Source: Gautieria morchelliformis (Eukaryota; Basidiomycota; Agaricomycetes; Gomphales; Gomphaceae). From it: a stretch of 64,000 nt of DNA. The DNA is taken from NCBI GenBank assembly GCA_015179125.1, contig WHVA01000135.1, positions 62,001 through 126,000 of the forward strand. The letters are read 5' to 3'. The notes under the pieces were generated by a model. The model was given only the letters and a program-made list of their open reading frames with translations. It was not told where the DNA came from and searched no databases. The position numbers were made by a program, and so were the translations under genes. This document shows, one piece after another, positions 1 to 64,000 of the stretch (position 1 is its first letter; each line of letters starts with the position of its first letter).

Positions 1-551
1 AGCCCACAGGGGAGAGTGGAAGGATCAATTCTATGTGTAAGTGCTGAATATAATATAGTCTAAATAATAATTCTGGAATACACCTGCACTACATACCCCA
101 TATGTTCTGTATGACCACCGTACCTGTATTGCTGAGTGTTCCAGCAGCCAACATATGGTGGAATTAAGATACATTACAGTTGAGACCATAATGTAGCTGT
201 ACATGTTCTTACTCTTCAAAAATGATCATCAATATTACTATAAGTCCAGCAGATAAGACACACACACCTTAAAGGATATCCTATGGCTAGTCATTGTCAT
301 CCTCCACATCTACGAACACAGTCTGAGTGATGTTGGTGCTGCAGTCAATTATACCCCACTCATTTCCACATTGGACTCGCCCCACCCCAAAAAGAAAAAA
401 AAGAATTTTTATTTTTCTTGAGGTCTAATTGGTACTGAAAATAAGTTCTATATTTTCAGAAAATCTGGAACACTATAACAGTATGAACTGGAACTGATAT
501 TTGGGGCAAGTGCATTGGGCGTGTATTTTAAGTTCTGATCTTCCTTACAGT
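1..551. other. Unassigned AT-rich sequence
   Basis: No gene, splice pattern or known repeat was recognised here. Short open frames are present but show no domain or codon signal. The right edge is fixed by the first fold-back element. Confidence 0.4.
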
Positions 552-952
552 CACTGGATGCATGTAAAATTTTTCTGGTCTGAAAAACTGTTCAAAAAAC
601 TGTGAAGATATTCCAATTTTTGTTAGTGTTTGTAATGTAAAAAAAATTAACAAAGTTTTGTGGTTTCATTAAAATTTGTTGAGCAAAAAAATTCTAAAAA
701 AGTTTAAAGTTTTTTGCAGGGTTTTTTATGTCTTTTTATAAGTTTCTTTGTGAAAACACAAAGAAACTCATAAAAAAACCCCGAAAAAAATTTGAAATTT
801 TTTTACAATTTTCTTGCTCAACAAATCCTAATAAAAACACAAAATTTTATTATCGTTTTTTTATAAAAAAAAAAACACTAAAAATACTTGGAAAATATTT
901 ACAGTTTTTGGAACAGTTTTTCAGGCAAGAAATTTTTTCTATGCCTGCAGTG
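552..952. mobile_element. CACTG fold-back MITE, copy 1
   Basis: A 401-bp element that is almost one long imperfect palindrome. It starts CACTGGATGCATGTAAAA and ends in TATGCCTGCAGTG, and its arms meet around a GTTTCTTTGTG...CACAAAGAAAC centre. It is flanked by the 3-bp direct repeat AGT on both sides. There is no coding capacity. CACTG ends with 3-bp TSDs fit a non-autonomous CMC/EnSpm-like DNA element; the mobilising transposase is inferred, not shown. Near-identical architecture recurs three more times in the window. Confidence 0.85.
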
Positions 953-998
953 AGTGGTGAGGTGCGTGCTGATTGGTGAGATGTATGGCACTTGCAGC

Positions 999-1339
999 CA
1001 CTGGAGGCATATAAATATTTTCTGGTCTGAAAAACTGTTCACAAAATTGTAAAGATATTCCAACTTTTTTTATTGTTTTTAATGTAAAACAACTTTCACA
1101 AAATTTTATGTTTTTGTTAGAATTTGTTGAGCAAGAAAATTGTAAAAAAGGTTAAAGTTTTTTGCAAGGTTTTTTATGTCTATTTATAAGTTTCTTTGTG
1201 AAAACACAGAGAAACCCATAAAAAAACCTGAAAAAACCTTGAATTTTTTTTACATAAAGAGACACTAAAAATATTTGGAAAATCTTTACAGTTTTTTCAA
1301 CAGTTTTTCAGACAAGAAAACTTTTATATGCCTGCAGTG
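999..1339. mobile_element. CACTG fold-back MITE, copy 2
   Basis: Second copy, starting CACTGGAGGCATATAAA and ending CCTGCAGTG, flanked by the 3-bp TSD AGC. It is about 60 bp shorter than the other copies because part of the right arm is missing. It lies only 46 bp from copy 1 but has a different TSD, so it was a separate insertion. Confidence 0.85.
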
Positions 1340-1914
1340 AGCATGCGAACACGCTTCTAGTAATATGATGGCTTGAAATAATGATGTTGCTCAGGCCTGT
1401 ATTAACTCATGCTTTCTACTGGAAAAATCAACCAAAGTTACACCCCCCAGCTTTGTAAGGGATGTATCCTCAGCAGGTGGAGCTCAGTCATCCTGATTGC
1501 AGGCTTCTGAGATGTAGCAGGGGAAATACTGAGTGATAGGATTGTTTACAATGGTCATTGTTAGTTGTCGACATAGATAGTGAGCTCACAAGATGTAGCT
1601 AAGGTGTGGTGAGCTGTCTATGATGCTTTTCTACTCTGAGTATTGTCTTGAAATATGTTGATGATGCCCTGATTGGATGGTTTATATACGTTGTACTATG
1701 GCTTTCTGAGTGGCAATTGAATTAGTAAGTTTACTGACACTCAAACATCACAAAGGACCGCAAGGACCATGGTGGCACCCAAGTGATCTTATATTGAAAG
1801 GATCTGTTACTGCGAGTGTGCCTGGTGTTGGCCGCCTTGGTCCTCGCCATGTGGTTGGGCCTGTATCACCGAACATGTGAGCTGTTGCTGGGCCAGCCGT
1901 GGGACACCAGCAGG
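1340..1914. other. Unassigned sequence between fold-back MITE and LINE-A
   Basis: No recognisable gene or repeat. The last ten bases, GCTGCAGTCA (1915-1924), are one half of the LINE-A target duplication. Confidence 0.4.
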
Positions 1915-2052
1915 GCTGCAGTCAAAAAAAATTTTTTTTTTTTTCCAATTTATCGTCTTTTGGGGCCGTGCCCTATGTAAGACGGTGTATACATGTTTCG
2001 TTCTATATAGCTTCCTTCTCGCCTCTAGGTCTCTATCTCCGCTTGTACCTCG

Positions 2053-2606
2053 GCGGATGCTCACAACTTTTTATTACCTGTAGCTTCACCCATTTTATTC
2101 TCAAATTATAGAAAAGAAGAGGACGAAAGTATATGCCAATCTTATTGTTGGGCTATAAATAATTTTTATTTTGTCCCTCCCCAAGCGGCGGCTCCGCCGA
2201 CAAGAACGCCTCTGCCAATTTTTACGTCTCTTCTTATTTTTTCTACCCACTTTTAATATACACTATATCATTATAACTATTCATATATATTACAAATATC
2301 TACACAACTACTATTACTCCATATGGTAGTCTAATACTCTCTCATTATAACTAGTCATACTAATACTCCTACTCATATCTGTTACAAGTATCTCTCCAAG
2401 TATCTGTTACTCTATCTTGTAGTCTAATACTCTCTCATATGTATATATATCTTCGAGATGTTTAAATATATACAGAATCATCTAATAACATCTATTATTC
2501 TCCTTATAAATACTACTATATATTCCTATATGTTGTTATTAATGCTCTTATAGTATATATTATATACTCATATATGCTGTATTACATAACCATTATGATT
2601 ATCCTC
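2053..2606. mobile_element. AT-rich TIR element (GCGGAT/GAGGAT ends), copy 1, inside the LINE-A 3' UTR
   Basis: A 554-bp insertion that interrupts the LINE 3' UTR relative to LINE-E. It is bounded by the 5-bp TSD CCTCG (2048-2052 and 2607-2611). The ends read GCGGATGCTCACAACTT and, in reverse complement, GAGGATAATCATAATGG. The interior is AT-rich with no gene. A reverse-complement copy with its own TSD lies at 30629-31117. The superfamily is unknown; a 5-bp TSD with short imperfect TIRs does not decide it. Confidence 0.75.
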
Positions 2607-2795
2607 CCTCGCGGGCGTAGCCCTGGGTGTGTCCGTGCCTTTTATGGGCGGGGTGTGTGTGTTCTCGAGCCCGTGATTCCTCTGTCTGTTCCATCTCGTG
2701 TTCTGCTGCTCTCTCGAGTTCTCAGGGAAGTGCTGTGCTTCCGTGTATCTTCTCGAACTGTGTCATCACACTGTGGTTCCGCTGCCTGTCCTGCC

Positions 2796-5700
2796 TCATC
2801 TCCTGTTCCCCTCCTTCGCCCCTTCGGGTAGCGTCATATTTCCGTGCGATTTCTTGAACCTCCCCGTCTCGTGTATGTATCTGAACAAGTAGCCCATTGC
2901 TTTGTGTCCGCCTAGTAGAGTTTTGATCGATTTAGCCCCTCTTCTGAGACTCTTCTCCAGTCTCCTCCTGGGTCCGCTGTATGTTGGGCATCGAAACAGA
3001 TAGTGGTGTACAGTCTCTGGCGCGTTTCGGCACGTGGGGCACAATGGTGAGTCTACTTTGCCTATCTTGTGCATATGTTTGTTCAAGGCTATGTGGCCCA
3101 TCCTGAGCTGCGTGAGTAGGCTCGCATGCTTGCGCGGCATGTCCCTCGTCATTTTCGAGAACGCTGCAGATGGCATAGAAGGGTCAATCTCAAGCGCGAA
3201 TTGTGCTCTTTGTGACTTAGCAAATGCTGTCCGTGCTTGCTGTTTCAACTTCGCATTGTGCCTCTGCATCTCGGCCGCCCTGCTTATCGGTAAGGGTCCA
3301 TGACACTCCGTTGGTATATCCCTCCCACTGCTAGTTGCTCCTTTTGCAGCCTTCTTCGCTTCCGCATCTGCCCTCTCGTTGCCTGTTACCCCCTCGTGTC
3401 CTGGTACCCACCTCATCACCACCTTCGCTCCCGCCTGCTGTTCGACGACTTTCTGGACCTGCCTGTGTACCGCGTTGACCAAGTATTGCCCGGGTATGGT
3501 GCTTTCTTTTCTTGTCGTCCGGATCGCCGCCTGGCTATCTAGGGCTATCACGTATCTGTCACTCCTCTCTGCGTGCAGCATCTTGGCCGCCATTGCCGCT
3601 CCCGCTAACTCAGCCTCAAATACCGTGTGCTCGCTTTCCGACCCCAAGTGCAGGCGCACCGATCTGTGTTCCCTCCCATTCTTGTACAGTACCGCCGCAG
3701 CTCCTATCCCGCCTTCCAGACATGATCCATCAGAAAAGACTATCACCTCCGCCTCTTCTGATTCTATCTGTTCAATCGCTTGCTCTTTGTCGTGTGGGAT
3801 TCGTGTGCTGAAGGCCGGGTCCCATTTGGGTCCAAATACCACAGTTTGAATCTTTTCCATCTTGTCCGGGATGAGCGTGTACGCGTGCAGAATCTCGTGG
3901 AGAGGTGATCGGTGTCGCTGTACGTATCTTCCGGCTGTTCTTTTTACTTTCGCGGTGAGCGGGTGTTCGTCAGGTAAACAAATGAGTCTTACCACGGCTC
4001 TATGTATCAGCTTGGCTACTAGCAATGGGAACGGCATGAGATTAGGGTGCGCTTCGAGAGTGTCCGTGGCCGTGGTTCTGAGGGCTCCGGTGATGTCCAG
4101 CGCCGCTTGTCTTTGTATCCATGCTAGCTTGTTAATTTTCCCCTTGGTCCCTTTGCCTTGTTCGCTTGCTGGTACGAGAAACACGTCAGCGGCATATAGC
4201 AGTTTTGGCACCGCCACGGTAAGATAATAAGTTCTCATGTGCTTAGCTGTGATTCCTTTGGTCGGCCTTGCTAATCTTCTGTATTGACCGATGTAAGCTT
4301 CGCCCTTCTTTAGTGCGTAGTTTGTGTGTTCCTTGAATCTGAGTTCTTGGTCTATGATCACTCCTAGAAGTTTGTGTGTCGTCGTAGGATCTAGGCGGTG
4401 TTGCCCTATTCTTATCGGTGGCCTGGCCAGCGGTCTGGTTTTGCTCGTTTTCGTGGGGTCCTTCTCCCTGCGTCTGCTCAACCCCATTAGTCCGAACTTG
4501 TCCACTGCAAACTGGCATTCGTGCTTCGTGGCCCAGCTGTATGCCCCGTCTGGCCTTGTCATGATATCGGACAACTTATTGAATGCTTCCTCGAAGTCGG
4601 CACCTTCCGCTGTGATAGTCGTATCATCCACGAAACCTACGCTGTTTTCTCCATTCTCTCTCCGCGCTATGTCTAGCAGATCTCCATTGTAGTATTGGTA
4701 GGCGATCACGGACAAGGGGAACCCTTGATCCATGCCACGCCCTATCGGTCTGGTCGCAGCCCTGTGATCATCAAAACTGACTGTCGTGAGTCTATTTTGA
4801 ACTTTTCTGCGTATCCATTCCGTGTACTCGATCGGTACTCCTCGCCTGCGCATGTTGTGAGTGAGTCTGTCCAGCATGATGCTTGGGAAGGCTCCCTTGA
4901 TGTCCAGGTACAATACTCCCATTACCTTCCCTCTCCTCCAAGCCTCCTTCGCCTCTGCTACCACGTAGTGCACTGCGTCCATGGTCGTACGTCCCGGCCT
5001 GCAGCCAAAATGATTGTTGGGCAGCAATCGGTGTTTCTTGGTCATCTTGACCAGATCTTCCGCCATGCACGCTGATAATACTTTGCCCAGTGTATCCAGC
5101 AATGCTATAGGTCTGTACGCGCCAGGCACCGTGTAATCGGCTTTGCCTGGTTTGCGTAGGACCCTCGTGATCGAGTCCCTCCACTCGGCCGGGTAGGTCT
5201 TGAGCTCGAACGTGGCTCGGTAAAGGGGTCCTATGTATGGCAGGAGCACGTCAATACACTGTTTGATGAGTACATTTGGAATACCGTTCTCCCCCGGAGC
5301 TTTGAACGGGTTGAGCTTGTTCACTGCTCTGCGTATCTGTGTGTCGGATATTGGCTTATACTCGAAGGCTGGGGTCGGGTACTCGTGTTCTGGCGGGATT
5401 CCCTCGGCGTTGGCGCTTGGCTTTGGGAAGAATGTATTGAAGAGTAGGTCGGCTTTCTGATCGTTTGTCTCTGCGACCAGTTGCGCCCCATTTGGTTGCA
5501 TCGCTGTCAGTGTCGGGATGCGCACCCGCCCCCCATCAGCTGCCTCCGATGAGGCATACTTGTGCGCTGTCAAAATCATTCTCTGGTCTATGCCTTCGAG
5601 GAAATCGTTCCAGTGGTCTTTTTTCGATTTCTCGATGGCTTCCGTGAATTTCTTTCTTGCGGTTTTGTACTCGTCATGCACCGCGTCAGCTGTCCACTGC

Positions 5701-6751
5701 GTCTGGCGTATGCTTTCCTGCCCAGCCGTCTGGTTTCCGCTCTGGTGCATGTTAGCTGTAATGACCACCATTGTTTTGCATAAGGTGACGGGCTGCTTTT
5801 CGGTACCAGTTCCTCGGTGGTGGTCATTATGGCCTCTGTTAACGCATGCAGGAGGTGGTGGAATTGCTGGGGGGTGGTAGGGGTTGGTTCGCGGATTGCC
5901 TCTACGAGCCTCGTTTTGAGCTGCTCGCCGTATCCCTTCCAATCGACCTGTCTATAGTTCGGTTTGGGTGCCTGCGGTTTTGCCATGACAGTTACGTCGA
6001 TTGCGGTGTCAATTGGGAAGTGATCGCTTTTGGGGGGTAAGTCTTCTGGTACTGTTCTGCAACTAACTAAGCTTTCTATCAATGAGGAAGAGATGAAGAC
6101 GTTATCTGTGCGAGTGTAGTTTCCAGTCGCCATTGCTTTGAGTGTGGGCGTGCCCTTGGGTAATGCCATGTGTAAATCGTGGTCCACGATCATATCTAGC
6201 AGTATTTGCGCCTCATCTAAGTTAGCTCTGGTGAACAGGTGCGAGTTTCGTAGCTCATCCCACATCGGGTGGTGCCTGTTGAAATCGCCCAGCCAGACCA
6301 TGCCAGCTGCTTCCCGTCCATGTTCTCTTTCTTCCACTGCGCTTTTTTGGACATACTCCTGTACGGCTCTTATGCTGTCAGATTGTGTACAGTCGGCGTA
6401 GATGTTTATAACGAGTACGTCACCCATGTTTTTTTTCACTTTTATCGCCGTGACATCTGGTGTTCCTATTTCTATCACTCTCCATCCACCTGTCACGACT
6501 TTCTTGCTCACCAGTATCATCAATCTCATCCATCTCTCTTTGTCTCGAAAGTGGGTTTCCGGGTATACCGAGTACCAGCTGGCAGTGGCTCTGGCGTTAC
6601 CTAAGAAATCGATATGTGGTTCTTGTATGGCAAGAATGTCATAGCGGTCTGGTGAGCACTTAGCTAGTATTTCCGACATTGCGGTCAATGATTTGTTGGC
6701 GTTCTGTTGTCTAACCCTTAGTTTTGCGATCTGTGGATTGTCTTCACTCAT
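2796..6751 (-). CDS. LINE-A ORF2: endonuclease, reverse transcriptase, RNase H polyprotein (one frameshift)
   Basis: Start chosen at 6751 because the ATG overlaps the ORF1 stop as ATGA, suggesting coupled reinitiation. The APE endonuclease occupies about residues 1-260: QQN, IQEPHIDF, GDFNRHHPMW and SDHFPID are the metal-binding and catalytic blocks. The reverse transcriptase follows, with a PFKAPGENGIPN region and the catalytic FVDDT near 4640. RNase H has FSDGSC near 3735, the E of EAELAG, a D in ALDSQ, and VPGHEGVTGNERAD. A terminal zinc motif, CPTCRNAPETVHHYLFRC, lies near 3000. The frame shifts once near 5690-5700, between endonuclease and RT. Comparison with LINE-D suggests loss of one base. 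The product would copy its own RNA at a nicked chromosomal target. Confidence 0.88.
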
Positions 6752-8517
6752 CCCCGGTGTGGATCGTTATCGTCTGTGTTTCCGTCTCTCCCTTGTATCC
6801 TCTCGCGGCTGCTTCCGATTGCATAATCGTCCAGCCTGCTCTGCCTGCCTCCTCCGGGGTCCCGTCTCTGCCACCCTGGGTCCCTGTGCCCCACTTGTGG
6901 ATTTGCTCCTCTCTTGTCCCCCGGCGCGCTCCTTCTATTTTCCGACCTTCCCCTGTTTCGGAGGCCATCTTCTCTGCGTTGCGATCTCTCCTGGTCTTCG
7001 TGGTGCGTTCGTTGTTTGAGAGGAACCCTTGCTCCGTCTGCTCCCCCTCTCCTGTCTTCTCCAGTGCTGCCCTTCCTGAGTGTGTCTCCAACGTCCTCTA
7101 CCTCCTCCGCCGCTCCCTGTTGCTCCCACGTCCACAGGCTCTCGTTCGGAAAGAACTTGTATGTGTGTTCAGGGTCATTCTTCTCGATCGCCGTGCACGC
7201 TGCCCTGAATATCGGGCACATTCTATCCCACGAGGTGTGTCCATGCTCGTTGCAGTTCGCGCATTTAATTTTTTTCGGGTCAATCTCCTCGCACTCTGCC
7301 ATTCTGTGTTCCATCCCGCACGTTCCGCACGTCTCCTGGCCGTTGCACTCCGCTGCTATGTGTCTCGCGTTGTACCTTTGGCACTTCAAGCAACGGCGTG
7401 GCTCCCTTTTCATCCTTCTAGCCCACGTTCTCTTGCCAGCGATGATCAATCCGTCCCTGATGCTCTGGTTTGCGGCTTCGGCGGTCGCGAATTTCGCTAT
7501 GATGTGGGCTGACTTCTGGCCCGGCGTCCTTCTGTGTATGGGTTTTATCCATTGGGTCGAGAGAAGGGATCCGGTGGGCAGCTTCGAATCTCGTTCCATT
7601 CTTTCCATCTCTGCTAGTGCGTCAGGTGCGTGACCCAAAGGCACGTATTCCACTATTACTGCGAGGGCTCTGTCCTTTATTGTGGCCGTGCCGCTAAATT
7701 TGCTGAGAAAGCTTCCTTTGTTTTGTTGGATCCACTTCGCTGCTTCCTCAGTTTCTAGGTCGAACACGATCCCGCCGTTCGCTAGTTTTTTGGCCCCAAT
7801 GAAGGCTATGTCGGGAGAGTCTTGATTTTCTTCCAGGTTAGCGACGGCTTCGTTCGCTTTGGCGACCAGTTCTCGCTCCGTCAGCTCGCTAAGTGTGTTC
7901 TGTTCCCCCTGCAGGTCTATATCTATCAGTATCTGCTTTGCTCTCGCTTTCGCCTTCGCTAGGTTATTGGGATGTGACAAAGGTACGTTACCCTTGAGTG
8001 TGGCCGCATATGTCACGTTCCCTAGTCTGCCACCTGTTTCCTGTTCTCTCAACCTCCCCATGTTGTTTAGGTGCTCTACTAGGTTGCTGGTGTCGCCCGC
8101 TGTCTCTTTCGCGATCTCGGTTGCCGTCCTGGCGTCATCTATCACTACTTCCATCTTGCTGAGGATGGCCTCAAGACTCCATTCGACGTGCTGCTTGACC
8201 GCTGCCCCCACCGCCTTTGCCGCTTCCTCTAGCATGAGTATCGCTACCGCTCTAGCGCCTTCCTGCAGGGTTTTCCCGCTCGCATTGTGCGCTAGGGACA
8301 GTAGGGCATAGCTGAGTTGCTCCGTCGATAGGGGGTCGTCCTTTGCGAGGTATCCGTACCTATCGAGGTATTGCCTCGCTTGCTCTCTGGTTCGCACCGA
8401 CACTTTCGGCTCAGCTAATAGCTCTGTTCTAGTTTTGGTGCTAGGCTGCTGTGTGTTGCTGGCTCTTGTGCGGCCCTGTGACGTGGCCAGCATTTGGGGT
8501 TCGACACTCGACGGCAT
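6748..8517 (-). CDS. LINE-A ORF1: RNA-binding Gag-like protein with three CCHC knuckles
   Basis: Intact 589-residue frame. It has no enzymatic domain. The N-terminal half is helical and charged; three zinc knuckles lie at about residues 372-430 (CLKCQRYNARHIAAEC, CGTCGMEHRMAEC, CANCNEHGHTSWDRMCP). The last 100 residues are very rich in Arg, Gly, Asp and Glu. Such ORF1 proteins coat the element RNA and form the RNP with ORF2. The TGA stop overlaps the ORF2 start (ATGA). The reverse strand over this gene is also open for more than 250 codons, but that frame is a shadow of the codon bias. Confidence 0.9.
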   Translation of the reverse strand: MPSSVEPQMLATSQGRTRASNTQQPSTKTRTELLAEPKVSVRTREQARQYLDRYGYLAKDDPLSTEQLSYALLSLAHNASGKTLQEGARAVAILMLEEAAKAVGAAVKQHVEWSLEAILSKMEVVIDDARTATEIAKETAGDTSNLVEHLNNMGRLREQETGGRLGNVTYAATLKGNVPLSHPNNLAKAKARAKQILIDIDLQGEQNTLSELTERELVAKANEAVANLEENQDSPDIAFIGAKKLANGGIVFDLETEEAAKWIQQNKGSFLSKFSGTATIKDRALAVIVEYVPLGHAPDALAEMERMERDSKLPTGSLLSTQWIKPIHRRTPGQKSAHIIAKFATAEAANQSIRDGLIIAGKRTWARRMKREPRRCLKCQRYNARHIAAECNGQETCGTCGMEHRMAECEEIDPKKIKCANCNEHGHTSWDRMCPIFRAACTAIEKNDPEHTYKFFPNESLWTWEQQGAAEEVEDVGDTLRKGSTGEDRRGGADGARVPLKQRTHHEDQERSQRREDGLRNRGRSENRRSAPGDKRGANPQVGHRDPGWQRRDPGGGRQSRLDDYAIGSSRERIQGRDGNTDDNDPHRG

Positions 8518-8814
8518 CGATTTTTGGGTTGCTCCTTTTTGTAGAAGCTGGATGCTATCACTGACTGATGTCAGTGATACACCGATTGGGTGTGGTTATA
8601 GTGCGTTTGGCCGGGAAAAGAGTTTTCGGCGTTTTGGGTGTGGTGGTAAGCGTGAGAAAACTCTCGCTGCAGTCATTATTCCATGCTCTCACACCATCCC
8701 TCTGCTGGACGCTGACGTTGGGGATTTTAGGAATAATAGATCGGATATATCAGAACAGATATATTTGATGACTCAGGGAGTGGGGACTCTTCGTGCACCC
8801 CTTTGCACAGTATA

Positions 8815-9330
8815 TGCGCGAGCTGACTAAGCTCTGTGGAGCGAGTGCGTCACTGATTGATGTAGGTCACGTGACCGAGTCGAGGAAGAAACAGGTGAGA
8901 ACAGAGGAACAAGAGGTCCGAAGCTTTCGCTTTCAGAACAGTATAGTGTAGCCAGTTATAGTAGACTCTCAACAAAGAATTAGAGAAATCTATCAAGAAA
9001 TAAGCTCTGTAGCTATCAAACAAGTCTACAGTTACTTCAGGAGGTGAAACAGCAATTCTGGATTGTTCTGGATGATATTCTGGATGTTTTGTTCGTACAT
9101 TTATGGTAGCTACTTATACTAAAATAGTAGTGATTACCAGTGTTCAAGATAGTGATAGAATGGGTCAGGATAATGTGGAAATGCTCCACAGGCTGCATAC
9201 AGCTGTGGAGCAGGAACAATGATGGGGATACTTGTCCTACTGACAAGTATCTAAGCTGGGACCTTGGAGCAATGTACAAAGCCCCTTTCAACATGTAATA
9301 CAGCTCATAATAAGTGTAGCTGGTCAGGGG
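8815..9330. repeat. Dispersed repeat X, copy 1 (LTR-like)
   Basis: About 500 bp shared with 11800-12340. Common blocks are CTGACTAAGCTCTG at the left, GTAGCTATCAAACAAG in the middle and CATTTNTGGTAGCTACTTATACT to the right. Identity by eye is roughly three quarters. No gene. Size and non-coding content suggest a solo LTR, but no matching 5-bp TSD or clean TG...CA ends were found. Confidence 0.5.
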
Positions 9331-10304
9331 AATAGAATAGAAAAGAATCTTTGTGTGTCCTGTTCTGTGTGCCTACAGCAGCCTTGGCAAGGCATTTGCC
9401 ATCTCTGTACCTCTCTCCTGAGCTAGCTATTCAGTACGTCCGTAGATAGGACTGTATACTGTAATATCCATCGTGTCCGATGTCCCTGTATGGGACTATT
9501 AGTCCCATAGCAATATTTCTTCTGACCAGGGCCCAGGTGCCTGCTTTCCGGGGCAGGCACTGTGACTGGTGCATGGATTATTTCTCCCAGATGTTAGCTC
9601 AGTTAGACGATTGTATAGACCTTAGAATAGTGTTTGATATAGCTATCCATTTATTCTAACAGGGGAGAGGGGTGTGCCCTAATGGTGGGAGGGAGGATGT
9701 GTGGGCCAGGCAGGTGCATGGTGGGGTGTGCACCCATCAGAGCCACAGCCACCCACACCTGCAGCAGGCATAGCACCCAGCCACACATGCACAGGCTACA
9801 GCATGCCGCATTCCAGATTGACGAGTACTAGATGAACAGGGAAGATGGGGTGCTGTGGCAGTTGGTCATGCATGCATGCTTCTTCCATTCAAAATACTGT
9901 ATTGGCCAAGTTCCTGGTGCTTGGACCGCCACAAAGTCATTTGCTTGTAGATGTGTGTGGGTCCAGCCCCTCATCTCATGTACTTAACCCCGACGTGCTT
10001 CACAAGGAAGCTAGAGAGACCTTAAGATGATATATGTGAGCCCCTTCAACTTGAAGCTCAAGCTAGTGCTTGTCGCCATCTGCCTTGGCTAACACTTTAC
10101 TGGTTATCACTAGTCGCAGTGACTTTACATCTTACTTTATAAAATCTCAAGTTGTCCTTTCACATAACTGGCTCTGTATAGATCACAGGTTTAAAATTAA
10201 GCTTCAAAGGCAAAGAATAAGTAGTACATAGTAATTGGCTCAGCAACATCCCACACAAATTAGCATATTCATTGACATCTGATTGCAAATGGTCAACTGA
10301 CAAT
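9331..10304. other. Unassigned sequence
   Basis: Nothing recognisable; a few GC-richer stretches around 9660-9800 carry no domain. The final bases ACAAT (10300-10304) are a TSD of the next element. Confidence 0.35.
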
Positions 10305-10963
10305 TGTTATGTATTGAGATTTCCGCAAGTCGGAACTGGAAAGGACAACGGCTTCAACTTATATGTTGTGCCTCCAATGAACTATCGTCCTAAGTATTTT
10401 GGAACGCAGGTCAGAAGCTGGAAAGTATTGAACTAAAGCTAAGTTGGAACTTGAGTCGGAACAGAGTCGGAAGACGGAAGGCGGAAGGCGGAGAGTCAGA
10501 GGTCTTGCAAACTCGCTGTGCTAAGAACAGGAGATAGAGCGAAGGAAATCACGTGTTGAAGGCGATTATCTGATTGCAGAATAACAGACATACATGAGAG
10601 GCTTTTATAGGAAGAGCTGAGACAACATGTAATGAGACAGTACTAAGCAAATTCCGGAGAGAGCGGAAGTCGGATAGACATATGGGGTAATTAAATAATT
10701 GGGAACAAGGGGACTACAAGGGGGGTTCAGGGTAAGGTAAAACAATGGCAAAAGAACAAGGGGTCGGAAAACATATCTGTCAATGAAAGCACAAGGATGA
10801 CTGGACATATGGTGTTGCTGTACTAAGAAGCGGGTCCGGTGGGTCTGAGTAATAGAGTCGAAAGAACAAGGGAATAAGACAAGGGGCAGAATTTTGGAAC
10901 TATCGGAGGGTCGGAATGTGTGCGGAACTGAGTGTCGGAAAGCGGAACTGCATGGTTGTAACA
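10305..10963. mobile_element. Solo LTR, family TGTTATG
   Basis: A 659-bp stretch beginning TGTTATGTATTGAG and ending GGTTGTAACA, flanked by a perfect 5-bp TSD ACAAT (10300-10304 and 10964-10968). It carries many CGGAA repeats like those in Gypsy LTRs of this window. Part of the same LTR family abuts Gypsy pol debris at 22.1 kb, supporting a Gypsy origin. The transcription direction is probably minus, judged from that relative. Confidence 0.8.
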
Positions 10964-11153
10964 ACAATTATGAAGACAAGGTTGTTTCTCTTTTGCTTTT
11001 TGTGAAGTTGACATGGTTCTGGGATAAGAGATATAGGTCAAAGTAGATTTAGAGTATTGGGTTGATTCAATAGTGAGCAGTGACTGGCAGTCGCTGCCTT
11101 AAATACATGGTGTCCTATTTGGTAATATCCCATCCATTGTCTGGCTGAGACCT

Positions 11154-11712
11154 TGAGGATGTTCAGATTGACAATAATGTACATTCTTGTAGGATATATT
11201 AGATATCTTTTAAAATATCAATCCTAACCAAGTTCATAGTCCATAATTTTGAGCAATTTGTATATTGTGGATACCCTAAATCTTTTTGAATGTTCTGATA
11301 TTTTAAAAATATATTTGTATATGCTGAAATATGGTGTGTGTTGAGATAACAGAGCAGTTTCAGATACGATTTGTATGACTATATGTTAAAAGTGCATATG
11401 AAGTTTGTTAGATATACAACGATAGAGTGTAGAGGCAAGTATGGACCATATGACTATATGTTACAAGTATATATGAAGCTTGTTAGATGTATGATGACAG
11501 AATGCAGAACCAAGTATAGACAATAACTCTACTACATTATAATATGTGGTTGATAGATCTGATTAGAAGGTAATATTAAATAATATGCATGTATAGTAGG
11601 AAGATATATAACTATTAATGTTTAGACAATAGGATATACACCCTTTCCTGGGGGAGCTGCAGGCTATGAGAAAGAACTTTAGGGTTAGGATTAAGCATGC
11701 CTTACAGGATCT
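11154..11712. repeat. AT-rich TIR element Y (GAGGATGTT end), left part of a copy
   Basis: Matches 48892-49380 over its length, from GAGGATGTTCA at the left to GGATTAAGCATGCCTTAC at the right. The matching right end of that copy appears here only at 13180-13274, so this copy was either split by about 1.5 kb of later insertions or two partial copies lie nearby. No coding content. Confidence 0.6.
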
Positions 11713-11799
11713 GGCTTTTATGATTAAATATCAGATTAAAATGCCTTGATAAAAGATTCCTATTGCTTAGCAGCTGGGACCGCTATATCTGTCCTTTCG

Positions 11800-12340
11800 C
11801 TATGTGCTGACTAAGCTCTGCGGGGCGCATCCGACACTGATGGGCAGCGGTCACGTGATCACGTCGATGAAGAAATGAGTTCGATCTAGAGAATAACTGT
11901 CTCAAAAGGCTTTGCTTTTGAGATAGTTTAGAGTAGGCAGTAATAGTAGATTCTCAACAAAGATTTGGAGAAAACTATTGAGATATAAGTTCTGTAGCTA
12001 TCAAACAAGACTACAGTGACTTCAGGGGGTGAAACAGTGAATTCTGGATGATCGGTTCGTACATTTGTGGTAGCTACTTATACTATAATATTGATAACTA
12101 CCAGTGTTCAGGATAATGGGTAAATGTGTCCAAAAACTATGTGTAACTAAAGGGGTGACTACTTGTAGTCATAAGGCCATGAAAAAGATGGGGATAATAA
12201 CAGGGGTGTTAGGCTTTGGAATAGAGTCTTGTACCTACTATACGAAGCTCCTGTCTACATGATGTTAAGATAGTAATCAGCTGGTCGTGTCATGGAGCTC
12301 AATAGAAAATAGAAATTAAGTTTCGCTTGTGTAGCATAGA
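11800..12340. repeat. Dispersed repeat X, copy 2 (LTR-like)
   Basis: Second copy of the repeat at 8815-9330, same orientation, diverged by substitutions and short indels. It sits between the two parts of element Y. Possible solo LTR; no TSD found. Confidence 0.5.
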
Positions 12341-12351
12341 TGCTACTCTTG

Positions 12352-12751
12352 CACTGCAGGCATATAAAAGTTTTCTTGTCTGAAAAACTGTTCAAAAAAC
12401 TGTAAAGATATTCCAAATATTTTTAGTGTTTTTTATGTAAAAAAAAACTATAATAAAATTTTATGTTTTTATTAGAATTTGTTGAGCAAGAAAATTGTAA
12501 AAAAATTGTAAGTTTTTTTCAGGGTTTTTTATGGGTTTCTTTGTGTTTTCACAAAGAAACTTATAAAAAGACATAAAAAAAACCCTGAAAAAAACTTTAA
12601 ACTTTTTTACAATTTTCTTGCTCAACAAATTCTAACAAAAACACAAAATTATGTTAAAGTTTTTTTACATCAAAAACACAAAAAAATTGGAATGTCTTTA
12701 CAGTTTTTTGAACAGTTTTTCAAACCAGAAAATTTTTATATGCCTCCAGTG
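12352..12751. mobile_element. CACTG fold-back MITE, copy 3
   Basis: A 400-bp copy starting CACTGCAGGCATATAAAAG and ending ATGCCTCCAGTG, flanked by the 3-bp TSD TTG. It has the same palindromic layout and central GTTTCTTTGTG motif as copies 1 and 4. Confidence 0.85.
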
Positions 12752-13303
12752 TTGGTGATGGGGCCGCTGTCTCTGTGCCTCTTCTATGGGGCAGCTGATC
12801 GAGCATACGTGCTTGGAATGATGTTCTGTCATCATTCCGCAACGTCTGATGCTCCTGTGCAGTCTATACTCCTCTGCGGCATTTGGTGCCCACACCTCCT
12901 CAGTGCCTGTGGCCTGGTGCCTGTCAACATCATGGCCGATACCATCTGTCAATAGGTGCACTGTCTCTGATTGGCCACACGTGGCTGATGCCTTTGTTCC
13001 TGTATCTTATCTAATCGATAGATAAGATAGCTACTTGATCGTGATGTCATGTGCTGTCTGCGCGTGCTGATGGCTGTGATGTCATGAGTATCATTCCCAT
13101 TCTTTTGATAATTTCTTCTTTTATTTCTTTTATTAGTTTCTGTATATATATGGATGATTTAAATAGTATAGTTGCGTACATCACAACACTGACAACTGTA
13201 CCAATTGTGATATATTCTATGAAATATAGATAGATTAGCTATATATACATATATATGATAGCCATAAACATCCATCATGGGTTCAACCATAAGGGGGAGG
13301 TAC
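12752..13303. other. Unassigned sequence ending in the right tip of element Y
   Basis: 12752-13180 holds no recognised gene. 13180-13274 matches the right terminus of element Y (TATATACATATATATGA, then AAACATCC). A purine run, AAGGGGGAGG (13291-13300), lies just before the LTR-like block that follows and resembles a polypurine tract. Confidence 0.4.
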
Positions 13304-13731
13304 TGTTAAGGCCCATTCCTGAGTCTAGTCCTGAGGCCTTGACCTTGGCACTCACTTGGGAACCTTCAGCTTAACTCAGGTTTCTTCAGTACTTCCTTTT
13401 ACCTCTGACTTCCTTCTTAACGAGTCCTGTTCCATCATTCCTTATCTTTCTTATCTGCTCAATCCAGACATTCCCTTCCTTGCTCTTTGTATATGAACCC
13501 CCCATAATGTACATTATTTCCTCAGTTCTGATATCAACTTAGATCCTCATACCTCAGTCTCATCTGTCTGATTCTATTCCTGAACCACAGCTTGAAGCTG
13601 AATCCGATTCCTGAAATTAGGGTGGAACACTGAGTGGGTACAACCTATAAAGTTGAAACCAAGCCCTCTGTCCCAATCCTTGGCTTGGCCCTCATCTCAG
13701 GTGAGTCTAAGTAGGACTTACATTCTCAACA
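13304..13731 (+). repeat. LTR-like block TGTTAAGG...CTCAACA
   Basis: A 428-bp stretch with TG...CA ends, a preceding polypurine run and a CCTATAAAG TATA-like box near 13646. No matching TSD and no internal domain next to it, so it would be one LTR of a rearranged element. Called only from its ends and composition. Confidence 0.35.
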
Positions 13732-13791
13732 AGATGAAACTGTTTGATACAAACATGAAATGACAGGGAAGTGGACTAGTAAAGAGAAAAT

Positions 13792-14542
13792 TGTCGTGAG
13801 GACATAACAGCTACGGACTTAAATCTCACTCGATCTATTTCATGAGCTCACGAATATATATTATGACTTACGATGTCCATTACAATGACTTAACCACTAT
13901 CCGATTCCCTCCTATGTCCTGGTCCATCACGAGCACCATAACGCGCGCACATCACACCACCGAGCACCCGAGCCAACAAGCCCTTACCCACGAGTTGAGA
14001 CCATGCCTGAGCCCACACTTACACATGACGAGTCGAGCCAAGGTGCGCAAATCACATGTGCACAAGCAGACAGGTACCCCGAGTACACCGAGTTGAGCCA
14101 CATACCGATCCCATCTCGCAACACATTCACTCCAGCACCTACGCGCCGATTCCTTCATTCCTATTCCATTCTGCCCAACTTTTCGCCTTCTCTCTCGAGC
14201 CACCGAACCAGCCGTCACCATGCAGCCTTACGTGCGGGCGGTACTGAGCAGGCGAATAGCGGCATGGGTATATTATGCCACCAGTATGTACGCACCATTG
14301 TATACGCTTCCATTTTCCCCATCGTCCCACCTCTCACATTGAAAACCCCTATCCGAGTCCATAGAAGTAGCCCACCATGTACGAGTAAAATTGACATGAA
14401 CATTGTGATCCTTTGACTTCGAGACACTTAAGTCAATTCTCACTCGAGCCTGAGCATTCATCTCTTTACAACACTCGCCTAACCTGACCTCGAGTCCAAG
14501 GTCGGATTGATATTCTATTTTGATTAAACTACGACTCTGTCA
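13792..14542. repeat. Possible solo LTR TGTCGTGAGG...CTCTGTCA
   Basis: About 750 bp without a convincing gene, rich in CGAG and GAGCC words. The ends are TG...CA and the flanks AAAAT and CAAAT differ by one base, compatible with an aged 5-bp TSD. Overlapping short frames on both strands show no family. Confidence 0.3.
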
Positions 14543-15180
14543 CAAATTGGGATAACACACCTTGGGACACACATGCATCCCAACCTGTGCTGCTTCTTGG
14601 CTCAAGGGCTCAGCCCTGTGTTCAAGGCAGGCAGGGTGGGGTGCAAATACTTCCTGACCACACAAGTGTGGACCCAGACGTGAGGGATGATGGGGGTAGT
14701 CATGTGTTATGACATTGGTCAGGGGCAACTAGGGATGGCAAATGGCACAAATGGCAAAGATACCTTGGTGAACACATCAAATGGTGAACAAGGCAAATGT
14801 ATATGTCACTAGGTGATGGGTTGAATAGATGCAGATTGGGTCAAATAACCAAGTCATGACAGGAAGGTTGGTCATGGCTGATAGGGGGAGTGCAGGCAGA
14901 TGATGCAAAAGTGAGGAGACTTGGCAAATGAGGCAAATGGATATAACTGGAGAGGCATAGTAAGGTTTTTTAGTCTGAAAAACTGTTCACTTTAAAAAAT
15001 TTCAGGTTTTTTAAAAAACATAAAAAAAACCCTGCAAAGAATGTTGAATTTGTTCACAATCATTTTGGGATTTTCTCACTCAAAAACTTCTAAACAAAAT
15101 ACCTGAATTTCATTGGAATTTTTACCTTGTGGAAAACCTCATTCTCTGATGGATTTTCATAACAAAAAAAAAAAAAAATT
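14543..15180. repeat. Unassigned sequence followed by a degenerate fold-back MITE
   Basis: 14543-14954 shows only short GGCAAATGG-type repeats. 14955-15180 retains AGTCTGAAAAACTGTTCA, CATAAAAAAAACCCTGC and related blocks of the CACTG fold-back family, but both tips are gone; this is the oldest copy in the window. Confidence 0.45.
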
Positions 15181-15559
15181 ATATTTTTCCCACTTTTTTC
15201 ACAATATTCAAAGTGAACTGGAATTCAAATTCAGGAGCATCAACAGGGCCCTGGATAAGCTTACCACCGATGCGGCGGAGAGAGAAGTCACTAGAAGAGA
15301 TTTCAGGGAAAGAAGACATGGAAGTAGGAGTGTGAGAGAGATCTGGATGGAGAGGTGAGCGAACATGAGTTTGAGAAGTTATATTGAAGCACTGGTTGTT
15401 TTTTGGTGTTTCTTTGTGAACAATCGAGAGACTATCAAGAGGTTTGAGGCATATAGGGTTGGAAATCAGAGGAAGGAGATATAGTGATGAAATGAGGGTG
15501 TAGGGAGAGAAAATGAGCGGAATTTGCCATGAGACTGCGCCAAGCAGATCAAACGGGAC

Positions 15560-16574
15560 ATTACTGAGACAGTTCACGGGACTCGCTATGCAAGTCCCAA
15601 GCCTTGATAATGTCAGGAGCATTCTTAAGTTGACGTCGAGTCAGCCATTCGTCAAATGAAGCATCGTAGCCGGTGAACCTGACAAGAAGCTCTTGGGTTC
15701 GGCGACCATTTCGTGATTTCTGCCAGCATTCCTGGGTGATCGACTCCACTTCATACTCAGGGACTTCAGAAAAATACAGTCTGTTCAGGTGTTTCTTGGG
15801 CCGATTGCCAAGAGAGACCTTGGACATGTGGTAGCACTTAAGGTGAGCGAGGTCGAGGATGGGGTGGAGTCCGTAGGAAGCGGGCATTCGGAGATGGTAA
15901 GTCGAGGGCCCTAACTTTTGTGAAATTTCGAAGGGTCCATCGTATTTCATAAGAAGTTTCCTACCACACCCCTTTATGGCCTTCAACAAGCTGAGAGAGT
16001 GGGGATTGATGAGAACGGAGTCACCTACTTCGAACTTGTCGATCATGTGTCCTTGATTATAGGTACGTTGTCGTGCAACCTGGGAGAACTGAATGATTGA
16101 CTAGCCTGGTCTCTATAGGTCTGAAACTCATCAACAAAGTCCGAGGCCTCGCAACTTTCAGAAACGGTGTGATCAATCGCTGTTTCCGGCATGTTCCTGT
16201 TTAGGAAAGGTGGGCCGATCACACTCGATTGGTGTCGTTGCATGGATTCCTGAGGAGGATGCAAGAGACTGCTGGGAGTTAAAGGAGTGAATCCATAGAG
16301 AAGGAAGGAAGGAGCAAAGGAGGTAGCCGAGTGTGGTGTGTTGTTGTATGCAAGGCTGAAGGGATGAAGTAAAGTTGACCAATTGTCCAGATTAGGATTG
16401 ACATACAATCGAAGAGCCATTTCGAGAATCTGGTTCATAATTTCCATTTGTCCATCAGTCTGAGGGTGATAAGCTGTGGATAACGGGGTGTGTTTCGTGG
16501 GGGCCAAAAAGTTAGTGAACGGAGGGATAGCCTTTGAGCTGTGCATGGCGGATGTGGCGACGTGGATACCAGTG
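15560..16574 (-). mobile_element. Gypsy chromovirus fragment: integrase end and chromodomain
   Basis: Fossil piece of a Gypsy pol gene. Recognisable parts are the integrase STAYHPQTDGQ block near 16460, a conserved post-integrase region near 15900-16040, and a chromodomain-like segment (YEVESITQECWQKS through FDEWL) near 15640-15760. It is broken in at least one place, lacks LTRs and upstream pol, and is cut on its high-coordinate side by LINE-B. It differs from the Gypsy element at 39-45 kb and so is another lineage. Confidence 0.75.
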
Positions 16575-17780
16575 CACAAGGATTGAGGGCGACTCGATGC
16601 TTCCAGACCATGCTCTAATATTGACAAGATGGATCAAACCTATCCACTGGAGAACAAAGGGACAAAGATCGGTGCACATCATCATGAAATTCGCAACCAC
16701 AGAGGCAGCAAACCAAAGCACTAGGGACGGGATGGTAATAATAGCAGGCAAACGTACCTGGGTGAGAAGAATGAAAAAATAACCCTGGCAGTACCTGAAA
16801 TGTCAGAAACACAACACCAGGCACATGGCTGCAGAATGCATGGAGAAGGAGAGGTGGGGCACATCTGGTAATCCCCACAGGACAGTGCAATGCGAAGAGA
16901 CGGACCTGGACAAGTTCAAGTGTGTGACCTGCGATGAATATGGGCACATGTCATGGGACCGGACCTGCCCCACATTTAAGGTGGTGTGCCAAGCAATAGA
17001 AAGGACGGACGTGGAGCACACATGCAAATACTTCCCTGGAGACAGTCCCTGGACCTGGGAGCAGTGAGGAGATGGGGAGCAAGTGGAAGACGTGGGCGAG
17101 CTCCTTAAAAGATTCAATGAGCAGGACACATTCAGAAGACAGAACACAGAAATGCAACACCACGGAGAGTGGAATCTAGCTAGATGGGGGAGGGGTCAAC
17201 ACAAAGGAAACAGGGGAGGCAACCCACCGAGGGGACATCACGACACCGGCTGGGCAAGTGGGGAAGGACGGCAGACATGTTTGGACAAGTACAGCATAGG
17301 GGGTGAGCCATTGGAAGGACAACAGCAGGAAGACAATGACTTGGACTTATACCATGGATGAACGGGGACAACACATTCAGAAAACACTTGCGTGTCAGAC
17401 AGCAGAACATGAACAAGTTGCTCACAGCGACCACTGACCTGATAGCTAAGTGTCATCCCAGCAAATATGATATAGTAGTGATACAAGAGCCATACATTGA
17501 CTTCCTTGGAAATGTCAGAGCCATTCCACATTGGTACATGATATATCCTAGCACACACTTCAAGGATAAGGCCAAGCGTACGAGGTCCATGATACTCATC
17601 AGCAAAGACACGATCACAAATGACTGGGCAGCCATGGACGTAGGAATGCCAGACCTCACAGCGGATAGGATAAAAGCCAGCGCTGGTAACATGCTATTAT
17701 ATAATATATACTCTGACTGCACCCATTCTGACAGCATACGAGACCTGCAGAAACACATACAAAACAAGGAAAGAGAAAAT

Positions 17781-19206
17781 TGTCATGACCCATTTATTTC
17801 CTGTACCCAGCTATCCCTATTTTCCCTTTCACCGCTCCTGCTCTATGCTCGCTCCATTCACCCTTCACCTAATTCGCTGAATGACCATTCGCTACTTGCA
17901 TCATTCCCCAGCAGGCACACCATCAAAAACAATCGAGATCCTTTACCCGGCCTGATGTGTTGTAACTATCAGCAAACTTACCGAGACCGAGGTGCACATT
18001 CATATGCACATGTGAGTCGACGGTCGATCCGTCGAATACAAATCGAGGCGATCCAATGGATTGTACACCGAGTCACCGAGCCAAGTCCCCGAGTACAACG
18101 AGATCCGAGTGTCACGTTATCCGAGCCGAGGGGAGCCAGCTGCATATGTATCAGCCGCAGGGTAATCCCAGATCTATTTAGCCCGTACCGAGACTCCTAG
18201 GTACGGCGTATAAGTCGAATGTTCATGTACTGTAGAAACAATACGAATCTTATCCGTCCGGCTTCGAGTCACAAGCCGTCGTCATTCTCTGCGCTCAAGT
18301 TAATGCGCACCACGAGTCGAGTCAAGTCTGCCTCTGCGCTCGGGTTAATGCGCATGCCCCAAACACTTCTAACATCAAAATAATATGATGGTTCATCACT
18401 GGCCCCATCTTCTTCTTGACCCAACCCCCTTTAGGTGTTCCTATGGCCGGAATGCATTCGTGGGACATCCTACCCATAGATCGTATGGGATCAACCCAGC
18501 AGACCCAGAGTCCATGCAGGGTAACATGTATGCAGGTTTCAAGGTGTGTTTTCTTACATAGGTACCTTTATCCTCTTTCCTCCATGCCATTTCATGTTTG
18601 CACACCTCTTTCATTCTATTGTATATGTGTTTCATCTATTTGTATCCTGACTGCGCACCCCTATCCAACCCTGGCTCAACACGGCCTCTTTCCTATTCAT
18701 TAATATCATGAGCATTCAGTATAAGTAGTTTATGTTCACATGTATATTCTCTATTTCAATTATCATATGTCTATCTTGTGCAAAACTTGACCTCACTGTG
18801 ATCATCGTCTTGAGCCCTCTTATATAGACTCCTATCTTAGACCAGAGGAGGACTTAAGCACCACTGGTGAGTTGTCGTACTTTACCTTCATTACCTTAGC
18901 CTTCATACTATTATCGGTGCTGTTGGCAAAGGACTCTGAAGGAGTACCTTCGCCAGCGAAAGGATTGTCACTACTAGGCAACCTTTCCATGAGACCTTGA
19001 ACATCATCACATGGTCAAGTATCATGGGCTATTTCGCTATGACTGTAGATAGGGTGAGCTCCGTTTGGGCAGCCCTCTTACCTTCTAAAACATTTATTTG
19101 TGCATCTTACTGACCGAACCACATACTTCGCTGCACAAGCCAATCAATTCAGCATTTGCTGTGTACACTAATACACAATATTAACGCCTAAAAACCAATC
19201 TTGACA
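17781..19206. mobile_element. Solo LTR, family TGTCATGAC, copy 1 (with nested insertion)
   Basis: Begins TGTCATGACCCATTTATTT and ends AAACCAATCTTGACA. Flanked by the 5-bp TSD AAAAT (17776-17780 and 19207-19211) within LINE-B. Without the nested 428 bp (17958-18385) it is about 1.0 kb, like the copies at 23.7 and 29.4 kb. The family is presumed LTR-retrotransposon; no internal region survives here. Confidence 0.85.
17958..18385. mobile_element. Insertion nested in the solo LTR
   Basis: Absent from the sister LTRs and bounded by the 5-bp repeat TGATG (17953-17957 and 18386-18390). It begins TGTTGTAACTATC and is rich in CGAG and CCGAG words. Probably another LTR or small TE; it has no gene. Confidence 0.6.
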
Positions 19207-19959
19207 AAAATCAGGGGCAGGATGACAATATATGTGGGAGTGTATGGTTGTGGGATTTCAATTGGCATCACCCAATGTGGGACGAGAACAGGAACTCACA
19301 CCTTTTCACCCACAACAACCTAGACGAAGCACAGCTGCTGCTAAACGCAATCATGGACCACAACATGCAGATGGTTTTGCTGAAGTAGATACCAATGCTA
19401 AGGGCCATGACTACTGGGAACCACACATGAACTGACAATGTGTTCATATCCACAGAAATGCTAGAACAACTCGTCAGTTGCAGAACAGTTCCAGGAGACC
19501 AGCCAGCCAAGAGTGATCATTTCCCAGCTGACACAACAATAGACATCCCGCTCAGAAAGTTTGAGTATGCCCCTAAATCCAGTTTCAGACAAGCCAACTG
19601 GAAAGAGTTCAACAAGGAGCTTGGAGCACACCTGAAAGACAGGATCAGCAATGCAGCACCAGGGGACAAGGTGCAATTCCAGAGAAGCCTTGAGATACTC
19701 ATGAAGGTCATCTTGGAGACGATAGAGGAACTGGTTCCCAAAACTAAGTCGTCTCCATACATGAAGCGATGGTGGTCGCTGGAACTGACTAAAGCCAGGG
19801 CAGAAGTTCAGAGGGTGGGGAGGAAAGTGTACGCCAAGCGGCATGATCTCACAGATGGGGTACATGAAGAGTATAGGAGTGTGAGGAGCCACTATGTGAG
19901 CAAGATAGAAAAAGTGAAGCAGCACCACTGGGAGGCGTTCCTGGAGGAGGTGGATCAGA

Positions 19960-21147
19960 ACACATTGTCCAGCAGCTCCTTTTTACCTTGGCCTCCTGGC
20001 ATGCTCTTGCGAAGCTATGCATGCACACCGAATTGACATTGCAACGCCTCGGTGGTCTGATGACAACTCTCGGGGATAGTGTTCGCAAGTTTAACAACAT
20101 CACATATAAAGCATTCAAAACCCATGAATTGCCATGTGAAATTGCTGCTCGTGCACAAAGGAACACGAAGAAAAGTGCCACAGGTAACAATCATCCTTCC
20201 ATGCAAGCTCCTGGCCCACAGCCTCGAAAGACCAAGCGGTTCAACCTCAGTACACCCAAACTCCATTTCCTTGGAGACTACGTGGCTACGATCCGTCTCT
20301 TTGGGACAACCGATTCTTATTCAATGCAAACCGTAGGAACACTCCCACTCTTGAATTGTTAATGCTCATGTTTTTCCAGGGTGAACTGGAACACTGTAAG
20401 GCCAAACAGCAGTATCCTCATGTCTCAAAGGCAGCCTCATCCTCCAGAATGACCAAAATATACCAGCGCGAGTCTCACATGCGGAACATCACAGACTGCT
20501 TTCAAGAAGTGGAAGGGATGCTACCTCAATGCACACGTACACATCATGTGTCCTCTCTTGAGGGAGACAAGCTACCATACACTGACCCCAAAGATTGTTA
20601 TCACATCTCTACCTCTCAAAAACAACCGCTTGACATTGGCTGTTTCCTACGTGAACATCCTCGAGACCCTGCTCTTCAAGTGAGTCAAGCATTCACTCAA
20701 AACTGTCTGGATATCCCTGCCTAAGCTCAACTTGAGAATTTTTACAATCATCTAAAAGATCATTTGCTTGGCCACATGTGCAGGATAGAGTATGATGGAG
20801 ATGAAACTGAGTTTACCGAGGGTGATCATGACTCAATTCTCATCCACAACAATTGCCTTTATCGTCACAGGACATGTAGGCTCAACGTCACGACTTATGA
20901 CATCCGATGGAGTCAAGACTCTGTGAACCCACGTACAGCACACTGTGACATCATGGTCCATGCCCATGAAGACCCTGGCAGCACGCAAGAAGTGCACACG
21001 TTCTGGTATGCCTGGACCCTGGGAATCTTCCATGTAAATGTCAAGTATAATGATGGAGATAGTCAGTGGCAGTGCAAAATATTGGCGACGATAACTTTCA
21101 CATATCGACTGAGCCAGGCGGTCCAAGCGCGGGGCAGAGTTCGTTGA
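19960..21147 (+). pseudogene. Plavaka transposase, C-terminal half
   Basis: Plavaka transposases are DDE-type enzymes of Agaricomycete DNA transposons. This piece begins at the conserved LLFTLASWHALAKLCMHT block and continues through FNLSTPKLHFLGDYVATIR, FGTTDSYS and GELEHCKAKQQYP, the signature order of the family. A GT-AG intron of 53 nt (about 20331-20383, ending TTTTTCCAG) separates the last two. Further right, ECLYR-type and RTCRLNVTTYDIRW...DSVNPRTAHCDIMV blocks lead to HTFWYAWTLGIFHVNV near 21010. Stops lie between these blocks, and the N-terminal half with zinc finger is absent. It abuts LINE-B at a non-homologous junction. Sequence in the small overlap differs from the Plavaka copy at 37.5 kb, so it comes from another element. 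Confidence 0.85.
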
Positions 21148-22079
21148 TTCATGTGCTGGACATATTCCTGGATGTCGATCAGTTCTCGCACGCGCATGTG
21201 GCGGGCGGGGCACGTCCGCGGCATCCGCACCTGCATCTTCCAGCATTGCGGGCATGGAGAACACCCATCCCTCCTTCCTGGACCGCATGTAGTCATACAT
21301 GCCGTGCCACCACGCATGTCCCTCACCCACCTCCCCTTGAACCCCTGGCCCCTGCACCACATTGACATCATCACAGCGAATGCCAGAACCTCTCCCGTGG
21401 AAGAACTTGCTGTCCACGCTGCCATCAAGAACAACTAGAACGTTGCCCATACAATGCAGAGGGGCCCCATGAGTTTCCCAGGGCAAACACTCATTGACAC
21501 ATGGATATTGTATCTCGTGCTATCAAGTGATTTGACTTCCCATATTGTACATGCAGTAACTCTCCGATAGTCTGTCTTGGATACAGTACATCCTGAAATG
21601 CATCTACTGTGTAAGCTATTAAACCACACAAGGTCATCATAAATGGGTGACAGGGTTTGGTACATAGAGTACAAGGTATACCCTCCTCTGACCCAGATTA
21701 GCTGCACAGTGCTCATGGCATGATCCATGAGTATGTGTGTTGGCCTGTGAAGTGAATTCTAATGATGCAGTGTGGCATGGCAGATGTAAGTGAGTTGTAA
21801 GGTGAGATGTAATCCTGTGGCGGTGTTTCAGTGCCAGTCCCCAACTCTGTTACAGGAAACACATTCTTCATAGGCAAAATTTGTATAATTATTCTGTTAT
21901 ATACCAAGATATTTGTTACAAGTTATATGCGATACCTCTGGGTTGTTGAGACCCATTGGTCTAGAGTTGAATCTGGAATAGTGTTTCAATCAATGAAAGA
22001 ATATATGTAAGAAAGGAGGAAGAATATCAGTCTCATGATCTCCTAACTTGAAGTTGACACATGTTTATTGGATTCAGAG
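21148..22079. other. Unassigned sequence after Plavaka fragment
   Basis: 21148-21486 is GC-rich and open in several frames on both strands, without a domain I can name. 21487-22079 has no recognised feature. Confidence 0.35.
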
Positions 22080-22222
22080 CCACAGGGATCTCTTTTGGGG
22101 GGGATAGTAATAGAGTCGAATGGGGAAAGGATACAACAAGGGGCAGGGTTCTCAGAATTATCAGAATGTTGGAAGGCAGGTGGAACAAAGTGTCGGAAGT
22201 TGGAACAGCATGGTCATAACAG
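22080..22222 (-). repeat. Truncated LTR, family TGTTATG
   Basis: On the minus strand it starts TGTTATGACCATGCTGTTCC and matches the solo LTR at 10305-10963 (shared words CGACTCTATTACT and CTGCCCCTTGT). Only about 140 bp remain. It abuts Gypsy pol debris, which links this LTR family to Gypsy. Confidence 0.6.
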
Positions 22223-23640
22223 AGACGCCCTCAATGAACTGGCAATAAAAGTTGGCAAACCCTAGGAAGGCCTGCACCTCCTTGCGATTTGCTGGGGTTG
22301 GCCAGTCTATTACACCTGCGACCTTGGCAGGGTCCATCTCCACCATGCCATAGGACACAATGAGCCCAAGGTACTCGATCTTTGTTCACTCAAACTTGCG
22401 TTTCTCAGGGCAAAGATAGAGCTGGTGCACTCAAGGACTATTCACAGAAGTCGGCAATGCTCCTTGAGGGTGTCAGTGAAAATCAAGATGTTATCCAGGT
22501 CCACACATACATGCCCTTCCATGATGAGGTCTTGAAAGATGACATTCATCATGGTTTGGAACATTGCAGGGCTGTTGGTGAGCCCAAAGAACATGACAAG
22601 GGGCTCAAAGAAGCCATGATTGGTGTAGGAATGCAGCCTTCTACTCATCGCCATCCTTTATCCGCACATTATTGAATCCCCATTGCACATCTAGCTTGGT
22701 GAAGTATTTTGCTCCACGGAGCTGTGCGATGAGCTTGGACATGATGGGAAGGGGGTAGCAATTTTTCACTGTCATGGAATTGAGCACATAATAATCCTGT
22801 ACCAGTTGCAATGATCTGTCCTTCTTCTTGATGAAGAACACTGGGCTGGCCTTAGGCGATTTCGAGGGGTGAATGCGACCAATGTGCAGGTTCTCCTGCA
22901 GGAATTTGTCCAGCTGCAACTGTTCACTGGGTGCAAGTGGGTAAACCTTGCATGCAGATGGCTTTGCTCCCAGCTCAAGCTTTATTGGATGATCCCATGT
23001 CCTGCATTCTGGAAGCAAATCGAAGGACTCCTTGGCGAAGACATCATTGAAGTCTTGGAGGCATGGAGGGATGAGTTCCTTTTCCTTTGGCCAAGGGCCT
23101 TCTCAGCTAGCTGCTGTGAAGTGGTCATTGTGGCTGCGATCACAGGTACAGGTACATTGGGCATGGTCACAGTCGTGAAAAGGCAATCACCTGGCTCATC
23201 CTCTAGGACCTCTTCCATGTCACTCTCTTCCTCATCCACCATCTGGGGCAGGGGGCCCATGCGGGATGCACATATCCTCACCTCCTCTCTTTGCTCCTCC
23301 CACAATGTTGTTCTGCAGGTGTGACACTAGGTAGGGAATCAACTCAGTGTCGCCTCTTGTGTCCACCAGTTAACCTCTGGGTTGTGCTCACAGAGCCATG
23401 GATAGCCAAGGATCATCTTGTGCTTCCCAAGGTTTATAACTGCAAGACAGCATGCTCAGAGTGGTTGTGGAATCTCAGGATGACATCAACAACATTTCAA
23501 ATTGCTCCACCTTCATTGGGTGTACCATCAACATTGTACACAGGGGCAGGGCGTGTGAGCAATCACATGGTTAGCTTCTCAGTCACAACAAATTATACAC
23601 TGAGCCCTATCTTTCTTTGAATCCGGCTGAGTGGACCACT
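22223..23640 (-). mobile_element. Gypsy pol fragment (protease to reverse transcriptase)
   Basis: Fossil of a Gypsy element of the same broad lineage as the 39-45 kb copy. Recognisable parts are a protease-side region near 23350-23600 and reverse-transcriptase blocks: FTKLDVQWGFNNVRI near 22700, FFGLTNSPAMFQT near 22570, and the NFYCQFIEGVS end near 22240. It is broken in several places and lacks RNase H, integrase and complete LTRs. Its transcription direction is opposite to the gag debris directly to its right. Confidence 0.75.
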
Positions 23641-23690
23641 CCATGAACCGAGTCCTGCACAGGCCGGAACCATGCACTTTGGGACCTGGA

Positions 23691-24674
23691 TGTCATGACT
23701 CATTTATTTCTTGTATCCAGTAACCTCATCTTTCCTTCCATCGCTCCACCTCTATGTTCACTCCATTCACTCTTCACCGAATTCGCCCAAGGACCATTCA
23801 CTACTCGCATCATTCGCCAGTAGGCACGCCATCAAACACAATTGACATCCTTTACCCGGCGTGACGGTTCATCACTGGCCCCATCATCTTCCCAACTGAT
23901 CCCCTTTGGGTATCGCTATGGCCGGAATGCGTTCTCGGGATGTCCTACCCGTAGATCATGTGGGATCAAATTAGCAGACGAAGAGTCCGTGCAGGGTAAC
24001 ATGTATGCAGGTCTGAAGGAGTGTTTTCTTACATAGGTACCTTTATCCTCTTTCCTCCCTGCTGTTTAATGTTCGCACTCCTCTTTCATTCTATTGTATA
24101 TGTGTTTCATCTATTTGTATCCTGACTGCGCACCCCTATCCAACCCTGACTCACGATGGCCTCTTTCCTATTCACTGATATCATATGAGCATTCGGTATA
24201 AGTAGTTTACATTTGCATGTATATTCTGCAGTTCAATTATCATATGTCTATCTTGTGCAAAACTTGACCTCACTGTGACCATCGTCTTGTGCCCTCTTCT
24301 ATAGACTACCATCTTTGACCAGAGGAGGACTTAAGCACCATTGGTGAGTTTTCATACTTCACCTTCACTAGCTTAGCCTTCGTACTATTAACGGTGCTGT
24401 CGGCAAAGGGTTCCGAAGGAGCACCTTCACCAGTGAAAGGATTGTTACTACTTGACAACCTTTCTGTGAGACCTTGCATGTTACATCGTCAAGTATCATG
24501 GGCTACTTCACTACAACTGTAGATAGGGCGAGCTCTGTTCCGGCAGCCCTCTTACCTTCTGAACATTATTGGTTCACCTTATTTGCCGAATGGCACACTT
24601 CGTTGCACAAGCTATTCAGGCATTCTCTGTGTTCACTAATACATGATATTAACCCCTAAAAACCAATCTTGACA
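23691..24674. mobile_element. Solo LTR, family TGTCATGAC, copy 2
   Basis: A 984-bp LTR, TGTCATGACTCATTTATTT to AAACCAATCTTGACA, with perfect 5-bp TSD CTGGA (23686-23690 and 24675-24679). It is the cleanest member of the family here and defines its length. Confidence 0.9.
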
Positions 24675-24892
24675 CTGGACAGATTTCAAGAAAGAATGTG
24701 TTGACCAATTCTGCCCAAGGAACAACTTGCCACCCTCACAAATCTCCAAGGGACTGGCTGGCACCCACTGTGGATAGTGAATCCATTGAAACCTAGTGGG
24801 TTTACCCACGGGGTTTCTGTTTTCAGTGGGTACCTCATTGAAACAGCCCCCATTGAAACAAACTAATGAAATTTGGGCTTACCAGGTTTCCT

Positions 24893-25172
24893 AGAAAAAA
24901 CCAATGAAAATATTTAAGTGGTTGGATCAGTAAAGTTTTCAGTGGCTTTGTCACTTAGTTTCTGTGCCATAGGAACTACATATTCAACGTAATTATCATG
25001 AGAATTTCAGTGCTCGAAGGCCTTGATTCCCATAGAAAAAACCAATGAAATTATTTAAGTGGTTGGATCAGTAGAATTTTCATTAGCTTTGTCACTTAGT
25101 TTCCGTGCCATAGGAGCTACATATTCAGCGTAATTATCATGAGAGTTTCAGTACTCGAAGGCCTTGATTCCC
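24893..25172. repeat. Tandem duplication of a 140-bp subterminal unit
   Basis: Two copies in tandem, each running from TAGAAAAAACCAATGAAA to TCGAAGGCCTTGATTCCC. They differ at about ten positions. Located near the left end of the CACTG element, where transposase-binding repeats are expected. Confidence 0.75.
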
Positions 25173-26074
25173 GTTGTTCGCACACCAGAAATTCTTCAGA
25201 TAGCTCATGGAAGACTCATTGAAATCCAGTGGATTAATATATAAGTTTCTGGGAGATATTCACGAATTTTCTGTAGATCTATGCAACCCCCCCTTCAACA
25301 GAACGAGAAACAACAACTACTAAATGTTGTACGCCTCTTTGGATGGCCTTGAGCAGGTGTTCGAGAACACACCGAGAGACAAGCGAAAGACTGCGACATC
25401 ATCAGAACTCCCTGACGGTCACACAAAGTTCCTCTGCAGTCTTTGTGGGACAGACATCGCTGAGAGTACGGCTCAAATGTCAGCACCTGCTCGGTTTGCC
25501 TCGGTCCGTGTAACACCCAATCCTTGAAATCTCGGCAGAGGTGTCGGGTTTCTTAAGATTGCTCAGTTCACCACTTCCCCATGCCCTTGACGAGCGCTGT
25601 TGTGTGCGGCATAGCATGGCTCGCTTCTGGAACCAGAGATGGAGGCTCTTCTGTGCTGCGCATCACAGAAAATGTTGAAAAGCAATGGATTTCCGGCTGA
25701 ACTAAAGCAAAGCTGCAGAGCTACAGCCACTGCTACAGAGAGATGGACGCTTTATGAAAACAAGGTGTGAGAGTAGATACTTGTACGACCGGGCAGACAA
25801 GACTGGAACTCTTGTCGACACAGCCGGGCTTCTGATTCGGAGAGTCAACACAGCGGGTGCCGATGTCAAGTGGGGCAGGGACACGGAGTATAGTGAGACT
25901 CCTTGCATGTCATGTCCATAGCCTTTCCGAGATTCAAGATAGTGAGGTCGACATAGCCAGAACAGGGTGCAGGGAGACAAGCAGAGGCAGTGGAGCGTCC
26001 TCAAGAGAGCTGATTAGGGCTTGCGGGAGAGAATGAAGAGAGCGAAGGAAGCCTGCTTGCAAGAAATGTGCTTG

Positions 26075-27030
26075 GGAGGATGACTTGGTTAAGTTGGTCC
26101 TTCGTGAGCTACCATGTGCCACACAGAGCCTGTGTTAAGTAGACACCTGACAAGAAGAAACTGCATCGTCACAAACCTGATTCCGGAACGTATACAGGTA
26201 CCGTATAGCATCAACCTGCAGGATGGGGTGCACGCTCCCTGGTGCGGCCTCCAGATCGCCCAGAATATTTTCGGCAAACCGGTACACAACACCAGCACAT
26301 TCGTCGACGTCACACCTTGCTACATACACATGTGCAGACATGCGTTCAACCCATGACTGAACCGAAGTAATAATAAAAATTGCGGAAAGTTCGTAGAGCC
26401 CCTTGCCGCGATCGCCGTAAGGAGGTATATTGCATGGTCTTTGCGTTTCCAGTTCGTGCTCAGATCCGCTTTGAACGCTTGCAGGTCCTCGGACACCCAC
26501 GTGGATACGCACTCCGTTGTGTCCGCCTCCGATCCGGCTCCGACGAGGGCGCGCAGGACATCTGCGGCGGCGTGGCGGCACATTGTTCCTTCGCTGCTGC
26601 CACCGGTCGAGACCGACGGGATCGAGAGATCAATGTGGATGTACTCGAGTGGGTCATCCTCGAACTGCTCCATCTCGTGATCTGACCTGGCTGAGCGTAG
26701 GCTCGCCATAGCGGAGCGTGTAGTCCATACCTCGCAATTCCACATTGGGTACAACGATGCCATTCACAAGTGATTGTGTCCAGGCTACCGAAGAGATTGC
26801 GGAATAGACCTGACCGGATAGCTGCTGAGAGGAACCTTAATGCCTGAGTGACAAGCTTCCAAAACCGAAATCATTATATTTCAGCGCGCGAGGTAGTTTG
26901 ATGCACAGTGTCGTCTGCGACAGCGGGACACTTGCCATCCCCGACAAGTGCCCACACGGCCTGGACAAAGGGGCCAATCGAAGACGCCATAGTGAATAGC
27001 TCAGGGAAGCGATTTGTGTAGAGCTAGAGG
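26075..27030 (-). pseudogene. CSE1: Captured fragment of CSE1/CAS, importin-alpha export receptor
   Basis: CSE1 is a HEAT-repeat karyopherin that returns importin alpha to the cytoplasm; full proteins are near 960-970 residues. The fragment reads in order SIGPFVQAVWALVGDGK, TQALRFLSAAIRSGL, GIVVPNVELR, EQFEDDPLEYIHIDL, NWKRKDHAIYLLTAIAARGS, EAAPGSVHPILQVDAIRYL and TKDQLNQVIL. Together these cover roughly 150-200 residues from the first half of the protein. At least two introns persist (26856-26906 and one of about 44 nt near 26692-26735), so genomic DNA, not mRNA, was captured. Frame shifts and lost codons mean it cannot encode the receptor. It starts at an intron acceptor near 27020 and fades near 26075. 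Confidence 0.8.
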
Positions 27031-28229
27031 GGACAGTCGTGTTTGTTATCACGTGACGGATCCAAGTGGGTGCCTGTTGTTGAACTCAAAAGACACAACG
27101 GCTTCCCTCCTACTATCATCGCCCATCCAACCAGCAAGGACAAAGTTTCTTCTAGAGAACACCTGTGTCCGATGTGGATTCAGGAAATGACAAGCTCAGC
27201 GTTCCAGCAACATCATCGATCATAATGCCTCACCTATTGTCGTTCTATTACTGACGTGAACATGTACCGGACAGCCCTTCCTGCGCTTGAACGTCTCGAG
27301 CTGTGGGTTCATAACTACATGTCTGAAGCTCCTCAGACAATTAGCCACCTCATGCTACGGTTATGACTATGACTACGCTCATTGGTACGAATCCGAATGC
27401 GGGCATAGTCAGCCATATTTTGTGACTTCTGCGAAGGCTCCCTCCTCTCGAGAGGCTCCAACTAGTTGACATTGAGGATGTGTCGTCCAATCTGTTCAAG
27501 GTAAGAGCCTTCACACAGTCCGCATTTTCGAGGCCAGACACTAATGCCTCAATAGGCACCATCGTCTAAAGCCGGATATATGCACCATGCACCGGATCAA
27601 GGTAAATTATTAATACACATCTGGTAAATGGAAGCTGCTTCCCGCCTCTGTCCAGCAGACTGGACCATCGCCGCCTTTCATCAGTGGGAGCTGGATGCAG
27701 ATGATCCCCATGTGTCACAAGCACTGACCAGATCAATGAGAATGGTGCGCCTGTCGTGAAGATGGCGCACGCGCAAGGTGCGTGGCTCGACGTGTGAGAG
27801 GTGTGACACGTTCGCTGGCTCAATCAACCCCAACCCCACTCGCTGCACATCACCGACCTGCTCGACCCCTGGACAGACGAACACATCATGCTCATATCGC
27901 GGGACGAGCAGAGGTGTCTCATGGTGAGCTATAAGGAGCTCAAGACGTGTGTGGAGAGTGCGTTCGGGTGGGTAAAAGTTGAGTTCGCTGGTTTTGTGTC
28001 ATGTGCACTTTGTCCCGATTTTTCTGTCCTATTTCTATTTTCTATTCTCCATTTTGGTGTTTGTATTCTTCTGTCTTCGCGGTGGATGTCATGTGTTCTG
28101 ATCTGTGTCCTCATCCTCTGTACATGCTGACAACGTGACCCCAGGCATCTCTCGTGGGTGTCGCGGTAGCGGTGGCGTCGCCGGCGACACCCTGTGCACG
28201 AGACATGTGCTGTTGTGCATGATGTACGT

Positions 28230-28380
28230 ACCTCGGTTATAAGAGGCTCCCTGGTAGCCTGACCCATTTCAGGTTCACATTGTCTGCCATCTGCCATCTC
28301 CAATAGTATGTCATCTACATTTCGTAACCCTTCTTCATCTCCTTTCGGCTCCCAGCGCACTGCCACTCCAACGTATGTGA
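28230..28380 (+). promoter_or_regulatory. Promoter-like stretch with a first-exon-like frame
   Basis: GGTTATAAGAGGC near 28234 resembles a TATA box. About 70 bp downstream an ATG (28309) opens MSSTFRNPSSSPFGSQRTAT, and the frame runs into GTATGTGAAG, a good donor site. This could be the captured 5' end of a host gene. No family recognised. Confidence 0.3.
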
Positions 28381-29194
28381 AGTGGCCTGGTATGAATTTC
28401 TTGGATCTGACTGTGGTATTTTAGTGATTTTTGCCATATGTTTCATCTGTATTTTCCCTTCTATATATTGATTTATGACTTGAAACAATGGGAAAGTTTA
28501 ACTGGTATCTCATGACATTTGAGCAAGATTGCAAGGCAATAACCATGGAAAACCCATAGCTTTACAACCTAACATTCACTACAAATTTCATGAATCTTCA
28601 GTGATTTGCCTCATATTATTCAGATCTCAGGCCAGTGACATTCAGTTGCTGCATCTCTGAAATGTGGTGATAGAACCATGGGGTCGTAAGTGACTATCTC
28701 ACAGGAACCCAGTGGTTGTCGACTTGAAATGCCTGGTTCAATCCATTGGTCTTCCATTGTAGGATCCCTGAATACCCATGAGTCAACCCCTGAAACCAAC
28801 TCATTGAAACGAAACTTTTTCCACTGAAACCGATTCATTGAATTTTCAATGGGTTCTATTGGTATTCACACTAGCTAGTATGGTTTATATACTGAATCCT
28901 CAGTGGGTCCACCCAATAGGATTCATTGGGTTGACTACCCACAGTGCACCAGTCCAAGGACCCGATTGACAATTACATCAACTGATTCTAGGAGCTGGTT
29001 GACCTGGCAGAGTATGGTGATGACAAGATGAAGGTTATCAAATTCCATGAGGATTAGGTCTGGACCTGCAGAAAAAGGTTGCCCTGCTTGGCAACGTTGC
29101 GCCAGACTTCAACAATTCCAAGGCTGCTTGGAACGTATCCCAAAACAGGGATGCAAATGAATATTGGAGACGAGCCAGGGGACTGTCAGACCCT

Positions 29195-30462
29195 TGTCAT
29201 GATGCATTTATTTCTTATACCCAGTAGCTCTGTCCTCCCCTTCATCACTCCACCTCTATGGTCGCTCCGATTGCCCTTCGCCAAGTTTGCTGAACGATTT
29301 TCGCTACTCGTGTCATTCGCCATAGCCACACCATCAGAGCACGATTGACGTCCTTTGACCGGCTTGACGGTTCATCACTGGTCCTATCACCTCCTCGGCT
29401 CAACCCCCTTTGTATGTTCCTATGGCCAGATTGTAATGACTCGTGTATTTCTTGTACCCAGCTATCCCTGTTTTCCCTTCCACAACTCCTCCTCCGTGTT
29501 TGCTCGGCTTCGCCCTGCCCTCCGACCACGCCTCCTCTATGATTGCCCCATTCACCCTTCGCCACATTCGCCGAACCACCATTCGCTGCTCACATCATTT
29601 GCCAGCAGGCACGCCATCAAACACGATCGATATCCTCTACCCGGTGTGATGGTTCATCACTGGCCCCATCATCTTCCCAACGCAACCCCTTTCGGTGTTC
29701 ATATGGCTGGAATGATTTCGTAGGATGTCCTAACCGTATATTGTGTGGGATCAGCACAGCAGACAAAGAGTCCGTGCAGGGTAACATGTATGCAGGTATC
29801 AAGGCGTGTTTTCGTACATAGGTGCCTTCATGCTCTTTCCTCCCCGTCATTTCACATTCGCACTCCTCCTTCTTTCTATTGTATACGTGTTTCACCTATT
29901 TTGTATCCTGACTGCGCACCCCTATCCAACCCTGACTCATGACGGCCTCTTTCCTATTTGCTCATATCATATGGGCATTCGGTACAAGTAGTCTACATTC
30001 ACATGTATATTCTGCAGTTCAATTATCATATGTCCATCTGGTGCAAAACTTGACCTCACTGTGATCATCATCTTGGGGCCTCTCCTGTAGATTCCTATCT
30101 TCGACCAGAGGAGGACTTAAGCACCACTGGTGAGTTTTCATACTCCACCTTCATTACCTTAGCCTTCGAACTATTATCTGCGCTGTTGGCGAAGGGCTCT
30201 GAAGGAGCGCCGTCACTGGTGAAAGGATTGTTGCTACTTAATCAACCTTTCCTTGACACCTTGCATGCTACATCGTCAAGTGCCACGGGCTACTTCGCTA
30301 CGACTGTAGATAGGGGGAGCTCCGTTCGGGCAGCCCTCGTATCTTTTGAACATTTATTGGTTCACCTTATTCGCCAAACGGCACACTTATTCGCACAAGT
30401 TATTCGGGCATTTTCTGTGTTCACTAATACACGATATTACTGCCTAAAAACCAATCTTGACA
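29195..30462. mobile_element. Solo LTR, family TGTCATGAC, copy 3 (composite)
   Basis: Outer TSD is ACCCT (29190-29194 and 30463-30467). The first 237 bp (29195-29431) are an LTR start; a second LTR start, TGTAATGACTCGTGTATTT, follows at 29432 and continues to the usual AAACCAATCTTGACA end. So the 5' part is present twice, from nested insertion, unequal exchange or template switching. Confidence 0.85.
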
Positions 30463-30628
30463 ACCCTCCCCCATTGCTGGAATATTCCCGAAGGCTGCGG
30501 TCGCCCTGGTATTCAATGCACCATGACCCTGGAGGAGAAGATTGAGATGATTACTGGTCAACGTAACTCGAACCGACCCAGGTGCAGCTTGACTTGGAAG
30601 TTGCGGCTCAAACTTAATCACCACAAAG

Positions 30629-31117
30629 GAGGATAATCAAAAAGGTCGTGTGATACAGCATATATGAGTATATAATATATATTATAAGAGTATTAATAAC
30701 AACATAGGAATATATAGTAGTATTTATAAGGAGAATAATAGATGTTATTCAAAGATTCTGTATATATTTAAAAATTCAGAGATATATATACATACAAGAG
30801 AGTATTAGATTACAAGATAGAGTAACAGATACTCGGACAGATACTTCTAACAGATATGAGTAGGAGTATTAGTATGAATAGTTATAATGAGAGAGTATTA
30901 GAGTACAATATGAAGTAATCGCAGTTGGATAGATATTTGTAATATATATGACCAAGCGTATTAATATGAATAGTTATAATGATATAGTGCATATTAAAAG
31001 TTGGTAGAAAAAATAAGAACAGGTGTAAAAATCAAACGAGGTGTTCTCGTCGGTGGAGCCACTGCTGGGGAAGGACAAAAGTAGGGTTACATGTAATAAA
31101 AAGTTGCAAGCATCCGC
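30629..31117. mobile_element. AT-rich TIR element (GAGGAT/GCGGAT ends), copy 2
   Basis: A 489-bp element, reverse complement of 2053-2606. Ends GAGGATAATCAAAAAGG and, reversed, GCGGATGCTTGCAACTT. Flanked by the 5-bp TSD CAAAG (30624-30628 and 31118-31122). Two independent TSDs (CCTCG and CAAAG) make it a genuine mobile family. Confidence 0.8.
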
Positions 31118-31974
31118 CAAAGGGTCAGGCTGCTCCAGAGTCAAGTCAATCAAGCTCAACCCACGAGTTATATTAAGTATAAATAGGTTACTTATACTAA
31201 TACTACTAAATATTGTCATAAATCGATTAATCACACCTTATTCCACACTACAACAACATCTAACAACCATCAGTCGACCACTATCTCCACAACATGCATA
31301 TATGCACCTTGACCAATCACTGAGATCACTGAGCTAACATGCCTACGTTCAAATCTACTTAACCCACTCAATCTAACTATTCTGATGCCATGGGACTCAA
31401 TATCATATGCTACCAGTGCCCAGAACACCCCTATCACACTGTACAACACGCCAAGCCTAGTCCCAAGACCAACATACCGAATGGTCGCATGACCTGATCA
31501 AGGGACACAATACAACAAGTCGACCCTGCATGTGTCTCAAACGTCTCCTATTCCATTCCAACCCCATATTCCCTTTTCACCATTATACTTTACACTCCAT
31601 CACATTCAACAAGTAACTCTTTCCTACTCCTATCGTTCGTGTTTATGCCTATCACTCCATTTGTTAATTCTTTTGTTCCAGCTTCATAACACACAAGAAA
31701 CCCAAGCATTCCTCTAACTAGTTAAATACCTTTGTCTGTATGCTAGACTCAACAGTGAAATATTCACCAGTTCTTTCGAGCTACAACCATCTGATTTCTA
31801 TCAATACTATTGTAAGACACATATACCTGGTTATATGCGCATATACCTTGGTTTATCAGCCTTCACTCGATTTGACTTCTACTAGGAGTTTAAATCATAT
31901 TTTTATTAGTTTTACTCTTGACACTATAACTAACAAGAATATTTTATTTTTATTTACAAAAATGTCACACCCGG
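31118..31974. other. Unassigned sequence
   Basis: No domain or convincing gene. Composition is AC-rich on the plus strand around 31220-31700. Short frames have no support. Confidence 0.35.
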
Positions 31975-32625
31975 ATGTGTGTGGTTGAGCATGGAGGTGG
32001 TGGTGGCGTTGCATGTGCACGCGTGGGTGCGCATGCCTCAGCGTGGAGATGTAGGTGGAGGTGGCGGTGTCGTCGTCGCATGCGCACGCCGGGCATGTGA
32101 AGGTGGAGGCGGTGTAGGGTTGGGGTTGTGCTCACACAGCGTGGAGGTGGTGTGCATGGAGGTAGTGCCCTTAGAGGTGGTGCCCATGGAAGTGGTGCCC
32201 ATGGAGGTGGTGCCCGTGGAGGTGGTGCCCGTGGAGGTGGTGCCCGTGGAGGTGGTGTGCATGGAGGTGCGTGTCATCGTCGCGTGCTCACACAGAGGGC
32301 GCAGGCAGGTAGTGGGCAAGGATGTGGTATGCGTGGAGGTGCGCATCGTCGTCGCGTACTCACACAGAGGGCGTGGGTAGGTAGTGCACGTGGAGGTGGT
32401 GCACATGGAGGTGCACGTCGTCGTGTGCGCACACAGAGGGCGAGGGCAGGTAGTGCGCGTGGAGGGAGGTGGAGGTGGAGGTGTGGCGGCGTCGCCGTCG
32501 CGTGTGCATGTCACAGAGGGCGTGGAGGTGGTGCGCATGGCGGTCGTTAGCGGTGGAGGTGGCGGCGCCGCCGCCGTCACGTGCAGTGGTGGTGGTAGCC
32601 TGCGGGTGCAAGGGGGGTGATTGGG
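31975..32625. repeat. GC-rich minisatellite array
   Basis: Degenerate GTGGAGGTG-type repeats throughout. The core at about 32155-32270 has around eight 15-bp units of GTGCCCGTGGAGGTG. To the right a longer unit of about 70 bp recurs three times, each with CACACAGAGGGCG and GGTAGTG. Because all units are near multiples of three, long frames are open on both strands (up to about 197 codons). These are best read as repeat artefacts. No start context or flanking exon supports a gene. Confidence 0.75.
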
Positions 32626-32756
32626 CGGCAAGGGAAGGAATCAGACACCCCAGAACAAAAGATATTCATATTAGCTCAGCGCCATGTCCCACAGAAAGAC
32701 CAGACTTAGGTTTTTTACCGGACATGGCCCCCACTAACAGCACAGTGGTGTGCCTG

Positions 32757-32803
32757 GCATGTCCCGCAATGCGCCAAACCTTGATGGCGATTGCGGGACA
32801 TGC
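32757..32803. repeat. Hairpin-forming inverted repeat
   Basis: GCATGTCCCGCAAT and ATTGCGGGACATGC face each other around a short loop, with GCGCC/GGCG extending the stem with one bulge. GCATGTCCCGCA recurs at about 34244-34255. Function unknown. Confidence 0.65.
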
Positions 32804-32895
32804 ACTAAAATTACTGCGCAGGGTTGCTATGGGACGTGCGCGGCCTCACCAAACCAGCGTGTGAAGCGCGTGCCTTGCGCCGCTGAAGGAGTTCC

Positions 32896-34103
32896 TGTAG
32901 ATATCGCAGTAGGGACGAAAACAGCAGTGTATTACTAAGCAACTGTAACTAGCTTAACTAATGAGATTACAAACTCCAACATACCCTCTTAATCGAGTAA
33001 CGAGTTAGTCGTCTGATGCAGCATAGCACGCAAAAGCAGCCTGAGTAACTTCCTTTACCAATTTCTCCTTTTCCTTTTTCTTCCTCTGCTTCTGGTCCAT
33101 CTTCTCTTTTCTCTTCTGTTCCTCATCTGACGAAGTGGTTCAATCATCACTAGAGGCTGAGTGGTCGTGTATCCTATCTGGGCAGTCTCCGCGCATGTGG
33201 CCTCGTTTCCACACCGGAAACAGGTAACATTTCTTTCATGGCCTTTCCCTCTGCGTAGAGAACCGTGTCATGATGTAGTTCCACATGTTTACCATTAGTT
33301 GCGCAATTCCTCGTTTAGGAGGCGTGTAATGACCAGGTCAAGGCTGAGTTGGTCATCAGGGGTGGCATCCAACGTGATAACGAAGTTCTCATATGTCGGT
33401 GGCAAACCTAGCGTGATGACTACGATGGTGTCGTCATTGGTGACCTTGGTGCATGCCTCGGTGAGTTCATGTGCAAGGTGTCTCACAGCAGCGATCCAGG
33501 CGCGCATCGTTTGCGTGTTATCCTTTCTCATCGAGAGGAAGCGTCGTCATAACGACAGACGTGTCGCAAAACTGCGGGTTTGGTGAACCTTCTCAAGGTT
33601 TTCCCAAATATCCTTTGGATCTTCGAAGCGCATGTGCGGGAGCTGACCAGGTTCGACTCGAAGGATTATCTCAGCACGTGCTAACCTCTGCTTTTTTATC
33701 CATGCCTTAATGTCTTTGAGGATGTAGATCCAGCGGGCCTCTCCTCTGTGCCATCCACAACATCCCATAAGTCCTTTGTAGTCAGGTAGACTTCCATCTG
33801 ATACTTCCAGTCAATATAGTTTGAGTCTGAGAGTTTCAAGAATAGTGAATCGCCGGCGGGCATGGCAAAGAATTTTGATTCGGCCTGTAGTCGATACAGG
33901 GCTTTTATGGTGCAACGGGAGATACCCTCTCAACCCCAACAAACAACAGGGGGAGCACGTCTTACAATCCTGAGGGGCCTATTGTTGAACTAAAGCGAAC
34001 GGGCGGGGCCCATAACCTCTAGATATCGCAGTAGGGACGAAAATGGCAGCATATTACTAAGGAACTGTAACTAGCTTAACTAATGAGATTACACACTCCA
34101 ACA
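32896..34103 (-). mobile_element. Short Copia-like LTR element with gag only (TR-GAG-like)
   Basis: A whole-length but tiny LTR element of 1208 bp. Its LTRs are 86 bp (32896-32981 and 34018-34103), of the Copia form TGTTGGAG...TATCTACA on the minus strand. The outer TSD is GTTCC (32891-32895 and 34104-34108). Behind the 5' LTR is a GGTTATGGGCC primer-site-like stretch, and before the 3' LTR a purine run. The only gene content is a Copia-type gag, spanning nearly the whole interior, with a CFRC-type zinc knuckle and a Lys/Glu-rich tail. No protease, integrase or RT is present. The gag is broken in about two or three places. The two LTRs differ at about seven of 86 positions, so insertion is not recent. 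Confidence 0.8.
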
Positions 34104-34424
34104 GTTCCTTCAGCGGTGCGAGGAACCCTCAGGTGGTGGGACGGCGTCCCCTTCGCCAGCACGGTCGCTGCGGTTGGTGCTGGAGGCAGGAGAAAATAAA
34201 ACGGCCAGGGGGTGCTCACATAAGCCCCGTCCGGCATCGGCCGCCGCATGTCCCGCAGTTATCTGCTTCAGTGTTATTATGTAATCAGCTGCAGCGAGCA
34301 CAGTCTCTAAGTATGGAGGCTGAGAGCACTCACATCTCAATGGCAAAGCGCGCATAGTGAATTTCCTGCTCGGAACACTCCCAATGCGAGTGCATCATAT
34401 CTTACAATTTGTCATATATGTCAG

Positions 34425-34914
34425 TGTAAGGGCAACCCTGGCTGGTTGTGGAGATCACACTACCACACAACTGACAAGGGGAAATCCAAAGTATGTATAA
34501 ATGAACAGAGTATACAAGAGAGGGGATTCTCACCTGACAAGGGGAAATCCAAACAGAAAGGTCTAAGGACCCCCAATGTCAGCGAGCCCGTATTATACTA
34601 TGCTGTGTAGCCAGGGACAACACTTGGCACCTGCCATCATCCCTGCATCCTCCTGACCTCCCTGACCCTCGATTGACCCTTGATGCCACTTATTACGCGA
34701 GTCGCTTGATTTCCGACACTGTTCCGAGAGTGGAAGTCAGAAAGTGGAGTGGAACTGGCAAGGCGAACAGAACTGGTGGAAGTTCTCCCAGAAGCGGAAT
34801 CATTTCCGAAAGCAGAGGCGGAGATGGAATCGGAATCGGAAGCGGAGTCGGAAATGGAGTCGGAACTGGGTGTGGTGTCGGAACTGGAAATGGAAAACAG
34901 GGTGTCCCCTGACA
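34425..34914 (-). mobile_element. Solo LTR of the chromodomain Gypsy family
   Basis: 490 bp, matching the LTRs of the 39-45 kb element in reverse orientation, from TGTAAGGGCAACCCTGG to GGTGTCCCCTGACA on the plus strand. It includes the internal duplication around TTGGATTTCCCCTTGTCA that only the 5' LTR of that element has. Flanks GTCAG and GATAC do not match, so no TSD remains: it reached its present context by rearrangement or its flank was lost. Confidence 0.85.
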
Positions 34915-35828
34915 GATACTGCTCTATCTTTGATTATAGCGGTTCCGCTGAACTTGTCCAAGAATGTCTTTTTGTGGGCTTGTATCCACCTGGCCACCAC
35001 TACGTCATTTAGCTTGAAAATGATACTGCCATTCGTCAGTTTCTTGGCCCCCAGGAACTGGATTTCGGATTTTTTGCGCGATTCTTCAATCCTTGCGATC
35101 ACTTTGTTTGCCTTGGCCACCAACTCTTGTTCTATTAGCTTGCTCAAGGTGTTGCGTGCCACTTCTGGGTCCCTGTCAACTAGTATCTGTCTCTCCTTTG
35201 CCTTGGCTTTCACTAGGTTGTTTGGGTGGGAGAATGGTACGTTGCCCGTGAGTGCTGCCACATATGTGGTGGCCACTGCGTCTCCACACATTTCCTCTCC
35301 CATGCGCACTTGTCTGCTGTATGAGTCTTCCACCTGTTGGTGGGCTTCCTCCGCAGTGGCTTTGGCTATTTCCATTGTGCTTTGGCTATTTCCATTGTGC
35401 TTTGGCTATTTCCATTGTGCTTTGGCTATTTCCGTTGTGCTTTGGATTACTTCCAGTGTTTCATCCATTTTGCTGAAAGCCAGGTCTAGCTGTTTCTCGA
35501 TATGTTGCAGGACGGTGCAACTGGCATTTTTTGTCGCTTCTTCCAGCATGAGAATAGAGACTGATCTGATCCCTTCCTGTAATGGTTTTCCTAACGTGCT
35601 GTGAGCTAGGGATGGCAGTATGTAACTTAGCTGCTCTAGTGACGCCGCGTCATCCTTCGCTATGAAGCCGTTTCGGTCTAGGAAATGCCTGGCCTGGTCT
35701 TTATTGCGGACGCTCGCTCCAGGTTCGGCCAGTAGGTAAGATCTGGTCCTGTTGCTTGCTTGGTGGCTGCTAGTTTGCATTCTGGGCTGTGACGTGGTGG
35801 GTGGGGGGGAGTCTGTGCTCGGCGGCAT
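34915..35828 (-). pseudogene. LINE-C ORF1, N-terminal half
   Basis: The ATG at 35828 (MPPSTDSPPPTTSQPRMQ) corresponds to the LINE-A ORF1 start (MPSSVEP). The conserved path follows: LLAEPGASV, AKDDAASLEQLSY, ILMLEEATKNA, NVPFSHPNNLVKAKAK, and FLGAKKLTNGSIIFKL to TAIIKDRAV. The frame is interrupted by a TAG within the tandem repeat at 35361-35440. The C-terminal zinc knuckles lie beyond the truncation. Confidence 0.8.
35361..35440. repeat. Four tandem 20-bp units within LINE-C ORF1
   Basis: Four copies of TTTGGCTATTTCCATTGTGC; the last has one change. LINE-A has a single equivalent (TEIAKE). Three extra units add 60 bp, which keeps the downstream frame but places a TAG codon in the new stretch. 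Confidence 0.9.
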
Positions 35829-36034
35829 GTGTTTTTTGTTCCGTGTCTTTTTGTGGAAGCGTGGATGCTGTCGCCGTGGTGCCACTGCGATGTTTCCTGA
35901 GGATGTGGGTTGTGTGTGTGTGGAGGGAAATGGTTTTGGATTTTTTGGGTGTGGTGGTTAGCATCGCTTTTGGAAATAATTAGCTGGGCGATTGTGCCCA
36001 CAGATGGTAGGTAATTGCACCGCTTTCAGGGATA

Positions 36035-36942
36035 CAGTCGGACCCCCAATAATGCATAGCCTTGGTGGACGACCTCACCATGCATTATTGGGGGTAATGC
36101 ATTATCACAGAGAGGGTGCCAAAACACTTGAATTGCCCCGAAAAAATCATACAAAATGTCTAAAATATTCTCTAGATTGTTCTAAACAATATGATTGATA
36201 AATGAATCTAGGGTTGATTGTGTAAGCACCTGCTCTCACTGTTGGTGCAGAACCTGCATCAGTTTTGGCAGCAGCTGGGCTGCCTCATCCCATTCTGGAT
36301 GAGTGTGAGCTAGGGCATAGTGCTGCAGTTCCCTTACAGCCTGCAAGGCTTACTCTGGTGGCATGAGAGGTGGGTGATGATGGCCTTTTGGGTAATCTTT
36401 GGATAGTGTCTGTTGGCCATGAACTGAATGATGTCAATCTTGTCCTTAAAAAGTAAGATTTGAGTGAGAACTCATTTTGGCTGTTACAATGGCTGAGGAT
36501 ACTGTCCTTCTATGATGCATTGGGTTCTGTTGGATCACCTTCATGTTCTGGGTAAGATCCTGCTCTTGTGATTGAGATTCTATCACACCCGGTGGCATGA
36601 GCTCCAATGGGATGGCTGCACAACCAGGTATGGCTGGTCCATCGTCTGGTCCATCCCATTCCATCTCAGAAGCACCAAGAAGCTCTCTGTTAGAGCCACA
36701 TGCCCATCTGGCTGGTTTGCTGAGGGCTATATGCAGAGAGTTTGTCACAGTTTGGGCTTCTGAAGTGCCAAAAGTGCACCTGCGATAATGCATATTATAA
36801 TTAAATTTGCCAAATCTGTTATGCATTATGCATTATGCAAGGCTCTAAGTAATTTTATAACTACCATGCTGGTGGACAACTTTTCTATGCATTATCAGGG
36901 GTTATGCATTATTGGTAGTATGCATTATTGGGGGTCCGACTG
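36035..36942. mobile_element. Pogo-like (Tc1/mariner-type) DNA element, deletion derivative
   Basis: A 908-bp element with long TIRs: CAGTCGGACCCCCAATAATG at both ends in inverted orientation, flanked by TA on each side. TA target and CAGT-type ends fit pogo/Fot elements. No complete transposase remains. On the minus strand near 36400-36450, DKIDIIQFMANRHYPKITQK resembles the start of an N-terminal helix-turn-helix. A second GCATTATTGGGGGT motif inside the left end and several ATGCATTAT words inside the right end may be binding repeats. Confidence 0.75.
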
Positions 36943-36949
36943 TATATGT

Positions 36950-37498
36950 AAGTGACTGCGGGCTTGGAAGTATTCACCAAGCTCTAAGCCATCTTTGAGT
37001 CGGACCAAGGAAGCAGTGGCATGGAAACGAACTTGACGTCCTTCACCATGTTCTCGTTCTGCTGGTGCAGATCGAAGACGGTTCTCAATGTACCGTTCTT
37101 CTTCAGCACACATAGCATGGGCACTGCCTTCTGCGCTACTGCCGGAATCCACCACTTTGCAGTGGTGTATCGTTCTATCTTATCCGACAGTTCCTCTCGG
37201 AAGTGTTCGGGGCATTTCGGTAGTCGATACCGCATGTGCTTGTTGGGATCGATGAGGTTGATCTCATGGTTGATCTCCCGTAGTGGTGGGAGTTCTAATG
37301 GAATTCCACTGACTAGGTCAGTGATTCATTCCATCCATTCCTCGCGGAGGCGAGGAAGGTCATCATCCATGAGGGTGATGGTGGTGGTTGGCTTAGATGC
37401 CATTAGGCGCTGTTTGCGTCTATTAGGTCCCACAGCGTGCGGGCCCGCTTTCCTTTTTCCCATCGCTTTCACAGTTAGGTGAGAGCGTCTCTCCCTAC
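36950..37498 (-). mobile_element. Gypsy reverse-transcriptase fragment, second lineage
   Basis: Fossil RT piece recognisable by PLREINHEINLID, LPKCPEHFREELSDKIERY and VPMLCVLKKNGTLRTVFD. This style of RT start differs from the chromodomain element at 39-45 kb. It lacks the catalytic core and all other parts, and is broken in at least one place. It abuts Plavaka sequence at about 37499 and the pogo-like element at 36944. Confidence 0.7.
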
Positions 37499-38361
37499 GG
37501 CTGTAGGGTGAGTTCGAGGACGAGTCGTCCCATGACATGGGGTTCTGGGAACAGGCCTTCGAATGTGGGAAAAGTGCACTGTGGAAACCAATGATTGGGT
37601 CATGCATGGTTTTGTGGCCTCAGGAGCATAGTGGACTGCTGAATTTACCTGGAGGATATGTTCAAAGTCCCGTGCAGCAAGCTTTTTCATTTCAGACACG
37701 TTGTTGGAGAAGCAGCCGATGGTATCGTGTCCAAAAGTTGGCACTGCATGGAAACTATGGGTAGCTCAGGTATGAGGGATGGTATATCAAATATGGAACA
37801 CACCGCTTATTCAGTTTGTGGACCTGATCAGGAGACAGCGCATTTAGCAGCCGGATTAGGTGCATGAATCCCGCTTTCCACACGCCGAGTTCAACTTCAT
37901 GCATAATATCCACAGGGAAAACCTGGTATTTGTTGAAGGATGGTGCGGTGATCCTGCTATATAAGGTGTTCTGCCAACCCAGAACATGTCGACTGGCAGT
38001 TAGAGATGGCATGTGACGGCGAGTGCACAGGGACTCACTTCTGTGGGTACTCGTGACTGCTCTTTGAGCAGATCCTCGACGGCCTTGCTATTGACACCAT
38101 ATCCCATTTTGTCCCTTTGTCCCTCAAGGACAGCATCAACATTTTTTCCAGATAATATGCAGAGTAGGTCATGAGGCGCAGGTAAATCCTCCTTTGAATC
38201 CCATCATCACACATGACAACAATTCCGTGCTTGTAGGCCTCCACAAAGTCATCGTCGAGCAGCAGTGCCCATACTGCCTGGATGAATTCACGGCAGCAAT
38301 GAGTGAGCAATGGACCAGACCTAACCTTACCTCCACAAATCTGCTGTATGAAATCCTGTAT

Positions 38362-38762
38362 CACTGGAGGCATATAAAAATTGTCTGGTCTGAAAAACTG
38401 TTGAAAACACTGTAAAGATTTTCCAAATATTTTTAGTGTTTTTTATGTAAAAAAAACTATAATAAAATTTTGTGTTTTTGTTAGAATTTGTTAAGCAAGA
38501 AAATTGTCAAAAAAGTTTAAAGTTTTTTGCAGGGTTTTTTTATGTCTTTTTATAAGTTTCTTTGTGAAAACACAAAGAAACCCATAAAAAACCCTGAAAA
38601 AAACTTCGGATTTTTTTACAATTTTCTTGCTCAACAAATTCTAATTAAAACACAAAATTTTATTATAGTTTTTTTACATAAAAAACACTAAAAACTATTT
38701 GGAAAATCTTCACAGTTTTTCAACAGTTTTTCAGACAAGAAAACCTTTATATACCTGCAGTG
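38362..38762. mobile_element. CACTG fold-back MITE, copy 4
   Basis: A 401-bp copy, CACTGGAGGCATATAAAAA to ATACCTGCAGTG, with TSD TAT. It inserted in or beside an intron of the Plavaka gene, next to the conserved IQDF codons. That an element with CMC-like ends lies in a CMC-like transposon may be coincidence. Confidence 0.9.
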
Positions 38763-39016
38763 TATAGCATCGGGGAGCTAGTGCATCATGGGTTTCCAGG
38801 TAAGTATGCCTTTATCACCCGCTGAAAATGTCACCCACCGATGGTATGTACGCCCAGTTCACAGGAATTGAATTGGGCTCACATCGAAACCCTTTGCCAT
38901 ATTCTCGGGAATGCGTATATGGGCCACAGCTTGGCTGTGCCAAACTGTGCAAGGTGCGTGGAGTCTGACCACACCATAATCGCCACCACTACTTTCTCCA
39001 ACTTGCAGCCTGGGAC

Positions 39017-39491
39017 TGTCAAGGGACACCCTTTTTTCCATTTCCAGGTCCGACTCCATTTCCAACTCCGCTTCCTGTTCCGATTCCATCTCCGCCTCTG
39101 CTTTCGGAAATGATTCCGCTTCTGGGAGAACTTCCACCAGTTCTGTTCGCTTTTCCAGTTCCACTCCAATTTCCGACTTCCACTCTCGGAACAGTGTCGG
39201 AAATCAGGCGACTCGCGTAATAGGTGGCATCAAGGGTCAATCAAGGGTCAGGGAGGTCAGGGGGATGCAGGGTTGATGGCGAGTGCCAAGTGCTGTCCCT
39301 GGCTGCGCAGTGTAGTATAATACGGGCTCGCTGACATTGGGGGTCCTTAGACTTTTCTCTTTGGATTTCCCCTTGTCAAGTGAGAATCCCCTCTCTTGTA
39401 TACTCTGTTGTTCATTTATACATACTTTGGATTTCCCCTTGTCAGTTGTGTGGTAGTGTGATCTCCACAACCAGCCAGGGTTGCCCTTACA
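39017..39491 (+). repeat. 5' LTR of the chromodomain Gypsy element
   Basis: 475 bp, TGTCAAGGGACACCC to GGGTTGCCCTTACA. It is about 70 bp longer than the 3' LTR because a segment around TTGGATTTCCCCTTGTCA is duplicated. The long form also occurs in the solo LTR at 34425-34914, so both forms circulate. Confidence 0.92.
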
Positions 39492-42400
39492 GCAGAAAAG
39501 TCTCTCCCCTAGAGGACCGGTGGTCGTACTGCGCGTTGCATTCGCCATAGGTGCGTTCGGAATCAGAGACAGCGACTTGGAGATCGCGACCTCTTCCACA
39601 CACACAGCGTACGACAGTCCCTCTTCTTACGTCGAGCTCCCAACCCCGGAAATCCCGTCCCATATTTCTCCTTCCGACATGGATCCGGACAATCGCCTTC
39701 GGAATACGGAGGAGGAATTGACGCGGAACCGGATGAAGACCAACGCGATTGAAACAGCCTTACAAGCGATTTTGGCTAAGTTAGATATTCCACAAAGTGG
39801 TGGAAATGAAATGCTGGATGATCCGGATTTCGGAAAAGCAGAAGCAGCGGAAGAGAGGATGTCCACGAAGTTAGCAAAGGTCAAACCCGCAACTCCGGCG
39901 GACTTTGACGGAGATCGGGAGAAGGGATGTGCATTCTTCAACACATGCAGCATCTACTTTGCAATTGTCGGAGACCTCTTTCCGAACGACCAGGCTCGGA
40001 TCCACTGGGCATTGTCCTTTTTCAAGTCGGACCGCGCAGCCCATTTTGCAAACAAGGTGATCCGACATGAAGCGAAGGGCAAGGGGAACCACTTCCGGGA
40101 CTGGGACGCCTTCGAGAAAACATTTTCCGACCAGTTCTGCCTGAAAAACCAGCAGCTCACAGCCCTTACGAAGCTTGAGGGGACAAGCTGGTACCAGGCC
40201 AAGGATCCAGTGGATGACTACATCGATTGCTTCCAGGAGCTCATCGACCTTGCGGAGTATGACAACGACAAGACAATCATCATCAAATTCCGACGAGGAC
40301 TTGATCCGACACTCCAGAACCAAGTCGTGCTGCTTGGGGATGGAGTCCGGATTTCAATGACCCGGAAGGGTGGTACCAAGCTGCGCAGAGGGTGTCCCGG
40401 AACAGGGAAGCAAATGAGGCCTTCGTGGAGACAAACCGGAACATGACACGCAGTTCCACTCGTCCTACTCCACCTGTGCCAAAACCCGGAAGTGCATTCG
40501 TTCCCACACGGAAAATATTTCCGACGTTTGCTCCGCCTGCTCCTATTAGGAACCCTAGCCCCCCTCCCTCAAAGGGTGGCCCTGCCCCGATGGATGTTGA
40601 CCGCATGCATGGAAAAGGCCACGGAACTATCACCTGCTTCCGATGCCGACAATCAGGCCACTATGCTCGCGAGTGCCCCCAAGCCTTTGACATCCGGCTT
40701 ATGACCACGGAGGAGAAACTCGAGCTCCTTCCAGAGTTCCTCGCACTCGTGGACATAAGCGGAGTGCCCACTGCGGAAGAGATTCCCGAAAATGCAGAAC
40801 ATGGTGCATCGGGAGCGGGAGATGCGTCGGATTTTGTGACGCGCAGCAGGTGAGATGTGTTCCCCTGCTGCCTGTACATAACCGGTTTGCCTGTCTCGAA
40901 GTAGAGAATGAAAAGCCCCCACACCCCTCACTTCGTACAGACCCACTGGATAAAGTCACACAAAAACCGAATCCAACACCCCGTCAATCCCGCCTCCGCC
41001 CTTGGGAGAGACACCTCCCGAAGCACTATGTTGTTGCTTCCACCCCTGGCCCCAAGTCACTAGTCATTAAGGTGGAGATCCAGACAACAGATACTGCGGA
41101 AGTCAAATCCAGACCCGCCCTTGTTGATTGCGGGGCCACTGGTCAGTTTATAGACCGGGACTATATGGAACGGAACCGACTGACCACGCGGAAGTTGCAA
41201 CGTGCAATCCCGGTGTTCAATGTGGATGGAAGCCCCAACGAGGCAGGGTCCATCACGGAGATAGTAGACACAATTCTCCGCTATGATGGACACACAGAAC
41301 GCACTTCCTTTGCAGTGACCAGCCTGGGGAAGCAAGACATCATCCTCGGGTTTACCTGGCTCCAGGAGCACAACCTGGAGATCGACTGGCAGACTCAGAA
41401 GGTGCTGATGAGTCGGTGCCCAGCCAAGTGTCACATGTGCCGGTCGGAAGTGCGGAAGGAGTGCCAGGAGCAGCGGAAGACCGAACGGCTCATACAGACA
41501 TGTCGTTCTGGCCCCCATCCACTGCTTGCAGAAGAAGACTCGGAAGCGGAGTTTGAACCGGCTCCCACATCCAATTCCGATTCCAATTCCCACTCCGACT
41601 CCGATGTCATCCGACTCGGCCTGGAAGACACTCTGGCGGAAGGGGAGCGCTTGCTGTACGTAAACCTTCCACCGGAAGCGGAACACATCCGCGCCACTGG
41701 AAATATTTCACAATGCCTTGCTGAAGCCTCCAAGAAGTGTGATAGAGCGGAGGCGGAAATTCCGGAGTACCTGCGGGAGTTCGAGGACGTCTTTGCCAAG
41801 GAGTCGTTTGATGCCCTGCCTCCATGGAAGCTGTGGGACCATGCCATTGAGTTGGAGCCTGGGTCAAAGCCCACCAACTGCAAAGTCTACCCGCTGTCAC
41901 CCAAGGAGCAGGTATAGATCGATGCATTCCTTGCAGAAAACCTCCGTACAGGGAGGATCCGCCCCTCCAAGTCACCCATGGCATCTCCGGTGTTCTTCAT
42001 CAAGAAGAAGGATGGCTCGCTCAGACTGGTGCAGGATTACCGGGCCTTGAATGTGATCACGATCAAGAACCGGTACTCCATTCCACTCATTTCCAAACTA
42101 ATCACACAACTCTGCGGGGCAAGGTACTTCACTAAGCTGGATGTCCACTGGGGCTTCAATAATGTTCGGATCCAGGAGGGAGACGAGTGGAAGGCCGCAT
42201 TCCGCACCAACCGAGGACTCTTTGAGCCACAGGTCATGTTCTTTGGCCTCACCAACAGTCCTGCCACGTTCCAGACGATGATTAATGACATTTTCCGCGA
42301 CCTGATAGCAGAAGGGGTTGTCTGCGTCTACCTCGATGACATCCTCATCTTCACAAAAACAATGTCAGAACATTGGGAAGTCGTGTGGAGAGTGCTGGAA

Positions 42401-44754
42401 CGGCTCCGGGAATACAACCTGTGTCTCAAGCCGGAAAAGTGCGAATTTGAGCGGACGCGGATAGAGTATCTTGGGGTGATTGTGTCGGAGGGAAGGGTGG
42501 AAATGGACCCAGTCAAGGTTTCCGGTGTATCGGATTGGCCTGTGCCGCGGAACAAGAAGGAGGTCCAGTCCTTCGTTGGGTTTGTCAATTTCTACCAGCG
42601 GTTCATCAAGGGCTTCTCCTGCCACGCCCGTGCCCTCTTTGACCTCACCAAGAAGGAGGTTGAATGGCGGTGGGGAGAGCCGGAACAGGCCTCCTTTGAC
42701 AAACTCAAAGAGCTGATCACTTCTGCCCCGGTCCTGATCTTTCCCGACGACTCTCGCCCTTATCGAGTCGAGGCGGATTCTTCCGACACAGCTACCGGAG
42801 CAGTCTTGTCACAACAGTCATCAGAAGATGGTGGGGGGTGGCATCCGATCGCCTTTTTCTCTAAAAGCCTTAGTCCGGTCGAGCGGAACTATGAGATCCA
42901 CGACAAGGAGATGCTGGCAATCATCCGAGCGCTGGAGGAGTGGCGACACTTCCTCGAGGGTGCTCTATGCCCGTTTGAGATCTGGACAGACCACAAGAAC
43001 CTCGAGTATTTCCGCACATCTAACAAGTTGAACCGACAACAGGCACGGTGGTCCCTACACCTGTCCCGGTTCGACTTCATGCTCCACCACCGCCCCGGCC
43101 GCACCATGGGTAAGCCTGATGCCCTATCCCACCGTGCAGATCAGGGAAGTGGAAGTGGAGACAACGCGGATATGACACTGCTGCGCCCTAGTCTCTTTGC
43201 AATCCGCACCCTAGAGGGAGTGACTGCAGTTGGGGTGGAAGTGGAAATGCTCCGGGACATCCGGAGGCAGTACCGGAATGGAGAGAAAGAGGAGGCGGTG
43301 GTGAAGGCGGTGGAGGAACTTCGGAAAGGGCACTCACGGTCTGTACGGGCAGCGGAATGGTCGGAACGTGATGGACTGCTCTACTTCCGAGGCAAGGTCT
43401 ATGTTCCAGGTGGGGCGGACCTCTGCCGCCGCATCGTGTCCCAGCACCATGACACACGGGTCGCTGGGCATGCTGGCAGGTGGAAGACGCTGGAGTTAGT
43501 GGCTCGGAATTACTGGTGGCCTCAGATGTCCCGCTACATTGGACAGTACGTGAAAACATGTGACCTTTGTCTCCAAACCAAAGCGCAACGACATCCGCCC
43601 GTCGGAGAACTTGTCCCACTCCCGATTCCCAAATCCCACTGGGACACCATCAGTGTCGACTTCATCGTTGAACTTCCAGAGTCTCATGGCTACGACGCGA
43701 TCATGAACGTCATGGATTCAGTAAGCAAGGTGTCCCACTTCATTCCGACGCACACAACGATCACAGCCCTTTCCTTGCACATGTCTGGAAGTTGCATGGG
43801 AAGCAAGTTGTTTCCGACCGAGGTCCGCAGTTTGTCACGGAACTGACTCGGGAGCTCTACAGCCTGCTCAGCATAAAGCTGGCTACCACCACAGCGTACC
43901 ATCCGCAGGGTGATGGACAGACGGAACAGGTCAATCAGGAGCTGGAGCAATATCTCGGCCTCTTTGTCAATGAGAGGCAGGATGACTGGGATGAGTTACT
44001 TCCACTGGTGGAATTCCAATACAACAACCATGTACATTCGGCCACACAACAGACTCCCTTCATGCTGGACTCCGGATGACACCCGCGGATGGGCTTCGAG
44101 CCACGCCAGGCAGAGTCCCGACTCGAGACAGTCAATGAGTTCTGAGACCGCATGGACTCCACCCTTTCGAAAGCCAAGTCGGCCCTTGCGAAGGCCAAGG
44201 ATGACATGGCAAGGTACTACAACCAATGCCGGGTTCCTGCCCCAGAATACCAAGTTGGAGACAAGGTGTATCTGGATGCAAGTGACATCCGCACCACGCG
44301 CCCTTCGCAGAAGCTTTCCCACCGCTACCTTGGGCCCTTCACAGTGATGCAGAGGGTTGGACAGAATGCATACCGCCTCCAACTTCTGATGTCCATGTCC
44401 CGCCTCCACCCCGTCTTCAACGTGGTGAAGTTACTCCCTACGCTGGAGGACCCAATTCCAGGTCGAAGGCTCGTCCGCCACCTCCACCGGAAATTGTAGA
44501 TGGGGAAGAGCACTATGTGGTGGAACGGATCCTGGACAGCAGGTTTGTGCGAGGACGACTCCAATTCCTCGTGAAATGGGAAGGGTATGGGTATGAGGAG
44601 AATTCGTGGGTCCCGGAGCAAGATGTCTCTGCTCCGGACAAACTCCGCGAGTTCTATAGGACACATCCTGGTGCCCCTCGCCGAATCCGCTCACTGGCAT
44701 TTCAATCCCTTGTGTCCCGTGCTTCGAGGACGCAGCACACTAGAGGGGGGGTGA

Positions 44755-45158
44755 TGTCAGGGGACACCCTGTTTTCCATTTCCAGTTCCGACTCCATTCC
44801 CGACTCCGCTTCCGGTTCCAATTCCATCTCCGCCTCTGCTTTCGGAAATGATTCCGCTTCTGGGAGAACTTCCACCAGTTCTGTTCGCCAGGTCCACTCC
44901 AATTTCCGACTTCCACTCTCGGAACAGTGTCGGAAATCAGGCGACTCACGTAATAGGTGGCATCAAGGGTCAATCAAGGGTCAGGGAGGTCAGGGGAATG
45001 CAGGGTTGATGGCGAGTGCCAAGTGCTGTCCCTGGCTGCGCAGCGTAGTATAATATGGGCTCACTGACATTGGGGGTCCTTAGACCTTTCTCTTTGGATT
45101 TCCCCTTGTCAGTTGTGTGGTAGTGTGATCTCCACAACCAGCCAGGGTTGCCCTTACA
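44755..45158 (+). repeat. 3' LTR of the chromodomain Gypsy element
   Basis: 404 bp, TGTCAGGGGACACCC to GGGTTGCCCTTACA, preceded by the purine run AGAGGGGGGG. Confidence 0.92.
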
Positions 45159-46798
45159 GGGACCGCAAATTGTGGATTAAAATTGACTTCTCGATGGGCT
45201 TTGATAAATGCTGGAGATGTATACAGGTCTGAGTAAATACATTCTGCGGGTGCATCTGGTCCGGGCTTCCACTACGTCTCAAAAGGTGTGTAGTGAAGGT
45301 TTGCCTTTGTCTCAAATAGTGTATGGATGATTTGAACAATTGATTGATGGTGAAGCCCTGGGGCAACAAAGGTACGCCTGTTTGGACTCATTCAATCATT
45401 CTTCCCTTTGGGCACTTGAAACTGAACAGCAACATTGCGCTTCCAGGTAGTGCTGACATTTGCTGGCTCATTGTCGAAATTGTCCAGGAGCTGGTCTCAT
45501 TTCCATGCTGTAAAGCCAAGTAAATCCGCTGACACAAAGCATGGATCAGAGACGACCGCAACCAATCAGTTGAAGTCTGGGTCAGAACGTTCGCCAGATG
45601 GTGAGTCATAGTACCAGTTCGATAACATGAATGTTGACACATTCGGAAATGGCCCATATGCGACCTCGGGTGCATGCCTCATGTCCTCAGGTCCTTTCCA
45701 CCCTGTGTCCGAACCAGCACCAGTTGTGAGTGTGTAATTGGGCAATGTCAGACCAGCAAGATCATCCAACATAAGTTCGCCATCCAGATCATAGGTTGGG
45801 CAGTCAAAGTACTTGCGGAACACACCAAAAATGTCAGGTGTGGTCTCAAGCTGGTCTTGTGCACGCAGGTGAACATGGACCAATGGCGGAACATCATGTG
45901 CAGGTCCGCCAGACCCACACGGAGCCTCCAGGTCATTCCCTGGTTGCAAGGGGGTAACAGCTGGAGGAGGCCTAGGCAGAATGTCCAAATACCTGGCTGG
46001 CATTTGGCACACCCGCCTGGGCCTCCCCTCAGCCATGGCTCCACCCTCTGGCACCCTGCTCGAGCTGCCGGCCTCATTAGTCACTAGTGTGACTGCTTCC
46101 AGAGCCTGTGTGTCATTCTCCCAGCTACCATCCCCCAGACCCTTCCTCTGGTGAATGTCTCCAGGTGCATCCATGTTTGCGCTGTAATCACTGTCCTCCT
46201 AATTGGCTTCTTAGGTTCCAATCTGTTCTCAGGCATGGCAAAGATCATACGCACAGTGATGTCCCACAGGTCCATCTCATGTAAGTCACCACGCATGGCT
46301 TCTCTCGAGCTCTCACCAGCCCCTGATCCTACAGATGTCACTCCCAGTCCATTACTATCGCCCGCTTGCACTGGTGCTAATAAATCACCATCATTCATCG
46401 GGGGTCCCATCTGAGACAGTTCGCGGCTGCTTGCAGCCCGACATGTCTCCCATATCGCATTTTGTTCATGCCAATTTGCAGCACCCTTTGTCTCGATGCG
46501 GCCCTTCGAGACGATTCCTCAGTAACACGGCTCCAGCATTTGCTGAGGCCAGGCAGTGCATCTCATGATAAGCCAGTCCATGGGGGGTATCCCATGTGCT
46601 ATCACAGGCCTGGCAGCGGTAGATTATGACTGTAAGTCATGCTCTTCGCTGAGGTAATTACACTATGTCTCGCATCCCTCCGCTAGCGCAATATCTGGCT
46701 CAAACCAAAGTCACGTGAACGTCACCTACAAAATGGACCGGTGAGCTCTAGTTTTGGCCATAGAGCCCTTTCCCCCCATCATCATCCTAACGCTACCA

Positions 46799-47920
46799 TG
46801 CCCTTGTACTCAAGTTCATCTTCACTTGCCTCCCAGCCCTCTTCCCGTGGACTGAATGTGCATTCCTCCCCAGTGCCCTCCATCGATTCTGCTTCCATGG
46901 GCGATAAGCGCACTCTCGACCTCACTGAACTCCAAACTGACCCAGACATTGTTCCGTGAACTACCACAAGAGGAAAAAGTATGTACCGCTCCTTTATTGA
47001 CCCACATTTGACAACCCTTGCCAGGAACCAAGATGATGCAGCCAAGGAACACAACCACTGGGGGTGCATCCTTGGCCGACTCTATGACACATACAATAGT
47101 CCGGCTGCTGTCATAACTTCCGGTCTCACAATGGAACAGTCGGACAACCCTTCTGGATTTTCTGAAGAGTATGTGCCCTCGCTCATCCAACGTGTTGTAC
47201 TTCGATATGACGTGTGACATTGACAGGCAATGTCAACAAAACAAGTCCTTTGAACTTGTTACGCGTCACCTACCTGGTATCGACATGTACCTCAGCAGTA
47301 GCACGGATGGTGGAGCCATCCGATGGATGGCACACGAGGCATGTACCCCAATTGTTCTTACCGCACCGAATATTTGACACTGTTTAGTTGCGGCAAGGCC
47401 AAGATGGAGCTCGGAGTGACGACACCGCAACCCTCAAAAAGGGATTGTCGAAATGCTTCTTGTCTATGACCATGACATGTCCAAGGGCCTAGATGAGCGG
47501 AACAAAGCCAACTGTGGGTTTAATTACCCACTGACAGGATGCCTGCTCTGCCTGGCCAAACTCGATTACACGGATTTGAGGTATGTCACCTAGCCCTTCA
47601 ACAAGATGTATCACTTCTGAAGGTGTGCCTCCACCTAGTATCCAACAACAACTCAAGTCTGGCGAGTATGACTTGCAGCCAACTGACTGGCCTCTTTTTT
47701 TCTATGAGAACGACACATACAACAGCGACGACGAAATCCAAGGACTTCTCCGAAGCAAACTGCTAGTCCAGGTATGTCAGCCGCACACGCTCACATCCTT
47801 ACTGCTCATTGGATTGCACTACAGGCCTACAAATGTAGCTTTCTGGGCCCTTCTGCGTGGGTTCGCAAGGATGGCAAGTCCAAAATGACACGAGCTTCCA
47901 AGGCTGTGCTCTGCAAGATG
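46799..47920 (+). pseudogene. DUF6698-type fungal gene, 3' end lost to LINE-D
   Basis: Matches the layout of a protein family expanded in Agaricomycetes (function unknown). Recognisable blocks: a Ser-rich N-terminus from ATG 46799; HWGCILGRLYDTYNSP near 47060; RQGQDGARSDDTATLKKG near 47395-47450; NYPLTGCLLCLAKLDY near 47530; QPTDWPLFFYENDTYNSDD near 47680-47730; LLRSKLLVQ; and KCSFLGPSAW near 47840. GT-AG introns fit at 46979-47024, 47343-47387, 47581-47622 and 47772-47824. One disruption lies near 47200-47240 and another near 46955. The gene stops where LINE-D begins at about 47921, and its continuation was not found beyond LINE-D. Confidence 0.7.
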
Positions 47921-48891
47921 GACGGCCCTACCGGAGAACGTACCCACACTCAAGTCAATGTCAACAGGCAACCTCACCCAGACGGACAATGTTTTCATGT
48001 CCACCGAATTACTGGATGTACTAGTCAGCTGCAGAACTAAGCCAGAGGACCAGCCAGCAAAGAGCAACCACTTCCCGATTGACACCACCATCGACCTCTC
48101 CCTACACACCAACACATACACGCCGAAAGCAAACTACCGTCAAGTTGACTGGAAGGCCTTCAGGAAGGAGCTCGAGCAGAGGGTCCAAGCCGCCATCAGC
48201 AACCCAGTACCAGCCAGCGCGCGACCAGTTCACCACCCACCTCGTGGCACTGACAAGCGCCATAGCAGAAATGGCGAAAGAGGTGGTACCTATCAGCAAA
48301 CCTTCACCGTACATGAAGCACTGGTGGTCCATGGAGTTGACACAGATCAGAGCGGAGACCAGGAAACTAGGAAGGAAGGCCTATGCAAGGCGCGGCGATC
48401 CAGCGGACGGCGCACATGAGAGGTACAAGCGAGCCAGAAATGACTACACGAATGCCATCGAGAAATTGAAGTGCGACCATTGGAACGATTTCCTGGACGG
48501 CATCGACCAGAAGACCGTCTGGACAGCTCACAAATATGCAACAGCCGAGGCGTCGGACGGCGGAAGCACGAGGATCCCCACGCTGCAAAGCGCTCGACAG
48601 AACACCTCAACATGGGTAGCGGACATGAACGAAGCGAAGGCAGACATGCTATTCGAGATGTTCTTCCCACAGATAAGCATAGACAGTGAGGCCACCCAGA
48701 CGAATCACCCGTACCCTGAACCGGCATTCGACTTCCAACCGATAAGCAACAAGCAAATACGAAGAGCAGTTGACCAGTTAAACCCCTTCAAAGTCGCTGG
48801 GGCGAACGGTATTCCAAACATCTTCATTAAACAGACCATTGACGTGCTTCTCCCATATATAGGACCCCTGTTCAGAGCAACCTTCACCCTC

Positions 48892-49472
48892 AGAGGATGT
48901 TCACATTGACAACAATGTATATTCTTCTAGGATATATTAGATATCTTTTAAAATATCAACCCTTACCAAATTCATAATCCATCATTTTGAGCAACTTGTA
49001 TATTGTGGACATCCCAAATTTTTTGAATGTTCTGATATTTTAAAAATATGGTTGTATGTGCTAAAGCATGGTGTGTATTGATATAACAGAGAAATTTCAG
49101 AGAGGATGTGGATGACTATATATTAAAAGTATACATGAAACATGTTAGATGTACAATCACAGAATATAGAAACAAGTATGGACAATACCTCTACTATATT
49201 ATTATATATGGTTGAGAGATCTGATTAGAAGGTATGTTTAAAATAATATGCATGTGTAGTACAAAGATATGTACAAAGATATGTAACTATTGATGTTTAG
49301 ACAATGGGGTATACACCCTTTCCTGGGGGAGCAGCAGACTGTGAGAAAGAACTTTAGGACTAGGATTAAGCATGCCTTACAATTGCTGGCAACTGCCTCA
49401 ATTTTGATATATTTTATGAAATATAGATGAGCTAAGCTATATATACATATATATGACATTTATAAACATCCT
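48892..49472. mobile_element. AT-rich TIR element Y, complete copy
   Basis: A 581-bp element inside the RT of LINE-D, flanked by the 5-bp TSD CCCTC (48887-48891 and 49473-49477). Its removal restores the LINE reading path. Ends: AGAGGATGTTCACATTGAC and, reversed, AGGATGTTTATAAATGTC. No gene. Relatives lie at 11154-11712 and 13180-13274. The GAGGAT end resembles the other AT-rich family (2053-2606) and both make 5-bp TSDs, so they may share a transposase. Confidence 0.85.
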
Positions 49473-50356
49473 CCCTCGAGATATATCCAGCCAAATGGAG
49501 GGACTCTGTCATGAGGGTCCTGCGCAAGCTGGGAAAGACCGACTACATGGCACCAGGGGCATACCGCCCCATCGCACTGCTAGATACACTGGGAAAAGTC
49601 CTCTCGGCCTGCGTCGCCGAAGACCTGGTGAAAATGGCAGAGAAGCACTTCCTACTGCCAGATAATCACTACAGATGCAGACTGGGACGTGCTACAACCG
49701 ACGCCATCCACTACGTAGTGGGAGCCGCCAAGGAAGCGTGGCAATGAGGCAAAGTGCTGGGGGTATTATACTTAGACATCAAGGGAGCATTCCCCAGCAT
49801 AGTGCTCGACCGCCTAATCCACAACATGCGCCGGAGAGGGGTACCAGCTGAGTACACTGGCTGGATACGCAAAAAGGTAGAGGGACGAGTCACCACCCTA
49901 AGCTTCGATGACTATACTACAGAGCCAAGACAGATAGTCCGAGGAATGGACCAAGGATGCCCTCTATCTGCTGGCGCGGGACCATGACTGCATGTTCGCG
50001 GTGGAGAAGTTCGGTCTGATGGGACTCACCAGGCAAAGAGAAAAAGACCCTACAAGACCCAGAAAAAACAGACCAATAACGAGACCCTCCATCAGAATAG
50101 GCCGGCACGTCGTCAAGCCCACAGAAACACACAAGTTCCTCGGCGTCGTCATGCACCAAGAGCTGCGATTCAGACAACAGGTACACCACGCCCTCACGAA
50201 AGGTGACATGTACGTCAATCAGTACAAGAGATTGACAAAGCAGACGAAATGGACTACAGCTAAGCACATGCGAAAATACTATCTGGCGGTGGCAATCCCT
50301 CGTATGCTTTACGCTGCTGACATCTTGCTCATCCCAGAATCTGAACATACCAAGGG

Positions 50357-50895
50357 TGTTGGGTGCATTTATGCTCCTGCACCAAAATCAAGCCAAATAG
50401 ATTCCACCATTCGTATTTCTTTTGACTTTGACTTGAAACCATGCTGACATTCATTCTATGGTTTGTCAAATTTTTCTCTGATTTTTCGAAGCTGTATTTC
50501 TACTTCTTTCATGTTCTGTCCAACCGACCCTTTGTGGGTGGTTGTGGACAAATTTCCTTTTTGAGCTGCGGCTGTTCACTACCATGCTACGTTCTACGGG
50601 CGCTTATCATGGCACACCGTGGCATCACAGGCGCTAAAGCGCCGGCTAGTAGTACATGCGCATGAGACACATTTCCCCCCTCTCTCAGTGACAACTAAAT
50701 TCACTGAGAGAGGCAAGTAAATTAGTCTTGTTTCTTTTCGATTTGTTGACCTAGAAATCCTGTAGTGAATTGATTTCTAGGTAGTGTATAATATATTTAC
50801 AGTGACAACTAAATTCACTGAGAGAGTGAATTGATTTCTAGTCTTCTTTTGAGCACCAAGTCCAAACCTACTGCCTATAATTCCTGTCCTCTACA
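50357..50895. mobile_element. Solo Copia-type LTR in LINE-D
   Basis: 539 bp, TGTTGGGTGCATTTATG to CCTGTCCTCTACA, with perfect 5-bp TSD AAGGG (50352-50356 and 50896-50900). TGTTGG is the common Copia LTR start. Inside, CCTCTCTCAGTGA and TCACTGAGAGAGG (50679-50713) form a perfect 13-bp hairpin. Half of it is repeated near 50802-50835, and CCTAGAAATC...GATTTCTAGG (about 50750-50782) forms another. Confidence 0.85.
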
Positions 50896-52459
50896 AAGGG
50901 GACCAAGGGACACATCAACAAGTTAGCGCGAGTTCAACGACAGGCGGCACTCACCATAACAGGGGCTATGAGAACGACAGCTACTGATACACTCGACACA
51001 CATGCCAACCTGCTACCGTTCCCACTGCTGGTTACAAAGGTGATACACAGAGCGGCGACACGACTGGCCTGCCTACCCGATACCCACCCACTCACGACGA
51101 AAGTCCGAAGAGCGGCCGAACGATACGTCAAAAGGCACCGAACGCCCCTCCATGAAATCCTATATGCCTCTGGAATTCAACCACGCAGAATGGAGAAGAT
51201 ACACACTGTTGTCCACGGTCCCAAATGGTCCCCATCGCTCAGAACTCGGATAGCCAGCAACAAGGATCAAGCTATCGAAGAGATAGAGATGGAATCCCCA
51301 GACGTAGTGGTATACTCGGACGGATCGAGCATAGAAGGCGGGGTAGGAGCGGCGGCAGTGCTAAACAGAGGGGGGAGAGAAATCCTAGCTGTCCGACTGT
51401 ACATGGGCACAGACCAAGAGCACTCGGTCTTCGAGGCCAAACTAGCAGAGCCGCAATGGGTGCCAAGTTGCTCAACACGGAGAGGGGACGAAGATACGTC
51501 ATCGCTACTGATAACCAAGCTGCAATTCTCACCATGAGAAAGGAGAAATCACTTTCTGGACAGTATCTAGTTAACGCCCTCCACAGACAAGTCGAAGGAG
51601 TCGCACAGCAGCAACCGAGAGCTACAATACTGATGAGATGGGTACTGGGACACAAGGGAGTGGCAGGCAACAAGCGAGCAGACGAGGAAGCGAAGAAGGC
51701 CGCAAGAGGGGAATCTAGTGAGGAGAGGTTTATTCCGATCGAGTGCAGAGGGGAGCTGCCCATCAGCAAAGCAGCTGAGATCCAGTGACACCAGAAGGCG
51801 ATTAAACAGAGAGCCAGGGCGATCTTTGCTAAGTCCCCACGTGCTTGAACCTCACATGAGATTGATCCGTCCATGCCATCTATAGCATTTGCCAAACTCA
51901 CCGAGGACATGCCTCAACGGCAAGCCAGCCTGCTAGTACAGTTGAGAACGGGACACATCGGGCTAACAAGCATCTACACAAAATCGGCAAAGCGACCTCA
52001 CCGACATGCCCGGCCTGCAGGAGAGCGAACGAAACAGTACACCATTACCTGTTCGGTGCCCGCATACAGGACACAGAGAAAGAGATGGAGAGGGGATTGC
52101 GCAGGGGAGCGGCCTCAATGAAGACGATACTGGGAAGCCCAGAGCGATGAAACACCTGTTCAAATTCATACATGACACAAAGTGTTTCGAAGCATCTCAC
52201 AGAAACATGATTCTCCCAGAGAGGAGAGAGAGGGGAAGAAGTGAAGAGGGAATGGCAGGACAACGCGCTACAAGCAGCAAAGGACTTTCCTCGCCCACAT
52301 CGGCATGGACACGCTCGGGACCTAGCCTATGAGCAGAAGCAGCGATAGAGGGCGAAAGGGGAGAAGGAGCCACAGGTAGTCTGAACCAATGTATTGACCA
52401 TCTAGCATAGGGCAATGCCCCAATAGACGTAAAATTGGATTCAAAAAAAAAAAAAAAAA

Positions 52460-54464
52460 ATAAAATTTTCCAAAAGCAAAGGGTATTGCCGGCACTTCAA
52501 CCTCAAGATGGTGAAACAATGTTTCCTTTTCATGAATAGCGTTGATACCTCTTATTTTGTCGCATGGACTGGTAAAAACCATACGGTAAACCGTGATGAA
52601 TTGATAATTATATCTCAGAACCAGTGTCCCCCTTTTCCCATTTAGCCATTTTGCATATGCGCAGGCTGTCACCTCCACTTCTAACCATTTTAGTCTCTGT
52701 TCAGGGATGGCCGTTTTCGTCTCATTGCTGCGCAGTCGAGCGAGGAAAGCTATAAAATCGCATGCTTTTCCTGCCTGGATACTCAGTCGCCGAGTCGAAA
52801 CCTTGACGCATTTCGATAATCTCTCAAACACACCGAACCGCTAGCCATGAAGGTCGCTTGGTCTAACATTTCATACATAGAGGCGAGCTCACGCCGTGCA
52901 TTATCTAGTACACTGCTCTCGTTGCTCTCATTGCCATCCTCCCCGCTGCTTTTGCAATGGCAGTGGATAGCCCTGTATGTTGTTTTGCTATTCAAGCTTG
53001 AAGGGATAACTAATTACCGCGTATTACTAATAGCTTGGAAAAGGGATGTGTCGCCACTGCCTGCCCCTGCCATGGAGGTCCGAACGCGGCTTTCTGCGGT
53101 GACGGGTTGTCCGGTTGCCTCCATGGACACCGCTACCATTGCAATAATGACGGAAAGAGCTCTTGCGACCTCGGATCCGGACACTTGCCCGCAGGCTGCA
53201 GGCTCAATTGAAGCGTTCAGACCACGTCTTTGCGAGTTTTATATACATTGAACAGGAAATGATATGTCGTTGCTTTCGAATGGTTGTACTGGTATTTGAT
53301 CTCATGGGTTGTACAACACCCATATGTCATGTACTGTACTTGTGTCAATTTTTTTCCTTTGACTGTCTGTGATGCATTCGAAATATTTGTTCAATTCAAG
53401 CCCCCATGTTCGTTGCCAGCCACGTGCCTCATTGTGAAAGACATGACGGACATTGAGATGGGGTGAACCTTGCATACAAACTGGTTTCTCGCGCATTTCC
53501 CGTTGCTAGTCTTAGACTTTGGCCACCTATGCAAGCTCCCCTTCTCGCAGGACAGGCCCTGGGGGGCCCGCGAGCACGCACCTTCAAAGCGGCACGAGCC
53601 TTGTCCGCCACAGGTTCACGGTATGGGGTAATGATGGCGGGAGCTGGAAGCGAGGATTAGATGGTGTTTTGCAGGCAGACCATACGTGGGGGACGACAAT
53701 GGAATCTGCGTGGATCACATTCGGAGTTAGCGGCGGAGATACTTAGCGCCTGCGGTCGATCTTCCGCTGCTATTTAGACTCACATGGCTGTGTCGGCGCG
53801 ACAGCTTCTGCCGGGGGGTGATCGACCACGTCGATTGTCGATCGTTGGAAGACGAAAATCGCCATTTATAGCATGATGTACATCATTATCAACATCCGTG
53901 TCGTTGTCCAAGTTATATACCCCTCATTATACTCGAAAGGGACACTAGCTCTCAGAATGTGCTTTCATGATATGACTCGCACGGTGAGATTGGTCGAATT
54001 GTCCTGGCGACCGGTTCATTGAAATTGAAAGTTGTAGGGTCACCCTTGGTTTGGAGTAGTTTGCACTACTTATTTACAAGCTGTTGCGAAGACAGTTGCG
54101 TGAACAATCGCTGAATATATAGCCATCAAGGAGCTGAGTTTACCCGCTTGGTGACGTTCGAAGACCGCGTGACGTTCCGAAATTCATGTCAATGAAATGT
54201 CCCTCGCTAGGCTTCAAAGTTTCCGCTCCTAGTAGCCCTCCGGATCACCTTACTGGGAATTGCGCCAACTTCAAGTTATTGAACGCCTGAGTATCTTGAT
54301 CCCAAAAAAAGCCAATCCTGTTAGCGTCGTTCGGTGGAAGCCCTAGAGCGCCAGGTTTAGAATAGAATATCTGAAGTAGGGTACTGGGTTTGCACTCGTG
54401 CAGGCTACCACAGCATTGTAACATAAGAGTACGACAGGGAGTGTTCTTTCACCAAGAGCGCCCC
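52460..54464. other. Unassigned sequence, mostly non-repetitive
   Basis: No transposon or named domain. Two open stretches are worth noting without a call: minus 52480-52831, and plus 52847-53251 (134 codons with a hydrophobic LLSLLSLPSSPLLLQW segment). Neither has a convincing splice pattern. Confidence 0.35.
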
Positions 54465-54845
54465 CTAGAATAGCGCAATTATAATTCTCCCACTTTTCTC
54501 ATGGCGTCGCACCCTGGCGAGTGACCGAGATGACAACCTTAGGTATTGGAAAGCAATGTGACATACCTGCTGATACGCACTGATGCCATTGTCTACCGTT
54601 TTGCGGAGGCGAGTGAGGAATAAGGCAGAGATGCCACGAGAGCCTGTTCCACCGATGAGATCGAAGTAATCGAGACATTTTCCACTCACTGCCTCTTGCT
54701 GTTCGTGTGTGACCGACTTCTTTCCACGACGATACACATGAGAACCGGAAAGGAGGCCTTGGACCTCCAATCCCGCCTCGGAGCGATCAGACTGTGCGTG
54801 AAGATGAGTGCGGTGTTCCACGCCGAGCAGAGACGTGAGCCACAA
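54465..54845 (-). pseudogene. Patatin-like phospholipase fragment
   Basis: CLDYFDLIGGTGSRGISALFLTRLRKTVDNGISAYQQ matches, in two halves, the patatin-domain stretch around the usual DYFDLIGGTSTGG nucleophile motif, including the R[ML]R..VD..I.AY tail. Here GGTGSRG replaces the expected GTSTGG, so the serine elbow is altered. A donor GTATGTC follows AYQQ. The upstream oxyanion GGGxRG region is only suggested, in another frame near 54780. The fragment encodes at most part of one domain, and no downstream exon was identified. Patatins hydrolyse acyl-lipids; this copy is unlikely to. Confidence 0.5.
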
Positions 54846-55077
54846 CTCAGTCAGAAAGCGATAAAGTTAGACTCAGGGGAGAGTACAGCACTCAGTTGGG
54901 TGATGGAGAACGAGGTGCGATGCTGTAGTCAGCCCAATTGCAGCGGAGCTCCAGCCACTTGAGTCAAGTCGGACGGCAGGTGCCGAGCTCAGAGGGCAAA
55001 GTAACGACTGCGTTCTGCACTTCCATCACTTTGTAGATTGTATCCATCTAAGCCGCACCTTATTCGTTTGATACTCT

Positions 55078-55300
55078 GTGGCCTTTCCTGCTATCCGTCC
55101 CAGTACTGGTATTGAATATTACAGATCACGGGCCCACGGCATACGGGCAGTTCTCCGATCGGGAGTCGTCGTCGATCGGGATGATGTTGGTCTCCCTGGC
55201 GGATGTAGTAGAGCGAAGTCTGGACTTGAGGTTGGAGGTCAGTTTGTATTCTATTCCGCTTTGGGCTCACGATGCATTTCATCAACATCCAGATGTAAGT
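55078..55300 (+). other. Exon-like stretch of an unknown gene
   Basis: The frame from about 55110 to 55290 reads ITDHGPTAYGQFSDRES, LADVVERSLDLRLEVSLYS and PLWAHDAFHQHP, with a protein-like composition, and ends at the donor GTAAGTCC near 55294. It may be preceded by an acceptor at TCCCAG (55105-55110). I do not recognise the family. It could be a broken or still spliced host gene. Confidence 0.3.
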
Positions 55301-55582
55301 CCAGCCACAGCAAAATCTACACCATCGTGCCCGGACTACAATTCATGGAGTTACTCGCCGTGCTGGTAAGGCCTATATCTGGTCTGGTAGTGTTGGGAGG
55401 CACGCACGTCAGCACATTTGCACTCATGCTTGTCCAGGTCTGACTGCCGAACGCACTGGCGATGACACCCTCAACAGTTGACCGGCATAACTGAGAAACA
55501 TTTTGAAATAGGCACGTCGGAACACGTGCTACTTACAAGCCTTCATCGAAGCTCTCCTCAGCAGCGCCATCCTTCCACGTAG

Positions 55583-57100
55583 TTAAATAGAAGCATTGTC
55601 AGGAGACATTTTAAACCGGCCCCCCTCCAGCGCCACCCCCGCCACCCCCGGCAAGCCTCCGCAAATGCTCCACCAACTGGAGCACGAGCTCCGCACGGTG
55701 CGCCATCCCGCGATCTCGGAGGGCGCGGGGAGGGGCGGGGTTGACAGGGCCGTCGGGAGCTCGCGACGTCGCGGTGGCGTGCGTGTGCGCGTGAGCAGAG
55801 GAGCAGGAGCCGTAGTGGTTAGCCCAGTCGTGCAGAATGTTGGAGTGTCGAGCAGAAAGAAGCGTGAAGCGGCGAAAGAAGCTCGGTAGAAGCGTGCCAG
55901 AAGCATGCAGAAGCTGAAACAACCGCATTAGGAAGCTCGTGCACGGCACCTCGTCAACGCCAACGCACCTTGGTCAAATGCATCCGCCCCCCCGCCGTCG
56001 TCGAGCAATTTTCTACGTCGGCATAGGCGCCGTATCCGGGACTATGGGCAGTGCGGTATGTGGGGACAGCGTCGTGGTTGTGGGGCGACATGGGTTGCCA
56101 AGTTGGGCGCTTAGGGAGCGGTCTGTGCGCGGGCGCCAAGGGGGTGCACGCGCACGACTCGTCAGTCAGTGGACGCGCGCACGCACAGTACGCACGACTC
56201 ACCGCCATAGCACACCATCCCTGCGCATCGTGTAGTACTCGTCGGCCTGGAATGCGGCGCGCCCTTCATGTGTGGGCAGTGCTGCGCCTGCTGCAGGTGC
56301 GGTTAACTCTGGCTCTACGACTGCGCCTGGTGCTGGCCGCCCTGGACATGCGCTTAGGACTGCACCCCCGCGCTTGCGAGCTGCGTCTGGGCCGGATACG
56401 GGAGACGCCAGCAGCGCCGCGGCCGTTATTCCCCACGCCCGCACCCGCACCATCCCCCCCCCCTCAACCAGCGGATAAGCGAAGTTCAGGCTGCGCAAGG
56501 ACTGGATGCGGCGATCCACTGTCGGTGTTGATGCCGACCCCCATGTTGGGGAGAGGGGTCTGCCCTGCGGATGGGAGGCAGGCTGTGTGGGCCGGACGGG
56601 TGCGCGGTGGGTGTGCATATGGAGGCGGCCGGAGCGTGGAAAGGTGGGTGTGTGGCGGCGGACGCAGCTAAGACGAGTTGAGGAGATGCGTCCGGAGCAT
56701 ATGTGAGCTTAGGTGTTGATGCGGATGCTAGTGCCCCGCGTGTGGATGCTGCTGTTGTGAGGGAGGAAGCGGGTGCTGGCGTGGTAGGAATGCGACATTG
56801 TGCAGGGCGTGTGCAGAGGACGAGGATGAGGTGCGAGATGACGGGGGTGGCGCCGCGCGATGTGCACGGTATGCATCGTGTCCTTGTGGCTCATAGTGCC
56901 CTGTGTCCTAGTCTCGTCCCAACATGCAGGCAGCATGAAACAGACCCAGGTTGAAGCCACACGAGCAGAACCTCAGAATCTCAAGCGTGAGGATGACCGG
57001 TGGAGTTACTTGATCCAGTTATATGATCCCCGCCAAGCGAGTACTGTCGATGCTCTTTCCCAGCAGCAACACCACAACGAGATCTCCCTAAACTGATACC
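55583..57100. other. GC-rich region with overlapping open frames, unassigned
   Basis: Long frames lie on both strands (minus 55583-55949, plus 55596-55889, plus 56051-56671, minus 56199-56618, plus 56860-57096). GC content here is much higher than around it, which opens frames by chance. No domain was recognised; the minus frame 56199-56618 has the most ordinary amino-acid composition. A gene here is possible but unproven. Confidence 0.3.
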
Positions 57101-57930
57101 TCCCGATACATCTGACCCGACATCTGACCCACTATACGAGCGCGAGTTTCAGGGCGTACAGCTGGCCCGTCGATGTTGCCACTCCCCGGAGACAATCAGC
57201 TGGCGAGAACTTCGGAGAGTCAAATGACCATGGTACAGCCGAGATCCGTCGGAAGAGATGTCCCCTCTGACCTGAAAAGCCAAGGAGACATAACCGTGCT
57301 GATTCTGAACTGACCCCAAGACTGCTTAAGGGGATGTGTTCTCGATATAATTCTTGATATGCACAGGTAATTCAAAATAGGTGTGCTGTTTTCTGGAGAT
57401 TAATGCTTTAAGCAAAGCACAGTGGCCATAATCAGGAACTGGATGGATCTCACCTCGACAGCCCAGCAGATATCCACCCACACCCATAATAAACTAAGTG
57501 TTACATACGGACATGGATGGCAAACAATACACCTGGAATAGTACGGGCCTAGGACATACGGTGGCTGCATTTAAATGACCTAGCTAGGCTGACGGGCTGC
57601 TACTATAACCCGCCTCCACAGACAACTGCCATCCTCAGGCTTTGAGAGAGCCAATTGCGACGACCGGTGGTATTGCCCCAGCAGGGAGATGGCCGTTCAA
57701 AACTTGGGGTCACATGGCCAAGTACCGTAAGTTGTGTTCTCAAACTTATTCCATGGTGGTTGATGTGGGATAAGCCGAGGACGGCAGGCAAATCCCACTT
57801 CAGGCAAAATGATCGCCAATGATGGTCATTATCACTGGTCGGTATTCTGCTGATAACACCTCCAGTGCCTGTGGATGCTGACTGGACTCCCATTTGGTGT
57901 CTGTCAGAGAGCGGGGAAGAAGCTATGCTA
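57101..57930. other. Unassigned sequence
   Basis: No domain, repeat family or splice pattern recognised. Confidence 0.35.
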
Positions 57931-57932
57931 GC

Positions 57933-58656
57933 TCACGACTCGGTCACAGGTCGCCTTGCTGCGGCAATCAGAATGAAGACTTGATTTTCTAGCTTCAAGT
58001 TGAACAAATCAGCGATGATGTCAATGCCATAGTGCCTAACCACGTGGAGAATATCAGGGGCATCTGCCTTGAGAAGCAGGAATAGCTTGATGTGGTGTTG
58101 TTGGCTGAGGAGCAAACATCCATCACTGGAAACCAACCAGCGGGCCACTGAATTACTCACTCTTTGCTATACAGTTCCAGTTCAGTGTTCTTCTTGTCAT
58201 ACTTGAGGCCTTCCTGCAATATGGGTGCAAAACGCCTCCACATGTCGTGGACGCGTCCGAAGTGGCGCACAGTGGTGGACAGGGGGTCAAATTTCTTTCT
58301 GGAAAGTAATTGGGGGCCATGACGGTGATGACGGTGAGAGAAGGCAAGACACTCACAGTATCCTGTGGACCGCGAGGCGTTTGCGGCCAATGCGTATGTA
58401 AGCATCTCTGTCAGAGGAATCCTCTGACAGAGATGCTTGCATGACAGGGGATGGGGAGCGAGACAAGGTGGGTGAACTGGAGTCCTCCTGCACGCTTGGG
58501 GGACGTCGGTTGGCACTGCGGCGTATGTTGCGAGACGTGGCGATGGTGCCGTTGGTGTGGGTGTGGTTCCGGCTAGTGCCGCGGGGCGAAGAGATGGAAG
58601 AGTTGTTGGAGGAGGAGGAATGTCGTGATTTCGAGCTCAACATTCGACTAGCGGGC
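57933..58656 (-). CDS. Hypothetical spliced protein with Ser-rich N-terminus
   Basis: The ATG at 58656 (MPASRMLSSKSRHSSSSNNS) opens a Ser/Arg-rich exon through DRDAYIRIGRKRLAVHRIL to about 58358. A GTGAGT donor and TTTCCAG acceptor (intron near 58300-58358) lead to KKFDPLSTTVRHFGRVHDMW and RRFAPILQEGLKYDKK. A second GTGAGT (near 58167) to TTTCCAG intron leads to a last exon reading HIKLFLLLKADAPDILHVV, with a stop near 57933. Three exons, about 200 residues. The RHFGR...ILQEGL pattern is reminiscent of the start of DUF6698 proteins, but I cannot confirm that. An exact 39-bp palindrome lies in exon 1. Confidence 0.4.
58400..58438. repeat. Perfect 39-bp palindrome in a putative exon
   Basis: Arms AAGCATCTCTGTCAGAGGA and TCCTCTGACAGAGATGCTT (19 bp each) face each other around a single A. 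The RNA would form a very stable hairpin with almost no loop. Confidence 0.95.
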
Positions 58657-58689
58657 ATGGTGGTGGGTTGGAGGGAGCAGAACATGCGT

Positions 58690-59299
58690 CAACCGCATGT
58701 TAGATAGCATTGGACCGTGTTACGTGAGCTTGCATGGCATGTACAAACCACCAATGCGTCCATGGGCACCCTTGTAGTGCCGTACCCGTACCATCGAGCA
58801 GTTTTATGACCCAGGATACGGTACGGATACGGTAACCATACGTTGGCCACCGTGCAACATACGGCTGTAACCGTATCGTAACCGTATATGGTACAGCGCC
58901 GAGCCCTAACGGGAGCTTTAGCTTGTGTCCGGTGATGTACAAAAGATGAAAATTTTATAGTGTTCAATTGCATGAATACAAATATGAGGCTTGTTGCTTA
59001 TTTTTTGTGGAGTCATTGTACCAAAAAATCATGCTATTCGAAGTAGAATTGAGCTCACAATTGCACTCGCAAGGTAGGTATTTTTTTTCAAACTCAGAAA
59101 AGGCACGCGCCTTATGTCATGCAAAGAGCTGTAAGCCCGGGCTTTTGGGTGGGAAACTAATTCGCCGGCGCCAGTGTGGATCGTCGTTTGCGAAGTCCCA
59201 AAAAGTGTAACTGTAGTTCCAAAAAAAGTTATGGATTAGATGAAAAATTTGTCAACTGTTTTTTTCATACCTCCACCCATCCCCACACCCTAAATCCCA
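58690..59299. other. Intergenic stretch with GTATCGTAACCGTAT-type repeats
   Basis: 58795-58900 contains several direct and inverted variants of TACGGTACGGATACGGTAAC. Otherwise no feature is recognised until the small frame at 59300. Confidence 0.45.
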
Positions 59300-59497
59300 A
59301 TGCCAAGCGTGGTCATCGACAGCTCCGAAGAGGAAATCGAGGAAATAGCCCCTCTGCCATTTAAAAGCAGTTTGGGCCGTGTACTGAAGCCGAGCGCGGC
59401 GCTGCTCGATCCGAGTAACACGGGGAAAGTGCCAGGGCAGCCTCACGGCACCAGGCGGCTGGGGCAATCAGAGGAGCCTAGGAGGAAGAAAGCTTAG
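59300..59497 (+). CDS. Small acidic/basic hypothetical protein or first exon
   Basis: 65 codons: MPSVVIDSSEEEIEEIAPLP, then a basic C-terminus with RRLGQSEEPRRKKA. A pyrimidine-rich leader (CATACCTCCACCCATCCCC) precedes the ATG, as in many fungal genes. No family recognised; it may be the first exon of a decayed gene. Confidence 0.3.
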   Translation: MPSVVIDSSEEEIEEIAPLPFKSSLGRVLKPSAALLDPSNTGKVPGQPHGTRRLGQSEEPRRKKA

Positions 59498-59589
59498 CAT
59501 CATGTATCCCTGCCGATAACTTGTAACCATTTCACCAAACTGATGTGTATACATAGCCACTGACCTTCATTGGGGTAATTGATCATTCC

Positions 59590-60196
59590 ACTGAGCACTC
59601 TTATATAACCGAACCCTCTGCAGTTCAGGTGCAAGTCAACCATCCCTCATTCGTCTACTTGAATCTTTCTCTCTGTGCTTGCCTCTTCATCTCTGTTGCC
59701 ACATGTTCAAATAGTAAGTACAATAATCAAGTCAAGTCTTGCACAGAGAACTTATGTCTGCGTTCAGCCAGTATAAATTACATTCCATTGTCTGCCCCTC
59801 TTGCCAACGGCACGATGGTGTTACAGGTGAACTGTTTACTCGCTGCGGAAACTCAATTGAAGTACAAGCCATCAATGAAGTGCCAACCAAAGCCGTCATC
59901 CTTCGGCCTTTGTCTTGGAACTCGTGGCTGCTGCTCAAACAATGAAATCCAAGGTGTTGCAATTGAATTGTTGTGCGGGAATTCTGGCGCAGACGACTTG
60001 GAGTCGACGGCACAGATCCAACATGATCTGAACAGTAATGTTGTCGGTCACAAATTGCCACTTTGCAGAAGCATCTGACATGTAGCTGTACTAGCCCAAA
60101 TAGCCTTGTGCCATTTTGATGGACACAGTGCTGACAACGTGCAACTCCTGCTCACACCGACTGCCTCGACTTTCCTGGACAGCCTGAATCGACAAG
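59590..60196 (+). promoter_or_regulatory. TATA-containing stretch upstream of the 7TM gene
   Basis: CTTATATAACCGAAC (about 59600-59614) is a good TATA box. Downstream, to the ATG at 60197, lies about 580 bp with a 149-codon frame (59629-60078) that has a hydrophobic start (FVYLNLSLCACLFISVATC) but no named domain. It may be leader, an intron-bearing 5' region or an unrelated small gene. Confidence 0.3.
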
Positions 60197-61047
60197 ATGA
60201 AGGTATGTGAAATTCATTGATTACAGTTACTGCCCTCTTCGTCTGATTAGTTCGGAGCTTTTACAGAGCTGAGGCAACAGAAGGCCATATACCTTGCGCT
60301 AGAGATAATCGGCGGTCACATTGGACTTCCCGTGCTCCTCCTTTTCTCCATCTTTCCCAAAAAGGCGCCATGGAATCTTATATTTCTTAATTTTTGCTTC
60401 GCATGGATATTTTCCAGCATAGCTTTGTGTGAGGGCAACACTAATGACGAAGCCACAACCAAAGATACTCAAGGAGATAAGAGCCGATACTAGGACAATG
60501 ACCAACTGTGTAGTGGGTATCCTCAGTTTATAACTCTACCAACGATAGATACATGGGGACTTGCCTGTGTAGTGGGTATCCTCAGAGATCAAGCTGAGGA
60601 AACACCACCACACGGGCTACAGTCTTATAGCGCTGGCAAGGCTTACATAATAGGGGAGATGGAAACTTGTAGAAGGTTACGGAAAGTGACGGAAAGTGAC
60701 ATGTGATGGAAGGTGACATGTGACAGAATGTGACATGTGACAGAAGGTGACGGAAGGTTATGGAAACTGACGGAAGGTGACGGAAACTCATGGAAGGAAA
60801 TAGAAACTTGTGGAAGGAAACGCGTGAACCCTGACACTTTGTCTATCGGGTGAGTCCAGAATTGTCGCATTTAGGGTCGTAGCGCTGTACCATGGGCTAC
60901 GGCAGACTATACCATTTGGGTCCAGCCAGCATAACTTTCACTCCTCTTCCATTCATTCACTCCGACCGGGAGTGCTTGGCTCAGGCAGCACTGGTCTCCG
61001 GAGCTCAGGTGATGGCAGACACTGCTATGTGCGCATTGATTGTTCAG
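60197..61047 (+). pseudogene. Broken fungal 7TM receptor-like gene
   Basis: ATG 60197 starts MK, then a GTATGTG...GATTAG intron (60203-60250), then FGAFTELRQQKAIYLALEII, GGHIGLPVLLLFSIFP and NLIFLNFCFAWIFSSIALCE: two membrane spans in the style of Agaricomycete 7TM proteins of unknown ligand (IGGHIGLP and INFC.TWI are typical). The frame stops at 60491. A later exon-like piece, ECLAQAALVSGAQVMADTAM then CALIVQ (about 60970-61047), matches the next span and ends at a GTAGCT donor. Between them lies about 470 bp holding a minisatellite and a repeated CTGTGTAGTGGGTATCCTCAG. The remaining spans are missing; Copia debris starts at 61198. Confidence 0.55.
60645..60825. repeat. GGAAGGTGACATGTGAC minisatellite
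   Basis: Degenerate tandem units of 10-19 bp built from GGAAGGTGAC and ATGTGACAGAA. It occupies the gap between the two exon-like parts of the 7TM gene. Confidence 0.75.
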
Positions 61048-61197
61048 GTAGCTGTATTTTTTTATCGTCATTGCGAGTACGTAATTCAGACATACATAGC
61101 TGTGGTTGGATATCAGAGCTGCCACCCATGCCACCCCTGGACAAATTCGATGGACGAGAGCTAAGGTAGATATCATTTGCCTCATCTGGAATGGCCC

Positions 61198-61430
61198 TCA
61201 AGCGATGACCTCGCCGGTCGATCTTCGAGGGCCTATCTTGTTGAGTAGGTAGCTGAAGATCGGACGGCTCAAAGCTTTGGTAAGGATGTCCGCGGAATTT
61301 TCTCTTGTCGGAACATGCGTAAAGCTGACTTCAGCGCTTTTTAGGGGACATTTCATAACCACAACAGCTTCTGTCAGTGCCTTACTTGTCTTTACTGGCA
61401 TTCTCGTTGCCGGCTCTTAGTCCAGTAAAC
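61198..61430 (-). mobile_element. Copia pol 3' tail fragment
   Basis: Short fossil of the end of a Copia polyprotein: PTRENSADILTKALSRPIFS is the conserved RNase H tail. No LTR, integrase or RT remains. It is truncated on both sides. Confidence 0.75.
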
Positions 61431-61520
61431 ATCTCATTTCTTCTATGGCAACGTCTTCTCTAACCATAAGTCATTTGACTTTCAGACAGACATGCCGCAG
61501 GTGCAGACGAGTTTTTATTG

Positions 61521-63642
61521 TTTTTTTTTTTTTTTTTTTGTTTTTTTAATATTCCATGTTTTACGTCTTTTGGGGTTGCGCCCTATGTAAGATGGTAGGT
61601 ACAGTGTTGCTTTTCTCCGCATCCTCCCTTTTCTTTCTGTCTCTGCTTACGCTCATGGGGCGAAGCCCCGAGCTGGTCCGTGCCTGGTTTGGCGAGGGTG
61701 TGTGTGTCGTCTCCTCTCTCTCATTTCCTTTTTCTCTTTCGCTGTCCTTTCTCTCTTCCATCTTCTCTCTCCACTGGTAGCGTCAGGTCCCCGTGTGTTT
61801 TTTCAAATCTCTTCGTGTCGTGCACATATCTGAATAGATGCGTCAAGGCCTTTTGTCCTCCCAGCAGCGCCTTTATTGATCTCGCTACTCCCTTTAGCCT
61901 CTTTGCCAGTTCCTCCCTTTGCTTTCTGTATGCCGGGCATCTGAATAGGTAATGGTGGACCGTCTCGTCTGCCTTCTCGCACGCTGGGCATATCGGCGAG
62001 TGTACCTTTCCTATCTTGTATAGATATTTGTTGAGTGCTACATGGCCTGTTCTGAGCTGTATGAGCAGGCTTGCATGGCGGCGAGGCATGTTTCTCATGA
62101 TCTTTGTGAATGTCGCTGATGGTATGGAAGGGTCGATCTCTAGTGCGAACTGCGCCCTCGGGGATCTGGTGAAGATCGTTCTTGCCTCTCTTTTCAGCTC
62201 TGTGTTTTGCCTCTGGACTTCAGCCGCTCTGCTTATTGGTAGCAGTCCTCGGCACTCGATGGGTATTGCCTGTTCCTCGCTAGTCTCTCCCCTTGCTGCT
62301 CTTTTAGCTTCCTCATCCGCCCTCTCGTTTGCCTCCACTCCTTCGTGCCCCGGCACCCATCTCATAGTCAGCCGTGTCCCTGGTGGGCGATCCACGAGGC
62401 CCTGGACTTGCCTGTGGAGCGTGTTGACTAAGTATTGTCCAGGTATTGCTTTTTCTCTTCGCATCGTCTGGATCGCAGCTTGGTTATCCGTGGCTATCGT
62501 GTACTTTTCTCCCCTCTCCACGTATAGCATCTTGGCCGCGATAGCTGCTCCTGCCAGCTCTGCCTCAAACACTGTATGCTCCTGCTCTGTCCCCATATAC
62601 AGTCTTGTTGATCTTTGCTCCACGCCGTCTCTGTACAGCATGGCTGTGGCTCCTACTCCACCGTCTATGCATGAGCTGTCTGAGAACACCGTAACGCCCG
62701 CTACTTCTGCCACTATTTCCTCCGCTGCCTTCTCCTTGCTGTGCGGGATTCTTGTGCGGAATACCGGGGCCCATTTGGGCCCATGTACCACTGTCTCAAT
62801 CTTCTCCATTCTGTCTGGCTGAAGATTGTAAGCGTGCAGTATTTCGTGAAGCGGTGAGCGGTGTCTTTTGACGTATCTTTTAGCTGCTCTTTTGACTCTA
62901 GCTGCTAAAGGGTGGGTGCGTGGTAGGCACGCAAGTCATACTGCGGCCCGGTGTACCATCTTGGAGGCCATCAGCGAAAAGGGGAGCAGGTTGGCATGTG
63001 CGTCTAATGTGTCGGTCATTGTGGTTCTGAGAGCCCCTGTTATGTCTAGTGCCGCTTGCCTCTGTATTCGCGCCAACTTGTTTATATGTCCTTTGGTCCC
63101 CTTTCCTTTTCCAGTATATGGGATGAGAAAGACGTCAGCCGCGTATAATACTCTAGGCACTGCCACTGTTAAGTAATAGTTTCTCATATGCTTAGCTGCA
63201 ACGCCCTTCGTCGGTTTGGCGAGCCTTCTGTACTGCCCGATGTAAGCTTCTCCCTTCCTGAGCGCATAGTTAGTCTGCTCCTTGAACCTCAGTTCCTGAT
63301 CTATGGTTACTCCTAGGAGCTTGTGCGATGCTGTGGGCCTTATGGTATGCTGTCCTATTTTTATCGACGGTCTTGTAATTGGCCTGGTCTTGTTCGGCCT
63401 GTCTGGGTCTTTTTCTCGACGCCTGGTAAGTCCCATGAGACCGAACTTTTCTACGGCGAACTGGCAATCATGTGTCGTGGCCCAGCTACATGCCCCTTCG
63501 GGTCTAGTCATAATATCAGTTAGCTTTCAAAAAGCTTCCTGGAGGTCTTTTCCTTCAGCCACTATCGTTGTATCGTCCACGAATCCCACGCAATCTTCCC
63601 CGTTCTGCTGGCGAGTCCTCTCTATCAAGTCTCCATTGTAGA
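61521..63642 (-). mobile_element. LINE-E: 5'-truncated Tad1-like LINE
   Basis: Runs from a 5' truncation inside RT (just before YNGDL) to a 3' poly-A tail (the T-run near 61521-61539 on the plus strand). TTTATTG plus a T-run lies on both sides (61514 onward and 63643 onward), a T-rich TSD typical of target-primed insertion. The 3' UTR matches LINE-A but without its DNA insertion. This is a recent, dead-on-arrival copy. Confidence 0.9.
61721..63640 (-). pseudogene. LINE-E ORF2, RT catalytic region to C-terminus
   Basis: Begins without a start codon at YNGDLIERTRQQNGED, followed by the RT catalytic GFVDDTTIVAEG near 63575. RNase H has FSDSSCIDGGVGA near 62690, EAELAGAAIAAKML, ATDNQAA and VPGHEGVEANERADEEAK. 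The zinc tail CPACEKADETVHHYLFRC lies near 61950-61990, and the protein ends in a Lys/Arg-rich tail at 61721. Only two interruptions were seen: a TGA near 63528 after LQEAF, and a TGA near 62940 where LINE-A has CGA (Arg). The latter is a C-to-T change at a CpG. Confidence 0.85.
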
Positions 63643-63659
63643 TTTATTGTTTTTTTTTA

Positions 63660-64000
63660 TTTCTGGGTGCCATTTTGTGAGCCCTTTCTATCATATACTA
63701 TGCAAGCGAGACAGTTGACCGCCTCTCCAGTTTTCTCTGGTATTGATCACCATCTTGATCGCTACTCTCATCTTTGATGGTAAGGAGATTCTCGCTGTAA
63801 AACTTCGCTGACCGTCCTCAAAGTCTGCATCATCCACATCCTGTGCCATCATTGGCGGTTTTTCCGACGAACTAAAGAAAACAGACTTCAAATCTCACTC
63901 TTTGTGGTCTTGCGCGTCATCATTTTTTGCATATATCGCGCTGTGGTCACTGTGGCATCCCCTTCGACGACTGCCCATCCGCAGGCCCAGGCTAAAGCCC
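63660..64000. other. Unassigned sequence at window end
   Basis: A 66-codon minus frame (63691-63891) with MAQDVDDADFEDGQRSF is open but unsupported. No other feature recognised. Confidence 0.3.

Follow-up and report, generated by a model that had tools for sequence, protein, structure and literature searches.

The shuffling of host gene pieces by cut-and-paste transposons has been described chiefly in plants. The soybean CACTA element Tgm-Express1 spans 5.7 kb and holds five gene fragments retained as exons and introns, according to the excerpted text of its report (PMC1947982); expression of Tgm-Express1 has been reported as well. Pack-TYPE elements have also been reported to hold DNA of several loci, and CACTACAA is given for the plant elements (both from excerpts of PMC8903248).

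Gene capture by fungal transposons is already in print as well. Transduplication in Dothideomycetes placed histone H3 in a hAT element and a transporter-domain ORF in a Tc1/Mariner element (PMC3538342 and PMC6710886, in excerpt), and TET/JBP genes are borne by fungal DNA transposons, including EnSpm and Plavaka elements of Agaricomycetes (PMC12730594). Helitrons of Pleurotus ostreatus have gene-like cargo and were reported to be without host gene fragments (PMC4289320), while 27 putative captures were described for Fusarium helitrons (PMC5148889). In the portions available of the papers surveyed, the captures known for fungal terminal-inverted-repeat (TIR) elements are coding genes or ORFs, in most cases within an element that also has a transposase, and the only one whose source was tested, histone H3 of P. 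fijiensis, led back to a transcript or retrocopy. Copies of the Styx element were sought with packFinder in a fungal paper that cites the Pack-CACTA work, the excerpted text of which does not mention gene capture (PMC10853768); in PMC4352252 and PMC4210507 the word 'transduplication' occurs only among the references. Intron-retaining fragments of several genes within one fungal TIR element were not found in open-licence PMC papers, among the matches listed.

The window (the whole stretch of 64,000 nucleotides that was analysed) contains a concrete and well-bounded case of a cut-and-paste element with DNA-level capture from two genes, probably in a fungus (Table 1). Very likely it is a Pack-type DNA transposon that lacks a transposase and is filled largely with genomic DNA of two or more host genes, among them CSE1 and PAN3, which face opposite ways. 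It would have jumped as one unit, probably by means of a CACTA/CMC-like transposase, into a Gypsy gag region with duplication of CACC. DNA-level capture by an inverted-repeat element, as proposed in a first-pass annotation of this DNA, has the support of the inverted ends, the CACC duplication, the empty site and the retention of introns in CSE1. The fragment of a second gene, PAN3, strengthens it.

Table 1. Features of the element and its target site (positions in the window).
Feature	Position	Strand	Remarks
Whole element	24766..28946	.	4181 bp; basis: inverted ends, duplication, empty site
Left terminal inverted repeat	24766..24809	+	44 bp; inverted match to 28903-28946, 81.8%
Right terminal inverted repeat	28903..28946	-	44 bp; inverted match to left end
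Target-site duplication, left copy	24762..24765	.	CACC
Target-site duplication, right copy	28947..28950	.	CACC
Subterminal tandem segment, two copies	24892..25172 (24892-25031, 25033-25172)	.	140 bp; copies 93% alike
GC-richer interior segment	25300..26072 (limits approximate)	.	composition step; no Pfam match
CSE1 fragment, five exon pieces	26073..27023	-	corresponds to yeast Cse1 residues 272-497
CSE1 exon pieces 1-5	27023-26907, 26855-26731, 26681-26392, 26319-26177, 26108-26073	-	frameshift in pieces 2 and 4
CSE1 intron 1	26856..26906	-	51 bp, GT-AG
CSE1 intron 2	26682..26730	-	49 bp, GT-AG
CSE1 intron 3	26320..26391	-	72 bp, TAG end, non-canonical donor
CSE1 intron 4	26109..26176	-	68 bp, GT-AG
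Exon-like reading-frame pieces	27061..27615	+	no Pfam match; may or may not be separate from PAN3
Canonical-looking intron in exon-like pieces	27501-27555	+	55 bp, GTAAGA...CTAAT...TAG
PAN3 C-terminal fragment	27732..27968 (blocks 27732-27770, 27840-27968)	+	~70-bp interruption without clear splice sites

The outer ends of the element are marked by CACTGTGG, at 24766 (+) and at 28946 (-). Its inverted repeats are imperfect (36/44 identical, 81.8%), short and diverged, and beyond these 44 bp the left and right ends have little in common. Although the end octamer alone was no more frequent than chance allows (5 occurrences in the window against 3.33 expected), a 25-bp end pattern allowing up to 3 mismatches matched the window only twice, at the two element ends, and never in 100 shuffles. 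The inverted ends seen in the first pass hold. A single copy of the element was seen within the window. Exact matches to the 25-bp pattern numbered 0 in viral_contigs and 0 in genome_contigs, which carries little weight as neither is a fungal collection. The earlier span of 24765-28946 was right at its right end and needs a start at 24766. The flanking repeat, previously given as CAC on both sides, is present but 4 bp long: symmetric ends yield CACC, CAC (3 bp) arises only with one extra left-end base, and GCACC (5 bp), the longest direct repeat there, only if the ends are unequal. When the two flanks were slid against each other as a control, 4-bp agreement occurred at 22 of 3640 offset pairs. 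The element ends are AT-rich and the interior GC-richer, and 10 of the window's 14 CA[CT]TGAAA motifs, a motif picked post hoc, fall in the element.

When the flanks were joined, they aligned to a Gypsy gag copy at 40163-40337 in the window (123/175 bases). The alignment was ungapped across the junction, its single gap lying well downstream, and it scored 85 with one copy of CACC, compared to 71 with two copies and 68 with none. The gag reading frame runs on through the restored junction. As the joined flanks restore the gag match, the element ends are fixed independently of the inverted repeats. The element sits within gag of a Gypsy retrotransposon that has decayed (a gag pseudogene). This decayed host also contains another nested insertion, a solo LTR. 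That the locus is instead a degraded native one or an assembly artefact, with inverted ends by chance, is very unlikely given the duplication and empty site; the octamer alone is indeed common, but the 25-bp pattern was absent from the shuffles, and the two genes are both cut internally and point apart.

The first-pass annotation had also described a decayed CSE1 with at least two introns, and there are in fact four. Pfam Cse1 matched two single ORFs (3.5e-16 and 3.1e-07), the better of which against yeast Cse1 gave 3.6e-06. Once joined, the five pieces (242 aa) matched Pfam Cse1 at 1.8e-52 and yeast Cse1 at E 7.1e-32 over residues 1-239 of 242, a gain in score that is partly due to the longer query and to two frameshifts bridged with X. 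All four introns, whose borders were set by eye with the protein alignment as guide, fall where that alignment demands them, and three of the four are GT-AG, compared to 2.8% of random segments (562/20000, same lengths, 3-base slack). As introns are kept in CSE1, genomic DNA was very probably taken up rather than transcripts. Another fungus, P. fijiensis, is reported to have used spliced transcripts or retrocopies as the source when histone H3 entered a hAT element (excerpt of PMC6710886). PAN3 alone would not decide the matter, but with four introns remaining at the places demanded by the protein this route is rejected for CSE1, and as a source of the cargo it is scarcely credible. The CSE1 fragment is truncated internally at both ends. 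In viral_contigs, 2 stretches fit the peptide pattern of the CSE1 piece, and neither codes for a relative.

The PAN3 fragment matched Pfam Pan3_PK at 1.8e-11 as a single ORF and at 1.6e-14 with its two blocks joined, and solved PAN3 at 8.7e-08. Intron retention is seen for CSE1 only, because PAN3 has no clear splice sites. PAN3 is also cut internally, and it (+) and CSE1 (-) point away from each other, which argues against a native locus. The native CSE1 locus is rejected: CSE1 is cut at both ends, a PAN3 fragment lies in the same element and a gag pseudogene surrounds it. One of three stretches earlier picked out as exon-like, 27830-27960, is the PAN3 C-terminus; the other two (27061-27480 and 28230-28380) had no Pfam match. 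CSE1 and PAN3 together account for well under half of what lies between the ends. Six-frame scans (E up to 1) placed no Pfam family in 25300-26072, 27061-27615 or 27970-28420; the ORF at 25324-25524 alone gave Zn_ribbon_FGT1_2 at 0.11, under its cut-off. These parts of the interior are presumably of host origin too. Weak sub-cut-off Pfam matches within the CSE1 and PAN3 pieces were set aside (DUF6275 0.074 and 0.2, GNAT_like 0.059, DUF5615 0.03 and 0.014), and a scan of the window against Rfam yielded nothing at gathering score.

How might genomic DNA have entered the element? A break inside the element or next to it could have been repaired with such DNA, through template switching after excision or through the hybrid-element route proposed for Pack-CACTA, presumably in more than one round. 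In the hybrid route, host DNA caught between two adjacent CACTG elements would have moved via the outer ends, a model given for plant Pack-CACTA in a review (PMC13317346, in excerpt), and the AT-rich left and right ends here have only 44 bp in common. However, no complete inner partner end was seen, as none of 15 CACTG/CAGTG pairs closes the left or right end alone (150-12000 bp apart, at least 16/24 matching bases; this search overlooks ends whose CACTG is mutated), and the opposite orientation of the gene pieces requires more than one event. We regard this route as possible but doubtful. It leads to the same Pack-type product, not to a different one.

The cargo was probably captured before the jump into gag, the element then being mobilised by a transposase supplied in trans, probably CACTA/CMC-like. 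Cargo gained after insertion would leave an identical empty site. An older, empty element might instead have gathered filler DNA in place by break repair, without transposition; the gag host is itself decayed and holds the solo LTR, the cargo forms a decayed mosaic, and one copy cannot tell this history from capture before the jump. Several gene pieces would nevertheless need to enter one element, and we consider filling in place unlikely.

With Pack-CACTA elements and Tgm-Express1, the element described here shares the form of an inverted-repeat DNA transposon with several unrelated host gene fragments. It differs from them in being probably fungal rather than from a plant, in its CACTG rather than CACTA ends, and in its 4-bp rather than 3-bp duplication. 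The Dothideomycetes cases likewise are fungal TIR transposons that enclose a host or host-like gene, with many copies there, but the hAT transposase or parts of it are present in them, while here there is none and the ends are different. For P. fijiensis H3, the cargo came from a spliced transcript or from a retrocopy, in contrast to the intron-bearing genomic DNA and the fragments of two genes here (PMC6710886, in excerpt). TET/JBP carriers resemble it as CACTA-related mushroom elements with a captured gene; they hold one coding gene type beside a transposase, passed between transposon lineages, whereas this element holds decayed housekeeping-gene fragments and no transposase. Fungal Helitrons are alike in being fungal transposons with cargo, but make no target duplication. 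It is an even call whether fungi have their own Pack-type CACTG lineage that shuffles intron-containing pieces of several genes, a form of exon shuffling described to date for TIR elements of plants, with this element one of a family spread through the genome. If the family has more copies, Pack-type exon shuffling in plants and fungi becomes comparable, and junctions and source genes would allow a test of how the cargo was taken up.

To which superfamily does the carrier belong? The element has the features of Pack-TYPE elements: terminal inverted repeats, a duplication with an empty site, host gene fragments inside and no transposase domain. A six-frame Pfam scan of the element (E up to 1) found only Cse1 and Pan3_PK, remnants below detection being possible, which agrees with the earlier statement that no transposase is recognisable; of the window's 58 ORFs with 130 aa or more, the 30 scanned likewise gave none, EnSpm-type included. 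The ends, CACTG..CAGTG, conform to the 5'-CAC..GTG-3' pattern of CACTA/EnSpm, for which the classic duplication is 3 bp. Judged by its CACTG ends, the carrier is probably of the CMC/CACTA type, but the superfamily is unproven because the duplication is, with symmetric ends, 4 bp and not the classic 3. The CMC-like carrier suggested in the first pass is favoured by the ends and disfavoured by the duplication length, with no transposase domain in the element by which to classify it. Chapaev elements have CAC ends with a 4-bp duplication, and the duplication length here, the sole feature compared, would fit them. Transib elements have CAC ends with a 5-bp duplication, with which GCACC agrees only if the ends are unequal. 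Helitrons are without inverted ends, and the target-site duplication and inverted ends here rule them out. hAT duplications are 8 bp, or 5-7 bp in some lineages (PMC12730594); hAT is ruled out, as no direct repeat at the ends exceeds 5 bp, a length reached only if the ends are unequal. A 4-bp duplication is atypical of a CACTA carrier, and its four smaller CACTG-ended neighbours within the window all have 3-bp duplications (4/4). These duplications indicate past transposition of CACTG-ended elements in this genome.

The sequences on either side of the CACTG..CAGTG element are parts of a decayed Gypsy gag, and a gag copy elsewhere in the window (40163-40337) provided an empty-site reference. 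Joined with one copy of the flanking repeat, the flanks aligned with this reference over 123 of 175 bases, the single gap lying well downstream of the junction. The gag reading frame was continuous across the junction (LQGTGWHQSKDPIDNYI vs LEGTSWYQAKDPVDDYI), with stops further along. Alignment scores were 85 with one repeat copy, 71 with two and 68 with none, and the six best of the 32 x 37 joins tried each took out 4185 bases, precisely the length of the element plus 4. The empty-site alignment and join scores therefore show that the element ends mark a genuine insertion. We infer that the whole interior arrived together with these ends; alternatively, the cargo may have been gained after insertion, one copy of the element having been seen. 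The same gag pseudogene also holds a 984-bp solo LTR (23691-24674; TGTCATGAC...TTGACA), some 90 bp to the left of the element and with CTGGA on both flanks of the LTR. Copies related to this LTR lie approximately at 17781-19207 and 29525-30463.

The inverted ends proposed in the first-pass annotation were borne out by a 44-bp inverted match (81.8% identity). The octamer CACTGTGG alone was unremarkable (5 matches in the window, 3.33 expected); a 25-bp end pattern (up to 3 mismatches) matched at the two element ends only, and in 0 of 100 shuffles. A repeat was present on both outer sides, as that annotation had claimed, but it reads CACC rather than CAC. The longest direct repeat at the flanks is GCACC. 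A 4-bp duplication, for which the CACTG..CAGTG ends are symmetric, is the most economical interpretation; for 3 or 5 bp the ends would have to be unequal. When the flanks were slid as a control, 4-base matches occurred at 22 of 3640 shifted offsets.

Coordinates of the element, its flanking repeat and the small CACTG elements
Feature	Position	Remarks
Whole element	24766-28946	4181 bp
CACC direct repeat	left 24762-24765, right 28947-28950	both flanks of the element
Small CACTG..CAGTG elements	552-952, 999-1339, 12352-12751, 38362-38762	own reverse complement matched at about 70-84%

Within the element, Pfam Cse1 matched two ORFs (3.5e-16 and 3.1e-07), in agreement with the suggested decayed CSE1. 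Where at least two introns had been suggested, four stretches of 51, 49, 72 and 68 bp separate the conserved blocks. The first, second and fourth start with GT, end with AG and keep the protein in register at their borders, which were set by eye, while the third (72 bp) ends with TAG and is without a canonical donor. Random same-strand element segments of equal lengths, with 3 bases of slack, gave GT-AG in 562 of 20000 trials (2.8%). With the four stretches removed, residues 1-239 of 242 matched yeast Cse1 272-497 (E 7.1e-32), and the Pfam match reached 1.8e-52, a gain partly accounted for by the longer query. Two exon pieces contain a frameshift. Because CCCTCTAG, immediately upstream of the first exon piece, resembles the end of a further intron, the breakpoint there may lie inside an intron.

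A predicted exon-like piece on the plus strand (27830-27960) proved to be the C-terminal part of PAN3 (Pfam Pan3_PK 1.8e-11; best match to solved PAN3 structures 3.5e-06). An upstream block, INENGAPVVKMAH (27732-27770), is separated from it by an interruption of about 70 bp, in which no clear splice sites were found. Joining both blocks raised the matches to 1.6e-14 (Pfam) and 8.7e-08 (solved PAN3). CSE1 is cut on both sides, and of PAN3 only the last part was recognised. The two pieces run outwards in opposite directions, with their cut sides facing each other. Native neighbours pointing apart would face with their 5' ends, and we infer from this that the layout required at least two captures or rearrangements.

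The prediction of other exon-like pieces held in part: 27061-27615 contains such pieces and a canonical-looking 55-bp intron (27501-27555), possibly part of the PAN3 fragment, but no family match was found for it. No gene or family was identified for 25300-26072 and 27970-28420, where the promoter-like segment suggested in the first-pass annotation would lie. In 200-bp windows, GC was 0.34-0.41 in 24800-25299, 0.46-0.625 across 25300-28299 and 0.335-0.455 across 28300-28899, the pattern that genic DNA enclosed by AT-rich element ends would give. A 140-bp tandem duplication (93%) is present in the left end, and 10 of the window's 14 CA[CT]TGAAA motifs (either strand; motif chosen after inspection) fall within the element.

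What carried this cargo? By their sequence, the CACTG ends point to a carrier of the CACTA/CMC group. Fungal EnSpm families are described with CAC..GTG ends and 3-bp duplications (2 to 5 bp in the wider group), and Plavaka, of the same group, with other termini, TGT..ACA or CATCA..TGATG (PMC12730594). The four small CACTG elements (341-401 bp, GC 0.23-0.26, partly palindromic) make up a foldback MITE family of CACTA-like appearance. Each of the four has a perfect 3-bp duplication (AGT, AGC, TTG, TAT; background 2%), and therefore 3-bp-type CACTG elements have moved in this DNA. A blastn search of the element against these four gave 0 matches at E up to 0.01; with its 4-bp duplication, the large element may come from a different branch. 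As had been noted from sequence alone, no transposase was found within the element, nor among 30 of the window's 58 ORFs of at least 130 aa.

The element works like plant Pack-CACTA and Tgm-Express1. Soybean Tgm-Express1 is reported to hold five unrelated gene fragments with exons and introns kept (PMC1947982), and for Pack-CACTA a hybrid-element model is set out in a review (PMC13317346). Pack-TYPE elements have been described from plants (PMC8903248). The first report of transduplication in fungi came from Pyrenophora tritici-repentis, where hAT elements carry a histone H3-like gene and a Tc1/Mariner family carries an ORF (PMC3538342); the hAT cargo of P. fijiensis was judged to be an H3 transcript or retrocopy lacking introns (PMC6710886). 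TET/JBP genes are described in many fungal DNA transposons, including EnSpm and Plavaka of Agaricomycetes (PMC12730594). Pleurotus helitrons carry gene-like cargo, yet reportedly have not captured host gene fragments (PMC4289320), and 27 putative captures are given for Fusarium helitrons (PMC5148889).

Other elements also occupy the window. A Gypsy element (39481-43843) has gag, protease, reverse transcriptase, RNase H and integrase zinc-binding domains, spread over separate ORFs. Its ORFs are flanked by repeat copies 39016-39491 and 44755-45159, which may be its LTRs. A third copy (34425-34915) is inverted relative to these two; the three resemble one another at 88-95% and share 67-68 bp at 100%. 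A Tf2-like SH3 domain (3.2e-10) at 15564-16046 (minus strand), with a chromodomain slightly below cut-off, appears to be the tail of an integrase from a chromodomain Gypsy element. LINE-type ORFs (endonuclease, reverse transcriptase, RNase H) and a relative at 68.7% identity occupy 2799-6751 and 61776-63641, alongside a 589-aa ORF (6751-8517) with no Pfam match.
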